Of a stretch of 64,000 nucleotides of DNA, positions 1 through 64,000 are shown in pieces. Under the pieces are notes generated by a model. That model ran no database searches. It was given only the letters and a program-made list of their open reading frames with translations, and had not been told where the DNA came from. This DNA is from Erysipelotrichales bacterium (lineage in GTDB: Bacteria > Bacillota_I > Bacilli_A > Acholeplasmatales > WRBM01). Position 1 is the first letter of the stretch. The number at the start of each line of letters is the position of its first letter. The stretch covers positions 1-64,000 of the forward strand of contig WRBM01000003.1 of NCBI GenBank assembly GCA_009784525.1. Direction: 5' to 3'. The translations under genes and the position numbers were made by a program.

Positions 1-44
1 AATAGTTTTCTATTGATGTTTATGTTGTTTACTATATTTTTCAT
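1..44 (-). CDS. 5' end of a gene cut by the window edge
   Basis: An ATG at 44-42 on the minus strand opens a frame (MKNIVNNININRKL) that runs off the left edge without a stop. It follows the stop of the lipoprotein gene by 25 bases and has a good ribosome site (AAGGTGG) about 9 bases before the ATG, so it is probably the next gene of the same transcript. Only 14 codons are visible and no function can be assigned. Confidence 0.5.
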   Translation of the reverse strand, partial: MKNIVNNININRKL

Positions 45-69
45 TATGAGGCCACCTTTCATTTATATT

Positions 70-579
70 TCAATACACATTAAGACCTTCTCGTATAATA
101 ATGGCATTCAAGGTTGTATTTTCCGATATGTTTTCATTGCTGATCTCTAAGATTACGATGCCAAACGAGGGCGTTTCCGCAAAACCAACTTCAACAATAA
201 CTTCCAATTTTAATTCATCGCCACTTCTATTTAGTCGAATTTCATTGTATCTTATACCACTAGTTGAGAACCCAAAAGTAAATACAACTACAGCATTATT
301 GATGAAAAATTGTTCGCCATATCTTTGATTTAGTTCTTCTAATTTTTCAGCTAAAGATTTCGAAATAATAGGTGAATAAAAATTCAATTCTTTCCAATCA
401 TTCGAGCAAGTCACTATTAGATTTTTTCTTCCACCGATTCCTCCATTACCCCAATCTTGTAAGGCTATTGTAAAATCAACTCTCGATCCTCTGCATCCTA
501 TTAATGTTCCAACCGAAAAAACCATCAATATGATGCATAAAAATAAACCTCTTATTGTTCCGATATTTTTTTTATTCAT
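70..579 (-). CDS. small lipoprotein of unknown function
   Basis: The 169-residue product begins with a positively charged stretch, a hydrophobic segment and the lipobox L-I-G-C (Cys at residue 29), so it should be exported, lipidated and held on the outer face of the membrane. The mature part has no family I recognise; it is rich in beta-forming segments such as IRYNEIRLNRSGDELKLEV. An AAGGGG ribosome site precedes the ATG. A candidate TATAAT lies near 620 on the minus strand, with no good -35 box. It probably shares a transcript with the gene cut at the left edge. Confidence 0.7.
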   Translation of the reverse strand: MNKKNIGTIRGLFLCIILMVFSVGTLIGCRGSRVDFTIALQDWGNGGIGGRKNLIVTCSNDWKELNFYSPIISKSLAEKLEELNQRYGEQFFINNAVVVFTFGFSTSGIRYNEIRLNRSGDELKLEVIVEVGFAETPSFGIVILEISNENISENTTLNAIIIREGLNVY

Positions 580-1169
580 CTAAACTCAATCCCCTTTTTT
601 GAATTCGTTAGTTATTGTTATTATACAAAGCCACTTTAAATTCTAGTTTGACTTAATTATTTGCTGCACTATTACAAAATGGTGTGCAGCAAAAAAGGAT
701 TATTGCCAATATAATGAAAAAGAGCGTTGCAATCAATCATACTATTTTTTTATTTATGATGCCTCTTTACTTTCTTATTAATAAATTATGCTTAAATTTA
801 GGCGAGATTTCCAGTAATTAGCACCATTTATGAAAGCTAGAGCTTATAATACATCCATTTTATTTTTTAATTACATTAAATATTTAAATTACTAAAATGA
901 TTATTACTTTTTAAAAATTATTTGTTAGTAATTTTTTTCAACTTTCTCAGTCGATTGTTTAAATATATATTTGAGATGAGTAACAATACAAGTCTCCACA
1001 GGACAATTAAAGATTTTATCTTAAATTAATGTCCTTGGACACAAGCAAGTATATTATAATGATTATAGCATACTATTGTATTCTTTTCAAGATGTTCTAT
1101 TAGAATTATAAATCATTTTTATTTTTAATTTATTTCTTAAATAACGGTTTAGCCGCACTTTATAAATAA
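580..1169. other. AT-rich stretch with no supported gene
   Basis: No open frame of credible length or recognisable RNA gene is visible on either strand. The region holds short AT-rich promoter-like strings and a small GTCC/GGAC inverted repeat near 1031. Nothing links these to a gene. Confidence 0.5.
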
Positions 1170-1170
1170 A

Positions 1171-1204
1171 AAAACTACCTTGTTTTTTATCAAAGTAGCT
1201 TTAT
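1171..1204 (-). terminator. hairpin terminator after the 120-residue gene
   Basis: Read on the minus strand, AGCTACTTTG and CAAGGTAGTT pair (two G-T wobbles) around a short A-rich loop, followed by seven T. The arms are also followed by a T-rich run on the plus strand, so it may work in both directions. Confidence 0.6.
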
Positions 1205-1266
1205 TTTTGTTTTCTTGATTTTATCTTGTTTTGCATATATTTTATATATTTCAAGCATTTATTTTT

Positions 1267-1629
1267 CTAAAGGTCAAATTCAAACTCTAATTTCATACCT
1301 TGGCGAAGATTAACCGCTTTAACCGCAGATTTCGAATTCCATAAATATTCGCCAGGATTCAACTCTAAAGAATACTCTTCTAAATTGACATCCCTAACAA
1401 CAAACAATCCTTCAGATGCTTGTAAAATGACGTTTTTGTTGCCTTTTTCTTGATTAGTTAAGGTTATTTTTTCCTTTCCGACATTCTGATATAACAAACC
1501 ATAAGAATCATCACTTTCTAAATTCTGCTCAATCGCCATATCTTGTACTAACGGAATATAAGTTCCTTCTCCAAAACTATAATTCTTTTTATCAACAGTC
1601 AAGTTAGCTGCTCTAAAATTTATTTTCAT
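1267..1629 (-). CDS. hypothetical cytoplasmic protein, 120 aa
   Basis: I do not recognise the family. The frame can be extended 16 codons upstream, but the ATG at 1629 (MKINFRAANLTVD) has a fitting ribosome site (AAAGGAAAA) and is the more likely start. The protein has no signal peptide or membrane segment and looks like a small all-beta protein, ending in an acidic, hydrophobic tail (KLEFEFDL). It stands alone between intergenic regions, with a hairpin terminator downstream. Confidence 0.6.
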   Translation of the reverse strand: MKINFRAANLTVDKKNYSFGEGTYIPLVQDMAIEQNLESDDSYGLLYQNVGKEKITLTNQEKGNKNVILQASEGLFVVRDVNLEEYSLELNPGEYLWNSKSAVKAVNLRQGMKLEFEFDL

Positions 1630-1748
1630 ATTTACATTTTCCTTTCGCTTTTTAATAGTGTACCAAAATTCTAGCATGTTATTAATATTTTTGTCAATAA
1701 AAGACCTACGTCAATTAGATACTTATTTCGTCAACATATTTATTTTAC

Positions 1749-1777
1749 TTGTATATCTAGGCAAATTATGATAAAAT
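1749..1777 (+). promoter_or_regulatory. candidate promoter of hflX
   Basis: TTGTAT at 1749-1754 and TAAAAT at 1772-1777 are separated by 17 bases, a plausible housekeeping sigma promoter. It would give a leader of about 110 bases before hflX. Confidence 0.4.
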
Positions 1778-1850
1778 AAAATAAGTTACCTGAGACAATT
1801 TGTTTCGGAAGGAAAGGGTTTGGGTTATTATAATGCTAATTACAAGATAA

Positions 1851-1866
1851 TTTTTAGGCCTAAAAA
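1851..1866. repeat. perfect 16-bp palindrome in the hflX leader
   Basis: TTTTTAGGCCTAAAAA is a perfect palindrome 27 bases before the hflX start. It has no loop and no T-run on the plus strand, so an operator is more likely than a terminator. A weaker hairpin (CTGAGACAA/TTGTTTCGG) lies upstream at about 1792-1811. Confidence 0.4.
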
Positions 1867-1893
1867 AATATAAAAGAAAAGAGAAAATTATTT

Positions 1894-3156
1894 ATGGAAA
1901 AAGCATTATTAGTCTTCCTTGACAGTGAAGACCCTTTTTTACCGATCAATTATCAGATCGAAGAATTAAAGAATCTGGCCGAGGCCTCTTTAATTAGTGT
2001 TGTGGATATTATAATCCAGAAAAAATCAAAACCAACGCCAAATTTTTTAATTGGTCGTGGAAAAGTCGAAGAAATAAAAAATAATATTAGCGAACAGGAA
2101 ATTGAAATAGTCATTTTTAATGATGAATTAAGTCCTGCCCAAATCAAAAATCTAGAGCGTGAACTTGATGTGAAAATTATCGATCGCAGTGTTCTTATTC
2201 TGGACATTTTCGCTAAAAGAGCGCAAACAAAAGAGGCAATGCTCGAGATTGAGCTAGCCCAGTTGCGTTATTTCCTACCAAGATTAGTCGGTCTTACAAA
2301 TTCACTTTCCAGACAAGGTGGAACCAGTGGTTCTTTTAGCGCTAAAGGACCTGGTGAGAAAAAACTGGAATTAGATCGAAGACGGATTTACAATCAAATA
2401 AATCGTTTAGAAAAAGAACTTGCTAAAGTTCATAACGAAAAGAAAGCCAGTGCTAAAAGACGAAATAAAAGTTCTACACCAATCGTTGGTTTAGTTGGTT
2501 ATACTAATGCCGGCAAAAGTGCTACTATGAATAATCTGATTAAACGTTCTTCAAGTCCTAAAACCGAAGTTTTAGAAAAAGATATGTTATTTGCGACTCT
2601 AGGAACTAATACTAGAAGAATAAAAATGTCTGGATTTAAAGAGTTTATTTTAATTGATACTGTAGGATTTGTCTCCAAACTACCACATCACCTTGTTAAT
2701 TCCTTTAAATCAACTTTAGAATCAATTAACGATTGTGATCTTCTTATTCATGTTGTTGATAGCTCTAATCCATTTTATGAGAAACAAATAGAAGTGACTA
2801 ATACTGTATTAGATGAACTAAAAACCGTTAATGTTCCAACTCTTTATGCATTTAGCAAATCAGATGTTAGTAATAAAGAATTTTTTATGCCAGATTTAGA
2901 AAATACTATTCTTTTCTCTAACAAGACATTAGCTAACTTTGAAAGTTTAGAAAAAATGATCGTTAGCTTGTTAAGCGAAGGTTATATTGAAACTGACCTT
3001 TATATTCCTCATTCTGAAGGAAAGATTATTAGCTTTATTGAAAGCAATACCATTATATTAGCTAAAATAATTACTGAAAATTCCATCTATTATCGAATCA
3101 GAGTAACAGAAATTGATTTTAATCGCTATTTAAAAAACTTTAGGGAGTTGATTTAA
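1894..3156 (+). CDS. hflX: GTPase HflX
   Basis: This 420-residue protein has the HflX layout: an N-terminal HflX domain (about 20-105), a helical linker with the conserved RQGGTSGSFSAKGPGEKKLE region (140-159), and a TrmE-Era-Ras-type GTPase domain. G1 is GYTNAGKS at 202-209, G3 is DTVGF and G4 is SKSD in place of the usual NKxD. Family members split stalled 70S ribosomes in a GTP-dependent way, notably under heat or antibiotic stress. The stop overlaps the start of the HIT gene by one base (TAATG), so the two are probably translationally coupled. Confidence 0.95.
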   Translation: MEKALLVFLDSEDPFLPINYQIEELKNLAEASLISVVDIIIQKKSKPTPNFLIGRGKVEEIKNNISEQEIEIVIFNDELSPAQIKNLERELDVKIIDRSVLILDIFAKRAQTKEAMLEIELAQLRYFLPRLVGLTNSLSRQGGTSGSFSAKGPGEKKLELDRRRIYNQINRLEKELAKVHNEKKASAKRRNKSSTPIVGLVGYTNAGKSATMNNLIKRSSSPKTEVLEKDMLFATLGTNTRRIKMSGFKEFILIDTVGFVSKLPHHLVNSFKSTLESINDCDLLIHVVDSSNPFYEKQIEVTNTVLDELKTVNVPTLYAFSKSDVSNKEFFMPDLENTILFSNKTLANFESLEKMIVSLLSEGYIETDLYIPHSEGKIISFIESNTIILAKIITENSIYYRIRVTEIDFNRYLKNFRELI

Positions 3157-3542
3157 TGTGTATTTTCTGTAAAATTATAAATAAAGAAATTCCCGCCCAT
3201 ATTTTACATGAAGATGAAAATTTTATTGTAATACTTGATATTATGCAAGCGACTAAAGGTCATACCTTAATTATCCCTAAAAAACATTCAGAAAATATTT
3301 TCAACCTTGAGCAAACTACTATTTCAAATATTTTTCCGCTTGTGCAAAAAATTGCGATAAGGCTTAAAGAACGTTTGAGCTTAGAAGGTCTTAACATTAT
3401 AAATAATAATGGAAAAATAGCTGGACAAACGGTAATGCATTATCATATTCATTTGATACCTCGTTATGTAAATGATAATCTTGTAATAACTTTTGATAAA
3501 ACTGAACAAAACTTTGCGGAATTAGTAAAAATTTTAAAGTAA
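3156..3542 (+). CDS. HIT-family nucleotide hydrolase (HinT-like)
   Basis: The 128-residue protein opens with CIFCKIINKEIPA, the classic start of bacterial HIT proteins, and carries the catalytic histidine triad HYHIH at 95-99 followed by LIPR. Such enzymes hydrolyse purine nucleoside phosphoramidates and aminoacyl-adenylates. The start overlaps the hflX stop by one base, indicating one transcript. A hairpin terminator follows. Confidence 0.92.
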   Translation: MCIFCKIINKEIPAHILHEDENFIVILDIMQATKGHTLIIPKKHSENIFNLEQTTISNIFPLVQKIAIRLKERLSLEGLNIINNNGKIAGQTVMHYHIHLIPRYVNDNLVITFDKTEQNFAELVKILK

Positions 3543-3568
3543 AACGATTTTTTAGATTCATACAAAAC

Positions 3569-3594
3569 AAAAAGGGACGCAAATCCCCTTTTTT
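3569..3594. terminator. bidirectional terminator between convergent genes
   Basis: AAAAAGGG and CCCCTTTTTT form a hairpin around ACGCAAAT, with A and T runs on both sides. It lies between the 3' ends of the HIT gene (plus) and the InlB-repeat gene (minus) and fits both. Confidence 0.7.
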
Positions 3595-3595
3595 A

Positions 3596-4303
3596 TTAAT
3601 TGTTAAATTTAGCGTAGACAGTTATCTCAGAGTTTACTTCACTGACTGGATTCTTAAAATCTTTATCCAGAAACCAACCAATAAAATCAAACCCTGGCTT
3701 ATTTACTGTTTTTGGTAATATTATCTTAGTTCCTTCTGGCGCTGAATATGTTGCTTCAGCAAATAAAACACCTGGTATATTATCTAAAGCGTCTTTTACT
3801 CTTGGCGAAGTGAACCATTTGTATTTTAATTGGAGCGTATCAGCTGTAAAAAAGAAAAATTTCACTGTATCAACTAAAGAGGCCCAAGGTGAATGAAAAA
3901 AATCATTACCATGGTTTTCTGGCGTAGTATAGCCTTCATCTGTTCGCCAGTATTCAAAAAATTTCATTTGAAAAGTAATAAAGTCTGTGAACATATCATT
4001 CTTAAGACAATAACCAATAAACGTATTTTCAGGCTGATTTTTTAACAATCCCCCTGTTTCTTTAGTTAAGTAATAGCTTTGAAAAGCATCACCTACTCCA
4101 TATAAATCACTTTTTCCTGAAGCATGCCAATCCTTACAAAAATCTAGAAAAGATTTTAAATCAGTAATTCCATAACTTTTGAAATCAACATCCGTATTCT
4201 TTAACATAAAGCGATAAAACTCACCCATAAAATCAATATATAAGCCTTCTTTATTTAACCAGGCGTCTTTACCAATATTATAATTAACAAAATAATATTT
4301 CAT
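3596..4303 (-). CDS. InlB B-repeat protein without signal peptide
   Basis: The 235-residue protein ends in a Listeria/Bacteroides (InlB B-type) repeat: KPGFDFIGWFLDKDF ending EITVYAKF. The first 170 residues are aromatic-rich and unassigned (FMGEFYRFMLKN, MKFFEYWRTDEG). InlB repeats are normally found on exported proteins, but this product has no signal peptide or membrane helix. The ATG has an ideal ribosome site (AAGGAG). It is the last gene of the operon running from hemolysin III through mfd, 23 bases after the TtcA-like gene. Function unknown. Confidence 0.75.
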   Translation of the reverse strand: MKYYFVNYNIGKDAWLNKEGLYIDFMGEFYRFMLKNTDVDFKSYGITDLKSFLDFCKDWHASGKSDLYGVGDAFQSYYLTKETGGLLKNQPENTFIGYCLKNDMFTDFITFQMKFFEYWRTDEGYTTPENHGNDFFHSPWASLVDTVKFFFFTADTLQLKYKWFTSPRVKDALDNIPGVLFAEATYSAPEGTKIILPKTVNKPGFDFIGWFLDKDFKNPVSEVNSEITVYAKFNN

Positions 4304-4326
4304 CTTTTTTCTCCTTAATAAATTTT

Positions 4327-5472
4327 TTATTTAATATTATATAACTGACAGATAACTTTTCCTAAAGTAAATTCTTTGACAAGAACTGGCTTTGTCTTCA
4401 GTTTAGCTAATTCTTCAATTTTTATATCTATCAATAACATTTTATCTGGCTTTACTTTACCTTGTTCGCCAGAAACAATTGATTCACTGTCAAAATTAAA
4501 AATTAGATTTCTTCTATCGCCAACTAAACGGCGAACATAATTATACTTTGAGTCATCTTTAGCATAAACCACTAGATTATTGAAATCCGCAACATTTATT
4601 TTAAGAATTTGATTAATCTGTTCTTCTTCTGTCTTTTCTATCTCTTTTAAGTAACTGATTCTTTTATCAAATATTTTAGAGAAAGGAATTTCTTCACTTT
4701 CACTGGAATAACCTAAGATTGCGTCAATATTAACATTTTCTGCAGCTTTAAAAATTGAGATATCAACATTATCATAATCATTCTTCAGGTCTTTGATTAA
4801 ATCTTTTATAACTTTTCGTTTTGAGCCATTATCTCTTTTAGTAACTGAACAGCCACAATTCATAGCTTTAATGCCCGCATTCTCACCAAATTTAATAATG
4901 TCCTCTTCACGAATTAAAAACATAGGTCTGATTAAAGTTAAATTCGGAAAGTTATCGGAAGGAAGTTTTGGAATCATAGTCTTAAAATTTCCAGCAAATA
5001 AGACATTAAGCATCGTAGTTTCTATTACATCATTAAAATGATGACCTAATGCCATTTTATTACAACCTAATTCTACAGCGGCATTATATAAAAAACCTCT
5101 CCGCATCCTTGCGCACATATAACAAGGATTTGCTTCATTGAGCAACATTGAAACATGAAAAATATTGGAATCCTTAATAACTAAAGGAATACCAAGGCGG
5201 GCGGCATTCTCTTCCAAAGCTTGTCTGTTTTCTTTTGAGAAGCCTGGATCCATTGTTAAAAATGAAGCTTTAAATGGTTTATTACCATGTTTAACTAATT
5301 CTTGAATCATTTTTGCTAATAAAAGCGAATCTTTTCCACCTGATATACATACCGCAACGTGATCATTTTCCTCAATCAATTCATAATCAATAACGGCTTT
5401 AATAAATCTTGACCATAAAGTCTTGCGATACTTTTTAATAATTGAGCGTTCAATTTCCTTTAATTCTAGCAC
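4327..5472 (-). CDS. TtcA-family PP-loop tRNA sulfurtransferase
   Basis: A PP-loop ATP-pyrophosphatase with SGGKDS at 44-49, CYMC at 117-120 followed by ARMRRG, and a second cysteine site NCGC at 205-208. This pattern matches TtcA, which makes 2-thiocytidine in tRNA using a [4Fe-4S] cluster held by three cysteines. At 381 residues it is longer than E. coli TtcA (about 311), with roughly 110 extra residues at the C terminus that I cannot assign, so the exact tRNA target is unsure. The start is GTG, one base after the TGA of the upstream DHH gene. Confidence 0.8.
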   Translation of the reverse strand: MLELKEIERSIIKKYRKTLWSRFIKAVIDYELIEENDHVAVCISGGKDSLLLAKMIQELVKHGNKPFKASFLTMDPGFSKENRQALEENAARLGIPLVIKDSNIFHVSMLLNEANPCYMCARMRRGFLYNAAVELGCNKMALGHHFNDVIETTMLNVLFAGNFKTMIPKLPSDNFPNLTLIRPMFLIREEDIIKFGENAGIKAMNCGCSVTKRDNGSKRKVIKDLIKDLKNDYDNVDISIFKAAENVNIDAILGYSSESEEIPFSKIFDKRISYLKEIEKTEEEQINQILKINVADFNNLVVYAKDDSKYNYVRRLVGDRRNLIFNFDSESIVSGEQGKVKPDKMLLIDIKIEELAKLKTKPVLVKEFTLGKVICQLYNIK

Positions 5473-5473
5473 T

Positions 5474-6421
5474 TCACATCACGTCCTTTGTATAATTTGT
5501 CAGAAGCACTTTTATGTCTTCAATAAAATCGGCTAATTGCTCGAAGCTATCTAATTTCGCCCCCGAAGCCAATGGATGACCACCACCCTGATATTTTTCT
5601 GCTAGTTTATTAATAATTGGTCCATTACTTCTTAAGCGAACTCTTATTTCATCTGGATATTCAATAATTAAGGCCCAAATCGGAAAGCCTTTAATACCAC
5701 CAATAATATTAACCATTGCGGCTGCTTCCTCATCTGTTACCTGAAAATCTTTTATTGTCTGTTGGGTTACAGTCAAATAAATAAAACCTTCTTCAATAAA
5801 TTTATAATTATTATAAAGATGAGCCTTGTATTGAAATTGGCTTAGCTTTTCTGTATTCAATAGATAATCAATCTTTTGGTTATCTAAGCCAAATTCTAAC
5901 ATTTCTCCTGCTAAAAGAAATGTTTTCTTTTTAACAGCGGCATAACGAAAGCGACCTGTGTCCGTAATCAATCCAACATACAAAGCTTGTGCACCTTCGA
6001 GATTAAGTTTTAGTCTTTTTTGATATTTATAATAAAATTCGGCAATAATCTCTGCGCAAGCAGCAGCATTCTCATCAACATAGTTTATTGTTCCGTAATT
6101 ATCCACAGCCGGATGATGGTCAATTTTAACTATTTCCTGGCATAGTTCATATCTTGGCTCAGAAATTCTGCTTTTAAGAGCTGTATCAACCACAATAGCT
6201 AATGCTCCTTTAAAATCTTGATCAAAAAGTTTATCAATTTCTCCTAAAAAGTTAACATATTCACTTTTTTCACCAACAACAAAAACCTGTTTTTCAGGAT
6301 AACTTTCTTTAATCAAATGCTTTAAGCCAATTTGCGATCCAAAGCAATCGCCATCTGGACGCTTATGACCAAAGATAATGATTTTATCATAACTTTCAAT
6401 TTTTTTAAGAATTTTTTGCAT
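5474..6421 (-). CDS. DHH/DHHA1 phosphoesterase, NrnA-like (second copy)
   Basis: The 315-residue protein has the DHH-family motifs: GHKRPDGD (about 18-25), VVDT at about 77-80, DHHP at 101-104, and GGGHPLASGA in the C-terminal DHHA1 domain. Family members such as Bacillus NrnA hydrolyse oligoribonucleotides and 3'-phosphoadenosine 5'-phosphate with Mn2+. It is a paralogue of the gene just upstream, of identical length, and overlaps its end by 17 bases. All metal-binding motifs look intact. It may differ from its neighbour in substrate, but that cannot be read from the sequence. Confidence 0.88.
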   Translation of the reverse strand: MQKILKKIESYDKIIIFGHKRPDGDCFGSQIGLKHLIKESYPEKQVFVVGEKSEYVNFLGEIDKLFDQDFKGALAIVVDTALKSRISEPRYELCQEIVKIDHHPAVDNYGTINYVDENAAACAEIIAEFYYKYQKRLKLNLEGAQALYVGLITDTGRFRYAAVKKKTFLLAGEMLEFGLDNQKIDYLLNTEKLSQFQYKAHLYNNYKFIEEGFIYLTVTQQTIKDFQVTDEEAAAMVNIIGGIKGFPIWALIIEYPDEIRVRLRSNGPIINKLAEKYQGGGHPLASGAKLDSFEQLADFIEDIKVLLTNYTKDVM

Positions 6422-7352
6422 GAAATTTCCTCGCTACTTCATTTAGGTCTTCTAACATCTGATGAACTTCTTCAATATTCTTTAAACTTGCTCCGCAAGC
6501 TTGTAAATGACCGCCACCACCATATTTCTTCGCAACATCAAGACTACTTACATCCCGGCTTCTGATTTCTGCCAAATAAACATCCTTAGCTTCATCAAAA
6601 GTAAAGTTGACCCAGATATTAATTCCTTCTATACCGCTCATAACATTAACCATACCACGACTAATCGTAAAAACATCAACATTAAATTTTTCAAATATGG
6701 TTTTATCATTTATAAGATAAGCAACATTATCTGCGGTTACAGAAAATTCATTCGCAAAATAACTCTTCATTTTCTTGCTTTCTAATGTTTCAAGATACAT
6801 ATTCTTATAAACAAGTTGCAAATTCGCTTTAGTTTTCAAAAGCTTAGTAACTAGATTAAAGGTTTTATGATTAACTCCAGGATACAAAAATCTTCCAGTA
6901 TCACCGATAATTCCATAAAGAAAAGCTTCAGCGGCTTCTTTATTAATGGTAAGTTTTGCCTTTAAACAAAGGGATGCGACTAATTCAGCACAAGATGAAT
7001 AATTATTGTCTATAATATATTCTTCTGTTAAGTCACTTTTATTTTGATGATGATCAATCACAATAATTTCTTTAGCTCTTTTATAACGTTCATCACTTAC
7101 TAAATGACTAACCGCAACGTCTAAAACAATAATTAAGGACTTATCAAAAAGTGAATCTGCGATTTCATCCATTTCACCGATAAAAGAAAACTTATTAGTA
7201 TCGCCTGTCACATAAATCTTTTTATCTGGAAAATTAGTGCTTAAAACTTCTTTCAGTCCAATCTGGCTGCCTAAGGCATCAAAGTCTGGTCTTAGATGTC
7301 TAAGTATTATAATATTCTCAAATTTTCCAACTTTTTCTTTTAAATTTATCAT
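6405..7352 (-). CDS. DHH/DHHA1 phosphoesterase, NrnA-like (first copy)
   Basis: The first of two adjacent 315-residue DHH phosphoesterases. Motifs are RHLRPDFDALGSQ (about 18-30), VLDVA, DHHQ near residue 104 and GGGGHLQACGA in the DHHA1 domain. The metal-site loop reads D-F-D where the second copy has D-G-D. The likely role is hydrolysis of short RNA or pAp in the cytoplasm. It begins 36 bases after mfd and lies in the same operon. Confidence 0.88.
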   Translation of the reverse strand: MINLKEKVGKFENIIILRHLRPDFDALGSQIGLKEVLSTNFPDKKIYVTGDTNKFSFIGEMDEIADSLFDKSLIIVLDVAVSHLVSDERYKRAKEIIVIDHHQNKSDLTEEYIIDNNYSSCAELVASLCLKAKLTINKEAAEAFLYGIIGDTGRFLYPGVNHKTFNLVTKLLKTKANLQLVYKNMYLETLESKKMKSYFANEFSVTADNVAYLINDKTIFEKFNVDVFTISRGMVNVMSGIEGINIWVNFTFDEAKDVYLAEIRSRDVSSLDVAKKYGGGGHLQACGASLKNIEEVHQMLEDLNEVARKFHAKNS

Positions 7353-7388
7353 ATCTTTTTCCTCAACTATATTTTACCATAAACAATC

Positions 7389-10300
7389 TTAATTTACGAC
7401 ATCAAGTTGATGCGCTTCAACAATTTCACTAAGATATAGCGCAAGTTCTTTAGTCCAGACTAGAGAGGCCAAGTGATGAAAATATATAATATTAATGCGT
7501 TTATAGCGATATTCCAACTTAAAAAGATTTGGATAATTATGAGAAATCTGAAAAAGTTTCTCCCCATTAAGTTGATCTGACATCGCTTGTGAGATAATTA
7601 TTCTTAATTGTGTATTGCTTTTTTCAATGTTTTCAACTGTCAAAACTTTCGCAAAAAATTTAAATAGTTTTTCATACATATAATAAAGTAGCTCATCGTC
7701 AGCCTTACCAAATCGATCTTCAATTTCCATTTTAATATTTTCTAAGTCCGCAAACGATTTAATCTCATCTATTTTCCGATGCACTTCAATCTTTAACTCA
7801 TCATAACCAACATATTTAAGTTCAACGGTTCTATTTCCTAAGGCTCCGCCGACTTCTTTTCTTGCTTCATCAGAGACCTTTTGATCTGGATTAAGAGCAT
7901 CCTTCAATATTTTCATATATAAATCAATACCAACGCTATCGATAAAGCCGCTCTGTTCAGCACCTAATATATCACCAGCTCCTCTAATTGATAAATCACG
8001 CATCGCAATTTTAAAGCCGCTACCTAATTCTGTAAATTCTTTGATAGCTTCTAGCCGAAGTAAAGCTTTATCGGTAATCTGCTTATTTTTTGGAATCATT
8101 AGATAACAATAAGCAATCTTATCACTTCTGCCAACGCGCCCTCTAATCTGATAAAGTTGAGAAAGACCTAGAAGATGAGCTTCATGGATAATTATCGTAT
8201 TTGTATTAGGAATATCGACACCTGTTTCAATAATCGTTGTACAAACTAAAACATCATATATTCCTTGTACAAAATCTTCAATTATATTTTCTAAATGGCT
8301 TTTACTCATTTGGCCATGCGCAAAACAAACACGCGCTTCTGGCACCATTTCTTTGATTCTTTCCGCCATTACAGAAATTGTATCGACATGATTAAAAAGA
8401 TAAAAAACCTGCCCGCCTCTAGCAAGTTCTCTTTCGATTGCTTCACGGACAACCGCATCATTTCTTTCCATAACATAAGTCTGAATCGGATAACGATTTT
8501 TAGGTGGTGTATCTAAAAGTGATAAATCCTTAATCCCCACTAAAGACATTTGCAAAGTGCGTGGAATTGGTGTAGCTGTAAGAGTTATTGTATCAACATT
8601 AACCTTTATTTCTTTAATTCTTTCTTTATGTAAAACACCAAATCGTTGTTCTTCATCAATAACTAAAAGTCCTAAGTCTTTAAATACAATGTCTTTGGAA
8701 AGAATTCGATGTGTACCAATCGCAACATCCACTGATCCTTTTTTTAGACCTTCAAGAATCTTCTTTTCCTTAGCTCCTTCTGTATAACGACTAAGAAGCG
8801 CAACGGAACCACCAAATTCTTTAAATCGTTTTTCAAAAGTTTGGAAGTGTTGCCTGGCTAAAACGGTAGTTGGAGCCAGATAAGCTACTTGTTTATTGTT
8901 CATGACTGCTTTAAAGGCAGCACGCAAAGCAATTTCAGTTTTACCATATCCAACATCACCGCAAATTAACCGATCCATTGGCCGGCTAGTTTCCATATCT
9001 TTTTTCACTTCGGAAATTGTTTTTAACTGGTCTGCTGTTTCTTCATATTCAAAGTTATCTTCAAACTCTAATTGTTGGCTAGTATCAGAAGCAAACTGAT
9101 AGCCTTTCGCTTCTTCCCTTTCAGCGTAAAGTTTAATTAACTTATTTGAGATATCCTTTACTTTCGCTTTAACCTTATCTTTTGTTTTCTCCCAAGTGCT
9201 TGAACCAATTTTAGATAATGGCGGATTTGCTCTTTCTGTACCTCCATAACGCATAATCTGATGAAATTGTTCTATTGGTACATAAAGTTTTGCGTCTCCA
9301 TGATACTGAATATGTAAGTAATCTCGTTTTAAATTATCTAACTCCATAGTTATTAAACCAATATAGCGACCGATTCCGTAATCAATATGTACTAAAAGGT
9401 CACCAGGTTTTAAATCCTCATGGCTTTTAATTTTTTCTTCATTGTTAGTGGCTTTATAACGTAAGTTTTTCTTGCGATAACCTTTAAACAACGATTCTTC
9501 GTTATAAATAATAACTTTTTCCTTATTTAGCTCCAAAGCCGGATAATACTGATTAATCAGATTTATTTCCAAATCTTTAATTTCCGAAAGATTAAAAGGT
9601 AATTGTGCCTCACTAAGTAAATCTTTGATAATTTTAAAGTGATTAAGATTTACTAAAGAAAAAATAATTGTTTTTTTCTGATAGTCAGCTAATAGATTAT
9701 TTTTTAATACTTTAAATTCTTCCGCATACTGATAGACGTGACGAATATCTAAACTAGTAAATTTTCCGGTAAGTGAAGTTAGTCCCTCTAGCAAAAAATA
9801 TTTCTTTTTCTCAAGTAATCTGGCAAAGTCAAAAAAATATTCAAACTTAAATATTGAATATCCTTCTACCTCTTTAGCATACTGTTCTAAATCTGTGATA
9901 ACCTTTTGATAATTTGCCTGATGTCTTTCATAATCAAAAAGAAAAATCTTTTCATATTCACAAAAATTAATAACTGAAGTTAAATCATTATCAAAAAAAC
10001 CAATATAATGATCCATAGCATCAAAATCGCGCTCATCTTTTAACTTTTGCAAATCAGACTGATATTTTTCACTTTCCCGATTAGATAAATCATTATCATT
10101 TATATAACCTTCTATTTTTTTAATTCCATTGCTAAATTCTTCTTCGCTAAAAAACATTTCTGAAAATGGCCCAAAGGAAATATATGTTAGTTTATCTGTT
10201 GATTTTTGATTAGAAACCCTAAAGTTCCTGATGTCATCAAGGTTATCTCCAAAAAAATCAAGCCTAATCGGATAATCAGAACTAACTGGAAAAATATCAA

Positions 10301-10823
10301 TAATACTGCCTCTTACCGCAAAATCACCAATTCGCTCAACATTTTGTTTTCTTTTATAACCTAACATTAAAATTTTACGTCCCAATGTCGCAAAGTCATA
10401 AGTATTATTGAGTTTAAATTCCAATTGATTAGCTTGCCATTTCTCTGGTTTTAGTTGTTTCTTGATTAAACCTGATAAATGAGTAATAATAAGCTTTTTC
10501 TTGGGCTTTAAAAGATTTTCTAATGTATTAATTCTTTCCAATTTAAATTCATTGCTTGCGACATACATTTGGGCTGTAATTAATTCATCAGCCGGATAAA
10601 ATAAAACTTCGCCCGCTTCAAAAATATTACTTAAGGCATCATAAAATTTTGAAGCTAAAAAAAGTGTCGGCAAACTAACAAGAAAATTACCTTCTGCTTT
10701 AGCAAACAAGACACTTATTAAACTTATATAACCTTCTTCAGTCGCACCCTTTAAGCGAGCACTATTACTATTCTTGAATTCAGAAAATATTTCTTTATCT
10801 TTAAGATATTTATTTATTATCAT
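7389..10823 (-). CDS. mfd: transcription-repair coupling factor Mfd
   Basis: This 1144-residue protein has the full Mfd layout: UvrB-like N-terminal part, RNA-polymerase-interacting (CarD-like) domain near 470 (LLVHIDYGIGRYIGL), RecG-type SF2 helicase core with Walker A GDVGYGKTE near 622 and DEEQRFG near 722, motif VI QIRGRVGR, and the C-terminal TRCF domain. Mfd releases RNA polymerase stalled at DNA lesions and recruits UvrA. It starts 4 bases after the hemolysin III gene. Length is normal and no frameshift is seen. Confidence 0.97.
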   Translation of the reverse strand: MIINKYLKDKEIFSEFKNSNSARLKGATEEGYISLISVLFAKAEGNFLVSLPTLFLASKFYDALSNIFEAGEVLFYPADELITAQMYVASNEFKLERINTLENLLKPKKKLIITHLSGLIKKQLKPEKWQANQLEFKLNNTYDFATLGRKILMLGYKRKQNVERIGDFAVRGSIIDIFPVSSDYPIRLDFFGDNLDDIRNFRVSNQKSTDKLTYISFGPFSEMFFSEEEFSNGIKKIEGYINDNDLSNRESEKYQSDLQKLKDERDFDAMDHYIGFFDNDLTSVINFCEYEKIFLFDYERHQANYQKVITDLEQYAKEVEGYSIFKFEYFFDFARLLEKKKYFLLEGLTSLTGKFTSLDIRHVYQYAEEFKVLKNNLLADYQKKTIIFSLVNLNHFKIIKDLLSEAQLPFNLSEIKDLEINLINQYYPALELNKEKVIIYNEESLFKGYRKKNLRYKATNNEEKIKSHEDLKPGDLLVHIDYGIGRYIGLITMELDNLKRDYLHIQYHGDAKLYVPIEQFHQIMRYGGTERANPPLSKIGSSTWEKTKDKVKAKVKDISNKLIKLYAEREEAKGYQFASDTSQQLEFEDNFEYEETADQLKTISEVKKDMETSRPMDRLICGDVGYGKTEIALRAAFKAVMNNKQVAYLAPTTVLARQHFQTFEKRFKEFGGSVALLSRYTEGAKEKKILEGLKKGSVDVAIGTHRILSKDIVFKDLGLLVIDEEQRFGVLHKERIKEIKVNVDTITLTATPIPRTLQMSLVGIKDLSLLDTPPKNRYPIQTYVMERNDAVVREAIERELARGGQVFYLFNHVDTISVMAERIKEMVPEARVCFAHGQMSKSHLENIIEDFVQGIYDVLVCTTIIETGVDIPNTNTIIIHEAHLLGLSQLYQIRGRVGRSDKIAYCYLMIPKNKQITDKALLRLEAIKEFTELGSGFKIAMRDLSIRGAGDILGAEQSGFIDSVGIDLYMKILKDALNPDQKVSDEARKEVGGALGNRTVELKYVGYDELKIEVHRKIDEIKSFADLENIKMEIEDRFGKADDELLYYMYEKLFKFFAKVLTVENIEKSNTQLRIIISQAMSDQLNGEKLFQISHNYPNLFKLEYRYKRINIIYFHHLASLVWTKELALYLSEIVEAHQLDVVN

Positions 10824-10827
10824 TGTT

Positions 10828-11469
10828 CTATAAAATAAAATTATAAATAGCTAGAAAATGCAAGAGACTACCCATAATCACAAAAAAGTGCCAAATAAAA
10901 TGGAAATATTTTTTACGTCTTGATAAAGCATAAAAAGCGACTCCGGCACTATACATTACCCCACCTAAAATAGTAAGTAAAACCAAAGTTCCTGATTCTC
11001 TGGCGATAATTGACATATAAAAAACTCCCGACCAGCCTAAAGCTAAAAATAAGACAACATGTAAAGGATGATACTTTTTCGGCCAGATACACTTGCAGGT
11101 AATGCCAATTAAAGTTAAAGACCATTGCACAACAAAAACAGAGACACCTAATGGGCCGCCCATCGCAATTAGTAAGAATGGTGTATATGTAGATGTAATC
11201 AAGAGGTAAATCGATGCATGGTCAAATCGTTTCCAAAGAGCCTTAACTTTTGTGTCTGGACGAAAACAATGATATAGACAACTATTAGCATAAACAAGCA
11301 TTAAACCCATACCAAAAATAGCCATACTTACATACTCAACGGTACTTTCGGCTTTAATAAGCAAAAAGATTAAAGCCACAATTGCCAGAAAAAAAGCTAC
11401 ACCATGAGTTACAGCATTTCCGATTTCTTCACCTACAGTTTGATTTCTTTTTATTTTCAACCTCAACAC
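10828..11469 (-). CDS. hemolysin III/PAQR-family membrane protein
   Basis: A 213-residue protein with seven predicted membrane helices and the family's histidine sites: NAVTHGVAF near 23, SCLYHCF and FDHASIY in the middle, and HFIWHFF...LLH near the end. The family (YqfA/HlyIII) is related to adiponectin receptors and likely binds metal; the bacterial role is unclear despite the hemolysin name. The start is GTG with AAGGCGAGG before it. It is the first gene of the six-gene operon that includes mfd. Confidence 0.88.
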   Translation of the reverse strand: MLRLKIKRNQTVGEEIGNAVTHGVAFFLAIVALIFLLIKAESTVEYVSMAIFGMGLMLVYANSCLYHCFRPDTKVKALWKRFDHASIYLLITSTYTPFLLIAMGGPLGVSVFVVQWSLTLIGITCKCIWPKKYHPLHVVLFLALGWSGVFYMSIIARESGTLVLLTILGGVMYSAGVAFYALSRRKKYFHFIWHFFVIMGSLLHFLAIYNFIL

Positions 11470-11480
11470 CTCGCCTTAAA

Positions 11481-11509
11481 AGTATAACATTTTATATAAT
11501 ATTTTTCAA
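11481..11509 (-). promoter_or_regulatory. promoter of the hemolysin III-mfd operon
   Basis: On the minus strand TTGAAA (11509-11504) and TATACT (11486-11481) are 17 bases apart. It would give a very short leader before the GTG start. Confidence 0.5.
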
Positions 11510-11535
11510 TTGTTTTTAGAAGTTAGAAATAATTT

Positions 11536-11549
11536 GTGTAGCGCTTTTA
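11536..11549. promoter_or_regulatory. weak LacI/CcpA-type operator-like site
   Basis: TAAAAGCGCTACAC (minus strand) matches about 11 of 14 positions of the cre consensus TGWAARCGYTWNCW, with the AAGCGCT core. It overlaps the -35 region of the amidase gene at 11592. Similar, better sites lie at 42652 and 62667. Confidence 0.3.
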
Positions 11550-11561
11550 TTTAATTTGTAG

Positions 11562-11567
11562 TATAAT
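11562..11567 (+). promoter_or_regulatory. -10 box of the amidase-yhbY transcript
   Basis: A consensus TATAAT lies 24 bases before the amidase start. No good -35 box is present 16-18 bases upstream, where an operator-like sequence is found instead. Confidence 0.45.
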
Positions 11568-11591
11568 ATTTATACAAGAGAGGAGCTTGAA

Positions 11592-13169
11592 ATGAAAAAA
11601 ATATTATTTACTTTTCTTTGTCTTCTTGGCTTTACCGGCCTTATCGCCTGTCAAGGTGGTACAATAGACGATTTTTTTACGGAAATTGAGACGCGTCTTA
11701 GAGACTCAGTTCCTGAAAATACAGAGGCTAATCTTAATTTAATAACCGGACACTCTGGATCTACAATATCCTGGGTTTCCAGCAATCCCTTAATCATTGA
11801 TAATAGTGGCGCTTTACTAGAAAGTCAGGTCAAAACTATTATAACTCTTACTGCCTCTGTTACATTTCGCAGTGAGACTCGTGAATTCTCCTTCACAACA
11901 AACGTTGGTAGCGGGCTTTTTATTACCAGACATGATCTGATTTTTGATAATATCAGAACGAGAATACCAGCGACTCATCATAGTGATTTTACAGCTATTA
12001 CTACTATTTCTGATGTTGCATTTGGTTCAACTGTCCGGATTACTTCACAAAATCAAAATATCATGAACAATCAGGGCATTATTTTCAGAACGATAACTTC
12101 ACAAGATGTTATGTTAGATATTTCGATAACCTACCGAAATGTTGAAGTTGTTTTTCATAGACAGGTAACAGTATTACCATTAACTGGAGTTGAAATTATG
12201 AATTCATTAAGAGATTTAGTTAATAAGGAATTTGATCGATTAGAAGCTGGTGAAATTATGCAGCTAAGAACTTCTTTTCCGGAAATTGGCAGATCAGTAA
12301 CTTATTCTAGTTCAGAAATTGGCTTTGTGACTGCTTCAGGCCGAGTTCGTTATACTTTAAATCCTGGTGAAATAACGATTAAAGCTTATTTTATTGAACC
12401 TGGTGACAGACCATTAGTTGTTTTTGAAAGAACATTCACAAACCCTTTTGCGACTGACAATCGCGAAACCTTCTTTCAAAATTATCTTAATGATTTTTTC
12501 GAAAATCGTCTTTATATCAGTGATTTAAATCAAAGATCTTTAGATATAATTGAGGATATTCTTCCGCTTTACAGATATACAAGACCCGGAGAAATAATGG
12601 ACGTCCGTTATATAATCGTTCACGAAACAGCTAATACTAGAGAAGGTGCCGGGGCTCGCGGTCATAATGCTTTCCTACAAGGAAAAAGAGGGCCTGACGA
12701 TATTATCTCTTGGCACTTTACTGTAGATGACATAGAAATTTTCCAACATCTGCCGATTAATGAACGCGCTAATCACAATATGGATACTCCGCGTCCAAAT
12801 GGTGTTACAGATCATGGAATTGGCATCGAGCTTTGTGTTAATGTCGATAGTAATTTTCAAATAACAAAATTAAGAGGCGCTAGGCTTGTTGCTAAGATTA
12901 TGTATCAGTTAAGAACTGAGCATGGTGTCTATTTAACAATGAACGATATTCGCCAACACAATGAATTCAGTATCTTTCATAAAGATTGTCCACAAATTAT
13001 GCGTACCGAAGATACTTGGGCAGATTTTATTGAATTAGTTGGCTTTGAATTATTTAAAATTGAACATCCAGATGTTGAAATCAGTTTTGACTCGGGGCAA
13101 ATCAAACAAGCATTTAACGATCGTATTTTTATTTTACACGCTCCACTTAACTTTACAATCAAGAGGTAA
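11592..13169 (+). CDS. lipoprotein N-acetylmuramoyl-L-alanine amidase
   Basis: The 525-residue product has a signal peptide with lipobox L-I-A-C (Cys at 20), about 300 residues of repeated beta domains of the atypical bacterial Ig-like type (ISWVSSNPLIIDNSGALL is the clearest unit), and a C-terminal Amidase_2 domain (about 335-500). Likely zinc and catalytic residues sit in IIVHETAN, ISWHFTVD, RANHN and HKDCP. Such enzymes cut the bond between MurNAc and the stem peptide of peptidoglycan. The domain order resembles the lipoprotein amidase at 60832, so the two look like paralogues. The ribosome site is AGAGGAG. Confidence 0.85.
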   Translation: MKKILFTFLCLLGFTGLIACQGGTIDDFFTEIETRLRDSVPENTEANLNLITGHSGSTISWVSSNPLIIDNSGALLESQVKTIITLTASVTFRSETREFSFTTNVGSGLFITRHDLIFDNIRTRIPATHHSDFTAITTISDVAFGSTVRITSQNQNIMNNQGIIFRTITSQDVMLDISITYRNVEVVFHRQVTVLPLTGVEIMNSLRDLVNKEFDRLEAGEIMQLRTSFPEIGRSVTYSSSEIGFVTASGRVRYTLNPGEITIKAYFIEPGDRPLVVFERTFTNPFATDNRETFFQNYLNDFFENRLYISDLNQRSLDIIEDILPLYRYTRPGEIMDVRYIIVHETANTREGAGARGHNAFLQGKRGPDDIISWHFTVDDIEIFQHLPINERANHNMDTPRPNGVTDHGIGIELCVNVDSNFQITKLRGARLVAKIMYQLRTEHGVYLTMNDIRQHNEFSIFHKDCPQIMRTEDTWADFIELVGFELFKIEHPDVEISFDSGQIKQAFNDRIFILHAPLNFTIKR

Positions 13170-13171
13170 AC

Positions 13172-13471
13172 ATGATAACTACTAAACAAAAGGTCCATTT
13201 AAGAAGTCTGGCTCATTCTTTGAAGCCCGTATTTCAAATCGGCAAAGAAGGAATTTCAGCTAATCAAATTATTGATTTATCTAATTACTTACATAAGTAC
13301 GAACTTATGAAAGTAAGCATTCTAAATAACTGCCTAGAGTCACCAGAAAATCTGATTGCAGAAATTGAAGCAAACGATATTATGGTGATTCAGTTAATTG
13401 GAAAAACACTAGTATTATACAAACAAAATAAGAAACTAGCAAAGAGTATTGATTTATCAAAAATAAAATAA
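13172..13471 (+). CDS. yhbY: ribosome-assembly RNA-binding protein YhbY
   Basis: A 99-residue single CRM-domain protein: KVHLRSLAHSLKPVFQIGKEGIS at the start (family GKxGxS loop), then the helix and strand pattern ending in VIQLIGKTLVLYK. YhbY (YqeI) binds rRNA during large-subunit assembly. It begins 2 bases after the amidase stop with its own site (AGAGG), so it is co-transcribed with a functionally unrelated gene. Confidence 0.92.
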   Translation: MITTKQKVHLRSLAHSLKPVFQIGKEGISANQIIDLSNYLHKYELMKVSILNNCLESPENLIAEIEANDIMVIQLIGKTLVLYKQNKKLAKSIDLSKIK

Positions 13472-13498
13472 AAGCGAGGACATATTCTTCGCTTTTTC
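13470..13498. terminator. bidirectional terminator
   Basis: AAAAGCGA and TCGCTTTT pair perfectly around an 11-base loop, followed by T-rich sequence. It separates yhbY (plus) from the convergent YcxB-like gene (minus). Confidence 0.8.
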
Positions 13499-13507
13499 AT
13501 TTTTTGT

Positions 13508-14062
13508 TTAAGTGCGCCTATTTCTATGATTGTTCTCAGTCATTTTTGCTTTTAGAAAAGCATAGATAGTGTGGCAATTTCCTAAGTCAATCTTCGCTTT
13601 TTCAATAAATATATTTTGCTTATTTCTAGAGGTTATAATTATGAGATTTTTACTTAGTGCAACTTTCTTAATAATATTATAACTCCAGTTCATTTTATTT
13701 TGATTTTCCGGATTAATTACGACTATTTCTTTTTCAAACAAATGAGTCGTTTGTTCTACTTCTTTTCCACTATTATTCTCCAATAAACGTTTATAAGTTG
13801 TATTAATTCCCAGTTTTAAAGTAAAATAACAAAAAGGAATTAAAAACAACAAAATAAAGCCACAAATAAAAACAACCCAAGGAAATTCTTCTGAATTCAA
13901 GTTTAATAAAAGCGATGTAATCACAAAGAATGTTCCAAGTAATAATAACCAGAAAAAGAAGCGACCATTATTATAATAATATTTAAAGCCAAACTCCAAT
14001 AAATTTTCTTTATTGTATAAAGCACTTCCCGAATATTTTAGTTCATTTATAGTTTCTTCCAC
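13508..14062 (-). CDS. YcxB-like membrane protein
   Basis: A 184-residue protein with two adjacent membrane helices (about 32-52 and 60-85) and a soluble C-terminal half (IIKKVALSKNLIIITSR, then IDLGNCHTIYAFLKAK). This layout resembles YcxB-like proteins, whose role is unknown. It lies 12 bases downstream of the DUF1294 gene and probably shares its transcript. Confidence 0.6.
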   Translation of the reverse strand: MEETINELKYSGSALYNKENLLEFGFKYYYNNGRFFFWLLLLGTFFVITSLLLNLNSEEFPWVVFICGFILLFLIPFCYFTLKLGINTTYKRLLENNSGKEVEQTTHLFEKEIVVINPENQNKMNWSYNIIKKVALSKNLIIITSRNKQNIFIEKAKIDLGNCHTIYAFLKAKMTENNHRNRRT

Positions 14063-14074
14063 AATGATTCTCCT

Positions 14075-14440
14075 TTATTCTATAATTCTTAAAATCGCAA
14101 TACAACCAACAATTATTAAGCCATTAATCAAAATAAACAACGGTGTCCCTAAAGATAAATCAACAAGATTATTAGCGATAAATATACTAACAATTGCTAA
14201 ATTACTGACTAAAATCAATACAGGAATTCCATAATAAAATTTAGCTTCTTCGTTTTTGTGCTTTAACAAATGCATAGCAGTAAAAGTCCCTAAGCCACCT
14301 CCAAAAATGGCGAAAGTAAAAAGAACTTTTTCTTTTATGCTTTGGTTTTCATCTTCCAAAGTCACTTTCTTATCACGACGCATTAGAAAAAATGATATAA
14401 AATTTACAATTATTAAAAAGAAAAACATAAAGCCGACCAT
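14075..14440 (-). CDS. DUF1294-family membrane protein
   Basis: A 121-residue protein with about four membrane helices. The motif FGGGLGTFTAMHLLKHKNEEAKF followed by a hydrophobic GIPVLILV segment is characteristic of DUF1294, as is the MRRDK motif after the first helix. Function is unknown. A ribosome site (ATGGAGA) precedes the ATG. The extra C-terminal helices make it somewhat longer than the core family. Confidence 0.75.
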   Translation of the reverse strand: MVGFMFFFLIIVNFISFFLMRRDKKVTLEDENQSIKEKVLFTFAIFGGGLGTFTAMHLLKHKNEEAKFYYGIPVLILVSNLAIVSIFIANNLVDLSLGTPLFILINGLIIVGCIAILRIIE

Positions 14441-14590
14441 TTTCTAATCTCCATTCTTTTCAAACTAAACTACAAAGTTTCTAATAATTATCTTTATAAT
14501 ATACTATTATATTATAAAATGATTCTAAATACCAGCTCTATTTCTATAACTATTTCAACAAAAATCAAAAGAGCTTTATTATCCTAGTAG

Positions 14591-14619
14591 TTGACAAACA
14601 AAGATTAACAATGTATAAT
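14591..14619 (+). promoter_or_regulatory. consensus promoter of the HAD-G1PDH operon
   Basis: TTGACA (14591-14596) and TATAAT (14614-14619) are separated by exactly 17 bases, a perfect housekeeping promoter. The predicted leader is about 145 bases. Confidence 0.85.
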
Positions 14620-14674
14620 TAACGTATAAATCAGCGAACTACCCAAACATTAAACTCTGACTTTAAGAAAACTT

Positions 14675-14703
14675 GCTTACTACAAGAAGTAAGCTAATTT
14701 TTA
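14675..14703 (+). promoter_or_regulatory. leader hairpin before the HAD gene
   Basis: GCTTACT and AGTAAGC pair around ACAAGA, then TAATTTTTAG follows. It lies inside the transcript leader and could act as a weak attenuator or protect the RNA end. I cannot match it to a known riboswitch. Confidence 0.35.
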
Positions 14704-14772
14704 GTTAAACACTTTCTATAAATCAAAAGTTAATACATAATCAATAAACAAGTTATGATTGGAGACAATAAT

Positions 14773-15438
14773 ATGATAAAAAAGAAGATTGCCTTTGTGA
14801 CAGATTTTGATGGGACTATATCTGATCAGGATTTTTTCCATCATCTTAGAGATAACATATTTGACGAATCAGCGCTTACGCCTTGGAATGATTATCTAGA
14901 TGGAAAAATTTCTCATTTTGATGCTTTAAAAAACATCTATGGCACTTTACGTATTTGTGATAATGAAATAGTTGATTTAGTAAAAAAAGTGACTATTGAT
15001 GAATGGGTCACACCTACTTTTAAACTTCTTCATGAAGCGAATGTGCCGATATATATTGCTAGCGCGGGTTGTGATTATTATATTAATTTATTGATTGGTG
15101 AAGAAATAAAAAAATATAACATTACCTTAATAACAAATCCAAGTAGTTATTCAAAAGAGACTGGTTTAGTAATGGAAAGACCATTAAAGAGTCATTCTTA
15201 TTATGATGAAAATATTGGCATTTCTAAAGAAAGACTTGTAAAACAACTTCAGGATAATCGCCAATATGTTGTTTTTGCGGGTGATGGTCCTCCAGATTTT
15301 GAACCTGCAAAGATTGCGGATATTGTTTTTGCGAAAAAATTTTTACTCGAAAAATGTCTTAAAAACAATATAAAAACCGAAAAATTTACTAGTTTTAAAG
15401 ACATTTATCTTTTCTTTATAAAGGAGTTAAAAAAATGA
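14773..15438 (+). CDS. HAD-superfamily phosphatase (MtnX/SerB-like)
   Basis: The 221-residue protein has the HAD nucleophile motif DFDGT at residues 11-15, motif II at IASAG and motif III/IV at FAGDGPPDFEPAKIAD. It is of the MtnX/phosphoserine-phosphatase type. An in-frame ATG at 14755 is possible, but GGAG sits 8 bases before the ATG at 14773, which I take as the start. The stop overlaps the start of the glycerol-1-phosphate dehydrogenase gene (ATGA), so the two enzymes may act in sequence, for example on glycerol 1-phosphate. The substrate is an inference. Confidence 0.75.
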   Translation: MIKKKIAFVTDFDGTISDQDFFHHLRDNIFDESALTPWNDYLDGKISHFDALKNIYGTLRICDNEIVDLVKKVTIDEWVTPTFKLLHEANVPIYIASAGCDYYINLLIGEEIKKYNITLITNPSSYSKETGLVMERPLKSHSYYDENIGISKERLVKQLQDNRQYVVFAGDGPPDFEPAKIADIVFAKKFLLEKCLKNNIKTEKFTSFKDIYLFFIKELKK

Positions 15439-16505
15439 GAGCAGTTGATGCGACTAACAAACAAATAGAGATTCCTTATCTCCTTAAAATTGGCTCTAAT
15501 AAAACCTCTAGAATCGGAAAATATCTTTATGATAAAGGTATGTTGCGGATTGCTCTTTTTATGGGAGAAGGTATCGAGGCATTAGTTGGTAAAACCTTAA
15601 GAGATAGCTTAAAGACTAATGGAATCGAAATACTTTATGAGCAGATTGTCTCTTCTGTTGAAATTGATGATATTACGCATCTAGCTTTTTCGCTTCCAAC
15701 TGTAACAGCTATAGTTGGTGTTGGTGGCGGTAAAACATTAGATTTCGCTAAATTTGCCTCTCATCTTTTAAGGATACCATTTATCAGTGTACCAACTTCT
15801 ATCTCAAACGATGGCTTTGGTAGTTCTTCAGCTTCCCTAACTATTCGTGGTAAACGAAAATCTGTCAAAGCAGCTAGTCCTTTTGGAATTGTAATTGACT
15901 TAGATATAATTAAAAATATTCCTGATATCTTTATGTATTCAGGCATTGGCGATATGATTTCTAAAATCACCGCTCTCAAAGACTGGCAAATCGCAAGAGA
16001 CAAAGGCTTAGCTCGTTTTGTTGACTTTGCGTCAATGATGGCATATAACTCACTTGATATTTTATTTTTAAAGCATTCCTTTGATATCCGTTGCGAAAGC
16101 TTCCAAAGGAGCTTAGCTTCTTCTTTAATGATAAGTGGCCTAGCGATGGAGATTGCCGGTTCATCAAGACCAGCAAGTGGTTCAGAACATTTAATTTCAC
16201 ATGCTTTAGATGAAATAGCTGAAAATCCTAAAATGCATGGTATTCAGGTAGGTATCGCTACTTATTTATGTGCGCTCTTGCAAAATAATGAGCAAATTGA
16301 AAATATTAAGCTTGTATTTGAAAAAACAGGATTCTTGAGTTTCGCACAAAAAAATCCTTTCAGGTATGATGAGTTTGTGGAAGCTCTAAAGTTAGCACCT
16401 TCTATTAAAAGAAACTTCTATACAATTTTATCGGAGCCTGATAGTTTTAAAAGAGCTATTGATTTTATTAAAAATGATAGCTTGTTAAAAACAGTTATTA
16501 TTTAA
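15435..16505 (+). CDS. sn-glycerol-1-phosphate dehydrogenase (AraM/EgsA family)
   Basis: The 356-residue protein belongs to the iron/zinc alcohol dehydrogenase fold. It carries GVGGGKTLDFAK near 95 (nucleotide loop) and SVPTSISNDGFGSSSAS near 117, which mark the glycerol-1-phosphate dehydrogenase branch, and a metal-site histidine region GSEHLISHALDE near 250. The family reduces dihydroxyacetone phosphate to sn-glycerol 1-phosphate, the archaeal-type enantiomer; Bacillus AraM is the bacterial example. It is translationally coupled to a HAD phosphatase. No prenyltransferase such as PcrB is in the window. Confidence 0.85.
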   Translation: MRAVDATNKQIEIPYLLKIGSNKTSRIGKYLYDKGMLRIALFMGEGIEALVGKTLRDSLKTNGIEILYEQIVSSVEIDDITHLAFSLPTVTAIVGVGGGKTLDFAKFASHLLRIPFISVPTSISNDGFGSSSASLTIRGKRKSVKAASPFGIVIDLDIIKNIPDIFMYSGIGDMISKITALKDWQIARDKGLARFVDFASMMAYNSLDILFLKHSFDIRCESFQRSLASSLMISGLAMEIAGSSRPASGSEHLISHALDEIAENPKMHGIQVGIATYLCALLQNNEQIENIKLVFEKTGFLSFAQKNPFRYDEFVEALKLAPSIKRNFYTILSEPDSFKRAIDFIKNDSLLKTVII

Positions 16506-16518
16506 TTTAATAGAAAGC

Positions 16519-16556
16519 CAGATAATAGCTTAAGTGTCATATTATCTGTTTTTTTT
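16519..16556 (+). terminator. terminator of the HAD-G1PDH operon
   Basis: CAGATAATA and TATTATCTG pair perfectly over nine bases and are followed by eight T. Confidence 0.9.
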
Positions 16557-16643
16557 ATAGTTATATTTGCTTTGCAAAATGATTACTTAAACTTTCTCCG
16601 GCAAATACATACTTTCGCATGTAATTTATTTAAAAGCTTTAAA

Positions 16644-17912
16644 TCAATTTTTTAAACAACCTAACGGAACAACTAAAACACCTGTTTCTGTCGTATAAGC
16701 TAAATCCGTCCCTGTAATAACCATCAAAAATTCAGGATGCCCAAGCCGAGGTTCATTTTCAACAATCAATCTTTTCAATTTATGCAAATTTTCTTCAGCC
16801 TCTTTAATTCTATGACCACCAAGTTTTACTTCTATTAAAGCATATTTGCCGTTATCAAAATGTAAGACATTATCACATTCTAATCCAAATCTATCTCTAT
16901 AGTGTCTAAGATAGCCTCCTATAGAATTTGCATAAATACTTAAATCTCTATTAACAAGATTTTCAAACAAAACACCAAAAGTTTTCACATCCAACATTAA
17001 ATCTTTCGGAGACGATCCGAGTGCAGATACGGCCAAAGAAGGGTCAACCATTGTCTTTTTTGGTGCCAATCTAATTGCTGTTTTAGATCTTATATTAGGA
17101 TTCCAAGCCTCAACTTCTTCGATAATATAAAGTTTCTTTAATACATCTAAATAATCTTTTATTGTTCTTTCACTTATATCAGAATAATTTGCTTTTATAT
17201 CATCAAATAAAGCTTTATTTGAGTCAATAGTTGCTATTTGTCTAGCATATGATTTCAAAATAGTTTTAGTTAGAAGCGGATTCCTTTTTACTCCATCTAC
17301 TCTTGAAACATCAGATTCACATAAAACATCAAAATAATTTTTAGCTACATCCAAAGCTTTCTTTTCATCTAATTTAAGACTATTAGGCCATCCACCACGA
17401 CATAAAACATAAGCAAGTTTTTCATAAGTTAAATTGCTCACTTTTCCATCAATGTCTTTTTTTCCCATTAATATATCAGAAAGCGAAATAGTACCGTTTG
17501 ATTCCCTGCTTTCATATAAACTCATAGACTTCATTTTAATAATCGCAAAACGTCCTGTTCCACTATGCAATGTGGGATCTTCTGTTGGCGTTGAAGAACC
17601 TGTTAGAATAAATTGAGATACCAGAGACGACTTATCAATCGAGTATCTTACAGCGTTCCATAATTTAGGAGCGAGCTGCCATTCATCGATTAAGCGCGGT
17701 TTAAGTCCTTCTAATAAAAGAGAAGGTTTTGTTTTAGCCAACTCTAGATAATTCTCTTGCAAATCAGGATCTTGCAACTCTAAAAAGCTTTTAGTAAATT
17801 GCTTAGCACTCGTAGTTTTTCCACACCACTTTGGTCCTTTTATTACAATTGCACCAGTAGTCTCAAGTTTATCTTGAATTTCTCTATCAACTAGTCTATT
17901 TATGTATTTCAT
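16644..17912 (-). CDS. AAA ATPase with DUF4143 domain
   Basis: The 422-residue protein starts with an AAA ATPase domain: Walker A GPKWCGKTT (about 26-34), Walker B RLIDEWQ and a sensor-like ILTGSST. A C-terminal DUF4143 part follows, with the nuclease-fold-like stretch YALIEVKLGG. This family is widespread in bacteria and archaea, often in accessory regions, and its role is not established. It has its own promoter with a tandem repeat just upstream. The start (MKYINRLVDREI) matches the family. Confidence 0.9.
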   Translation of the reverse strand: MKYINRLVDREIQDKLETTGAIVIKGPKWCGKTTSAKQFTKSFLELQDPDLQENYLELAKTKPSLLLEGLKPRLIDEWQLAPKLWNAVRYSIDKSSLVSQFILTGSSTPTEDPTLHSGTGRFAIIKMKSMSLYESRESNGTISLSDILMGKKDIDGKVSNLTYEKLAYVLCRGGWPNSLKLDEKKALDVAKNYFDVLCESDVSRVDGVKRNPLLTKTILKSYARQIATIDSNKALFDDIKANYSDISERTIKDYLDVLKKLYIIEEVEAWNPNIRSKTAIRLAPKKTMVDPSLAVSALGSSPKDLMLDVKTFGVLFENLVNRDLSIYANSIGGYLRHYRDRFGLECDNVLHFDNGKYALIEVKLGGHRIKEAEENLHKLKRLIVENEPRLGHPEFLMVITGTDLAYTTETGVLVVPLGCLKN

Positions 17913-17933
17913 AGAATCAATCCTTTGATTAAT

Positions 17934-17962
17934 ATTATACTATGAAAAACACTTTAAAGCAA
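17934..17962 (-). promoter_or_regulatory. promoter of the AAA/DUF4143 gene
   Basis: On the minus strand TTGCTT (17962-17957) and TATAAT (17939-17934) are 17 bases apart. The 23-bp tandem repeat begins 4 bases upstream of the -35 box. Confidence 0.65.
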
Positions 17963-17966
17963 CATT

Positions 17967-18028
17967 ATTTCACTAATTTGTAGCATTTCATTTCACTAAT
18001 TTGTAGCATTTCATTTCACTAATTTGTA
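17967..18028. repeat. 23-bp tandem repeat, two full copies plus a partial third
   Basis: The unit (ATTTCACTAATTTG then TAGCATTTC) occurs exactly at 17967-17989 and 17990-18012. A third, partial copy at 18013-18028 runs into the last codons of the DUF1801 gene. There are no spacers, so it is not a CRISPR array. Its place just upstream of a promoter suggests a binding site array. Confidence 0.9.
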
Positions 18029-18378
18029 ATAAATTCACAAATTTCATTCAAAAATGCTTCAGTTATTACTTGCTCATTAGCTATTTGAATCGTTGCTTTT
18101 GTATATTTATATTGCGGAAATTTATCTTTAATATATTCAACTAAAACATAATCATCGCCTAATTTTTCAAAAGACCAAATTGAAATGTGATTTTTATATG
18201 CACCATAATATAAAACACCTTTGCCCTTTATAACCACTTGTATGGCAGGAAGTCTTATAACTTTATCTTCAGAATCATTTATTTTATTTCTAATAATTCT
18301 TCTAATCATCCGTAATTTTTCTTTATTAATTGCTTCTTGTTGGTTAAAGTAAAGATTTACCTCGTCAAATATTTCCAT
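18019..18378 (-). CDS. DUF1801/YdhG-like protein
   Basis: A 119-residue cytoplasmic protein with the DUF1801 pattern: IRLPAIQVVIKGKGVLYYGAYKNHISIW and, near the end, YKYTKATIQIANEQVI. Members include YdhG and frataxin-like Fra of Bacillus, linked to iron handling, but most are uncharacterised. Its 3' end overlaps the partial third unit of the tandem repeat. Confidence 0.75.
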   Translation of the reverse strand: MEIFDEVNLYFNQQEAINKEKLRMIRRIIRNKINDSEDKVIRLPAIQVVIKGKGVLYYGAYKNHISIWSFEKLGDDYVLVEYIKDKFPQYKYTKATIQIANEQVITEAFLNEICEFITN

Positions 18379-18540
18379 TATCTTCCTCTATTCTAATGCA
18401 GCCACAAAAATGTAAAATTTTCAAATATAAGTTATTCTATTCATATTTATCTGCCTGTAGCTGTCTCGATTCGAGCAACATCTGATTTTACCAGTATGAA
18501 GATTGCTAACTGCATAACAAGCTAATTTAATAATCTTATG

Positions 18541-19371
18541 TTACTTATTCCTGTTCTCATCTAGTATTCCATTCTTTAAACTAGCTTTATATGTTAAAAA
18601 GATTGAAATATATAATATACACAGTAAAACAAATGTAACAATATTCACATAAATAAATGCATTTTGAAATCTTAGGATTAATAAAATAGTCAATAAAACC
18701 GTCGCGACAACTACTAGTTTAAAACTTTTAGAAGCCCTATCAAGCGTATAACCTAAGCTCTTTAACAAATAAAAATTTGCTATTGTCATCATAACAAGGG
18801 TAATGCCAGTCAAAAGTAAATTAGTGCTCCTACTGTTAGATGCTAAAATTAAACTGCCACTAACAATAAAAGTAATCAAAAAGAACGCACTTCCCGTTAA
18901 AATTCCATCATGATATTTGTAATCACTGATTAATTCTTTATTTTGATAATAGTTGCGAAAGCTAATTCTTTTAGCTAAAAAAGCAAAAGTTGCTAGGCTA
19001 AAAATAGTTAAGGATGCAATAACTAAAATTGTTCTTACCAGAGTTTCTAATTCTCCATGACTAAAAATAAACAAAAGACTTGCGCAACAATAAAAGAAAA
19101 CCAGCATCACAAAACTCAGTTGAAAACTAGCTATTTGCTTATAGTTCAAACTATCTTTGGGCTTCTCAGCACCATCAGGCAGCGCAAATAATTCATTGAT
19201 ACTGACCTCTAATACTAAAGCTATTTTTGGCAACATATCAATATTAGGATAGACAGTCCCTAGTTCCCATCTGGAAACAGTTTTATCGGAAACATTCAGT
19301 TTTTCCGCCAGCTGCTTTTGCGTCATATTAAGTATTCTGCGTCTATTTTGAATGATTTCGTTAATTTTCAT
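18541..19371 (-). CDS. XRE-type transcription factor with membrane domain
   Basis: The 276-residue protein has an N-terminal helix-turn-helix (QKQLAEKLNVSDKTVSRWELG, about 18-38) and six hydrophobic segments from about 85 onward. It looks like a membrane-tethered XRE regulator of the kind common in Firmicutes. I start it at the ATG at 19371 (MKINEIIQNRRR), where homologues typically begin; a TTG start at 19395 is also possible. An 8-codon open frame with a strong ribosome site ends one base before the ATG. The regulon is unknown. Confidence 0.8.
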   Translation of the reverse strand: MKINEIIQNRRRILNMTQKQLAEKLNVSDKTVSRWELGTVYPNIDMLPKIALVLEVSINELFALPDGAEKPKDSLNYKQIASFQLSFVMLVFFYCCASLLFIFSHGELETLVRTILVIASLTIFSLATFAFLAKRISFRNYYQNKELISDYKYHDGILTGSAFFLITFIVSGSLILASNSRSTNLLLTGITLVMMTIANFYLLKSLGYTLDRASKSFKLVVVATVLLTILLILRFQNAFIYVNIVTFVLLCILYISIFLTYKASLKNGILDENRNK

Positions 19372-19372
19372 A

Positions 19373-19399
19373 TTATAAGCGCATGTTATAAACAAACAT
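19373..19399 (-). CDS. possible 8-residue leader peptide
   Basis: An ATG at 19399 preceded by GGGAGG reads MFVYNMRL and stops one base before the ATG of the XRE gene. The ribosome site fits this ATG better than the regulator's own. It may couple translation or mark an alternative TTG start for the regulator. Confidence 0.3.
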   Translation of the reverse strand: MFVYNMRL

Positions 19400-19424
19400 A
19401 CGTTTCCTCCCTTGTCTTATTTTA

Positions 19425-19460
19425 TCAAAAAAGCAGGTTTTTATTAACTCCCAAACCTGC
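19425..19460 (-). terminator. terminator of the muropeptide operon
   Basis: On the minus strand GCAGGTTT and AAACCTGC pair perfectly and are followed by TTTTTTG. It lies after the lyase gene and just before the XRE gene, whose promoter must overlap it or depend on readthrough. Confidence 0.85.
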
Positions 19461-19519
19461 GATTTTCTCTCATATTCTGAGAATTGGTGATTTTATAGCT
19501 TAATGTAGCCGCAAAATAG

Positions 19520-20962
19520 TTATAAACTATCTCCAAAGTCAACTTTAAATTTATTAACTAATTTTTCTTGCCACAGCTGATTTTCTTCTAGTTTACCTAA
19601 AAAGAAACGTAAAACCTTAGGCTCTTCTGAAAATTTCAAACCACCGATTAAATGACGATTATCATAAAGCCAGCTGATTCGATCAACTGCGTACCTGATT
19701 TGCGATAAAGTAAATACGCGTCTTGGAAGAGCTAAACGTACTAATTCAATATTTGCGAAAGTTTCTGAACCATCTTCTTTACGTGATTCACTAATAGTTC
19801 CCCGTTCCATGCCTCTAATACCACTAGCTAAATAAATAGCCGAACATAAAGCCCCTGCCTGATATTCTTCTGGTTTAAGATGCGATAAAAAGGCTCTAGC
19901 ATCTAAGTGACAGCCAAGTCCTCCAGGTGGAGTAATAACTGGCACATTATTTTCTTGAAACATTCTGCACATCTCAGCGATAAACTGTGGTCCTTGATTG
20001 ATCATTTCATAATCTAATGCCTCGTCTAATCCTACTGTGATTGCTTCAATCTCTCTCACACTCATACCACCATAGGTAAGAAAACCTTCATATAAAGGTA
20101 TTAGTTCCCTTAACTTAATATAAAGATCTTTATTCCGAGTTACAATACCGCCACCACGAGCTGAGCTTAGTTTACGAAAAGAACAGTAAACTATATCTGC
20201 GCAAGCAAAAACCAATTTATTAATTTCTTTAATACTAAGGTGCTGAAATTCTTTTTCCCGTTCTTTAATAAAATATAAATTATCCGTTAAAAGACTGGCA
20301 TCAAAAACTACAAGCAAATTATTTTTACGACAAATTTTAGCAACTTCCTGAAGGTTTTTTAAAGATACTGGCTGACCACCGATCAGATTAGTCCCAAGTT
20401 CCATACGAACAAAGGCAATATTACTTTTTTCTGATTTAATTACGGCTTGTAATTTATCTAGATCAAGATCACCTTTAAAAGGATTTTCACTTTTTGGTTC
20501 AACAGCGTCTTTATTAAATAACTCTAACACTTGACCACCATTGATTTCCATGTGTGCTTTTGCAGTCGTAAAGTGATAGTTATTAATCACAATGTTTCCA
20601 GGTTTAATAAAAACCTTAGAAAGAATATGTTCACAAGCTCTTCCCTGATGAGCAGGCAAAAAATAATCCATATGAAAAAATTCTTTAACCTTAGATTCTA
20701 AGCGTTTATATGATTCACTTCCGGCATACGAATCATCTGCCATCATCATTGCTGCTACTTGTTTATCACTCATCGCATTAACGCCAGAATCAGTAAGCAT
20801 ATCTAAAAAAACTTCATTGCTTTCTAATAAGAAGGTATTATTGCCGGCCTTTTTAATCGCTTTTAATCTTTCATCGATTGGCAGAAGATTCAATTTTTGA
20901 ATTGTTCTTACCTTATGCATTTCTAATGGAAATTCCTGACTTTTATAAAACTTAATACCCAT
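19520..20962 (-). CDS. tyrosine phenol-lyase/tryptophanase-family enzyme
   Basis: The 480-residue PLP enzyme follows the beta-eliminating lyase pattern: LTDSGVNAMSDKQ (57-68), SYAGSE with the catalytic Tyr at 79, HQGRACE with Arg108, VFDAS with the PLP-binding Asp221, and Lys264 in SFRK as Schiff-base lysine. The sequences FTT (131-133) and MERG match residues that hold the phenol ring in tyrosine phenol-lyase rather than tryptophanase. The Arg in the DATR motif of that enzyme is Leu here. The likely reaction is cleavage of an amino acid to pyruvate, ammonia and a leaving group; the substrate is unsure. It is last in the muropeptide operon. Confidence 0.8.
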   Translation of the reverse strand: MGIKFYKSQEFPLEMHKVRTIQKLNLLPIDERLKAIKKAGNNTFLLESNEVFLDMLTDSGVNAMSDKQVAAMMMADDSYAGSESYKRLESKVKEFFHMDYFLPAHQGRACEHILSKVFIKPGNIVINNYHFTTAKAHMEINGGQVLELFNKDAVEPKSENPFKGDLDLDKLQAVIKSEKSNIAFVRMELGTNLIGGQPVSLKNLQEVAKICRKNNLLVVFDASLLTDNLYFIKEREKEFQHLSIKEINKLVFACADIVYCSFRKLSSARGGGIVTRNKDLYIKLRELIPLYEGFLTYGGMSVREIEAITVGLDEALDYEMINQGPQFIAEMCRMFQENNVPVITPPGGLGCHLDARAFLSHLKPEEYQAGALCSAIYLASGIRGMERGTISESRKEDGSETFANIELVRLALPRRVFTLSQIRYAVDRISWLYDNRHLIGGLKFSEEPKVLRFFLGKLEENQLWQEKLVNKFKVDFGDSL

Positions 20963-20964
20963 TT

Positions 20965-21705
20965 CTACATCCCTTTTCCTAAAAATTCAAGTGTTTTTTG
21001 ATAAAGCCTTTGCCTATTATCGATTGTTCCAAAGCCATGATTAGCTTTAGTAATAATCTCTAATTCTGCGTTAGGAAAAGCCTTTAAATATTTTATTCCA
21101 TAACTTAAAGAAACCGCCTGATCATTTTCACCATGAACAATTAAAACAGGTCCTTCAAAGTTTTCTAACTGATCATAAGTCGGATAATCAATTAATTCTT
21201 GATAAAACTGATAGCTTAACTCCATTCCGCCAAGATCACAGTTTCCATTAGGCAAAATCTTCGCTTTATTATCAAACCACATCGCGCCTATTTTGCTTAG
21301 ATTTCCAGCCGGTGCCCAAAGAATTACTTTTTCAACTTCCGAAACGCTTTTGATTAATTGGCTCGCAACAAAACCACCCATAGAAAACCCTAAAAGAATT
21401 ATTTTTTTATTAATATTTTCACGAGCATAAGTGATGATTCTTAGCGCATCATCAATAAGCGAAGTCGCTGTCATATCCTGAAAATCCCCATCTGAGTCAC
21501 CGTTTCCACTAAAATCAATTCGCAATGACGAAAAACCATTTGTCGCTAAAACCTTAGAAAAGCTTTTAAAAAGATAAGTATTTTCATTTTTATTACCAGT
21601 GAAACCATGAAACATGATAACTAATGGATCTTTATTATTCTGATAAGTCCAATAACCTCTCAAAATTTTTGGTCCTGCAATTTCGATATGTTTTAAAATC
21701 ATCAT
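20965..21705 (-). CDS. alpha/beta hydrolase, cinnamoyl-esterase-like
   Basis: A 246-residue cytoplasmic hydrolase with oxyanion region HGFTGNKNE (33-41), DFSGNGDSDGDF (64-75), nucleophile elbow GFSMGG with Ser108, and a C-terminal KANHGF carrying the catalytic His. These features match the feruloyl/cinnamoyl esterase-like branch. In this operon it might remove an ester such as O-acetyl from imported sugars, but that is a guess. Its ATG overlaps the mupG stop by one base, with the ribosome site inside mupG. Confidence 0.8.
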   Translation of the reverse strand: MMILKHIEIAGPKILRGYWTYQNNKDPLVIMFHGFTGNKNENTYLFKSFSKVLATNGFSSLRIDFSGNGDSDGDFQDMTATSLIDDALRIITYARENINKKIILLGFSMGGFVASQLIKSVSEVEKVILWAPAGNLSKIGAMWFDNKAKILPNGNCDLGGMELSYQFYQELIDYPTYDQLENFEGPVLIVHGENDQAVSLSYGIKYLKAFPNAELEIITKANHGFGTIDNRQRLYQKTLEFLGKGM

Positions 21706-22742
21706 TATTCCTCCTCACCAATAATCAAAAAATTAAAGGTTGTTTCACTTTCTATATTACGCCACAAAAATTCGCTATCAATGAATCCTATAACATTAAC
21801 CTTTTTATCTTGGGGAAGTTTTTGTTTAATAATCGAAACTTCGCCGCGATAACGTTCGTAAAGATTATTATCAATAACTATTGCGCCAGGCTTTCTTTCA
21901 ATTGTATTAAAAGGTTTTATATCACTGCCCTTAAAAACTAAGCTACGTCTTAAATAATCAGATTCATCAAAACGAAATCGATGTTCGCCTTTAAGTATTT
22001 TTCTTGTTTTTGCGCAGATATCTTTCTTAATTGTTATCGGTATAAGTATTTTATCGCCACAAAAGCTTTTAGCTAACCTAATTTCTTCTTTAGTTGCCAG
22101 AGCATCTCCAAAAAACACTTCATCACAACCTAAAAACTTTAATTCGGAAATTGCCTGACCAATACTTAAACGGCGATGAGCCTCTATTGTTGGTAATCCT
22201 TCAAAAATTGGTGGTCTTTTACTTGCGCAAGGAATATAGGCCATAACAGAAATTTTCATTTTATTTAAGTGCCTATTGATATTTTTGACTTGCTCATAAT
22301 TTAAACCAGTATAATTTTTTGGATAAAAGTTATGACTAGCTCTGATTCTATTTAAATCTAAACCCAAAAATAGTAAATTTTCAAGTTTTTCTTCTGTTAA
22401 AGTAGAAGCATTTAGTTCAATTTTACAGCTATAATTCTTAGCTATCTCAATAATGTCTTGATCAGTAAAGCCATAATCAAGCCTCACAGCATAGATATCA
22501 TTTAAAAAAGCTAGATTAAGTTTTGTTGGTTGGGAAATATCAACAATCAATTTGATGTCCAATTCTTTCGCAAATTTTTTAATCGCCTCAAAATCAGAAA
22601 CAAGTGATTCATTAGCTTCTGGCATATGCATAGAAGTAAAGATATATTCAATACCTTCTTCTTGACAAAGCTTTAAAAAAGCTAAATTATCGCCAATTGT
22701 ATATTTTTCAAGACCTAAATAAAGACTTGCGCCAAGCCGCAT
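21705..22742 (-). CDS. mupG: 6-phospho-N-acetylmuramidase MupG (DUF871)
   Basis: The 345-residue TIM-barrel protein shows the DUF871/MupG pattern: MRLGASLYLGLE at the start, IFTSMHMPE near 35, the LGLDLNRIRASHNFYP region and GCDEVFFGDALAT. Staphylococcal MupG cleaves MurNAc-6-phosphate-beta-1,4-GlcNAc in the cytoplasm. The ATG at 22742 has AGGTGA upstream and is preferred to a GTG three codons earlier. It sits beside the alpha/beta hydrolase gene in an operon with MurQ, AnmK, NagZ and NamZ, which supports the assignment. Confidence 0.88.
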   Translation of the reverse strand: MRLGASLYLGLEKYTIGDNLAFLKLCQEEGIEYIFTSMHMPEANESLVSDFEAIKKFAKELDIKLIVDISQPTKLNLAFLNDIYAVRLDYGFTDQDIIEIAKNYSCKIELNASTLTEEKLENLLFLGLDLNRIRASHNFYPKNYTGLNYEQVKNINRHLNKMKISVMAYIPCASKRPPIFEGLPTIEAHRRLSIGQAISELKFLGCDEVFFGDALATKEEIRLAKSFCGDKILIPITIKKDICAKTRKILKGEHRFRFDESDYLRRSLVFKGSDIKPFNTIERKPGAIVIDNNLYERYRGEVSIIKQKLPQDKKVNVIGFIDSEFLWRNIESETTFNFLIIGEEE

Positions 22743-22757
22743 ATTAATCACCTACAT

Positions 22758-24557
22758 TTATTCTTCTATAATATCAGTTATAACATTGACATTAAATGTC
22801 CGATACTCTATTAAGCCGTTTCGTAAAGTCAAACGATAAATATCTAATCCAGGCTCATTATCAAAGATTAGTGTGCCAAAGGCTAACTCTAGAATAATTT
22901 CATTTCCAAAGAAATTAATAAAGCTAAAGGTGCCATTAAATCCTTTAATTGAAAAGCTTTCTTTGACTTCTACATCTTCAAACCAAATGTTTCCGGCTCC
23001 TTTATCAACTTCAGCCCGATAAAAGCTAGATTCAAATATCGAAAGGGCATTGGCACCAAGATTTGCTTCAAAATCATTTATTTCACTTTGATCGATCCAT
23101 AAATTGCCAAACTCTTTTTCAACTTTTAAATAATCGATATTAGCTTCCTGCACCAACATGTGACCTGATGGTTGATTAGCAGTTATATTTTCTGCGCTTA
23201 TTCTAATCAAATCAATATGAGCATTGGAAACATTTAAGGTAATATCCTTAAAATCACCCTCAGTTAAGCGAAAACCCGTGCCCTGGCCATTAAATAAAAT
23301 ATTTTCTCCAGTCACTTTATTTAATACAAATACACCTCTAGAAACATCTATATCAATATCTTTGATGTGACTTTCTTCGACAATCATTTGAATTTGAGTG
23401 CCTTTTACTACAAAGTTATTAAATTCACTTTCTTCAATTCTAATTAATCCAGCCTGTGATTCAAGTTGAAATTCTCCATTTATTAAATTCTTGATTTCAG
23501 CAGTTAAGCGAACGCTTTTTAAGTCAATATAGCTTATTTCCATATCTTCTAAAAATACTTCAAAATTACGACCAGAAATTACTAATTCTTCAACTATAGA
23601 ATCATGCATTTGAAAAGTCATTAAATCACTTTCGATTTCTACTCTTTTAACAGGTTGTGCTAGATAAAGAATCATTCTTGCATCAGGTTCTGGTAAAAGA
23701 AAAAATAGATCATTGCGTCTTCTTTCGCTAAAGTCTAAGATTAACACGCCATCAACAATCGAAAATTCTAAATCATTATTAAAGGTAAAATGATATTCAA
23801 AACGGGTTTCATTACTTTCGATAATTTCTAAAGTTATGTCACGACTCCTGACTAAAATATTATCAAAATCCGCCTCTAAAGTTCTTGAATAGCTTTCTCT
23901 TGTAATATTACGTCTGCTATCATGGATATAAGTTCCTTCCGTAAAGTTTGCGGAAAAATAAATAATAACCATTAAACCAACAAACACATAAATAAACTTT
24001 TCCAGTCCTTTTGGTTTAATCTTTAATTTTCGTAAAATAGTGAATATAGTAATTTTATCATAATTATATTTTGGTGGAAATTCGAAAAAATGTTGACTTT
24101 TTTCAATTAACTTTCTTGCTAGAACCAAAAAAAGTTCTACTGCCAAAATTAAAATCATTAAATAAAAGATGATATAAAATAATAAAAATAATCCGGAAAG
24201 CACTTCTCTGATATTAAAAATAATGATTGTAAGATTAATCATTTCCCGAACAAACAATATAGCCAACAAAGTCAGAAAAAAAACCAAAAAGAGTGCTAAA
24301 GAAACAAACAGTACCCCTAAAAAAATCTTTTTCCAGCGGCCAAACGCCACTGGATCAACTTTATTCTCCCGACAAAAATCCGCTAAGATTTTCGCTGGTT
24401 CTGGCATGCTGTTATAAATCTCTTCATCGTCTATTCCGGAATCTAATTTTTCATCATAAAGATTACGGTAATGAGCAATAATTGTTTTAACATCTGATCT
24501 TGGCAGATAACGAAGTTCATATTTAAGTTTATCAAAATAAAGATTTCTGTAATCCAT
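22758..24557 (-). CDS. DUF1700 (HAAS)-DUF4097 membrane protein
   Basis: The 599-residue protein starts with a HAAS/DUF1700-like helical domain (LKYELRYLPRSDVKTIIAHY through PAKILADFC). Several membrane helices follow between about 75 and 215. The rest is a long repetitive beta-solenoid of the DUF4097 type with short strands (LEADFDNILVRSRDITLEI and many similar units), probably outside the cell. HAAS proteins are often encoded with PadR regulators, but none is here. The role in a muropeptide operon is unknown; an envelope sensor is possible. Confidence 0.75.
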   Translation of the reverse strand: MDYRNLYFDKLKYELRYLPRSDVKTIIAHYRNLYDEKLDSGIDDEEIYNSMPEPAKILADFCRENKVDPVAFGRWKKIFLGVLFVSLALFLVFFLTLLAILFVREMINLTIIIFNIREVLSGLFLLFYIIFYLMILILAVELFLVLARKLIEKSQHFFEFPPKYNYDKITIFTILRKLKIKPKGLEKFIYVFVGLMVIIYFSANFTEGTYIHDSRRNITRESYSRTLEADFDNILVRSRDITLEIIESNETRFEYHFTFNNDLEFSIVDGVLILDFSERRRNDLFFLLPEPDARMILYLAQPVKRVEIESDLMTFQMHDSIVEELVISGRNFEVFLEDMEISYIDLKSVRLTAEIKNLINGEFQLESQAGLIRIEESEFNNFVVKGTQIQMIVEESHIKDIDIDVSRGVFVLNKVTGENILFNGQGTGFRLTEGDFKDITLNVSNAHIDLIRISAENITANQPSGHMLVQEANIDYLKVEKEFGNLWIDQSEINDFEANLGANALSIFESSFYRAEVDKGAGNIWFEDVEVKESFSIKGFNGTFSFINFFGNEIILELAFGTLIFDNEPGLDIYRLTLRNGLIEYRTFNVNVITDIIEE

Positions 24558-24565
24558 CAGGAAGC

Positions 24566-24598
24566 GCCTCCGATAAAAATAAAAGCCCTAAGGCTGAT
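24566..24598 (-). terminator. weak hairpin after the kinase gene
   Basis: On the minus strand AGCC TTAG GGCT is followed by TTTTATTTTT, overlapping the kinase stop. The stem is only four base pairs, so partial termination at most. Confidence 0.3.
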
Positions 24599-25577
24599 AT
24601 TTTTTAATTTCCGAAATAATTTTTGTTTTTGTTTGTTGATCAGCTACTTTTTTGTGAGCCAATTCCAGTGCCCATAAAATAGCTCCTGTTGCAGGTGGTT
24701 CATCAACTACGCGAACAGTAAATTTTTTGTCTGTATGTCTTTTAATCGTTTCTTCAAATGAATCTTGTAAGTCTTTCGTTAAAGCTTTAACCCAGACGCT
24801 TCCAGCTAAAGCTATTTCAACTGGTTGATCAAAATTTAAATTAACCATAACTGAAGCCGCTGCTTTTCCGCGGTTTTCCCCCATGTTACGTAAAATCTCA
24901 ATCGCCACCTCATCACCTTTTTTGGCACAGTTAAAAAGAAAAGAATTAACTTCCACAGATGGTGCACGGCCTTTCTCGATATAGTTTTCGACAAAGTAAT
25001 ATTTATCTTTAACATCAAGTTTTTCTAAGATAAATTCCGTTAACATTGTTTTTTTACCAAAACGGTATAATTCATCATAAACATAACGATAAGCCATTGC
25101 TGTCAAAAAATTTCCGCCAGCATCATCTGATGTAACGTGACCAATACCGCCTACCTGTAGCCAATCTCCGTTTTTATCAATTCCAACACAAACAGTGCCA
25201 GTACCAATAATTGAACAGATACCAACTCCAGATTCAGTGCCGATTTTTATACCTAAAAAACCATCATTGACGACGATAAAATTATCTTGAAACCCTAATC
25301 TTTTCACTACTTTATCAAGCTCATTTTTTTGTTTAGGGCAATCAACGCCAGCTAAACCGAAAGCAGCACCTGCAAAATCAGACACTTTAATGTTATGCTC
25401 TTTTTCAAAATGATCAAAAGCCTTTTTCATTTCACGGTAGGAACCCTCATAACTGTCTTTTAATCCCTCGTGGCTACAAGTACCTAAACGCACACCACAA
25501 ACAAAGTTTCCTTGTAAATCAAAAACCAGATAATCGGTTTTTGTATTTCCACCGTCAACCCCTATTACGTATTTCAT
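24588..25577 (-). CDS. BadF/BadG-type sugar kinase (GlcNAc/MurNAc kinase-like)
   Basis: A 329-residue ASKHA-fold kinase with phosphate-1 motif GVDGGNTKTDYLV (4-16), a second phosphate motif IGTGTVCVG and an adenosine loop at ALAGSVW. The family includes N-acetylglucosamine kinase and clostridial MurK, which phosphorylates both MurNAc and GlcNAc. Its start overlaps the end of the GH4 gene by 4 bases, so it may make the phosphosugar that GH4 needs. A second BadF-type kinase is at 32328. Exact substrate unproven. Confidence 0.8.
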   Translation of the reverse strand: MKYVIGVDGGNTKTDYLVFDLQGNFVCGVRLGTCSHEGLKDSYEGSYREMKKAFDHFEKEHNIKVSDFAGAAFGLAGVDCPKQKNELDKVVKRLGFQDNFIVVNDGFLGIKIGTESGVGICSIIGTGTVCVGIDKNGDWLQVGGIGHVTSDDAGGNFLTAMAYRYVYDELYRFGKKTMLTEFILEKLDVKDKYYFVENYIEKGRAPSVEVNSFLFNCAKKGDEVAIEILRNMGENRGKAAASVMVNLNFDQPVEIALAGSVWVKALTKDLQDSFEETIKRHTDKKFTVRVVDEPPATGAILWALELAHKKVADQQTKTKIISEIKKYQP

Positions 25578-26857
25578 TTTTTAGCTCCGAAAAATTGAGG
25601 CAGATATTCTTTATGGGCTTCTTTCAGTTCATTATAACAAGCTAATGCTTTATTATAATCCAATACTAAAGGATTAATCATTAAAGCCCTCATCGCTTCA
25701 TAATCGCAACCTTTGATAGCAGCTTCAACAGTATGGTTTTCGTAAGCTTTTACCATTTTAATGTAATCTTTGACATGTTTATTATCAAAATTTTCTACTT
25801 TAATCGGCGTTGCGCCCTTTTTGTTGATAATTGCGCCAATTTCTATTGAGTCTGAATCCTTTAAGAAATCAAGTGCACCATTATTTAAACAGTTAACGAT
25901 GTGATGCTCATTTTTATCGTTCCAAATCGCATCTACTAGAGAGATAGCTGCTTCACTATATCTTGAACCACCACGTTTGGATAATTCTTGAGGTTTGTTA
26001 TTTAAATCTAAGTTTTGATAGATATCTAATAACTGAGCCTCGATATCAATACATAATTCTCCGCGTGTTTTTTCAGCTGTTTTTAACTTTTCTAGCTTAG
26101 AATCTTTATAATAATAATACTCTAAATAAGAAGTTGGAATCGCACCAATTGTTTTAATCGCTTCTGCAGGAAAGCCAGAAGTCGGAATATTTTTCATTGA
26201 TTCACTATTAATACCAGCATTAATCGCATCAAACAGATAATCTTTACCGTTATCACGAACAGCTGTAATATAAGCTAAATGATTCAAGCCCATATATTCT
26301 ACAAAAGCATTCGGAAGGTTAAGACGTTTCTTTAAGCCATCAACAGTATTGATTGGCACATTACATAAACCAAGCATTTTCACTTTTGTATGGTTAAGAA
26401 TCATTTCCGTTAAAATACCAGACGGATTAGAGAAATTAATCAACCAAGCATCTGGACAAAGTTTTTCCATTTTGCGGCAAATATCCAACATAACAGGAAT
26501 TGTTCTTAACCCTTTAAAGAAACCGCCAATACCGCAAGTTTCCTGGCCAATTAAATCGTGCTTTAAAGGAATTTTTTCATCTAATACCCGCGCTGGCAAC
26601 TTACCAACACGAATCTGACATAAAACAAAGTCCGCATTTTTTAAAGTCGCATCAAGATCCTTTGTTAAGACAACTTTAGCTTTAATTTTAGCATTTTCAA
26701 TCATTCTTTGGCATAGGTTACCGACAATATTTAGCTTTCTATCATCAATGTCCATTAAATAAAGTTCTTTTAACGGCAGATTAGCTTTTCTTTCGATGAT
26801 TCCTTCGATTAACTCCGGAGTATACGTACTTCCGGCACCAATAATTGCAATTTTCAT
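25574..26857 (-). CDS. GH4 NAD-dependent 6-phospho-glycosidase
   Basis: The 427-residue protein has the GH4 NAD-binding start IGAGSTYTPELIEG, an ETCGIGGFFKGLRTIP region, the metal-site CNVP motif near 171 and the NHLAY motif near 200. GH4 6-phospho-beta-glucosidases open phosphoglycosides by an NAD+/Mn2+ oxidation-elimination route. No PTS is in the window, so the phosphate probably comes from the overlapping kinase. In this operon a phosphorylated amino-sugar disaccharide is a possible substrate, which would be new for the family as I know it. Ribosome site AGGAGG. Confidence 0.85.
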   Translation of the reverse strand: MKIAIIGAGSTYTPELIEGIIERKANLPLKELYLMDIDDRKLNIVGNLCQRMIENAKIKAKVVLTKDLDATLKNADFVLCQIRVGKLPARVLDEKIPLKHDLIGQETCGIGGFFKGLRTIPVMLDICRKMEKLCPDAWLINFSNPSGILTEMILNHTKVKMLGLCNVPINTVDGLKKRLNLPNAFVEYMGLNHLAYITAVRDNGKDYLFDAINAGINSESMKNIPTSGFPAEAIKTIGAIPTSYLEYYYYKDSKLEKLKTAEKTRGELCIDIEAQLLDIYQNLDLNNKPQELSKRGGSRYSEAAISLVDAIWNDKNEHHIVNCLNNGALDFLKDSDSIEIGAIINKKGATPIKVENFDNKHVKDYIKMVKAYENHTVEAAIKGCDYEAMRALMINPLVLDYNKALACYNELKEAHKEYLPQFFGAKK

Positions 26858-26878
26858 ATTAGTTTTCCTCCTAATTTT

Positions 26879-28264
26879 TTACTGACAAATTTTTCCTGGG
26901 TTAAGAATATTGTTGGGATCAAATGATTTTTTTATCCCTTGCATAATCGCAATTTGCGTTGGTCCAACTTGTTCCAGAAGATACTTCTTCTTAGCATAAC
27001 CAATTCCATGCTCACCAGAAACTAAACCACCAACTTCAAAAGCTTTCTGATACATTAAATCAAAAACAATGTCTAATCTTTTAGAAAACTCTTCGGCACT
27101 CATTTCATCTTGACAAAGATAAATATGTAAGTTTCCATCACCAGCATGACCAAATGAAGGAATTCTTATCTTATGCTTTTTAGCTAAATCATAAGTAAAG
27201 CGCAAATAACTGTCAATCTCAGAAACTGGCACAACTACGTCACATTCATCGATATTAGTTGTTGAGCTCTTAATTGCTTCCAAGAAACTTCCGCGAGTCT
27301 GCCAAACAGCATCCTTACGTTCTTTAGTATCAACGATTAAAGCATCTAAAGCTTTCAAATCCGTTAAAGCTAAATCTGCTACTTTTTTATAATCACTTTC
27401 AACTTGTTCCCGACTATTTCCGTCAAAAGTTAAAAGAATATATGATGTATTATTTTTATCTGGGAATTTTTTACCTAAATATTCTTCCGCAAAAATAAGT
27501 GTTCCTTTTTCAAAAAACTCAATTGCGCAAGGAATAATTTTTGACTGCTTAATTTTTGGCACAGCAGCGATTGCTTCTTTAGCACTTGGAAAGGGCATTA
27601 AAATACTTAATGATTCTTTTGGCAATGGCAACAATTTAACGATTACTTTGGTAATAATACCTAATGTGCCTTCGCTACCAATAAATAAATGTTTTAAAGA
27701 ATATCCGCTCGAATCCTTTTGAACTTTACCGCCGACATTAATAATCTCACCACTAGCTAGTACTACTTCTAAACCCATAATCCAATCTCTTGTTACACCG
27801 TATTTTACAGCACGCATTCCTCCGGCATTTGTAGAAATGTTACCACCAATTGTCGCACTCTTTTCACCCGGATCCGGTGCATAGAAGAAACCTTTCGGTT
27901 CAACATATTCATAAATATTCATTAATAATACACCCGGCTCTAAAGTCAAGGTCATATTCTTTTCATCAAGTTCGATAATTTTATCCATCTTAGTCATATC
28001 AAGCATGATTCCACCTGAAACAGCGACACAACTTCCAACTAAACCTGTTCCGGAACCGCGGACAGTAACTGGTATTTTCTTCTCATTAGCATAAGTCATT
28101 ATCTTACTGATATCTTTCGCAGATTCGACTTTAAGCACACAGTGTGGTGCTTTAATTATCGTTTTTAGTTCATCCTTATGATAATCCTCTGAAACATTTG
28201 CGCCTGAGAAGATATTATCTTTGCCAACAATCTTTTCTAAAAACTCAAAATCTTTATTATTCAC
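26879..28264 (-). CDS. FAD-linked D-lactate dehydrogenase (LctD/GlcD family)
   Basis: The 461-residue flavoprotein has the FAD_binding_4 signature VTVRGSGTGLVGSCVAVSGG, DPGEKSATIGGNISTNAGG, and the C-terminal HAGDGNLH metal site. The frame is open for 10 more codons, but the GTG at 28264 has AAAGGAAAG before it and lies just after the etfA stop, so I start there. With EtfB and EtfA it matches the Acetobacterium-type LctBCD, which oxidises D-lactate to pyruvate and drives NAD+ reduction with ferredoxin oxidation. Here the lactate could come from MurQ. Confidence 0.88.
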   Translation of the reverse strand: MNNKDFEFLEKIVGKDNIFSGANVSEDYHKDELKTIIKAPHCVLKVESAKDISKIMTYANEKKIPVTVRGSGTGLVGSCVAVSGGIMLDMTKMDKIIELDEKNMTLTLEPGVLLMNIYEYVEPKGFFYAPDPGEKSATIGGNISTNAGGMRAVKYGVTRDWIMGLEVVLASGEIINVGGKVQKDSSGYSLKHLFIGSEGTLGIITKVIVKLLPLPKESLSILMPFPSAKEAIAAVPKIKQSKIIPCAIEFFEKGTLIFAEEYLGKKFPDKNNTSYILLTFDGNSREQVESDYKKVADLALTDLKALDALIVDTKERKDAVWQTRGSFLEAIKSSTTNIDECDVVVPVSEIDSYLRFTYDLAKKHKIRIPSFGHAGDGNLHIYLCQDEMSAEEFSKRLDIVFDLMYQKAFEVGGLVSGEHGIGYAKKKYLLEQVGPTQIAIMQGIKKSFDPNNILNPGKICQ

Positions 28265-28268
28265 AGAT

Positions 28269-29459
28269 TTACTTTCCTTTCTTGATTTTTTCAATAAGTT
28301 CTGGAACTATTTCAAAAACATTCCCGACTATGCTATAATGCGAAACAGCAAAAATCGGTGCTTTAGGATCGCTATTTATACTAATAACCAACTCACTACC
28401 AGCGATTCCCGTCGCATATTGAATTGCGCCAGAAATCCCCAGATTAATAATAACTTTTGGTGAAACAGTTCTTCCTGATAAGCCAATTTGTTTTTTAGCA
28501 TCAATCAATCCTTGTTCAGACATTGGTCTTGTACAAGCAATTGAAGCACCTAATAAATCAGCTAATTCATAAACAATCTTTAATTCTGCCTGACTTTTAA
28601 AAGCTCGACCTACCGCAATTAAAACTTCTGCTTCGCTAATATCTTCTGTTTTTTCTTTTAAAGTCTCAGAAATTACTTTGATTGTCGACGCAAATGAAAT
28701 ACCATCTAAAGTCATTTTTTTGACTATACCGTGTGGTGTAACTTTTTCGCCTGCTTTAAAGATTTTATAACGGACTGTCGCAAGTTGCGGGCGGTGACTA
28801 GGACAAATTATCTGAGCCATAATATTTCCGCCAAAAGCCGGACGAATCTGAATTAAATCAGTATTAGCTTTAACATCTAGTTTTGTACAATCTGCTGTAA
28901 GCCCAGTTTTAAAGCGACCAGCTACTTTTGGAGCGAAAGAGCGTCCTTGGGCTGTACCGCCAAATAAAAGTGATGAAGGTTTAATCTTTTCGATAAAATC
29001 TTCAAAAACATTAGTATAGGCTTCGATATTAAATTTAGCTAATTCCTTTTGATCATAAACATAAACAATATCAGCACCATGACTTAAAAGTTCCGCAACC
29101 ATCGTTTCAGTTTGATGACCAATTATGATCGCAAAAGCTTTCTGATTAATTTTTTTAGCTAATTCTTTAGCTTTGGCCAAAAGCTCAAAAGCTACAGGAT
29201 GAATCTTATTATTCTGATGTTCAACATAAACACCAATATCGCGCCATTTTGTTTTATCTAAAGCATTTTCTTCTTTTGTTTCAAAAAATTCAATAACGCC
29301 TTTTGGACCTTTGTTAACGCAAATTTTACAAAACTTACAAGCCTCATTAATCAATAATTCTTTCCCTTGTCTTTCAAAAGCATCAAAAGGGCAAAGTTTA
29401 ATTAAATCAGCAATTATCTCTTCAGTTAATTTTTCTTGATGAACAACTAATTTTTTCAT
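28269..29459 (-). CDS. etfA: electron-transfer flavoprotein alpha subunit with Fe-S N terminus
   Basis: The 396-residue EtfA has the C-terminal FAD domain signature ([48 protein letters not shown]). The first 60 residues form a ferredoxin-like segment with four cysteines (LCPF near 24 and CKFCKIC near 43-49), enough for one [4Fe-4S] cluster, as in lactate dehydrogenase-linked EtfA (LctC). It overlaps etfB by 4 bases. The extra cluster suggests contact with ferredoxin. Confidence 0.92.
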
Positions 29460-30250
29460 TTATTTCCCTCCGATAGGAGATTATTGTCTTCAAATATTTG
29501 AAGTAGAGTATCTGTAACTTTATCCTTAATCATAACTCTTTTAACATTGCTTTCTGGTGGGAAAATACGCTCAACTTGAGTTGGCGATCCCTTTAAGCCA
29601 TAATTGCTTTCATTTTTATCATACATATTATCTAAGGAAAAGACTTTGATTTCATAATCATTAAAGTCTTTTGAGCGTTTATAAGAAGGAAGGCGAGGCG
29701 TAAAAATATCCTTTTCTGTCGTTATTAAAGCAGGTAATTTTAGTTCCTCAATACGTTCATAAAGTTCATCACTTGATTTTACAGTTAAACTCTTCTTGTC
29801 AATTTTAACAATTTCCTCAACATAGGCAATATGGGGTATACTTAGGAATTCCGCGATTTCCGGACCAGTCTGCGCTGTATCACCATCAATCGTCTGTTTT
29901 CCACAGATAATTATGTCATATTCTCCAAGACTTGTGATTCCCTGACTTAAAGTGTACGCTGTAGCAACAACATCCGCACCACCAAAACGACGATCAGAAA
30001 GCAATAAGGCTTCATCAGCGCCCATCCATAAAGCTTCGTTAAGAACTTTTTTAGCAGCTGGCGGTCCCATGGAAATAGCTGTTAAATGGCCATTTGTTTT
30101 TTCCTTTAAATATAATCCCGTTTCCAAAGCATATAAATCATATGGATTAAGTTTAGTGTTATTTCCATCCCTGATCAAAACTCCCGTTTTTTCATCAACT
30201 TTAACATCGCTGGAATCAGGCACCTGTTTAATACAAACGATTATTTTCAT
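29456..30250 (-). CDS. etfB: electron-transfer flavoprotein beta subunit
   Basis: The 264-residue EtfB has [20 protein letters not shown] at the start, NPYDLYALE, and the loop [18 protein letters not shown]. The D-G-D-T-A-Q-x-G-P form of this loop is typical of bifurcating or confurcating Etfs, which bind a second FAD in place of AMP. It pairs with EtfA and the D-lactate dehydrogenase encoded next to it. It starts 14 bases after murQ with an AGGAGAAG ribosome site. Confidence 0.92.
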
Positions 30251-30264
30251 TTTAAATACTTCTC

Positions 30265-31176
30265 CTAACCTTTTATTGCGGCATTAATCGCATTTCGTAA
30301 ATGACCTTTATTAGCATTAAGAAATGAATCAACCTCTTCTATGCTATCTATACCAGTCATAAGCGCAAAACAAGTGCTCTTAACTGACTTAAATTTATCT
30401 AAAGCTACTTTTATATCTTTTTCATCTGAGCCAGTAATATCTTTGACAATTCTAATTGCCCGTGCTTCCAATTTATGATTAGTCGGCTGCATATCAATCA
30501 TCAGATTTTCATATACTTTACCCATTTTAATCATAGCGGCAGTAGTAATCATATTACAAACCAACTTTTGCGCTGTTCCTGATTTCATTCTAGTTGAGCC
30601 AGTAACAGGCTCAGCACCAGTAATTGCTTCAATTGGATAATCAACAGCCTTGGCAATTTCCGAGTTTTCACAAGTTGTGATTCCCCCGGTTTTACAACCT
30701 AATGTTTTTGCATATTCAACACCACCTAAAGCATATGGTGTTCTGCCACTAGCGGTAATACCAACAATGACATCTTTTTTATTAACTCCGATTTTGATTA
30801 AATCTTCTTTAGCTAATTCCACACTATCTTCTGCGCCTTCAACAGCTTTGGTCATTGCTTGCATACCACCAGCCATCAAACACATAATGATATCATCAGG
30901 TACTGAATAAGTTGGACGACATTCAACCGCATCTAAAATTCCGATTCTTCCACTTGTACCAGCACCCATATAAATTAAGCGTCCACCTTCGGATAAAGCT
31001 TTAACTACCTCATCAACTAAACTAGCGATTTGAGCAACTGCTTTAGAAACGGCAATTGGTACAGTCTGATCTTCTTTGTTTAAAAGCGTAACAACAGACA
31101 ATGTATCAAGCATATCGATATTCATTGTATTTTTATTTCTGTTTTCTGTAGATATTTTCTTTAAATCAACTTTCAC
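30265..31176 (-). CDS. murQ: N-acetylmuramic acid 6-phosphate etherase MurQ
   Basis: The 303-residue SIS-domain protein has [20 protein letters not shown] with the catalytic Glu, and EGAEDS with the second Glu, then [12 protein letters not shown] and [13 protein letters not shown]. MurQ splits MurNAc-6-phosphate into GlcNAc-6-phosphate and D-lactate in the cytoplasm. The start is GTG with AAGAGGT before it. It lies between anmK and etfB, directly linking lactate release to a lactate-oxidising flavoprotein complex. Confidence 0.96.
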
Positions 31177-31203
31177 TTCTATTACCTCTTGTCTTTTTTA
31201 TTT

Positions 31204-32331
31204 TTAAACTGGTGTAATTTTTCCGAGGATGGCACTTCTTTTAGCGCCAGTAACATTTTTAATGTTTCCAAAAAGTCCATTAGCGCAAGCAAAACCTAGA
31301 AAAGCAAAACCTAAAGCCTCTTTATACTGACTGTCATAGCCTAATTCTTCTTGAGTATAAACTGAACATGCAGTTAATTCTTTTATCATTGAAAGCAGCG
31401 TCTTATTATAGGCACCGCCACCAGCAATAACTAATTTATCCGTTTCTGGAAAAAACTTAAGTCCTAAAGAAATTGTATAAGCTGTAAAATATGTTACTGT
31501 ATAAACAAAATCTTCTTTGCTAAATTGTTTAAAATCAACGATTTTCAATAACTTGGAAAAATATTCTGAAGAGTATTTTTCTCTGCCGGTTGATTTAGGA
31601 TAGCATTTTTGATAATAGTCATCATTTTTCATAAAGGCAAACAAATCACTTATTAATTCGCCCTTTTTAGCAGTATCACCATTAGAATCATATGCTTTAT
31701 TAAAAAAATGCTGCATTGCCTGATCGATAAGCATATTACCTGGTCCTGTATCAAAAGCTACTACGTCTTCAATTGAGCCAGCTTTTTTCAGGTAAGTGAT
31801 ATTACCGATTCCGCCGATATTCTGGAGGCAAATATTTTCTGATTTATTACTATAGATTAAATATTCTGAGTAAGGAATCAAAGGTGCTCCTTGACCACCA
31901 AGTGCCATATCCATAACCCGGAAATTATCAATAACCGGAATATTGGCTAAAGCAGCTATTACACTTGATTCGCCAATCTGCAAAGTACTTGAATGGAAAC
32001 TATCTAAATTAAAAGGGTTATGCCAAATCGTCTGACCATGATTACTAATATAATCAATATCCCTAAAAGTTAAATTATGAGTTTCCATAAAACTTACTAC
32101 TGTCTCACCATAAAACTCACCTAATTCAAAATTCATTGCACAAATCATTTGAACATTAGATTTTTCTTTACTTGAGACCGCTAACAATCTTGTTTTTAAA
32201 GATTTTGGATATGAACGGGAATAATTACTGATTACCCGATGGCTGATTTGATTATTTTTATTATTGAATTCAACATAAACAAGATCAACACCATCTAAGG
32301 AAGTACCGCTCATCATGCCAATTATCTTCAT
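31204..32331 (-). CDS. anmK: anhydro-N-acetylmuramic acid kinase AnmK
   Basis: The 375-residue ASKHA-fold protein has GMMSGTSLDGVDL at the N terminus, NIGGIGNITYL and FDTGPGNMLIDQ with the catalytic Asp, and VIAGGGAYN. AnmK hydrates and phosphorylates 1,6-anhydroMurNAc to MurNAc-6-phosphate, the substrate of MurQ encoded just downstream. Its presence implies that some imported glycan ends are in the anhydro form made by lytic transglycosylases. It overlaps the upstream kinase gene by 4 bases. Confidence 0.95.
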   Translation of the reverse strand: MKIIGMMSGTSLDGVDLVYVEFNNKNNQISHRVISNYSRSYPKSLKTRLLAVSSKEKSNVQMICAMNFELGEFYGETVVSFMETHNLTFRDIDYISNHGQTIWHNPFNLDSFHSSTLQIGESSVIAALANIPVIDNFRVMDMALGGQGAPLIPYSEYLIYSNKSENICLQNIGGIGNITYLKKAGSIEDVVAFDTGPGNMLIDQAMQHFFNKAYDSNGDTAKKGELISDLFAFMKNDDYYQKCYPKSTGREKYSSEYFSKLLKIVDFKQFSKEDFVYTVTYFTAYTISLGLKFFPETDKLVIAGGGAYNKTLLSMIKELTACSVYTQEELGYDSQYKEALGFAFLGFACANGLFGNIKNVTGAKRSAILGKITPV

Positions 32332-33242
32332 ATATTTCTAAGAGCCAGATAAAACGTTCCGATAATTGGCTCTGCCTCTTCGGCTTCATAGATAACTTTT
32401 AAATCATGCTCTTTTAAATAATTAATAAAGGCATCTTTGATTCCAAAAGCATTATTGACAAAGCCACCACGAAAGCCAACTATAAAATTATCACTAAATT
32501 TTAATTTATTTGCTAAGTTAAGAACATATTGACCAAGTGAATAACCACTTTCCTTTAATAAAATAAGAGCTTCTTCATCTTTTCTAAGTGCCTGATCGTT
32601 AATAAACCGTGCATAAGCAGCCAATTCATTTTTAGACTTGTGATACCAAATCTTTTTAATATCAAAACAATCATTGATTCCTAGGTGTTCCAAAAACTTT
32701 TTCTGAAAAGCACTTAACTTTAAGTTTTGTTCAAAAGCAGCAATTATTTTAAGTACAGCATTACTGACAAGACTAAAAGCTGAGCCCTGTTCATTTAAAA
32801 GATGTCCCCAACCACCCGAAAGCATTGTCTGGTGATCCTTATTTTTGCCAAATACAGCACTTCCCGTACCAGATAAAACAAGAACCCCTTCAGCATATTT
32901 ATCTTTAATAATTGAATAAAGTCCGATAACCGCATCATTTTCTAGTGAAACCTTAACCTTATATTTTTTTTCCAAATCATAAATAAAAGTTTGTTTTTCA
33001 TCTAAAGATAAAATACCCATTCCTGACATACCAATTTGAATAATTACTAACTCATCTTTAGAGGTCATTTTATTAAAAAGATAGTCAATTACAGCTTTGA
33101 CATTCTGTAAGGCTTTGATTTTATCAACTGCCGGACTGCCAACTCCGTTTTCAAAACGAACTATTTCTTTACCATTTAAAGCAAATAAAACTCCAAGTGT
33201 TTTTGTACCACCGGCATCAATCCCGATTATAACTTTATTCAT
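32328..33242 (-). CDS. BadF/BadG-type kinase, MurK-like
   Basis: A 304-residue ASKHA kinase with GIDAGGTKTLGVLF (7-20), LSGTGSAVFG and a GGWGHLLNEQGSAF segment. This pattern fits GlcNAc/MurNAc kinases. Between nagZ and anmK, overlapping both by 4 bases, it likely phosphorylates the free MurNAc or GlcNAc released by NamZ and NagZ. Which sugar it prefers cannot be read here. Confidence 0.82.
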   Translation of the reverse strand: MNKVIIGIDAGGTKTLGVLFALNGKEIVRFENGVGSPAVDKIKALQNVKAVIDYLFNKMTSKDELVIIQIGMSGMGILSLDEKQTFIYDLEKKYKVKVSLENDAVIGLYSIIKDKYAEGVLVLSGTGSAVFGKNKDHQTMLSGGWGHLLNEQGSAFSLVSNAVLKIIAAFEQNLKLSAFQKKFLEHLGINDCFDIKKIWYHKSKNELAAYARFINDQALRKDEEALILLKESGYSLGQYVLNLANKLKFSDNFIVGFRGGFVNNAFGIKDAFINYLKEHDLKVIYEAEEAEPIIGTFYLALRNI

Positions 33243-34816
33243 AACATGTTACCTAATGGTTTTCCTGATGGAATAATCTTTCCTTCTAAATAACGTACAA
33301 GTGTTCTTACCGAATTAGGCGTATACTCATAAACACAAGTATAGTTTAAAAGTTTTGGTTCAACATGCAAATCGTAAGGTAAACGTGTTGAGATCACATA
33401 AAGCTTGTCCCCGAATTTTTCATTTAATGTTTTTATTAAAGTTCCTTGCTTTTTAAAGAGAATCGCATTATATGAACAAAAAACAATTTGTTTAAAAACT
33501 TTAGCCATTTCCAAAACCGTCTCAACTTCCTCTTCGGTTGGATCATTAGCAATCTTTTTAACAGTAAAACCTTTTGTTTTTCTTTCAATGTAAGAACTTA
33601 ACGATGAAGTATTCCCATCATCTTCCGCAATCGTTAAGGCGATTGGATCAGTTGTGATTAAAAGCGTCTGTCCGTTTGGCTTAAAAACTTCACCTTTAAC
33701 AAGTGTTAACGATTGATCTAGAATAGTTTCTACAATATCTTTTGGCGCTTTCTCAAGTAACATTTCCCTAATTTCCGGAAACTCTTTATTTAAAAAGCCT
33801 TCCTGATATTGTTTTTGATATTGTTTCTTGAACTTTAAAATCCGAGTAACAGCCTCATCTATTCTTGATTCTGGAATCGAACCGTCTTTAACAGCCTTTA
33901 TTAAGCCTTTAAAGACTTTTTCCGGCAAATCTTGATCATGAGTCAGGCATAACAAATCCATGCCAGCCTGAACCGCAAGAATAGAACTTTCTACACTTCC
34001 AATTGTATCAGCTACTGCTTTCATTTCCATAGAATCTGAAATCAATAACCCTTGATAATTTAATTCATTACGTAAAAGATCCGTTAAGATTCGTTTAGAG
34101 ATAGTTGCGGGAACAGAGTCATAAGCAGGGAAAACGATATGAGCAGACATAACAGCCGCTACTCCTTTATCCATTGCTCTAATGAATGGCAATAATTCTG
34201 TTTTATTCAATTCCTCGATTGAACGATTAACAGTAGGCAAAGCCAGATGTGAATCAAGATTAGTATCACCATGACCTGGAAAATGCTTTACGGTCGCAAT
34301 CACGCCTTCTTTCTGCAACCCCTCAATAAAGGCATTACCGAATTTAGCTACTGTCTCAGGATCGTCAGAAAAACTTCTGACACCGATAACGGGATTTAAG
34401 GGATTATTATTAATGTCAATAGTTGGCGCAAGATTCATATTACAACCTAAAGCTAAAAGCTCTTTTCCCATTTGCGCGCCAGAAAACTTAGAGTAGTCTA
34501 CGGAACCTGTCGCCCCAATAGTCATCGCACCAGGAAAAAAAGTAGCTTCTTTTTGAATGCGAGTTACCATACCGCCTTCCTGATCGATAGAAATCAAAGG
34601 ATAAATTCCTGTTGAAGCGGAAATTAGTTGATTAAGCTTTTTATTTAAGTTAAAAAGTTGTTCATTGTTTTTACAATTACGCGCAAACAGAATAATGTTT
34701 CCAGCTTTTAGATTATTAATGTTATTTATAACAGTTTCGTCAATGTCACTTAAAAATCCAAAAACAAGCATCTGACCAATTTTTTCTTCTAAAGTTAAAT
34801 CTTTTAAATCTCTCAT
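33239..34816 (-). CDS. nagZ: beta-N-acetylhexosaminidase NagZ (GH3)
   Basis: The 525-residue GH3 enzyme has LISIDQEGGMVTRIQ, KHFPGHGDTNLDSHLALP with the Asp-His acid/base dyad of NagZ, and ISDSMEMKAV with the nucleophile Asp. A C-terminal domain (about 370-525) makes it a two-domain, Bacillus-like form. It removes terminal GlcNAc from muropeptides or glycan. There is no signal peptide, unlike secreted Bacillus NagZ, so it should act in the cytoplasm. Confidence 0.93.
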   Translation of the reverse strand: MRDLKDLTLEEKIGQMLVFGFLSDIDETVINNINNLKAGNIILFARNCKNNEQLFNLNKKLNQLISASTGIYPLISIDQEGGMVTRIQKEATFFPGAMTIGATGSVDYSKFSGAQMGKELLALGCNMNLAPTIDINNNPLNPVIGVRSFSDDPETVAKFGNAFIEGLQKEGVIATVKHFPGHGDTNLDSHLALPTVNRSIEELNKTELLPFIRAMDKGVAAVMSAHIVFPAYDSVPATISKRILTDLLRNELNYQGLLISDSMEMKAVADTIGSVESSILAVQAGMDLLCLTHDQDLPEKVFKGLIKAVKDGSIPESRIDEAVTRILKFKKQYQKQYQEGFLNKEFPEIREMLLEKAPKDIVETILDQSLTLVKGEVFKPNGQTLLITTDPIALTIAEDDGNTSSLSSYIERKTKGFTVKKIANDPTEEEVETVLEMAKVFKQIVFCSYNAILFKKQGTLIKTLNEKFGDKLYVISTRLPYDLHVEPKLLNYTCVYEYTPNSVRTLVRYLEGKIIPSGKPLGNML

Positions 34817-34835
34817 CTTTTTTCCTCCGGTAATT

Positions 34836-35981
34836 TTAATACAGCAGATATTTTTTTCTTATTTGATCAAACTCTTTGCTTTCTTTACTTAAGATAACTT
34901 CAAGTTCTTTTATCGTATAAATATCATTTTTCATATAATCGCTGCCAGTATTATAATCAAGCATACAAGGCTTACCTTCAACGTATGGTTTATTTACTTC
35001 AAATTCTTTTGGATAAAGCTTACGAATCATATAAAGCATATTCCAGCCAGTTCTGACAGGCTCGAATTTTTTACGATCGAGAACATACATTTCTACACCA
35101 CCACACAAAGCATTCTGATGTTTAGAAAAAGTTGGTGTGAAATATAAAGAACGAAAATGGACGCCAGGAAGTTTTAATTCATTTAACTTTTCAGCTAACA
35201 GTTCTGGATTGATAAAAGGCGCTCCCACAATCTGGAAAGGTTTTGTTGTTCCTCGTCCTTCAGATATATTTGTGCCTTCAAAAATACAAGTTGCTAAGAA
35301 AGCATATGACGAATCATTCGTTGGCAAATTTGGTGATAAAAACACCCATGGTAATCCGGTATCTTCAAAATCCATCGACCTTTGCCAACCCTTCATCGGC
35401 ACGACAGTTAGTTTACAACCAATTCCGTATTCCTCATTGAATAATTTAGCCATTTCACCAATCGTTAATCCATAACGCTGAGTTATCGGATAATAACCGA
35501 TAAAACTACGAAAATTCATATCTAAAATGTTTCCTTCAACCTTTTCACCGCCAACAGGATTAGGGCGGTCAAAAACAACAAATTCTTTGTTATATTCCTT
35601 GGCGGCTTCCATGCAGTAAGCCATAGTAAAAGGATATGTATAAAATCTTGCGCCGGCATCATGAATGTCGTAAGCAATGATATCTAAATCTTCAAACATT
35701 TCTTTAGTTGGTCTTCTGGTATTACCATAAAGACTATGAACGATAACGCCTGTTTTTGGGTCTTTATAACTATCAAGTTTAACCCCAGCTTGAATATCAC
35801 CTCTCACGCCGTGTTCTGGCGCAAAAAGAGCCTTTAATGTTGCTTTTTCGGCGATTATATCCGCTGATGCAACATAATTACTATCAATACCTGATGGATT
35901 AGTTATTAGTCCAACTCTTTTGCCTTTAAAAAGACTTTCAAACTCACTAATTCTTTCAATACCTAAAACAACTTTACTCAT
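34836..35981 (-). CDS. namZ: exo-beta-N-acetylmuramidase NamZ (DUF1343)
   Basis: The 381-residue protein has DUF1343 hallmarks: GKRVGLITNPSGID, FAPEHGVRGDIQAG, YDIHDAGARFYTY, FDRPNPVGG, and SEGRGTTKPFQIVGAPF. NamZ of Bacillus removes MurNAc from the non-reducing ends of peptide-free glycan. The ATG at 35981 (MSKVVLG) has GGGAG before it and is preferred to an ATG nine codons earlier. No signal peptide is present. It overlaps the DUF624 gene by 8 bases and precedes nagZ by 19 bases, so both exo-enzymes are made together. Confidence 0.92.
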   Translation of the reverse strand: MSKVVLGIERISEFESLFKGKRVGLITNPSGIDSNYVASADIIAEKATLKALFAPEHGVRGDIQAGVKLDSYKDPKTGVIVHSLYGNTRRPTKEMFEDLDIIAYDIHDAGARFYTYPFTMAYCMEAAKEYNKEFVVFDRPNPVGGEKVEGNILDMNFRSFIGYYPITQRYGLTIGEMAKLFNEEYGIGCKLTVVPMKGWQRSMDFEDTGLPWVFLSPNLPTNDSSYAFLATCIFEGTNISEGRGTTKPFQIVGAPFINPELLAEKLNELKLPGVHFRSLYFTPTFSKHQNALCGGVEMYVLDRKKFEPVRTGWNMLYMIRKLYPKEFEVNKPYVEGKPCMLDYNTGSDYMKNDIYTIKELEVILSKESKEFDQIRKKYLLY

Positions 35982-36621
35982 TTTCTTCTCCCTTATTGAA
36001 TTCTTCATATATTAATTGATGTTTGTTCATTTTTAACTCACTAACTTTTAATACTATAAAACAATAGCCACCTACACCAATAATCAAAAATATCGGTAAA
36101 GCATAAATCAAAAGTAATATCACGCCAATAAGAATTATTAAAAGTAAAAGCGTATTCAAAATATTGCTTAAAGCGAAATAAAAACTAAAGACGACCTTTT
36201 GAGGACTGTTCATATCTGCAAGATAAATAAAACTTAGCGGTAAATAGATATAAATTAGAACGTATAATAAGGCAAAGAAAGCCATAGCATAAAATCCGAC
36301 ATTTTCCAGCCAGTTTGCATTATTTTCAATATAAAACCAAAGACTCAAGCCAATTAAAGCGGCAATCATCAGCATCACAATATTTAAAAAGCAACTTGCT
36401 TGAAAATTATCCCGGAACTTCTGGAAATAATAGCGCATAATCTTTAACTGCGGATTCTTTACTTCTTTTAAACAGTAAAAAGCGGCTACTAATGCCGGAA
36501 GCATTGCAATACCTAATGTAAAGACAGAAATAAAGATTGTCAGTAGATTAACAATAAATATTATATAAAGACTTTCACAAAATTCAAAAAACTTGGAACT
36601 TGTAAATTTTTCAAAATTCAA
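35974..36621 (-). CDS. DUF624 (YesL-like) membrane protein, first copy
   Basis: A 215-residue protein with about five membrane helices and the DUF624 pattern (FCESLYIIFIVNLLTIF, ALVAAFYCLKEVK). DUF624 proteins are often encoded with CUT1 sugar ABC transporters; the role is unknown. The start is TTG, preceded by GGAAGTGAT. It is the first gene of the muropeptide operon and a paralogue of the protein at 42686. Confidence 0.8.
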   Translation of the reverse strand: MNFEKFTSSKFFEFCESLYIIFIVNLLTIFISVFTLGIAMLPALVAAFYCLKEVKNPQLKIMRYYFQKFRDNFQASCFLNIVMLMIAALIGLSLWFYIENNANWLENVGFYAMAFFALLYVLIYIYLPLSFIYLADMNSPQKVVFSFYFALSNILNTLLLLIILIGVILLLIYALPIFLIIGVGGYCFIVLKVSELKMNKHQLIYEEFNKGEENE

Positions 36622-36641
36622 GTTATCACTTCCATATAAAT

Positions 36642-36650
36642 ATTATATCA
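36642..36650 (-). promoter_or_regulatory. extended -10 promoter of the muropeptide operon
   Basis: TGATATAAT on the minus strand is a perfect extended -10 element. It lies about 20 bases before the TTG start, with no good -35 box. Inverted TTCCA/TGGAA copies lie around it between 36630 and 36672 and could be an operator. Confidence 0.6.
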
Positions 36651-36756
36651 TATTCCAAACATTTTATGGAAGATAAAAAGTAAATAATCGACAAAAAAGG
36701 CACTATAAATTACACACACGAGCAAATAAGAATAACTATAGCTAATCTTTATGAAA

Positions 36757-36798
36757 AAAAGCATAAAAAGGAAGTAAATTTAAGTTTGCTTCCTCTTA
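36757..36798 (-). terminator. terminator of the protease gene (degraded copy)
   Basis: AGGAAGCAAA and TTTACTTCCT pair with one mismatch on the minus strand, and the T-run is broken by an A. It is the diverged copy of the perfect hairpin at 39633-39671. Confidence 0.65.
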
Positions 36799-36843
36799 TT
36801 ATTATTGAATTTAACTTGCTAAAACATTAAGCAAATCTAGCAA
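36761..36843. repeat. 83-bp duplicated tail, copy A
   Basis: This segment matches 39636-39718 in 79 of 83 positions with no gap. It covers the end of the protease gene, its stop and the terminator. Confidence 0.92.
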
Positions 36844-39320
36844 TCCCTATTCGTTAAAAAATCGTATTCCCTAGTAGACTTTGGAAGAAAAAATTCAATT
36901 TCCTCATTATATAGTTCAAAATTTATATCTGTCCGAGAACGAGTCTGTAAACCACATACCTGACAAGTTGCAATTCCCGTATTCCAGTTAAAATGCCAGA
37001 TATGCCTTTCAAAAAAATAATCACCGCAATCAAAACATTGCCAAATATGATATATATAACAATGAGGCCATACAATAATATTTTGACAAATGTAACTATT
37101 TGCTGATTTTATTCTATTGGAATGAGAGCTCCAATGAATAGCATTTGAATATGCAATTTGACTGGATTCGTTTGGAACTCTAATTTGTAAAGATGGATTG
37201 GTATTAGCAAATATAGAAGGTCCTCCAGCAACTGTACCATCAAAATGATATCGTATTGAGCGTCTTAATATATATACAGTTAGCAAGCGCTCTGAGTCTC
37301 TAAATGCCTCATCACCAATTATTACTACAGATGCTGGAATAACAACAGTTGTTATATTTGTCGCTTGAAAAGCATTATTACCAATTGATCTAAGTGTATT
37401 AGGCAAATGTAATTCATTTATTGGAGCGGCAGTAAAAACAGAATCCGCGATTCTAGTTACTCCATATGGTATTCGCATGCGTCCATCAAAATTTTGCTGC
37501 CAAAGGAACGACATTACAACTCCATTTTCAATTACTAAATCGTACGGATGATCATAAATCCAAGCTATTGCACCTATATCAGGTCCCGAATTATTGATAT
37601 GCATATCTGCCATCTGAATAATATCAATGGTGTATTGAGTAGCTCTAGTATTGTGCCAAACAACTTGTATATTTGATGAATGATCATCATGTGCTTGCGT
37701 GCCCCTAATGCGTAGATCATAATTAGTATGAATATTTGTGTGTACTTGACAATTTGCAGAATAAACAGCCGAATTCTTTTGCCAGAAAGCAGCAACTCTA
37801 ATTCTTGAATAGGGCATAACATTTATTGAATGCGATGCTCTTACTTCATTAACACCATTTCTAATAGAGTTTTGAAAACTTACAGCGTTTCTTGCAGCTT
37901 CTCTTGCTCTTTCATAATGAATACGTCCTGCTCCAGATATATTACTAAATGTTCCATCAATGTGACCATTAACAGATATTGCTGAGGCTATTAATATAGC
38001 CTTAACCATATCTGGTCTAGCCACTAACACAGGGAACTCTTCCATTAATCTAGCGATGATTGAAGCCACTATTGGAGCAGAAAAGCTTGTTCCTGCATGT
38101 CCATTTCCTTCAAAACCCGGCCAAGTTGTTTCAAGCCAAGTTCCAGGGGCCACTAATGTTGGATTTCTTGTTTCTAATCCAGGCACTGTGCCAAATGAAG
38201 AGTAAGAACTTACATTACCATTTGCGTTAGTAGAGCCAACAGAAATCACATTAAAGCCTAAAGCAGGTGTCATAGCAAATCGTTTATTAGGATTATCATT
38301 TCTTCCATCATTACCTATTGCTGCGACAATTGTAACATTATTCTTCATAGAATGATAATCAAAAAACGCATCCATCCAAGCGTATTGTGTATTATTTGGT
38401 CCCCAGCTTATGTTAATTATTCTTGATCCATAATGCAAATGCCAGCTCATAGCGCTTATCATATGTGCACTGCTGAAACCAGCACCAGCTGTTGCATAAC
38501 TATTAAGAGCAGATACTCCTGGAGCTAAACTAAGCGAGCCAACAAATGTGCGAGCAACAACCGTGGAATGGAAACCCGTTATATTATCTCCAAGGCGACG
38601 GATGCGAACATTGTTTAATTCTGCGTGATCATGTGGAACATTTGCTTCAATCATTCCAACGGTTACGCCCCTTCCAATGAAGGTATTGCAATTAACTCCG
38701 ATATCTCTTCGAACTTGTGCCATTGGATAAATGGGGGCATTATCATGAGGTTCCCGAACTGCTCGGCTATTAGGCTCAACAATTTCTAAAACGCTTACTC
38801 GTTTTATAACTGAATTATCATGAATTTCTAAAATGTTATCGCTAAAGTCTTTAAATTCGTCAATATTGGCAAATGCCTTAGTAATGTGAGGAGAAAAATA
38901 GCTTATAGTTATATTGCCCGAATAAAAACACAAACCATTTTCTTCTAAAAAGGAAAGATTTCTTGATGTATGAAATTCTCTAGTTTTCTCTCGATGTTGA
39001 GCTAAGGCCGCATCTACTGTATTTATTGTCGAAGTCATAGTTAAAGAAGCAGCCGGATTTTCTGGTGTTTGCTTGCAATCATACAATTCAAAAACCACTT
39101 CTATTTGCTTATCCTCACTTGCGTTATTCAAAAACTTATCCAAACTATTGGTAGCTAATGTTTTATTATTAATTCTAATATAATATCGAAGTGTATAATT
39201 CTCATTTGAGTTTAAGACATTTCTGATACTCGACATAAATAACTTAAGTGCTAAAAAAGTTAATATTATTAATAGCAATACAGATGTTATTTTTTTCAAA
39301 TTTATACTTATATTTTTCAT
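36837..39320 (-). CDS. exported subtilisin-like (S8) protein with BspA-type LRR
   Basis: The 827-residue protein has an N-terminal membrane anchor or signal (about 13-32) and an S8 domain (about 205-445). The His is in GFHSTVV near 250 and the Ser in GTSFSAP near 410, but the usual Asp reads Glu in VGMIEANV near 223. A BspA-type leucine-rich repeat follows (about 615-690; LHLPNTLRSIGNNAF), then four cysteines in CxxC pairs (about 755-795) that could bind zinc. It is probably a surface protease or binding protein. It stands alone with an AAGGAG ribosome site, and its last codons lie in a duplicated DNA segment. Confidence 0.8.
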   Translation of the reverse strand: MKNISINLKKITSVLLLIILTFLALKLFMSSIRNVLNSNENYTLRYYIRINNKTLATNSLDKFLNNASEDKQIEVVFELYDCKQTPENPAASLTMTSTINTVDAALAQHREKTREFHTSRNLSFLEENGLCFYSGNITISYFSPHITKAFANIDEFKDFSDNILEIHDNSVIKRVSVLEIVEPNSRAVREPHDNAPIYPMAQVRRDIGVNCNTFIGRGVTVGMIEANVPHDHAELNNVRIRRLGDNITGFHSTVVARTFVGSLSLAPGVSALNSYATAGAGFSSAHMISAMSWHLHYGSRIINISWGPNNTQYAWMDAFFDYHSMKNNVTIVAAIGNDGRNDNPNKRFAMTPALGFNVISVGSTNANGNVSSYSSFGTVPGLETRNPTLVAPGTWLETTWPGFEGNGHAGTSFSAPIVASIIARLMEEFPVLVARPDMVKAILIASAISVNGHIDGTFSNISGAGRIHYERAREAARNAVSFQNSIRNGVNEVRASHSINVMPYSRIRVAAFWQKNSAVYSANCQVHTNIHTNYDLRIRGTQAHDDHSSNIQVVWHNTRATQYTIDIIQMADMHINNSGPDIGAIAWIYDHPYDLVIENGVVMSFLWQQNFDGRMRIPYGVTRIADSVFTAAPINELHLPNTLRSIGNNAFQATNITTVVIPASVVIIGDEAFRDSERLLTVYILRRSIRYHFDGTVAGGPSIFANTNPSLQIRVPNESSQIAYSNAIHWSSHSNRIKSANSYICQNIIVWPHCYIYHIWQCFDCGDYFFERHIWHFNWNTGIATCQVCGLQTRSRTDINFELYNEEIEFFLPKSTREYDFLTNRDC

Positions 39321-39629
39321 TTGATCTCCTTATTCTTTAGAGTAGATATACCTTTATACTTAACTCCTTCCTAAATATAAAACAAAAGCTCACTAATATG
39401 TGTCAGTGATCATATCAATTTTGCAGAAAAATAATTTTCTAAAACCACGCTCGCATTTTGCTGTTTTATATCAAATTTATGATTATCCTTTGAGTATTTC
39501 CTAAGTAATATAGTACCATTATACAATATATTATTTCATTATTCAAGATTTTCCACTAATATTAATCTTTTTATTTTGAACAAAATTCTAACAAAAACTT
39601 TTACTCTTTCTAGTACTTTTAATATCTAA
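39321..39629. other. intergenic region before the protease gene
   Basis: No gene is visible. The minus-strand leader has a TATAAA-like string and TCACT/AGTGA inverted arms near 39391-39410, but no clear promoter. Confidence 0.4.
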
Positions 39630-39632
39630 AAA

Positions 39633-39671
39633 AGCAAAAAAAGGAAGCAAATTTAAGCTTGCTTCCTCTTA
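39633..39671 (-). terminator. terminator of the InlB-repeat lipoprotein gene
   Basis: On the minus strand AGGAAGCAA and TTGCTTCCT pair perfectly, followed by seven T. Confidence 0.85.
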
Positions 39672-39718
39672 TTATTATTGAATTTAACTTGCTAAAATAT
39701 TAAGCAAATCTAGCAAAT
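39636..39718. repeat. 83-bp duplicated tail, copy B
   Basis: Partner of 36761-36843 (four mismatches). Here it includes the in-frame 3' end FARFA of the InlB-repeat lipoprotein and an intact terminator, so this is probably the original copy. Confidence 0.92.
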
Positions 39719-41100
39719 AAAGTCATAGCCCCTGTCGATCCTGCAGGAATCGCAGTTACTCTTGTTCCATCTTGAAAGTCAGCAGTAGTATACCAACCTA
39801 AGAAAGTTAAAGTTGAGTGCCAAGCAGGTTGTAAGAAAGTTAATCCTGCTGATGTATAGAATGGATTTGCATTAGGCATTTCCGGCATAAACAATGCATG
39901 ATTATGCGCCGTAAAGTTATTAACCGCAAACTGAGGAAGTCTGATATTTCCTACTGAACCAGTACCTTCAAAGTTCCAGAACCATTGTGCTGAATTTACT
40001 CTATTAACATAAGCATCTAATCTATCACCAAAATTCAACCATAAAGCACGTGTTGCATCATTAGACCAGAATAAATCCTGATTGACAACATCTCTTTGTC
40101 TTGCAGGCCATACAACTGACCATAAAGCTGCATCTACTGCTGGCGCAAGTGCACCGATTGCAACTGAATTACCTTGGTTAGCAGCTGTTTCACCTTGTGC
40201 ATGATTAGTTTGAATTTGCCATGTTCCACGCCATCTTAGTCTATGAGTAGCAGAGTCTAGAGGGTCATAACCAGGAGCATGCATAAAGCTATTTAAATCT
40301 GGATCAACTTCAAGACCACGTTCTACCATAAATCTATGTAAATCTGTTAAAAAATGCGTCATTAATTGATTAACATCATGATGATTCCAAGACCCACCAT
40401 TCATGTTATAAGTAATTTCGAATCTTGCTGCGTCCGAATCCGGTGTGAATACCGCAAACAAACGATTAATCTGGAAGATGTTCTCCGCAGTAATTTCTGT
40501 AATTCTTGCTTCTGGAGTTGGAACGTAATTTGTAAACCAACCTTCAAATCTGTAACCATTTCTTTCAGCCGGATTAGCTAAAGTATGTGGTAACGAATCA
40601 AAAGACATGTTAAGCGGATTACCAGCAACTTGAGTTGGTCTAATTTCTGTACCAACGCTACCTGGAATCCAAGGTCTACCTGGATTTCTATCAGTAGGCA
40701 TTGCACCTAAATCTTGCGTTCCATCACTTTGATGATAAGTAATTCTAACTTCAATTGGTGTCCAACGAGCGAAAAGTACTAAATCCCCTGTTGTACCTTG
40801 AATTAAGTTGTCATGACGGATTGATGATAAATCAAAAGCTTCAAACCAACCATCAAAGACAAATCCAGGTCTTAAGACTTGCAGAGGTCCAGGCAAAACG
40901 AATATCCCATTAGTAGCATTATAACGAGTAGGAACTGTAAAATCAGGAGCGAATCCTCCCATTCCCGGGATAAGAACTAAATTATATTCGCCTGTTGGAG
41001 TAACTGGCCCCGGATCTGTTGTCGTTGTTGTTTGATCCGCACAGGCAACAAGAAATAGTATACCCGCTACAGCTAGTAGTGTTGCAAATATTTTTTTCAT
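39700..41100 (-). CDS. InlB B-repeat lipoprotein
   Basis: The 466-residue product has a lipobox L-V-A-C (Cys at 20), a Thr-rich linker, and three InlB B-type repeats with the signatures RPGFVFDGWFEA, NGYRFEGWFTNY and LTFLGWYTTADF, ending TLFARFA. A domain of about 180 residues lies between the second and third repeat (LTDLHRFMVERG, YVNRVNSAQWFWNFEG). It resembles the leaderless protein at 3596, though only by eye. It is encoded after a solute-binding lipoprotein and may help bind a surface ligand. Function unknown. Confidence 0.8.
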   Translation of the reverse strand: MKKIFATLLAVAGILFLVACADQTTTTTDPGPVTPTGEYNLVLIPGMGGFAPDFTVPTRYNATNGIFVLPGPLQVLRPGFVFDGWFEAFDLSSIRHDNLIQGTTGDLVLFARWTPIEVRITYHQSDGTQDLGAMPTDRNPGRPWIPGSVGTEIRPTQVAGNPLNMSFDSLPHTLANPAERNGYRFEGWFTNYVPTPEARITEITAENIFQINRLFAVFTPDSDAARFEITYNMNGGSWNHHDVNQLMTHFLTDLHRFMVERGLEVDPDLNSFMHAPGYDPLDSATHRLRWRGTWQIQTNHAQGETAANQGNSVAIGALAPAVDAALWSVVWPARQRDVVNQDLFWSNDATRALWLNFGDRLDAYVNRVNSAQWFWNFEGTGSVGNIRLPQFAVNNFTAHNHALFMPEMPNANPFYTSAGLTFLQPAWHSTLTFLGWYTTADFQDGTRVTAIPAGSTGAMTLFARFA

Positions 41101-41158
41101 TAATCAACCTTTGTATTATTCATACAAAACCCTTTCTTAATTATTTTTTAAAATAAAA

Positions 41159-42595
41159 TTAGCCTCGGCCTAGAAGTTCATCTAAAGCGTTGTTTCCTAA
41201 AGCCGCCATTGCTTGAGCAATTGCCGAAACATCTCGACCTGTGCTAGGTCTGACTCCTGCTATTTCTTGAGCAGCTAAGATAAATCCATCTGGATTTGCC
41301 CAACCAGCGAATCCTAATGGTAAAGTTGCCCATCTGTCGAAAAATCCTTGACCGCTTCTGTTCATCGCAACATATGCATCAATATATCTTTGATCAGTAA
41401 AATGTCTTTCAACGATAAACATGAATGCTTGTTCAGGAGTCATGATATCTGGTAATCCATGAGCAATTGAGAATAATACGTTATAAATAATTTCTTGGCT
41501 TACACCACTAAGGTTGTTTCCGCCACCGATTGCAACGAAACTAGTGTTTCCGGCAACTGGACGGAAATCATTAATACTATGCATACCATCCGCAACTGGG
41601 AACGGAACGAAACCGATGTCAAAGTTTAAACCTCTAAAACGCATATCACTACCTAAGAACCAGAATTCACCAGAACTCATTAATGCTCTACCACTTCTCC
41701 AGTTTACTGAACCTTCATCTGTGATACCACTATCGAAAGAATTGCTCATAAAACTTAAAAGTTCCATTGCTGACATAGCAGCAGGCGATAATAATCCCAT
41801 TTGATTATTTTCAGTTACTACATATCCGCCATGGCTTCCGATTAAACCTTCAAGCCAAAAATGTGGCCAACCTGTGAAAACAACTGAATAAGAATCTGAA
41901 TTATCTAAAACTGCTCTCTCAGCCTCTTCAGTCCAAGCTCTAAATGCAGAATTAGTCCAAGTTCCTGCTAAGAACATGTCAACAGGATTAGGTAAACGTA
42001 AAGCATCAATTGCTGTAGTATTAAGGAAAATACCATTATTAGCAAAGCTATGTTCTGATGTAACACCGAATAGGTTACCATCAAATGATTGCTGACCTCT
42101 GGTTATACGGCTTGGTGTATGGGCTTGTACCGCACTTCTGTTATCTAAATAACTATTAACTGGATGCATTAATTCTGCTAGCTGTGGCAGCCATTCAGAC
42201 GAAATAAAATATGCATCAGCTACTGGAGTTTGCATTGAAATACTCTCTCTGATTCCAGCAACACGAGGCGGGCCCCAAGACCAGGCAGCCGGAAATGTTT
42301 CATAAACTATATTTACATTAAAACTATCTTCGATTTGACGTAAAAGTGCAACTCTTTCACTAGCACGAGTTCCTGTGAAAGTTGGGATACGCGGATCGAA
42401 TTCATCTAAAGCCCCTACCATAATAGTGACATCTGCTCTTGCACCAGGATGTCTAAGGTTAAGTGGATTAATTAAATCCTGTGGCGTTGGCTGGGTTGTT
42501 GTTGTTGTCCCAGGATCCTCGGTGTCGCCATTACAGGCAAACAGTCCTACTGCTAAAAAAACAACTAACAGTAATGAAAAATATTTTTTCTTCAA
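41159..42595 (-). CDS. sugar ABC transporter solute-binding lipoprotein
   Basis: The 478-residue protein has a lipobox L-F-A-C, a Thr-rich linker and an extracellular solute-binding protein family 1 layout (ADAYFISSEWLPQLAEL, TWTNSAFRAWTEEAERA, AFMFIVERHFTDQRYIDAYVAMN). It probably serves the permease pair at 43370 and 45356. The start is TTG with a strong AAGGAGG. It has its own promoter with a cre-like operator, so it can be made in excess over the permeases. The ligand is likely a glycan fragment, but this is inferred from context. Confidence 0.85.
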   Translation of the reverse strand: MKKKYFSLLLVVFLAVGLFACNGDTEDPGTTTTTQPTPQDLINPLNLRHPGARADVTIMVGALDEFDPRIPTFTGTRASERVALLRQIEDSFNVNIVYETFPAAWSWGPPRVAGIRESISMQTPVADAYFISSEWLPQLAELMHPVNSYLDNRSAVQAHTPSRITRGQQSFDGNLFGVTSEHSFANNGIFLNTTAIDALRLPNPVDMFLAGTWTNSAFRAWTEEAERAVLDNSDSYSVVFTGWPHFWLEGLIGSHGGYVVTENNQMGLLSPAAMSAMELLSFMSNSFDSGITDEGSVNWRSGRALMSSGEFWFLGSDMRFRGLNFDIGFVPFPVADGMHSINDFRPVAGNTSFVAIGGGNNLSGVSQEIIYNVLFSIAHGLPDIMTPEQAFMFIVERHFTDQRYIDAYVAMNRSGQGFFDRWATLPLGFAGWANPDGFILAAQEIAGVRPSTGRDVSAIAQAMAALGNNALDELLGRG

Positions 42596-42629
42596 AATCT
42601 TCTTCCTCCTTAAATTTTTGTTTCAATCT

Positions 42630-42638
42630 ATTATATCA
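42630..42638 (-). promoter_or_regulatory. extended -10 promoter of the binding-protein gene
   Basis: TGATATAAT on the minus strand, with TTGCAA as a possible -35 box 16 bases upstream (42657-42652). The -35 overlaps the operator-like site. Confidence 0.65.
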
Positions 42639-42651
42639 TAATTTTATGTAT

Positions 42652-42666
42652 TTGCAAGCGCTTTTT
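42652..42666. promoter_or_regulatory. cre-like (CcpA/LacI) operator
   Basis: TTGCAAGCGCTTTTT matches 12 of 14 positions of TGWAARCGYTWNCW and is palindromic in its core AAGCGCTT. It overlaps the -35 region of the binding-protein promoter, a repressing position. Confidence 0.55.
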
Positions 42667-42685
42667 TTCACTTTCGACAAAATTT

Positions 42686-43348
42686 CTATAACGCTTTCAT
42701 ATTTTCTTCAGAAATGTTAAATTTTTCAGCTAATTGGTTATAGAGATGCTTAGTTCCATAGACAATTAGATAGATAACCAAAGCTATCCCTATTAAACCC
42801 AAATAGATAAGGGCATGAAATCCTAAGAAAAAAATTACAATTCCACTCAGTAAAAACCAAACCAAAATCTGCATCTGCGTCCGCACAAATCGACCCGTGA
42901 AAAATATCGATAATTTCACAGTATCCAAAAACCGCAAATTGTTTATATAGATGATAATCAAGTAAAACTGAAAGGTTAAAAAAATGAAAGTTGCCATCAT
43001 AATTAACGTTATTACAAAACCGATTAGATAAATAATCCTCTCACTATCAATATGCATTAAATCATAAAACTGCAAAGCACTAAAACCTAAAACAGCTACT
43101 ACAGCAAACAAAATCAGATTTAAATATAAACCTTTGCGAAAATAAAGACGAAAACCTTCAAAATAAGATTTGAAGATTTTCGTTGATTTATTGTTGATTT
43201 GCAATTTACAAACATAAAAACAAGCTATAATACTTGGAACTATTGTTACGATTCCTAAAAAACCAATAATAGTAAGGAGATTCAAAACGACTAAATCAAA
43301 TCCTAAATTTAAAAGATGATATAACTTGCTGCCTGCGAATCTGTTCAT
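42686..43348 (-). CDS. DUF624 (YesL-like) membrane protein, second copy
   Basis: A 220-residue protein with five to six membrane helices (NLLTIIGFLGIVTIVPSIIACFYV near the start). It is a DUF624 protein like the one at 35974. The ATG at 43348 has AGGAGG five bases before it and is preferred to a start six codons upstream. It follows the permease gene by 21 bases in the transporter operon; DUF624 genes commonly sit beside CUT1 sugar transporters. Confidence 0.8.
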   Translation of the reverse strand: MNRFAGSKLYHLLNLGFDLVVLNLLTIIGFLGIVTIVPSIIACFYVCKLQINNKSTKIFKSYFEGFRLYFRKGLYLNLILFAVVAVLGFSALQFYDLMHIDSERIIYLIGFVITLIMMATFIFLTFQFYLIIIYINNLRFLDTVKLSIFFTGRFVRTQMQILVWFLLSGIVIFFLGFHALIYLGLIGIALVIYLIVYGTKHLYNQLAEKFNISEENMKAL

Positions 43349-43369
43349 AGAACCTCCTAAAACCATTAA

Positions 43370-44401
43370 TTATCCTGTAATACCAGAACGCTCAACACCT
43401 TCAATAAATTGTTTTTGTACGAATAAATACAGAATTAATAAAGGTCCCATAACCATTAAGGCTGCGGTATTGATGATCATTCCCATAAATAAAGAACTAT
43501 TTGCAATATCTTCACCAACATAACGCTCTAAACGGTGAATCCTGATTATTGCTGGTAATCTTTCCGCGGTTCCAACTAATCTTGACGGAAGAAGCGGGAA
43601 ACTATCTGAAGATAAATTTAACATCATATCAAAAGTCCGGTCATTCCATTGCCAAACAAAAGCAAACAGACCAACAGAAAGGATTATGCCTCGAGCATTA
43701 GGCAACATAACTGAAAAGAATGTTCTAAAGACACCCGCACCGTCCACTTGTGCCGATTCTTCCAGTTCTTTTGGCAGCCCTGCGAAAAATTGCCTAAACA
43801 TGAAGATGAATAAACCTGTTCTTAATCCTACTCCTAACAAAGTTAACAGTGGCAAAGCCAAAATTCGGCCTCTTAATCCCAGATTCGTAAATAATACTAC
43901 CCTTGAAACATGTAAAACCTGTGGTGGAATTAAAAGCATCAATATCAAGAAAACAAAGATTATTCCACTACCTCTAAACTTCAGACGAGCAAAAGCGTAT
44001 CCGGCAATTGAACTTATTGCCAATTGCGAAAACATAACAATAGTTGCTAATGAAAAGGAAGCTAAAAGTCCTCGTCCGTAATTTAAGATAAGAATTACAA
44101 GCCGATAATTCATCAACGATAGTTGCGTTGGAATAAAGACAACTGCCGGATTAGCGATATCGGCCGGAATCCTAACAGAAAGACTTAATTTTTGGAAAAT
44201 CGGAAATAAAATTATAAAACAGAAACCGAATAATAATACTGCTCGAAAAATGCTAATGAAAAACTCTGAAGTATTGTTCGCAAATACTTTTCTTTTAATT
44301 GGATTCGATAAATTACTCCGAATTTTATCATAGCGCATTTTGAAGTATTCTTTGGTTGTCATACTAGAGTACTCTTGGTTTTCGCTTACGTTCTCCTTCA
44401 T
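43370..44401 (-). CDS. carbohydrate ABC permease (MalG type), system 2
   Basis: A 343-residue permease with six membrane helices and the EAA loop ELEESAQVDGAGVFRTFFSVMLP that contacts the ATPase. It belongs to the CUT1 MalG branch. Two starts are possible: the ATG at 44401 (AAAGGAG 12 bases upstream) or the ATG at 44362, one base after the upstream stop. It partners the permease at 44364. No ATPase gene is in the window. Confidence 0.88.
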   Translation of the reverse strand: MKENVSENQEYSSMTTKEYFKMRYDKIRSNLSNPIKRKVFANNTSEFFISIFRAVLLFGFCFIILFPIFQKLSLSVRIPADIANPAVVFIPTQLSLMNYRLVILILNYGRGLLASFSLATIVMFSQLAISSIAGYAFARLKFRGSGIIFVFLILMLLIPPQVLHVSRVVLFTNLGLRGRILALPLLTLLGVGLRTGLFIFMFRQFFAGLPKELEESAQVDGAGVFRTFFSVMLPNARGIILSVGLFAFVWQWNDRTFDMMLNLSSDSFPLLPSRLVGTAERLPAIIRIHRLERYVGEDIANSSLFMGMIINTAALMVMGPLLILYLFVQKQFIEGVERSGITG

Positions 44402-45356
44402 AAATAGCTAAGACTCCTTTCGAAATAATTAAATAATAGATTATAACAATTGCCATAGATACACCAAAATAAACCCAACTCATTGCCGCATGAAGACCTA
44501 ATACTCCAGTATTTAATTGAGTTATTAAAAGCGTATTTAAAGGGCTTTGGCTAAATGAATCCATAACCGTGAAAACAAGTATCGGTAAAAACATTGGCGC
44601 AACCATCGGAAAAGTGATTTTCCAGAAAGTTTCATACTTGGTAGCACCTTCAATTACTGCTGCTTCATATAAGTGTTTTGGCACTGACTGGATAGCCGCA
44701 AGGAAAATAATAATCTGAATACCAGAAAAAGTTACTATCTCATAAAGTCTTCCAACCATCGTTGTTAACATTGCCGTTAATGCTGGTGGAAAATGAGCAT
44801 TTGCTAAAAACTGATTTAAATCAAAAATATCATTTAAAGCTCCTGCCCCCGTTTGACCTAAGACAGCGCCAATTCCTTCTGCTAGGCTATTACCCATAAC
44901 TGTTGCAATGGCTTCACTGTTTAAAACAACCGGAATAAAGAATACGGCACGGACAAAGGTTTTTCCTTTAAACTTACCATTAAGAATTACTGCCATGAAT
45001 AAACTAAAAAACAAGATTATGAAAATACTTGAAGCAACATTGATAGCAGTTTCCGCAAGTACTTGCATAAAGGTTAAGTGAACTCTAAAAGCATTCTCGA
45101 AATTACCCCAACCAACAAAAGTAAAAGTAATACCATCATGCCCAAAGTTAACTATATTAAATGAATACCAAATTGACATAACGAACGGATAAAGGAAAAA
45201 AACTATAATTCCAATAATTACTGGTGAAACAAAAATCAAACCCCAAAGCTTCTTTTGCGTTTGAAAAGACATTCCTTTTGGTTTTTTCGGTATAATTTCT
45301 AGTTCATTTTCTTCATCTGACTGAACATTTTGATTATTTAAAGCTACTTCACTCAT
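44364..45356 (-). CDS. sugar ABC permease (MalF type), system 2
   Basis: A 330-residue permease with about six membrane helices and the EAA loop HLYEAAVIEGATKYETFWKITFP. The N-terminal 30 residues are hydrophilic and cytoplasmic. It forms the membrane channel with the gene after it; the probable binding protein is at 41159. Ribosome site AGGAGGG. Confidence 0.88.
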   Translation of the reverse strand: MSEVALNNQNVQSDEENELEIIPKKPKGMSFQTQKKLWGLIFVSPVIIGIIVFFLYPFVMSIWYSFNIVNFGHDGITFTFVGWGNFENAFRVHLTFMQVLAETAINVASSIFIILFFSLFMAVILNGKFKGKTFVRAVFFIPVVLNSEAIATVMGNSLAEGIGAVLGQTGAGALNDIFDLNQFLANAHFPPALTAMLTTMVGRLYEIVTFSGIQIIIFLAAIQSVPKHLYEAAVIEGATKYETFWKITFPMVAPMFLPILVFTVMDSFSQSPLNTLLITQLNTGVLGLHAAMSWVYFGVSMAIVIIYYLIISKGVLAIYEGERKRKPRVL

Positions 45357-45366
45357 CTTATCCCTC

Positions 45367-48150
45367 CTATGGCCTCACGTAAAAGCCTAGTGCTGGGACA
45401 TTAACCCCATCAACATTGCGCTGAGTACGTGTGAAGTTTAAAATTATTCTGACTCCATTGCTGTAGGTAACTTCAAAAATATTTTCTCTAGGTACTAAAA
45501 TACGATGGCTTGTTAAAGTCGCACCAGCAATACCAACATCTCTTAATCTTGCATTAAGTTCTGCAAGATGATCAACCCAATTGCTGTATGTCGCATGGAA
45601 AAATTGTGTGTATCTAGTTCTTAACAAAACTGAGGTATCTTCATAACTAAAGACAAATGAAGGATTACTTCCTGTATTTAATAAGTTTAGCATAATCCGG
45701 TCAATTCCTTCGGAAAGACTATGATTAAGTTCTGGTGTAGAATAAGCAAACAAATCAGAAACTACCAATTGAAAGAATGGAATACTCGTCTCAAAAACTT
45801 CTAATCTTGAAGCGTTCATTGGCACATTATAAGCAAAGCTAGCAAATGGCAACGCAAACTGAAGCGGATTATTAAGTTTTAAACTAAGCCCTGATTCAAC
45901 ATATTGTCTCATAAGGTTTTGTTGAGCTAATAATGCTTCTTGACGAGAAACTGGATTACTTCTGCTAAAATCACTGTTTAAGATGCTACCTAAATCAGAT
46001 AACTGGATGGCATTAAGACCTGTGATATTTTGATAACGATTAATCATGCGCGTTCCGAAATTATTGTAAAAACGCGGTGATAAGGTATGAATCGGCATTT
46101 GCGTATTGTCAAAAACACCGGTTGCTAAGTTATGTGGGAAATTAGTAGAAAAGTCCCAACTAAGAGCTCTGGAAGTATATTTTCTAACATCAAACATATT
46201 TCTGTAGCCATTATTTAATAATAAATTTGAACTCTTGGTAAATGGAATATCATTCTCTGCCAAAAAGGCTACAAAATTATCATAATCCCGACGGTTTCCT
46301 AAATGTCTGCTACGCGTAAAATGAATTGGATTCATTTCAATCAAGCCAGTATCTTTCCAACCAAAATAATTAACCGTAATATCTGTTATGCCCCGAGCAA
46401 TCAGCGTTTCCAAAATAAGTTGTGCTTGTTGGAAAGTCGTTAAGCTAGCATAATTACGACGTCCGATTCCTAAAAAGAAACTACGGAAATCATAGACACC
46501 TAAAAAGTTAATATCAAAAGTAATTCCATTTGAAACAGGAAGAGCAGTTGCTGGAAAGTCAAATCGGTTTATTAAATATGCCTGATAAGCCTTCGCCAGA
46601 CTAGAATAATCACTTTGATCTTCCGTTAAGAAGTGGTAAGCGATTGAAAAATCCGTATTAACTATATCCTGTTCAAATATTTCAACACTCATTGCATTCC
46701 AAGTCGTGCTTCCTATTCTAACATTATCACTTTGCCTAACGTAAAAGCCAAACCCCGCTCTGGTAACCGAAATTGTTCTATCTCGCTGACCAGCCTCAAT
46801 ATAGGCATGAGCATCTCCTTCTTCAAGAACCGCAAAGAAACTTAAATTGCTCTGAGGTCCTGAACCTTGTGTCCGATTAAAGATTTTAGCATACATCGGA
46901 AAATTGATACTTTCTTGCGGTTGTTCTCTTCTAACGAACTCTACGAAAGCATGATCACGACCATAAATTGGTTTGCGAAAATTTCTAAAGAAACCTGAAG
47001 ACTGAAAGTTCATTAATGCTCCGCTACCATCAGGAATCAAGATATGACCATCTTCACCATTTCTGGCAGCCCCAAAATATGGTAAAAAACGAATGCGCGC
47101 CAGCGGACTATTTTCATCTTCAACAATTGAATTTCTTAAAACAGATGCTTGTAAGCCATGATCAGTTAATACATATTCAACTGCAACTTTAAATCTTGGT
47201 CTTTCCATCGTTGTAGATTCACGATTCATTTGGCTATCATGATCTAATTCCCAATCGAACTCACCTTGATTATAACCAGCTTCCAAATAAAGAATTCTAT
47301 AAAGATGTTCCATGAAAATACTTTGCGCAAGAGCAGCATGACTTGACAATGTTAGCTCATAGTAACCCGGAAATTCAACAGATGGTGCATAAATTACCGT
47401 TCTTAAACGTAAAATGTTCATCGCAAATGTCGGACTGTTTGGATCAAGACGAGATACAATCTCATTCATCCGCTCTTCACTTATAAATTCTGGGAAATTC
47501 GTATAATGAAAACCACGAAATTGAATGTCATATAAAACCGTAATAGTTCTGTTTTCTGCATCTACCCGAAAATAATAACTTTTTTCACCAGGTCTACCTG
47601 TAGCATTATCATCTGGTCTTTGGATACTTAAAGAATAGGCATCTAACCAAACGATGCTTCCATGATTACCCACATGACCAAGAATTAAGGGCGATCTTAT
47701 CTCATTTTCGGTAGTTAATGAAGATGCTAAGTTATCGCCGTCCTCATTTTGCTGTGGATTGGAATACCAAACTTCACCAGTTATATTGTCAGTAATCCGA
47801 AAATGCGTTGTCACTTCGTTAAATTCCATCCGGAAACGCCCATTTGGCGAAGTCATGTTCGGGATAAATTTATTTGGGCTCTCGTGAGCATAAAAAGTAT
47901 CATGCTGAGCAACCCTAGCTCTTATTTGATCTGGAGTAAAACCACGATCATTACCATCAGCATCCGTGAGTCCAAGAATTTGATTTATACTTGTGAACCC
48001 ATCTGGATCAAAAGGGCGAGCGCTAATGCTTTCAAAGCCGCTTGCGTGAACAAAGACAAAATAATTAAGACTAAAGAAGCTAACAAAGATTAGCGTTAAG
48101 CCTAAAATTACTCTTTTTATCGTTAAATTTTCAAATATTTTTATTAACAT
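45367..48150 (-). CDS. DUF5696-type exported protein, glycosidase-like
   Basis: The 927-residue protein has an N-terminal hydrophobic signal or anchor (about 12-36), a beta-rich half (RFRMEFNEVTTHFRI, GEVWYSNPQQNEDG), and a C-terminal half from about 530 that reads like a TIM barrel (ITFDINFLGVYDF, ARGITDITVNYFGWKDTG). This matches DUF5696 as I recall it. The barrel-like part is suggestive of a glycoside hydrolase, but I cannot name catalytic residues. It lies between YIP1 and a permease pair, so it probably acts at the outer membrane face on the imported glycan. Confidence 0.65.
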   Translation of the reverse strand: MLIKIFENLTIKRVILGLTLIFVSFFSLNYFVFVHASGFESISARPFDPDGFTSINQILGLTDADGNDRGFTPDQIRARVAQHDTFYAHESPNKFIPNMTSPNGRFRMEFNEVTTHFRITDNITGEVWYSNPQQNEDGDNLASSLTTENEIRSPLILGHVGNHGSIVWLDAYSLSIQRPDDNATGRPGEKSYYFRVDAENRTITVLYDIQFRGFHYTNFPEFISEERMNEIVSRLDPNSPTFAMNILRLRTVIYAPSVEFPGYYELTLSSHAALAQSIFMEHLYRILYLEAGYNQGEFDWELDHDSQMNRESTTMERPRFKVAVEYVLTDHGLQASVLRNSIVEDENSPLARIRFLPYFGAARNGEDGHILIPDGSGALMNFQSSGFFRNFRKPIYGRDHAFVEFVRREQPQESINFPMYAKIFNRTQGSGPQSNLSFFAVLEEGDAHAYIEAGQRDRTISVTRAGFGFYVRQSDNVRIGSTTWNAMSVEIFEQDIVNTDFSIAYHFLTEDQSDYSSLAKAYQAYLINRFDFPATALPVSNGITFDINFLGVYDFRSFFLGIGRRNYASLTTFQQAQLILETLIARGITDITVNYFGWKDTGLIEMNPIHFTRSRHLGNRRDYDNFVAFLAENDIPFTKSSNLLLNNGYRNMFDVRKYTSRALSWDFSTNFPHNLATGVFDNTQMPIHTLSPRFYNNFGTRMINRYQNITGLNAIQLSDLGSILNSDFSRSNPVSRQEALLAQQNLMRQYVESGLSLKLNNPLQFALPFASFAYNVPMNASRLEVFETSIPFFQLVVSDLFAYSTPELNHSLSEGIDRIMLNLLNTGSNPSFVFSYEDTSVLLRTRYTQFFHATYSNWVDHLAELNARLRDVGIAGATLTSHRILVPRENIFEVTYSNGVRIILNFTRTQRNVDGVNVPALGFYVRP

Positions 48151-48160
48151 ATTATACCAC

Positions 48161-48844
48161 CTATGCTGTCCTAATCATTATTTCTCGAATTATCGTAAAG
48201 ACAAATCCATAAATCTGTTGTGAAAGACTAAAGATTGCCAAACAAAAAAACAAAATAACGATTAGTGCTATTATAGTAAAGATTAGAGAAAGTAATAATG
48301 TTCCTAAACCGAATTCGTGCACTACTAGTAAGCCCATTAATGCTAAATAAACCATTAATGTCGTGCCAGCAAAAGCGATTATATTCGCAAAACCTATTTC
48401 TTCAATTGTAATCATATGACTGAAAAAAGTGTTAAAGACAGTTGCTATCAATATCGGAAATTGGGCATAAGCTAAAACCATTAAGATTTCTTTTAACCGT
48501 CCCTTACCATTCATTAAAGTTGTAACGCTCCAGTTAGCAATAACGAAAAACAATATTGGAACTATCACAAAAAGTATTGACCAGATACTGTTAAAGCTTT
48601 CTGGATCAAAATCAACCACAATGAAAGATCCATGAAGAACAAACATCGCTTGCGAAAATCCGGCTAAAAGTAAAATTATCAAAGCAACACTAAGACTGCC
48701 TCGTTCACCATCTTTTAATTGGTTAAAGCCTTTTATCGGATGGGTTAACAAATAAATTGGAAATTTAATAAAATTTTCAACAAACTTTTGCCAAAGGTTT
48801 ATACTTTTAGTTTTGGCAACACGCCAATCAAGTCTTTTTTCCAT
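48161..48844 (-). CDS. YIP1-family membrane protein
   Basis: A 227-residue protein with a cytoplasmic N-terminal region (FPIYLLTHPIKGFNQLKDGERGS) and five helices, as in bacterial YIP1-like proteins. Its ATG overlaps the stop of the NHL gene by one base. No enzymatic role is known. Its constant association with the NHL and DUF5696 genes suggests a membrane scaffold. Confidence 0.75.
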   Translation of the reverse strand: MEKRLDWRVAKTKSINLWQKFVENFIKFPIYLLTHPIKGFNQLKDGERGSLSVALIILLLAGFSQAMFVLHGSFIVVDFDPESFNSIWSILFVIVPILFFVIANWSVTTLMNGKGRLKEILMVLAYAQFPILIATVFNTFFSHMITIEEIGFANIIAFAGTTLMVYLALMGLLVVHEFGLGTLLLSLIFTIIALIVILFFCLAIFSLSQQIYGFVFTIIREIMIRTA

Positions 48845-50529
48845 TAGTATTCACTTCCTTCATGGGATTTGAATTTTCCTTTTTTAACCCCACGATAAAT
48901 TAAAAATCCCGTTACAGCCGCAGCACCTACTAAGAAGATGCCCATTGCCGTATTAAAGTGACGATCAATAAATAAAAATCGCTGTTCATTTAAAGCTCTG
49001 GAATATCCTCGCCAATTATTACCAAGTCTAAAGTAGTGTCTGGCTTCAGCAAATCTTCCTTCATCCATCATAACACGGGCAATACCTGTATAAGCAATTT
49101 CAAAGTTACTATTACGCCTTATAACTTCACGCCATACTTCAGCTGCTTCTGTCATATTTCCAACACGTTCTAGTTGCGTAGCTTCTGTAACTAAGCGACC
49201 AAATTCAGTAAAACCAAAGGCAATTAAACTACTTGTTTGTCGATCGACAACTAAAAGCTGATCCTGAAAATAAACTACAGCAACAGGGTCACCGAAAGAA
49301 TCGGTTTGATTTCCCATTTGCCCAGTAATAAACAAAAGATTTCCTTCAAAGTCATAAGTAAATAGTCGCCCACGTCTAGTATCAAGAACTGTGTAATTAC
49401 CACGACCATCTAAAGTTATAGAACCAAATCTTGACGGACCGTAAATCAAATCAAAAACTCCAGCTGACAAAGAAAATTCTAAGTCACCTCTTGGCCGGGC
49501 GAAGCCGTTATTTCTAAGAACATCTACACCTGAAGGATTGATACTTTGGATTATATGATCATTTGTATGTCCTTGGGCAATAGGCATTGAAGTCGCCCAA
49601 AGAAAGTTTCTTTCGTCAATTGTCAAATTAATAAATTGTTGAGGCAAACGCAAAGAATCTCTACGAATTTGTTCCTCACTTTGAAAACGACGCCAAAATA
49701 TTTGTATTGGCGTTAAATGGACACGATTTGTACCAACAAAACGGGAAAACTCTCCTGCTTCATCAAATTCTAGAATTCCTTCAAAAACCATAAGTGCAAT
49801 TACATACATCCTATTTGTTGTATCAACAACAATTTTACTCGGTCTAAAAGCAACACCATCATCATCGGCATGTTGTCGAAAAGTTGGATCATTCGGTGTT
49901 CCAAAATAACCATATTCTGTAAAACTATCAGTTATTTCATCGTAAGTATAAACAAAATTTCCCTCTAAATCAAGTTTGATAATCCGATTATTTTCCGTAT
50001 CAGCAACAAATATATTGTTAGGAGTGATAAATAATCCTTGAGCTTGATTAAATGTATCACGCACTAAATCCATTCGCCGTTCTAACAATGGTTCTCCATT
50101 ACCATCAAGAATCACTTCACCATTGTTGTCAACTACTGGTTGTAAAGAAAAACGGGCTCCACCTGTCTCTGTAAGATATGGACGATAAAAGTGATCAATA
50201 ACTTTGACAAACTGAAGATTAGAGTCTAAGACGAAAATTCGGCTATTGTTATTTGTACTTATTGTTACACCTTGATCGTTTACCATTATAGTACGCTCAT
50301 CAAGTAAATAAAGATAATCACCGCCAACTCTTAAATCAGCAAGACGTCCGCTAAAACTATGATTTCCTGATGGGTCAATATTACGATCATAATAGTTATC
50401 AGAAAAAGCAAAGCCTTCAGCTGAATGAATCGGTCGACCCCAAGATGAATAAATATATGAATTGGCTCTGAGATTAGGAATCGTCAGCACACCAAAACAA
50501 CATATTGCTAAAAATATTAATTTTTTCAT
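48844..50529 (-). CDS. exported NHL-repeat/TPR protein with C-terminal anchor
   Basis: The 561-residue protein has a signal peptide (about 1-22), NHL beta-propeller repeats (GLFITPNNIFVADTENNRIIKLD is the clearest, near 165-190), a short TPR-like part (NFEIAYTGIARVMMDEGRFAEARHYF, about 470-500), and a C-terminal membrane helix (AMGIFLVGAAAVTGFLIY) with a basic tail. It should be anchored with the propeller outside. It may bind ligand or partners of the transporter. Ribosome site AGGAGG. Confidence 0.78.
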   Translation of the reverse strand: MKKLIFLAICCFGVLTIPNLRANSYIYSSWGRPIHSAEGFAFSDNYYDRNIDPSGNHSFSGRLADLRVGGDYLYLLDERTIMVNDQGVTISTNNNSRIFVLDSNLQFVKVIDHFYRPYLTETGGARFSLQPVVDNNGEVILDGNGEPLLERRMDLVRDTFNQAQGLFITPNNIFVADTENNRIIKLDLEGNFVYTYDEITDSFTEYGYFGTPNDPTFRQHADDDGVAFRPSKIVVDTTNRMYVIALMVFEGILEFDEAGEFSRFVGTNRVHLTPIQIFWRRFQSEEQIRRDSLRLPQQFINLTIDERNFLWATSMPIAQGHTNDHIIQSINPSGVDVLRNNGFARPRGDLEFSLSAGVFDLIYGPSRFGSITLDGRGNYTVLDTRRGRLFTYDFEGNLLFITGQMGNQTDSFGDPVAVVYFQDQLLVVDRQTSSLIAFGFTEFGRLVTEATQLERVGNMTEAAEVWREVIRRNSNFEIAYTGIARVMMDEGRFAEARHYFRLGNNWRGYSRALNEQRFLFIDRHFNTAMGIFLVGAAAVTGFLIYRGVKKGKFKSHEGSEY

Positions 50530-50541
50530 GCAGCTCTCCTC

Positions 50542-51504
50542 CTATTTCATTCCTGAATGACTCATCGTTTCAATTATCTTGCTTTGGGAAAAGACAAAGA
50601 TTGTAACTGGAACAATCATCATAATTAGCATTACGGCAGCACTGGCTCCTGCTCTTCCGACTCCACCAGCAACTATTAAGCTCAACGCGAAACTGACTGG
50701 CCTTAGTTCTTCGGAAAAGATAAACATCGCGCCATCGGCGGTCCATAATGACTGAAACAATAAAATAATTAATGTCAGCCACGCTGGTTTGACAAGTGGC
50801 ATAACAATGGTAAATAAAATTCTAAATTCGCTAGCCCCATCAATTTTAGCGGACTCAATTAGTTCAGTAGGAATTGTTACCATGAATTGTCGCATCAGAT
50901 AAAGTCCTAAAGAAGCCGCAAAAGCCGGTAAAATAAGGGCTAAAAGATTATCAAGTAAGCCAATTTGACTAAAGATAATGTATCTTGGAACCATTGTAAC
51001 CTGTGGCGCAAACATCAGAGAATAAACGACTAATGCGAAGAGAATCGTTTTTCCAGGAAAGCGATGTTTAGCCAAAGGGTAAGCTGCCATTGAGGCAAAT
51101 ACAACATGTCCGAATGTTCCTACAACCGTAATCAAAATCGTATTGAAGAAAAATCTGGAAAATGGCACCCAGGAGCCACCCATTAAACCAGCTAAATCAG
51201 TAAAGTTATTTAAGGTCGGCCTTCTAACAAACAAACGAGGCGGAAACATAAATAATTCATCTAACGGTTTAAATGCATTATTGATTGTAAATACTAGTGG
51301 GTAAATACTAAACAAAGCAAAACCAGCAAGCAATAAAAACATCGTGAGATCACCAGCAAATGATCTACTAAGTCTTTTGCGTTTATTTATCTTACGATTG
51401 TAAAGATAACGTTTTACAATTTTATTTGGCGTATTACGCGCAAAAAATGCCTTCGTTTTTTCACCAACACTTTTTTTCTCAGAAAGTGCTACTTCATCCA
51501 TCAT
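50542..51504 (-). CDS. carbohydrate ABC permease (MalG type), system 1
   Basis: The 320-residue permease has six helices and the EAA loop ELIESAKIDGASEFRILFTIVMP. It belongs to the CUT1 MalG branch. It follows the MalF-type gene by one base and pairs with it. A basic N-terminal tail (KIVKRYLYNRKINKRKRLSR) precedes the first helix. Confidence 0.9.
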   Translation of the reverse strand: MMDEVALSEKKSVGEKTKAFFARNTPNKIVKRYLYNRKINKRKRLSRSFAGDLTMFLLLAGFALFSIYPLVFTINNAFKPLDELFMFPPRLFVRRPTLNNFTDLAGLMGGSWVPFSRFFFNTILITVVGTFGHVVFASMAAYPLAKHRFPGKTILFALVVYSLMFAPQVTMVPRYIIFSQIGLLDNLLALILPAFAASLGLYLMRQFMVTIPTELIESAKIDGASEFRILFTIVMPLVKPAWLTLIILLFQSLWTADGAMFIFSEELRPVSFALSLIVAGGVGRAGASAAVMLIMMIVPVTIFVFSQSKIIETMSHSGMK

Positions 51505-51505
51505 C

Positions 51506-52723
51506 TTAAGTTCCCACCCTTCTGATAATTTTTCTAACTAGAACGTTAGCTGAAATCATTAATATGAACAATAATGTCGCTATTGCACTAGCATAACCTA
51601 ATTCATAACGAATCGAACCAAAGTCAATCAAATGGGTAACTAAGGTATGTCCAGCATATTGAACTGACGGAAAACCGGCAATCTCCATGGCTACAGCAGC
51701 AATCGCAAAACTTGCTGTAATCTGCATAACCGCACCGAACATCAGCTGTGATTTCATTTGTGGTAAAGTAATATACCAAAGTTCTTGCCAGCGATTTTTA
51801 ATTCCATCAACTGCTCCTGCTTCATAAAGTGTTCTATCTGTTGATTGTAAGCCGGCAATGAAAGCAAGAAAGCTAATACCAAGGCTCAGCCATAACTGAA
51901 CAATGATGATAATTGGAATTATATAGGTCGGATCCTGAAGCCATAATCTTGGCTCTGAACCAAACCAACGCATCATAAATGCATTTGCAAAACCAACCTC
52001 ATCAGAAGCAAATATTAATCGCCAAATCAAAAAGGTATTACCAGAAATTGATGGCGCATAAAAGACAAGAGTCATAATTGAACGCATGCGCGGCTTTAAT
52101 TCATTAATCAACCAAGCAAATACGAAAGCCATTATATAGCTTACAGGACCAGTAATCAAAGCAAGTACCAAAGTGTTTCTAACTGCTCTTAGAAATACCT
52201 GATCGGTTAAGAATAAAGCCCGATAGTTTCCAAAACCAATAAATCTTGGCGCCTGTAATAAGTCGAAACTCGTAAAACTAAGTGCCAAAGCCATGAAAAC
52301 TGGGAGGATAGTAAAAACGAAAAACAAGATAAAAAACGGAGCAATCAAAGCATAGGAACTACGCTTTTGATATATTTCTTTTCTTGTATGACCGCCACTG
52401 TTACTCCATTTTTCAATTCGTTGTCCAAGTGATATACGGCGTTTAAGAATTGATACCTGACGACGTAAATCCATCATTCTATCAGTAACTTCTGATAAGT
52501 TTTGAGCATTCTCTTCGCTAGGATTCTGCTTTTTAAGTTTGCGCTTTTGCAGATAATCATTATAAACTGCTTTATATTCTGCTTTTAAAGGTTCAAGCTC
52601 TTCAATAGTTTGTGCTTTAATAACTTTATAATCAGCTTTTTCCTGTTGACGATCTGCTTTTCTTTTGGCTTTTAAAGCAGATTTCTCTTCTTTTGTTAAT
52701 TTTATTTTATCTTTTCTCATCAT
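51506..52723 (-). CDS. sugar ABC permease (MalF type) with long charged N terminus
   Basis: A 405-residue permease. The last 290 residues hold six helices and the EAA loop TLYEAGAVDGIKNRWQELWYITLP. The first 115 residues are very rich in Lys, Glu and Arg (LTKEEKSALKAKRKADRQQE) and likely form a cytoplasmic coiled coil, which MalF-type permeases normally lack. It overlaps the binding-protein gene by 4 bases. Confidence 0.9.
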   Translation of the reverse strand: MMRKDKIKLTKEEKSALKAKRKADRQQEKADYKVIKAQTIEELEPLKAEYKAVYNDYLQKRKLKKQNPSEENAQNLSEVTDRMMDLRRQVSILKRRISLGQRIEKWSNSGGHTRKEIYQKRSSYALIAPFFILFFVFTILPVFMALALSFTSFDLLQAPRFIGFGNYRALFLTDQVFLRAVRNTLVLALITGPVSYIMAFVFAWLINELKPRMRSIMTLVFYAPSISGNTFLIWRLIFASDEVGFANAFMMRWFGSEPRLWLQDPTYIIPIIIIVQLWLSLGISFLAFIAGLQSTDRTLYEAGAVDGIKNRWQELWYITLPQMKSQLMFGAVMQITASFAIAAVAMEIAGFPSVQYAGHTLVTHLIDFGSIRYELGYASAIATLLFILMISANVLVRKIIRRVGT

Positions 52724-55674
52724 TGCATCCCAAAAATCGGTAAGCCGAATTCACGGCGTTTTCGATTAATCTCCATATTTATTACATTAACAAACTCTAA
52801 TAATGTTTCACGCTCGTTCCAACGATCGTTAATAATGTGACGGAAAGCATTCTCTAAAGCACGTTGCGTCATATAACCACCCGGTGTATTCTGCTTAGCT
52901 TGAGTATTTCTTTGCTGCGAACGTAAAGCTTCTAGTTCTCTCACCGTCCAAGGCAATTGTTCCATCGCATAGATATTTGCCGTATGCCAGCGAGCCGCTG
53001 AACCAATAACTGCTTCCATTTCACGACCATATCTTACTTGCGTTTGTGTTGAAGACCACCATTGTAAAAATTCCCAACAAGCATCTTGATCTCTAGCTGT
53101 TCTAAGCATCATCGCTCCTGAATTAACAGCGTGAGAGGTATTATTAATTACTTGTTGTCCATTATTATCTAAAACTGGATTTCCATTATCATCAACTACA
53201 GGCGTTCCCGGAATCGGGTGAAAACCCCATTTGCCGCGCAACTCTGGTGCAAAAACACTAAGAACGTTAAACGTAGTATAAAATGATACGCCAATTGGCA
53301 TCTGTCCCGTTCTAAAACGCTGAACAAAATCAACTGCCAACGGAAAACTGAAAGATGTATAAAAGTTTGTCCACTGTTCAAAAGCCGTAATAGCTCTGTG
53401 GCTATCTAAACCGCTTCTGACGCTACCATCAGGTTCAGTTATATAAAATTGTCCCCCATTTTGAAATAGCAAGGAAGAGAAAGTCGCATTTAATGACGAA
53501 TCACCAACAGTATTAACTGGTAGAAAAAATTGCAAACTTAGCCTGTCAAGCCTAGGAACCAGTTCGATAACTTCCATCCAAGTAGTCGGAATCGGCCAAC
53601 CATGGTCCTCAAAAATATCTTCACGGACAAATAACATTAAAAAGTTTTGAGTTTCCGGAACCGCATAAACGTTATTATGCAATTCAAACGGTGTCCAAGC
53701 ACTCGGCTCAAAAAGCGTTTGGTGCTCTGCAAAACCAGGAAAGCCACTAAGATCCTGGACAGCGTTTCGCAAGGCAAAATCATTGACGGTAAATCCATCT
53801 ACCCCAAGCGCAACATCGGGACCGCGTCCAGATAAAGTAGCTGGCAATAATACTCCGGCATTAACGAGTTGCATATTGACGGTAATGCCTGTATTAGGTG
53901 TAAAATCTTCATCAATCAGTTGTCTTAAAACGTTCGCCTGATCGCGACCAGATTGAATCCATACATTTATTTCTCGATCACCCTCTACTTGACCCGGCAT
54001 ACCGCCGATTGCGTTAAAATCAGTAAAGAATGATGTAAAGAATCTAGCAACTGAAAACCACATATTACGAAAGATATTGGCATTCGCTCTTGGTAAAGAA
54101 ACATCATCACCAAACAAAGCAATATAATCAATTGTTAATGGCAATTCGCGTGCTAATAACAAAATCGTTCCTAATGAAGCAATATTATCATTAAATGCTC
54201 TAAGTCTAGCTGGTATCTGACTAGGTCTATCGATAAAAATACCTAGTTGTCTTGACATTGAATCTGCAGTAGCAGTAATAGCGCTTCTTTCCCCAGAATG
54301 AGCTTCAAATTGCTGACTAATGAAGTCTAGGCTCGCTTGTGCTGCTCTAAGTCTTTCTTCTAAATCAGGAATATTACGACCGCCAAGGAAATAGTCCCGA
54401 AACGGGTCTGGGCGAGTTCCAGTTACTCTGATAACATCACGATAGATACCATTTAAATCGTTTATGGTATCTTCCAATTGCCTAATTAACAATCCAAAAT
54501 CACCAAAAGTGACCTCTAAAGTAATAGTATGTACTCCTGGCTCAAGCCAAATACGGTGGTTATAATTTTCAGTACCAAAAGTTACATTTTGCCAACGACT
54601 ACTGTGTCTGAAACGAAAGTTATTCATTTCTGAAAACAACTGCTCACCGTTAATTAAGATTCTACGGCTAGAAAACATGCCTCGAACTTCGTTTTGTCGC
54701 GCTCTAACCGCAAGATTATAAAAACCAGGTTGATTAACTGTAAACTCCCAAGTTATCCAGTCACCAGGAATTCGCCAGTTATTACCACCAATAGCATTTA
54801 GTCTTGCTACTCTAGTTGAATTCGGGTAAGTAATCGGACTAGAGCGATCGGTAATTGGAAATAATGTCGGACTAGAACGTAGCGTAGCGTGCTGTCCTTC
54901 GATGCGGATAAACTCATTAGCGCTAAGGCTTTCTCTTCCAACATGTTGCTCACGATATTCAGCATAACTGATTAATACTTCATAAGGCTGGATTAAAATC
55001 CTTCTAATTTCCATAGGTTCTCTTAAGGAACGGAAAGCAATTTCTTGCATTGTTCCATCAAAGAAAAACATGTAAGGTTCAGCAATATAACCTAAATCAT
55101 CTCGAAGCGCTGATGTCCGCCATTCTGGTCTTTCAACTTGCGAAGGTCTTCTGTCGTTTCCAAGCGCATCAACTTGAAATTCGTCATTTATGTTTCCCCA
55201 TACTCTTTGAAAAACTAAATTATTAGCTTCTGTAAAAGGCGCTTGCCCATCAATCAGAAAAGCCCGCTCAATCGGCGAACTTCTTCCAGCTGTTGGAAAA
55301 TACTCAATAATAACATTATATAAACCTGGTTGAAGCATCAGTCCAGGCATATTATTAATCTGCCAAGCCACTAAACCTTGCTCACCAGTAATTACTGAAC
55401 TTTGATTAGAATCAACTTGTGGCGCATCGCCTTCAAAACGGCTGAAGTCAATACCGCGCAGTTCAATCCCTGCACTTGGCCTTGCTAAATTCATACCCTG
55501 AAAGTGTTCTAGATATGCCAAATAACCTTGACGGGCATTACGAACTTGTTGTGTACGCTCAAAAGCCTGATGTTCATCAGGTTCTGAAAAAGAGGCATGT
55601 AAATCATTATCGCTCATCATACCTAAAAGGCATAATATTGGTAAAATCAAACAAATAATTTTCTTCATCATCAT
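52720..55674 (-). CDS. giant solute-binding protein with N-terminal beta domains
   Basis: The 984-residue protein starts with a signal sequence (about 1-27) without a lipobox. Residues about 90-420 look like two carbohydrate-binding jelly-roll units (WITWEFTVNQPGFYNLAVRARQN and GVHTITLEVTFGDFG). From about 565 a family 1 solute-binding domain follows (INVWIQSGRDQANVLRQLIDE, GPDVALGVDG, WEFLQWWSSTQTQVRYGREME). Typical binding proteins are about 420 residues. It probably feeds the two permeases encoded next. Fused binding modules would fit a polymeric ligand. Confidence 0.82.
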   Translation of the reverse strand: MMMKKIICLILPILCLLGMMSDNDLHASFSEPDEHQAFERTQQVRNARQGYLAYLEHFQGMNLARPSAGIELRGIDFSRFEGDAPQVDSNQSSVITGEQGLVAWQINNMPGLMLQPGLYNVIIEYFPTAGRSSPIERAFLIDGQAPFTEANNLVFQRVWGNINDEFQVDALGNDRRPSQVERPEWRTSALRDDLGYIAEPYMFFFDGTMQEIAFRSLREPMEIRRILIQPYEVLISYAEYREQHVGRESLSANEFIRIEGQHATLRSSPTLFPITDRSSPITYPNSTRVARLNAIGGNNWRIPGDWITWEFTVNQPGFYNLAVRARQNEVRGMFSSRRILINGEQLFSEMNNFRFRHSSRWQNVTFGTENYNHRIWLEPGVHTITLEVTFGDFGLLIRQLEDTINDLNGIYRDVIRVTGTRPDPFRDYFLGGRNIPDLEERLRAAQASLDFISQQFEAHSGERSAITATADSMSRQLGIFIDRPSQIPARLRAFNDNIASLGTILLLARELPLTIDYIALFGDDVSLPRANANIFRNMWFSVARFFTSFFTDFNAIGGMPGQVEGDREINVWIQSGRDQANVLRQLIDEDFTPNTGITVNMQLVNAGVLLPATLSGRGPDVALGVDGFTVNDFALRNAVQDLSGFPGFAEHQTLFEPSAWTPFELHNNVYAVPETQNFLMLFVREDIFEDHGWPIPTTWMEVIELVPRLDRLSLQFFLPVNTVGDSSLNATFSSLLFQNGGQFYITEPDGSVRSGLDSHRAITAFEQWTNFYTSFSFPLAVDFVQRFRTGQMPIGVSFYTTFNVLSVFAPELRGKWGFHPIPGTPVVDDNGNPVLDNNGQQVINNTSHAVNSGAMMLRTARDQDACWEFLQWWSSTQTQVRYGREMEAVIGSAARWHTANIYAMEQLPWTVRELEALRSQQRNTQAKQNTPGGYMTQRALENAFRHIINDRWNERETLLEFVNVINMEINRKRREFGLPIFGMQ

Positions 55675-55679
55675 TCTTC

Positions 55680-57803
55680 CTATCTAAGCTGCCGGAAAAT
55701 CATATTTTCCAATATTGATGCTAAATCACGTGCAGCGTTTTCTTCTGCTACCCTAAAGTATCGACTTCTGGATTCTACAGTTTGGTGATTATTTGTGGTC
55801 GTTAAGCGGAAATAAGCAATTTGCCCCCGAGTCCAAGGTAGAACATTCCAAGTAAACTCATACCTTCCTGTTTGCTGGTTATAAACTGGAGAACCAACAA
55901 TAACTTGACTACGGCCATCAATAAACAACTCTAAAGTGAAATTAAGCGGATCACCTAATACATCATAAGGTGCCGCAAAGCTTACTATTACTTGTGTCCC
56001 TCCATAAGCATATCCTCTGATTAAGCCCTCAAGATCTAAGGTTTCAGGCACTTGCGGCGGTTGCGACTCAGCAATATTAGTTATCGCTAAAGCTGTTGCG
56101 CTTTCACGATTTTGAAAATCAATAACTCTAAGATAAAAATCATAATTCTTGTAGTTTCTAACCGATAAGTCCCTGACAGTCAGATTTCCTGCCCCCATAC
56201 CTCTGATAGCTCCCATAAAATGACCAGGATTATCAAAATTAACTGGTGTTCCTTTAGGAGTTTTGTAAATCACATAATAAAACACATTATCGCAAGTTTC
56301 ATTGATTCTGAAACGCAAATTGTCACCTCGGCTTTGAACCTCTATGTTGCTCGCGCTAGGCAAAACCGCCAGATTAGTATTGGTAGACATAGCTCTAGAT
56401 GACATAGGCCTTTTTTGCCAGGCATTCCTTAAATGTTCAACCGCGGCTCTAGTTGATGCCCTATTTGACCAAAAATTCCGTAAAGAGAAAATCGTAAAAC
56501 CGTTAACCTCTGGAAATTGACTATTATAAAGCAACTGATCCGCCATTTCGGTAACAGGAGCAACCCATGGTGCTGTATCATCAAAACGATAAAGTCCAGC
56601 TGAAATATTAAGTTGCACATAATGACCATTCGCTCTTGCTTGTCTAACAACATCGACCCACCAGTCAACAAGATCAGCATAAGGATTAGCATGATGTCTA
56701 ATTGGCCAATAAAGTTGTGGCGAAACATAGTCAAGCCAACCTTCTAAAACCCATTTACGGATATCCGCATATAAGTGGGTATATGATTCAAAACCACCTT
56801 GAACATTTGTCCCTTGCGGATGTCTTGACCTTGCTGCCCAAACACCTGCCGGAGAAACTCCAAAACGCACGCCGTTTCTACGACCGCTGTTTTCATTAAA
56901 TTCACCGATAGCTTCTGCTACTTCACGAATCATTTTATCAACATTTGCCCGGCGCCAGTCAGCTTGACCTAACCCTGTTGGCAACCCTAAAGGATTATTA
57001 GCACGATATAAGTCAAAACTTTGTCTGTCAATATCCATAGGCATGCTTTGAAGATAGAAATAATCATCGAAATTAATCCCATCAACATCATAATTTTCCA
57101 CAATTTCCATTACTGTATCAACAATATGATCAATAACTGCCCGGCAAGCTGGATTCAAAATCATTGAACTATTTCGGCGTAACCAAGTTGGAATTCCAGT
57201 TTCAGGATCATTTGGCACTCTTCTAGTAAAGTGTCTTGCTGGCAAACTATTGATAAAATCCTGCGTACTCGCTGGAGCTGAATTTGTGATACGATAAGGA
57301 TTTAACCAAGCATGAAATTCCATTCCTCTAGCTCGAGTTGCTTGAACCGCAAACTCAAGTGGATCAAAATTTGCCAAATCACTGTCAGTCATTCCTAAAA
57401 ACTGGCTGACTGGGTTATGCACACTTGGATAAAAAGCACAAAGCATTGAACGCACTTGAAAAAAGACCGTATTCATGTTAAATTCCTCAAAGATATCCAA
57501 TACTCTTTCGTATTCAGCCATAAACTGTTCCGGAGTTCTTGTCTGCGGAAAATCAATATTAAATACTGTAGTTACCCAAACAGCCCTTGTCTCAAGCGGA
57601 CGTTCAAAATAAACATCGGGCACTTGAACAATAGCTCCTTCATTAGGTCCAGAACCAGATGTCCAGCGTCTTACAAATTGTCCGTCTTGTCGCCAATTAA
57701 TAAGATTAAAAAAGCCTTCACTATTAACTTCTTTAGTTGTGACCGAAGATATTAGACATAATATCGCAATCGCTGCACAAAAAGTTACAATTACTTTTTT
57801 CAT
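55680..57803 (-). CDS. secreted GHL10-family glycosidase (YngK/DigH-like)
   Basis: The 707-residue protein has a signal peptide (about 1-29, no lipobox), a GHL10 (DUF187) TIM barrel (about 70-400) and a C-terminal part with beta-sandwich domains. Hallmarks are RAVWVTTVFNIDFPQ, FQVRSMLCAFYPS, EFHAWLNPYRITNSAP, GINFDDYFYL and VSPQLYWPIRHH. E. coli DigH (YddW), of this family, cuts peptide-free peptidoglycan glycan. The Asp pair in FDDYFY is the likely acidic site. A shorter, leaderless paralogue precedes it, overlapping by 4 bases. Confidence 0.87.
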   Translation of the reverse strand: MKKVIVTFCAAIAILCLISSVTTKEVNSEGFFNLINWRQDGQFVRRWTSGSGPNEGAIVQVPDVYFERPLETRAVWVTTVFNIDFPQTRTPEQFMAEYERVLDIFEEFNMNTVFFQVRSMLCAFYPSVHNPVSQFLGMTDSDLANFDPLEFAVQATRARGMEFHAWLNPYRITNSAPASTQDFINSLPARHFTRRVPNDPETGIPTWLRRNSSMILNPACRAVIDHIVDTVMEIVENYDVDGINFDDYFYLQSMPMDIDRQSFDLYRANNPLGLPTGLGQADWRRANVDKMIREVAEAIGEFNENSGRRNGVRFGVSPAGVWAARSRHPQGTNVQGGFESYTHLYADIRKWVLEGWLDYVSPQLYWPIRHHANPYADLVDWWVDVVRQARANGHYVQLNISAGLYRFDDTAPWVAPVTEMADQLLYNSQFPEVNGFTIFSLRNFWSNRASTRAAVEHLRNAWQKRPMSSRAMSTNTNLAVLPSASNIEVQSRGDNLRFRINETCDNVFYYVIYKTPKGTPVNFDNPGHFMGAIRGMGAGNLTVRDLSVRNYKNYDFYLRVIDFQNRESATALAITNIAESQPPQVPETLDLEGLIRGYAYGGTQVIVSFAAPYDVLGDPLNFTLELFIDGRSQVIVGSPVYNQQTGRYEFTWNVLPWTRGQIAYFRLTTTNNHQTVESRSRYFRVAEENAARDLASILENMIFRQLR

Positions 57804-59116
57804 TCTTCCAACTCCTTAAATTTTGGCATTAAAGCCTTTTTTGACCACATTTTTTTTATTATTTCTAGTCCCTCGCGCGCAAAATCATTTTCTGGAAATA
57901 GATTACTGAAACTCCATAAGCAGACTCCATCTACATTTGAAAATTTATTCAAATATTTGATCATGTCAGGAAAGACATCTTTCGAGCTGTAGCCAGGAGT
58001 AGCGCCATAGCGCCCTATCGAAAGACCGATAAAAAGTTTAACACCTGTTCCTTTACAAGCTTCGCTCCACCAATCGACTAAATCAGCGTAACGAGCAACA
58101 GCATGTTCAAATTCCCAATATAGTTGTGGCATAATATAATCGAGATAATTATTGTCAATCCACTTCTTCAAATCAGCATACCAAGTAACATAAGCCTCTG
58201 AACCCAAAGTTTCAGAACCTCCATTAATTCTGCCGTTTTTATAAATACCAAACGGACTGATTCCAAAAGCAATTTTCGTCTTATTCTTTCGATTAAAAGC
58301 CGTTATATTTTCTCTGATTGATTTAATTAAAGCTGTAACACATTCTCTTCTGAAATCAGCTAGACTTTGCTTAGTCGTTGAATTCTGATATTCTAAAGTA
58401 TCATCAGCTTCTGGATGCAGCCCTTCACTTGGATAAAAATAATCATCGAAATGAAGCCCATCAATAAGCGGATAATTTTGGCATATTTCCATTAGTGTAT
58501 TAACAATAAAATCCCGAACCGCTTTCTTTGCAGGATTTAAAATCAACATCCCATTATTACTTATGACAACATTATCCGGATTTTTTTTAACATAATTCAT
58601 CGAATGCATCTTTTGGATTTCCGTTGCTTTCAATTCTTCAATCTGCTTTTTATGAAGAGTCGGTGCTAAACGATTAAGAGCGCTACTTGCCCGATAAGGG
58701 TTAAGCCAGCCATGAAACTGAATGTTTCTAAGGTGACATTCCTTAATCATAAATTCCAGACAGTCAAAAGGCGGTTTTTTGCCTTCCTGAAACGCTCCTT
58801 CGCCTCCCATAAGAAATCGGGAATAAGGATTCAGTTCTGAACGATAAAATGCATCATTCATTGGTCTTATTTGAAAAAACAAACAATTTAAGTTGAATTC
58901 CTCCATTTTCGCTAAAATGGCTATAAATTCATTTTTAAAACTCTCTGCATCTTTAAAACGACTAAAATTAATATTACTGACTGTTGCTACCCAGACAGCT
59001 CTTAATTCTGTTTGCTTAGCTTCGTAATGTTTCGGAATCATGACAACTTCATCCGATTTAAAATATTTTATCGTATCACTAGAATCGATAAAACTCTTTA
59101 ATTTGGTCAACTCCAT
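57800..59116 (-). CDS. cytoplasmic GHL10-family glycosidase
   Basis: The 438-residue protein has only the GHL10 barrel: RAVWVATVSNINFSRF, FFQIRPMNDAFYRS, FHGWLNPYRASS, GLHFDDYFYPSEG, IMPQLYWEFEHA. It has no signal peptide or extra domains. It is thus a probable intracellular partner of the secreted enzyme, acting on imported oligosaccharides. It overlaps the PIG-L gene by one base and the secreted GHL10 gene by 4. Confidence 0.85.
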   Translation of the reverse strand: MELTKLKSFIDSSDTIKYFKSDEVVMIPKHYEAKQTELRAVWVATVSNINFSRFKDAESFKNEFIAILAKMEEFNLNCLFFQIRPMNDAFYRSELNPYSRFLMGGEGAFQEGKKPPFDCLEFMIKECHLRNIQFHGWLNPYRASSALNRLAPTLHKKQIEELKATEIQKMHSMNYVKKNPDNVVISNNGMLILNPAKKAVRDFIVNTLMEICQNYPLIDGLHFDDYFYPSEGLHPEADDTLEYQNSTTKQSLADFRRECVTALIKSIRENITAFNRKNKTKIAFGISPFGIYKNGRINGGSETLGSEAYVTWYADLKKWIDNNYLDYIMPQLYWEFEHAVARYADLVDWWSEACKGTGVKLFIGLSIGRYGATPGYSSKDVFPDMIKYLNKFSNVDGVCLWSFSNLFPENDFAREGLEIIKKMWSKKALMPKFKELEE

Positions 59117-59811
59117 TAAAAATCAGTCCTAACAACTTTTTTCTGATAATCGACAATATTAAAAGCTTGAGCATATTGCTTTCTGGCAAGACAACCATTT
59201 GCTTTTATAATCGAAGTATAATAATCATAATATTTAAACGATGAGCTATTCATAATGAACCAATGCTTTTCAATTGCACTTTTCCATAACTGATAACCTT
59301 CTTCTGATACTTCATAATAAATGTAAGGAGAAAAATCTTCTCTGTCTTCCCAATTTTCACAAAGATAAACAGGTGCATAATGCGTTTGACCTTTGACTTT
59401 ATCGCCGATATCAACACCAGCATAAAACTGAGCATCATTAACGATTAAAAAAGTATTAGCGTGATCTTTATGCATTGAATTTTTCCAATGCGTGAAAACT
59501 GCTTGCGGCTTATAATCACGAATTAGCTGAGCAACGCGATATTTTATTTCTTCAGATGGCAACAATTCCCCATCCTTAGTTTCAAATACTATTGCTTCAC
59601 CACCAAGCATTTCCGCAAAAATCTTAGCTTCATTAACTTTCTGAACTCGATATTCATCTTGGGTCATGTGCTTAGGATTACCTCGTTCTCCGGCAGTTAG
59701 AGCAACCGTTACGATTTTATAACCTTTTTTGGCATGTGTCGCTAAAACACCTCCACAAGTTAATTCCATGTCACCGATATGAGCGCCAATTGCTAATAAT
59801 ACCTTTTGCAT
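59116..59811 (-). CDS. PIG-L/LmbE-family protein with altered active site
   Basis: The 231-residue cytoplasmic protein follows the PIG-L deacetylase fold: AHIGDMELTCGGVLATH at the start, TAGERGNP, and FTHWKNSMHKDH. The family's H-P-D-D motif reads H-I-G-D: the metal His and second Asp remain, but the first Asp, the catalytic base in MshB, is Gly. HKDH supplies the other metal site. The family removes N-acetyl groups from GlcNAc derivatives. Activity here is uncertain. It lies between a GNAT gene and the GHL10 pair. Confidence 0.82.
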   Translation of the reverse strand: MQKVLLAIGAHIGDMELTCGGVLATHAKKGYKIVTVALTAGERGNPKHMTQDEYRVQKVNEAKIFAEMLGGEAIVFETKDGELLPSEEIKYRVAQLIRDYKPQAVFTHWKNSMHKDHANTFLIVNDAQFYAGVDIGDKVKGQTHYAPVYLCENWEDREDFSPYIYYEVSEEGYQLWKSAIEKHWFIMNSSSFKYYDYYTSIIKANGCLARKQYAQAFNIVDYQKKVVRTDF

Positions 59812-59812
59812 A

Positions 59813-60796
59813 CTATTTCAGATCCTTTTTCATAATGGCAAATGATTGAACAATCTTAAAGCCAGCCGATAAATAAATGTTGCGAGCTATGTTATTTAAT
59901 CCCGTAAAAAACGTCATAAATTCGCTGTTATTCTCTTTTGATTTTGCACAAAGCACTGAAAATAATGTTTTTCCAATACCTTTACCATTATAAGTTTCTA
60001 AAACTGCGATACCAGCTAAAGAGGCACGATTATTACCTTCATTCCAAACTGGTCCAGTAAAGGCAATAACTTTACCATTATCGTGAGCAATTAATAAAGG
60101 ACGAGGGTTTTGTGCATTTTGATTATTCCTAATTGCATTTGCAAAAGGCGGATTATTTACCTCAACACAGAAATCTTCAAGCCCATGGTGTTTCTTCGGA
60201 TCATAAATTTCAATGCCGATTCCTTGTTTTTCGTTTCTTTCGATAACCGCTTTATTTTTCTCTGACATTTCAAATTTTGTAAGATCCAAATGAAAAGCAT
60301 CAACTTGCCCCTCAACATTATAACCAGAGGAAAGATAAAGAAAATATTCTGAACTATTATATGGGACAGCTGGTGCACCAGGATGATTATGCATATTCGT
60401 ATTAGGCACATACCATTCCAGATTAATTGCTCCTAAAAAAACCATTCTGGAACTTTTGCGCCCAAGAGCTTTAAAAAATTCCTCAACTTTTTGAATCAAC
60501 TGTGTTCCTAAGCCTTTTCTTCTGTAAGTTTCTTTTACTAAAACAAAAGTTACATAACCTGGTGCAGTTTCGTTTTCTAAATCGGCTTTCTTGACTATTC
60601 CTAAAGACATCCCGACAAGTTTTTTTCCGTCATAGGCCACAAAGAACCCCTCCGAGCGAAAATTTTCATTTTTCAGGAACTTGATAGTAAACTCTTCTTC
60701 TGTAAATGGTTTATAGAATTTTTTTACATTGACGACTTCGTTCCATAATTTCACGCAATCTGCAAGCATGTGATTTTCAAAGTTTTGGAATTTCAT
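59813..60796 (-). CDS. tandem GNAT acetyltransferase
   Basis: The 327-residue protein has two GNAT domains. The first has the acetyl-CoA loop ETYRRKGLGTQLIQKVEEFF (about 100-120) and the second NGKGIGKTLFSVLC near 280. Substrate is unknown. Its neighbour, a PIG-L deacetylase-like gene 2 bases downstream, makes amino-sugar acetylation a plausible theme, but this is inference. Ribosome site AGGAGAA. Confidence 0.82.
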   Translation of the reverse strand: MKFQNFENHMLADCVKLWNEVVNVKKFYKPFTEEEFTIKFLKNENFRSEGFFVAYDGKKLVGMSLGIVKKADLENETAPGYVTFVLVKETYRRKGLGTQLIQKVEEFFKALGRKSSRMVFLGAINLEWYVPNTNMHNHPGAPAVPYNSSEYFLYLSSGYNVEGQVDAFHLDLTKFEMSEKNKAVIERNEKQGIGIEIYDPKKHHGLEDFCVEVNNPPFANAIRNNQNAQNPRPLLIAHDNGKVIAFTGPVWNEGNNRASLAGIAVLETYNGKGIGKTLFSVLCAKSKENNSEFMTFFTGLNNIARNIYLSAGFKIVQSFAIMKKDLK

Positions 60797-60831
60797 AATT
60801 TCAGTTCTCCTATTTTTTATATCTTAATTTG

Positions 60832-62544
60832 TTATCGTTCTCTTCCCATATAGACATAATGATTTCTAATTGTTGTTGTGCCCATAAAGTTAATTATTAC
60901 TCTAAATTCAAATCTTACAACAATAAATGTATGGCGGTCCCAATAGAATACGCCATGAGCACCTTGATAAATGCCCACAGGCAATTCATCAAACTCGTAT
61001 TCAACTTCTAAGCCTAAAGCAACTAGCTCTAACATTTTATGTTCATTCATAATCATTCCTAAGAACTCAGCCCATCTGCCAGTTCTTAAAATAATATCTG
61101 GGCAATGTCTACCACTAAAATATTGGTGCGAACGGACAGACGATAACGGAAGATTATGTTTTTGCAATAAGTATGCAACTAATTTTGCATACATCCTTAA
61201 AGCTCCTTCAAAATTACCATCAGCGTTAATAGCCATTTCAATTCCGATAGCCCACTGATTTCCAAAATGTTCACCAGCATGATTTGCTCGATAATTATCG
61301 GGAATATGTTGAAATATTTCATGCTCATCGACTGTATAGTGCCACGATATTGCTCTATCGTCGGTATTAATGACATTATTCCAGAAAGCAGCATTCGTCC
61401 CTGTAGTGCTGACGCCTGTTTCATGAATTGTAATCCATAAAACATTGCTATCATTTGGCGCTACATCAAAGCCTGCTCTTGCTAAAGCCGCTGGCGAAGG
61501 TGTTACCCTTCTTCCTGGAACTTTGCGGTTGTTCTCTAAAGGAATCATACCATCTTGAATAACTAACGGTTCACCCGTAATCATATTTACAGCCCGATAA
61601 CTTTGATAATCTGTCAAAACAATGTCCATAAAATCTAAAGCGAAATCTTCAATCTCTTCTTCTTGCAAAACAATACTTGTATAAGCAAACGTTAGCCTTA
61701 CAAGCGCTGTTCCAATACGAATTTCTGCTGAAAGCACAGTCGTAGCTTGAGTAAAAGTTTTTGATAAACGTCCAGAAAGGCTAACAATGCCGCCAAAAGA
61801 GTCAGTCCAGACAATATTTGATTCGAACAGTTCATCAGTTACCGGCAATTGAAAGACAGTATTGAAGTCCGCATTTTCAAGATATTCAAGTAACCAAGTC
61901 CGAACCATAGCAGCTTTTTCCGGATCCGTAATTCCTAAAATCGTTATTGAAACATCAAATCCTCTTCTAACGCCTTCATGTTCAATTATCGCCATCATTT
62001 CAACCGGGACGTCATATAAGTGAGTAATTAGAACTTCACCTTGATTAGTTACAACATTCGGACTTAAAGAAACCCATGATACAGTCACATTCGGAAAGAC
62101 AGCTATACTTTCAGGTAAAACCAACTGATTCGTTCTTTGCCGATCACGAACACTAAAATTTAATACATCAAAAACTGTCTGTAAAAAGAAAAGTTCGCTG
62201 GCATTAGGTTGAACTAAAACATGGTGAGTTGCAGAATGAGTTTCTCCAGCAAAATTTATATGGCTAGTCAATATCACAGGGCTTTCGGTTGTAACGACGC
62301 TTACAACTCCAGAACTAGTCATTATGTCATAATTACTACTTTCCCAAACAATTGATGCATCAAAGCCAGGAACGTAAGTAGGCAAGAATAAATCACCTTT
62401 GGTTGTTTCAGTAACTGAGGCATTGACAATTTCTTCGAGTCTTTGCAAATCCGTTAATTCAGCTGTTGTTTTGTTATCACCATTACAAGCAACTAAGACA
62501 AATAAAAAAACGATTAAAATACTATACTTCCAATATTTGATCAA
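60832..62544 (-). CDS. lipoprotein N-acetylmuramoyl-L-alanine amidase, second copy
   Basis: The 570-residue product has a lipobox L-V-A-C (Cys at 20), three atypical Ig-like beta units (IVWESSNYDIMTSSGVV, VTVSWVSLSPNVVTNQGEV, SNIVWTDSFGGIVSLSG) and an Amidase_2 domain (about 365-520) with WITIHETGV, ISWHYTVDE, RANHAGEHFG and SGRHCPD. It should strip stem peptides from peptidoglycan at the cell surface. The start is TTG, seven bases after GGAGG. It is the first gene of the transporter operon and resembles the amidase at 11592. Confidence 0.88.
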   Translation of the reverse strand: MIKYWKYSILIVFLFVLVACNGDNKTTAELTDLQRLEEIVNASVTETTKGDLFLPTYVPGFDASIVWESSNYDIMTSSGVVSVVTTESPVILTSHINFAGETHSATHHVLVQPNASELFFLQTVFDVLNFSVRDRQRTNQLVLPESIAVFPNVTVSWVSLSPNVVTNQGEVLITHLYDVPVEMMAIIEHEGVRRGFDVSITILGITDPEKAAMVRTWLLEYLENADFNTVFQLPVTDELFESNIVWTDSFGGIVSLSGRLSKTFTQATTVLSAEIRIGTALVRLTFAYTSIVLQEEEIEDFALDFMDIVLTDYQSYRAVNMITGEPLVIQDGMIPLENNRKVPGRRVTPSPAALARAGFDVAPNDSNVLWITIHETGVSTTGTNAAFWNNVINTDDRAISWHYTVDEHEIFQHIPDNYRANHAGEHFGNQWAIGIEMAINADGNFEGALRMYAKLVAYLLQKHNLPLSSVRSHQYFSGRHCPDIILRTGRWAEFLGMIMNEHKMLELVALGLEVEYEFDELPVGIYQGAHGVFYWDRHTFIVVRFEFRVIINFMGTTTIRNHYVYMGRER

Positions 62545-62666
62545 TTTGTTTCCTCCCTATTTTTAAAATTAAGATTCACAAGTTTATAATGTAGGTATTA
62601 ACCAAATTCTGACTTTATCATCATCAAGAATTTGCTGGCTTTCGGTGACACATCTTTTGTTTGTGC

Positions 62667-62680
62667 AGAAAACGCTTACT
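62667..62680. promoter_or_regulatory. cre-like (CcpA/LacI) operator
   Basis: AGAAAACGCTTACT matches 13 of 14 positions of TGWAARCGYTWNCW. It lies at the expected transcription start, just downstream of the -10 box, where a bound repressor would block initiation. Confidence 0.6.
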
Positions 62681-62682
62681 AT

Positions 62683-62691
62683 ATTATATCA
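62683..62691 (-). promoter_or_regulatory. extended -10 promoter of the amidase-transporter operon
   Basis: TGATATAAT on the minus strand, the same extended -10 as at 36642 and 42630, with no good -35 box. The leader before the TTG start is about 130 bases. Confidence 0.65.
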
Positions 62692-62792
62692 TAATATGAG
62701 CCAAAATTAAAGTTTTTTTTCGATGAAAATAAATGAAAGCGGAGATTTTTTACTAAAGTAAGCCTATAAAGCCAGTAAAATTGCAAAAAATC

Positions 62793-62818
62793 ATAAAAAA
62801 AAGAAGTTTTGCAACTTC
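62793..62818 (-). terminator. terminator of the glutamate dehydrogenase gene
   Basis: On the minus strand GAAGTT GCAA AACTTC is followed by eight T. Confidence 0.85.
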
Positions 62819-62845
62819 AATTTGATTTTTATAAAAATTATTTTC

Positions 62846-64000
62846 TCAGATAATTCCTTGATTTTCCATAGCTTCCGCAAGCTTTATAAATGCACAAATG
62901 TTCGCACCTTTTTGTAAGTCAAAAGGAGCCTTGAACTTTTTGGCTGTTTCATAAATTTCCGTAAAAATATTTTCCATAATCGCCTTAAGCTTTGTTTCGA
63001 CTTCTTCGAAAGTATAAAACAAACGCATAGAATTTTGTGTCATTTCCAAACCAGAAGCTGCTACTCCTCCAGCGTTGGCTGCTTTGCCAGGCGCAAATAG
63101 AACATCGTGCAACTTAAAATACTCTAGAGCTTCGCTTTCGACTGGCATGTTCGCTCCTTCCGCAACTAAAAAACAACCGTTTTTGACAAGCAGTTTAGCA
63201 TCATATAAATTAAGTTCATTTTGAGTAGCACAAGGAAAAGCCAAGTCACATTTTACCGTCCAAATTTGTTTTGGATCAGCGTAAAATGTGCTTTTAGAAT
63301 CAACTTTCAGATAGTCCTTTATCTGTCGATTTCTGTCGTTTTTCAGTTGTTTCAACGCTTCGATGTCAAGCCCATTTTCATTAACAATACAGCCTGAAAT
63401 ATCATTAACCGCAATAACTTTAGCCCCAAGTCTTACTGCTTTTTCAGCCGCATGGATGCCAACATTTCCACTTCCTGAAACAATAATTTTCTTACCTATA
63501 AACGTATCATTTCTGTAAGTATTAAGCATTTTTTCAACAAAGAAACATAAGCCATAACCAGTTGCTTCCTTGCGTCCTAGTGAGCCGCCTGAAACTGGAT
63601 TTTTACCAGTAAAAACGCCGCCTGGTTCGCCAGTAAGCTTTTTATACATGCCATACATATAACCAACTTCCTTATCAGAAACACCGATATCGCCAGCCGG
63701 GACATCTAAAAACTGACTAATATGCTGATAAAGAGTTGTCATTAAAGCCTGACAGAATCGAATTATTTCGCCATCTGATTTTCCTCGTGGATCAAAATCA
63801 CTTCCACCTTTACCACCACCAAGTGGTAAACCAGTCAAAGCATTCTTAAAGGTCTGCTCAAAAGCTAAGAATTTAATAATCGATAGATTAACCGAAGGAG
63901 TAAAGCGCATCCCACCTTTATAAGGCCCTAAAAGCGCATTATGCTGAATTCGGTAAGCATTATGCACGCAAACCTCATTTTTGTCATTAAGATAACTAAC
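62846..64000 (-). CDS. gdhA: NADP-type glutamate dehydrogenase, 5' end cut by the window
   Basis: The visible frame runs to the window edge without a start: about 384 residues of an expected 450. It has NALLGPYKGGMRF, the catalytic region GLPLGGGKGGSDFDPRGKS, VPAGDIGVSDKEVGYMYG, the nucleotide loop VSGSGNVGIHAAEKA, and the ending NICAFIKLAEAM. These mark the hexameric GdhA type, which makes glutamate from 2-oxoglutarate and ammonia. Its terminator separates it from the amidase operon. Confidence 0.95.
   Translation of the reverse strand, partial: VSYLNDKNEVCVHNAYRIQHNALLGPYKGGMRFTPSVNLSIIKFLAFEQTFKNALTGLPLGGGKGGSDFDPRGKSDGEIIRFCQALMTTLYQHISQFLDVPAGDIGVSDKEVGYMYGMYKKLTGEPGGVFTGKNPVSGGSLGRKEATGYGLCFFVEKMLNTYRNDTFIGKKIIVSGSGNVGIHAAEKAVRLGAKVIAVNDISGCIVNENGLDIEALKQLKNDRNRQIKDYLKVDSKSTFYADPKQIWTVKCDLAFPCATQNELNLYDAKLLVKNGCFLVAEGANMPVESEALEYFKLHDVLFAPGKAANAGGVAASGLEMTQNSMRLFYTFEEVETKLKAIMENIFTEIYETAKKFKAPFDLQKGANICAFIKLAEAMENQGII

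Follow-up and report, generated by a model that had tools for sequence, protein, structure and literature searches.

All lytic transglycosylases known to us work on the outer side of the cytoplasmic membrane, the side on which the sacculus lies. They produce 1,6-anhydroMurNAc, the substrate of the kinase AnmK. A further reference point is the Bacillus-type MurNAc cluster, which comprises NamZ, NagZ, a beta-lactamase-fold protein, MurQ and MurR. Within the GHL10 family, Cwp19 of Clostridioides difficile is a proven lytic transglycosylase that forms 1,6-anhydro products together with some reducing ends (PMC6016235). It is the only solved and the closest characterised GHL10 relative of the enzymes described here. 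DigH, which the initial annotation had used as the yardstick, is slightly more distant, and the comparison is better drawn with Cwp19 and its solved structure. DigH is reported to be a hydrolase of denuded glycan, not a lytic enzyme, and acts in cell separation. The family may be broader, since maltose release from starch has been reported for DogH, a GHL10 protein of Deinococcus.

We analysed a stretch of DNA of 64,000 nucleotides (the window) in which two GHL10 genes lie side by side. This pair probably does the central glycan cutting in a pathway of peptidoglycan scavenging that is split by the membrane. The features that bear on this reading are as follows:

60832..62544, minus strand: secreted lipoprotein with aBig_2 and Amidase_2 (N-acetylmuramoyl-L-alanine amidase), which would denude glycan strands (Pfam, hydropathy)
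59813..60796, minus strand: double GNAT acetyltransferase, conserved operon partner
59116..59811, minus strand: PIG-L type deacetylase, conserved operon partner
57800..59116, minus strand: short GHL10, 438 aa, without signal peptide, predicted cytoplasmic (Pfam, hydropathy)
55680..57803, minus strand: long GHL10, 707 aa, with signal peptide and C-terminal extension, predicted secreted (Pfam, hydropathy)
52720..55674, minus strand: 984-aa secreted protein with a C-terminal solute-binding domain (ABC importer)
51506..52723, minus strand: ABC permease A1
50542..51504, minus strand: ABC permease A2
48844..50529, minus strand: secreted NHL/TPR protein, conserved 3' of permease A2
48161..48844, minus strand: Yip1 membrane protein, after the NHL/TPR gene
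45367..48150, minus strand: secreted DUF5696 protein adjoining a second permease pair
34836..36008, minus strand: NamZ exo-N-acetylmuramidase, without signal peptide
33239..34816, minus strand: GH3 beta-N-acetylhexosaminidase (NagZ-type), without signal peptide (NF003740, over cut-off)
32328..33242, minus strand: BadF/BadG-type sugar kinase
31204..32331, minus strand: AnmK, anhydro-N-acetylmuramic acid kinase (NCBIfam equivalog NF007148, 424.8 against a cut-off of 387)
30265..31176, minus strand: MurQ, MurNAc-6-phosphate etherase (TIGR00274, 344.1 against a cut-off of 302)
26879..30250, minus strand: EtfB, EtfA and GlcD-type FAD oxidase, predicted D-lactate dehydrogenase
25574..26857, minus strand: GH4 glycosidase
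24588..25577, minus strand: second BadF-type kinase
21705..22751, minus strand: MupG 6-phospho-N-acetylmuramidase
11592..13169, plus strand: second secreted aBig_2/Amidase_2 lipoprotein

The initial annotation had described two adjacent GHL10 paralogues with common barrel motifs, only the longer of which carries a signal peptide and an extra region, and both observations were confirmed. The two minus-strand reading frames match PF02638 (GHL10) with 167.6 and 181.4 bits, far over the cut-off of 27.9, and their products are 34% identical over about 425 aa. Signal peptides were called from a simple 12-residue hydropathy peak rather than a trained predictor; by this measure the N-terminus of the long protein, MKKVIVTFCAAIAILCLISS, peaks at 2.98 and is a clear signal peptide, whereas the short protein contains no signal-peptide-like stretch, its peak of 1.18 being reached only at residue 39. 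The long protein continues for approximately 240 residues beyond the barrel in a region that is beta-rich in a low-confidence model and that gave no Pfam match. A search of NCBIfam returned no name for either GHL10.

The start codon of the short gene is well supported: it and the PIG-L stop codon overlap (TAATG), and a Shine-Dalgarno-like AGGA precedes it. The short and the long gene in turn share 4 nt at their stop and start, with AAGGAG ahead of the overlap, so the three genes are closely packed. A wrongly placed start that hides a signal peptide was rejected as an explanation for the short form on account of the overlap with the upstream stop, and also since its relatives likewise lack a signal peptide.

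Both proteins are full GHL10 barrels that keep nearly all conserved active-site residues. The putative active site of Cwp19 was taken as 13 positions (W36, Q77, W127, R132, D195, D196, Y197, S250, Q295, Y297, G328, F367 and S368), 11 of which are kept in both window proteins; G328 is replaced by Ser in the long form and F367 by Trp in the short form. With these residues conserved in both, the possibility that one is a degenerate, inactive paralogue was rejected. The model of the short protein has a pLDDT of 90.3 and its best PDB match is Cwp19 (5OQ2, E 1.8e-37), and the barrel part of the long protein is modelled with confidence and matches the same entry (E 2.9e-33).

The separation into a short and a long form extends well beyond the window. 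In a tree of 138 GHL10 barrels, from which the short genes of families f9 and f19 were left out, the short protein clusters with 25 other signal-peptide-less GHL10s of the order (local support 0.98), in a clade that excludes the secreted barrels as well as Cwp19 and DigH. The two window proteins occupy separate positions in the tree, that of the short one being among the short forms of other families, on which grounds a recent local duplication was rejected. Among the loci fetched, 27 adjacent short/long pairs were found. Their hydropathy peaks do not overlap (short at most 1.49, long at least 2.47) once models that are truncated or fragmentary, and one long reading frame with a wrong start, are set aside. 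Outside these groups, nearly all GHL10 matches are secreted. The host genome holds four GHL10 genes, namely the pair in the window, one of 435 aa beside a GH20 gene on contig 8, and one on contig 31 with a signal peptide and an open frame of 799 aa.

Similar short-type genes occur in other families of the class, and in several f19 loci the short gene has no long neighbour; the internal enzyme, not the pair, is therefore the constant of the f9/f19-type operon. These comparisons support a predicted division into an external and an internal GHL10 that is conserved across the class, with the cytoplasmic enzyme as its constant member. The proposal in the initial annotation that the same bond type is cut both before and after import holds up in its external/internal split, which agrees with the short clade, the paired genes and a conserved sugar ABC importer, whereas the sameness of the bond is a hypothesis. 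The arrangement is not a local oddity. That the short GHL10 works in the cytoplasm is very probable.

The pair belongs to an operon-like run of genes on one strand, in the reading order Amidase_2 lipoprotein, double GNAT, PIG-L, short GHL10, long GHL10, solute-binding protein, two permeases, NHL/TPR, Yip1, DUF5696, two further permeases and DUF624. A second run begins approximately 6 kb further on with DUF624, NamZ, the NagZ-type GH3, a BadF kinase, AnmK and MurQ, and continues through EtfB, EtfA, the GlcD-type FAD oxidase, GH4, the second BadF kinase, DUF4097 and MupG. AnmK thus lies outside the operon of the pair, some 24 kb away. By hydropathy, NamZ, NagZ, AnmK and MurQ carry no signal peptide. 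Genome G004 has the same DUF5696/permease set, continuing there into NamZ, GH3, BadF and GHL10. Judged from sequence, the genes of the window are predicted to provide a nearly complete route from polymeric peptidoglycan glycan to GlcNAc-6-phosphate and D-lactate, and then to pyruvate.

In the loci of Acholeplasmataceae-type families, Etf/FAD oxidase genes are followed by an RpiR-type regulator, AnmK, GH4, the short and the long GHL10, a beta-lactamase-fold protein and a secreted amidase with Big_2 repeats, often with a solute-binding protein and permeases; the long GHL10 of these families mostly has two barrels and once three. The locus of Acholeplasma oculi ATCC 27350 (L071) contains the FAD oxidase, the regulator, AnmK, GH4, both GHL10s and the amidase. 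Families f9 and f19 repeat the order of the window (GNAT, PIG-L, GHL10s, solute-binding protein, permeases, NHL/TPR) and add a GH20 between the GHL10s and the solute-binding protein, often along with an LD-carboxypeptidase, an M19 dipeptidase and a DAP/Orn/Arg-decarboxylase-type enzyme. AnmK also has a GHL10 gene in its vicinity in Enterococcus ureasiticus, in Listeria grandensis and in several loci of Bacteroidetes.

This gene content bears on what the pair acts on. If the substrate were another glycan, from a host or an exopolysaccharide, the peptidoglycan genes nearby would be coincidental. The starch activity reported for the Deinococcus enzyme would fit such a role, and the PIG-L, GNAT, GH4 and GH9 partners have no obvious function in peptidoglycan metabolism. 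However, an amidase, AnmK, LD-carboxypeptidase, dipeptidase and RpiR regulator recur beside GHL10 genes in different families, and NamZ, MurQ and MupG are encoded within the same window, which makes this explanation very unlikely. The peptidoglycan context assumed in the initial annotation is borne out by the amidase, AnmK, MurQ, NamZ and NagZ, and we consider it highly likely that the pair acts on peptidoglycan-derived glycan. The secreted amidase of the operon would supply peptide-free glycan, the type of substrate used by DigH.

The distribution of AnmK gives an indication of the chemistry. In the order of the window organism, 24 of 61 genomes have a GHL10 over cut-off, including Acholeplasma oculi ATCC 27350 and several Acholeplasmataceae MAGs. 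AnmK is present in 23 genomes, every one a GHL10 carrier, and the sole carrier without it (G049) has a single, weaker GHL10 match. MurQ over cut-off closely follows this set; the exceptions are G039, with MurQ and no AnmK, and G021, where MurQ is split in two pieces. The three genera g5, g8 and g12 are each mixed, with AnmK and an over-cut-off GHL10 together in part of their members and both missing from others, which argues against mere shared ancestry. Across the class, AnmK was found in 53 of 56 genomes with a short-type gene as compared to 21 of 339 others (Fisher p ~1e-44, with related genomes counted and no correction for phylogeny). It is absent from the B. subtilis control.

A search limited to two lytic transglycosylase families, SLT and MltG, found neither in any of the 61 genomes, with controls positive. 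Together with the anhydro products of Cwp19 and the vicinity of GHL10 to AnmK in other bacteria, this makes GHL10 the leading candidate source of anhydroMurNAc. Both GHL10s may instead be plain hydrolases, of the muramidase or glucosaminidase type, with AnmK handling anhydro ends that were already made by the lytic transglycosylases of the donor. The denuded-specific hydrolysis described for DigH and the reducing ends among the products of Cwp19 are in line with this, and the BadF-type kinases of the window could act on free amino sugars. On the other hand, Cwp19 as the closest characterised relative yields 1,6-anhydro products, and the close association between AnmK and the short GHL10 across genomes, including their joint absence within genera, is not what this explanation would suggest. 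We regard it as plausible but rather doubtful. Such hydrolases would fit into the same two-compartment scavenging scheme, with only the chemistry being different. For at least one of the two enzymes, lytic, anhydro-forming chemistry is slightly favoured. The lytic or hydrolytic mode, the bond that is cut and the cytoplasmic location of the short form are predictions.

A further question is whose peptidoglycan is degraded. The genome of the window organism contains transpeptidases and MraY and is predicted to be walled, so the pathway could here also recycle the organism's own wall. Both GHL10s would then turn over the peptidoglycan of the organism itself: the long one would serve in cell separation, like DigH, and the short one in cytoplasmic recycling. 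Yet the pair persists together with AnmK and MurQ in families f4 and f5, which hold nearly all remaining short/long pairs of the order and gave no match to transpeptidase or MraY, whereas the walled f3 genomes lack AnmK and have no GHL10 over cut-off. The operon also includes a full sugar importer, and the window encodes D-lactate oxidation. Own-wall recycling as the function of the pair therefore appears unlikely. Most carriers of the order lack transpeptidase and MraY, the two gene families from which wall absence was deduced, and their substrate must therefore be a foreign wall. Of the 56 class genomes with a short-type gene, 37 have no transpeptidase at E 1e-10. Also for the window organism, scavenging is more likely than recycling of its own wall.

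From the observed gene content, gene order, conservation, clade structure, active-site conservation and signal-peptide contrast, we infer all substrates, products and locations of the scavenging pathway. Outside the cell, secreted Amidase_2 enzymes would remove stem peptides and the long GHL10 would shorten the denuded glycan to oligosaccharides of importable size. The solute-binding protein and permeases A1 and A2 would take these up, after which the short GHL10 would cut them again and NagZ, NamZ and related exo-enzymes would complete the trimming. As a lytic transglycosylase, GHL10 would generate anhydroMurNAc ends that AnmK may phosphorylate. MurNAc-6-phosphate would be converted by MurQ to GlcNAc-6-phosphate and D-lactate, and the D-lactate would be oxidised by EtfAB and the FAD oxidase. 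Taken as a whole, the reading that wall-less or wall-poor Bacilli have a dedicated pathway for eating foreign peptidoglycan glycan, in which a cytoplasmic lytic transglycosylase feeds anhydroMurNAc to AnmK, is a tentative one, for which we find the case nearly balanced.

Acholeplasma is wall-less, and the gene set offers a possible account of how wall-less bacteria that live freely can feed on dead ones. When 13C-labelled dead E. coli cells were added to pig slurry, Acholeplasma was the main assimilating population, an observation that so far had no known enzyme basis (PMC4628116). How they do so can be tested in a cultured species, since most of the locus is present in A. oculi ATCC 27350. 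A lytic internal GHL10 would bring into the cytoplasm an enzyme class otherwise thought of as wall-remodelling tools. The literature searched, which included few subscription journals, contains no description of a cytoplasmic GHL10 or of an AnmK/MurQ pathway for peptidoglycan sugars in wall-less Bacilli, and gave nothing on AnmK in Mollicutes, on Acholeplasma with anhydro-N-acetylmuramic, or on NamZ. One paper on how these orders lost their walls has no words starting with recycl, hydrolase or N-acetylmur. All parts are of known kinds; we provisionally consider their arrangement to be a new variant of peptidoglycan catabolism.

The locus resembles each of the described systems in part. With Cwp19 (PDB 5OQ2/5OQ3) the window enzymes share the barrel, their models giving a TM of ~0.9 on target length at 33-34% identity, but Cwp19 is an autolysin of the cell surface that carries CWB2 anchors; it is encoded by one gene, and no partner in the cytoplasm has been described. 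DigH (YddW) of Escherichia coli belongs to the same family, is 31-33% identical to the window enzymes and acts on denuded glycan; it differs in being described as a hydrolase and in being an outer-compartment protein of cell separation, placed elsewhere in the barrel tree. E. coli-type recycling by AnmK, MurQ and NagZ uses the same cytoplasmic enzymes and the same predicted intermediates, to which the window adds a sugar ABC importer beside the pair, a cytoplasmic GHL10 and D-lactate oxidation in the cluster; unlike that system, the window-type pathway is also present in wall-less lineages. As in the Bacillus-type MurNAc cluster, NamZ, GH3, MurQ and MupG occur in the window and an RpiR regulator and a beta-lactamase-fold protein in its relatives, whereas AnmK and the GHL10 pair are additional in the window.

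The short GHL10 gene adjoins genes for a PIG-L deacetylase and a double-GNAT protein (59116-60796 in the window), an arrangement that is conserved in several families. The substrate of these two proteins is perhaps an amino sugar produced by the pathway.

In the operon, permease A2 is followed by genes for a secreted NHL/TPR protein and a Yip1 membrane protein (together 48161-50529). The NHL/TPR protein has this position in other families as well, and in at least one of these it is likewise accompanied by a Yip1 protein. A second permease pair is adjoined by a secreted DUF5696 protein (45367-48150). This protein, too, may act on wall sugars, a hint that comes from one genome of the order (G004, locus L050), where the DUF5696 and permease set continues into NamZ, GH3, a BadF kinase and a GHL10 with a secretion signal.

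Relatives encode secreted GHL10 proteins with two or three barrels per chain:

L038, 5643-11564, multi-barrel secreted GHL10
L042, 5184-9212, multi-barrel secreted GHL10
L060, 6930-10151, multi-barrel secreted GHL10

Active-site residues are kept in nearly all of these barrels; the second barrel of L060 is an exception. A second GHL10 without a signal peptide is encoded on contig 8 of the same genome as the window, where it adjoins a GH20 and a GH9 enzyme (L055, 8747-14177 for the group), possibly forming a second internal glycan set.

Elsewhere in the window, a second secreted aBig_2/Amidase_2 lipoprotein lies on the opposite strand (11592-13169) and resembles that of the operon in plan, and the terminal gene of the MurNAc cluster encodes a beta-eliminating lyase of the tryptophanase/tyrosine phenol-lyase type (19520-20962).

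In two families of the class (f9 and f19; L181-L198), the operon holds an LD-carboxypeptidase, an M19 dipeptidase and a DAP/Orn/Arg-decarboxylase-type enzyme, which suggests that stem peptides are used there in addition to sugars.
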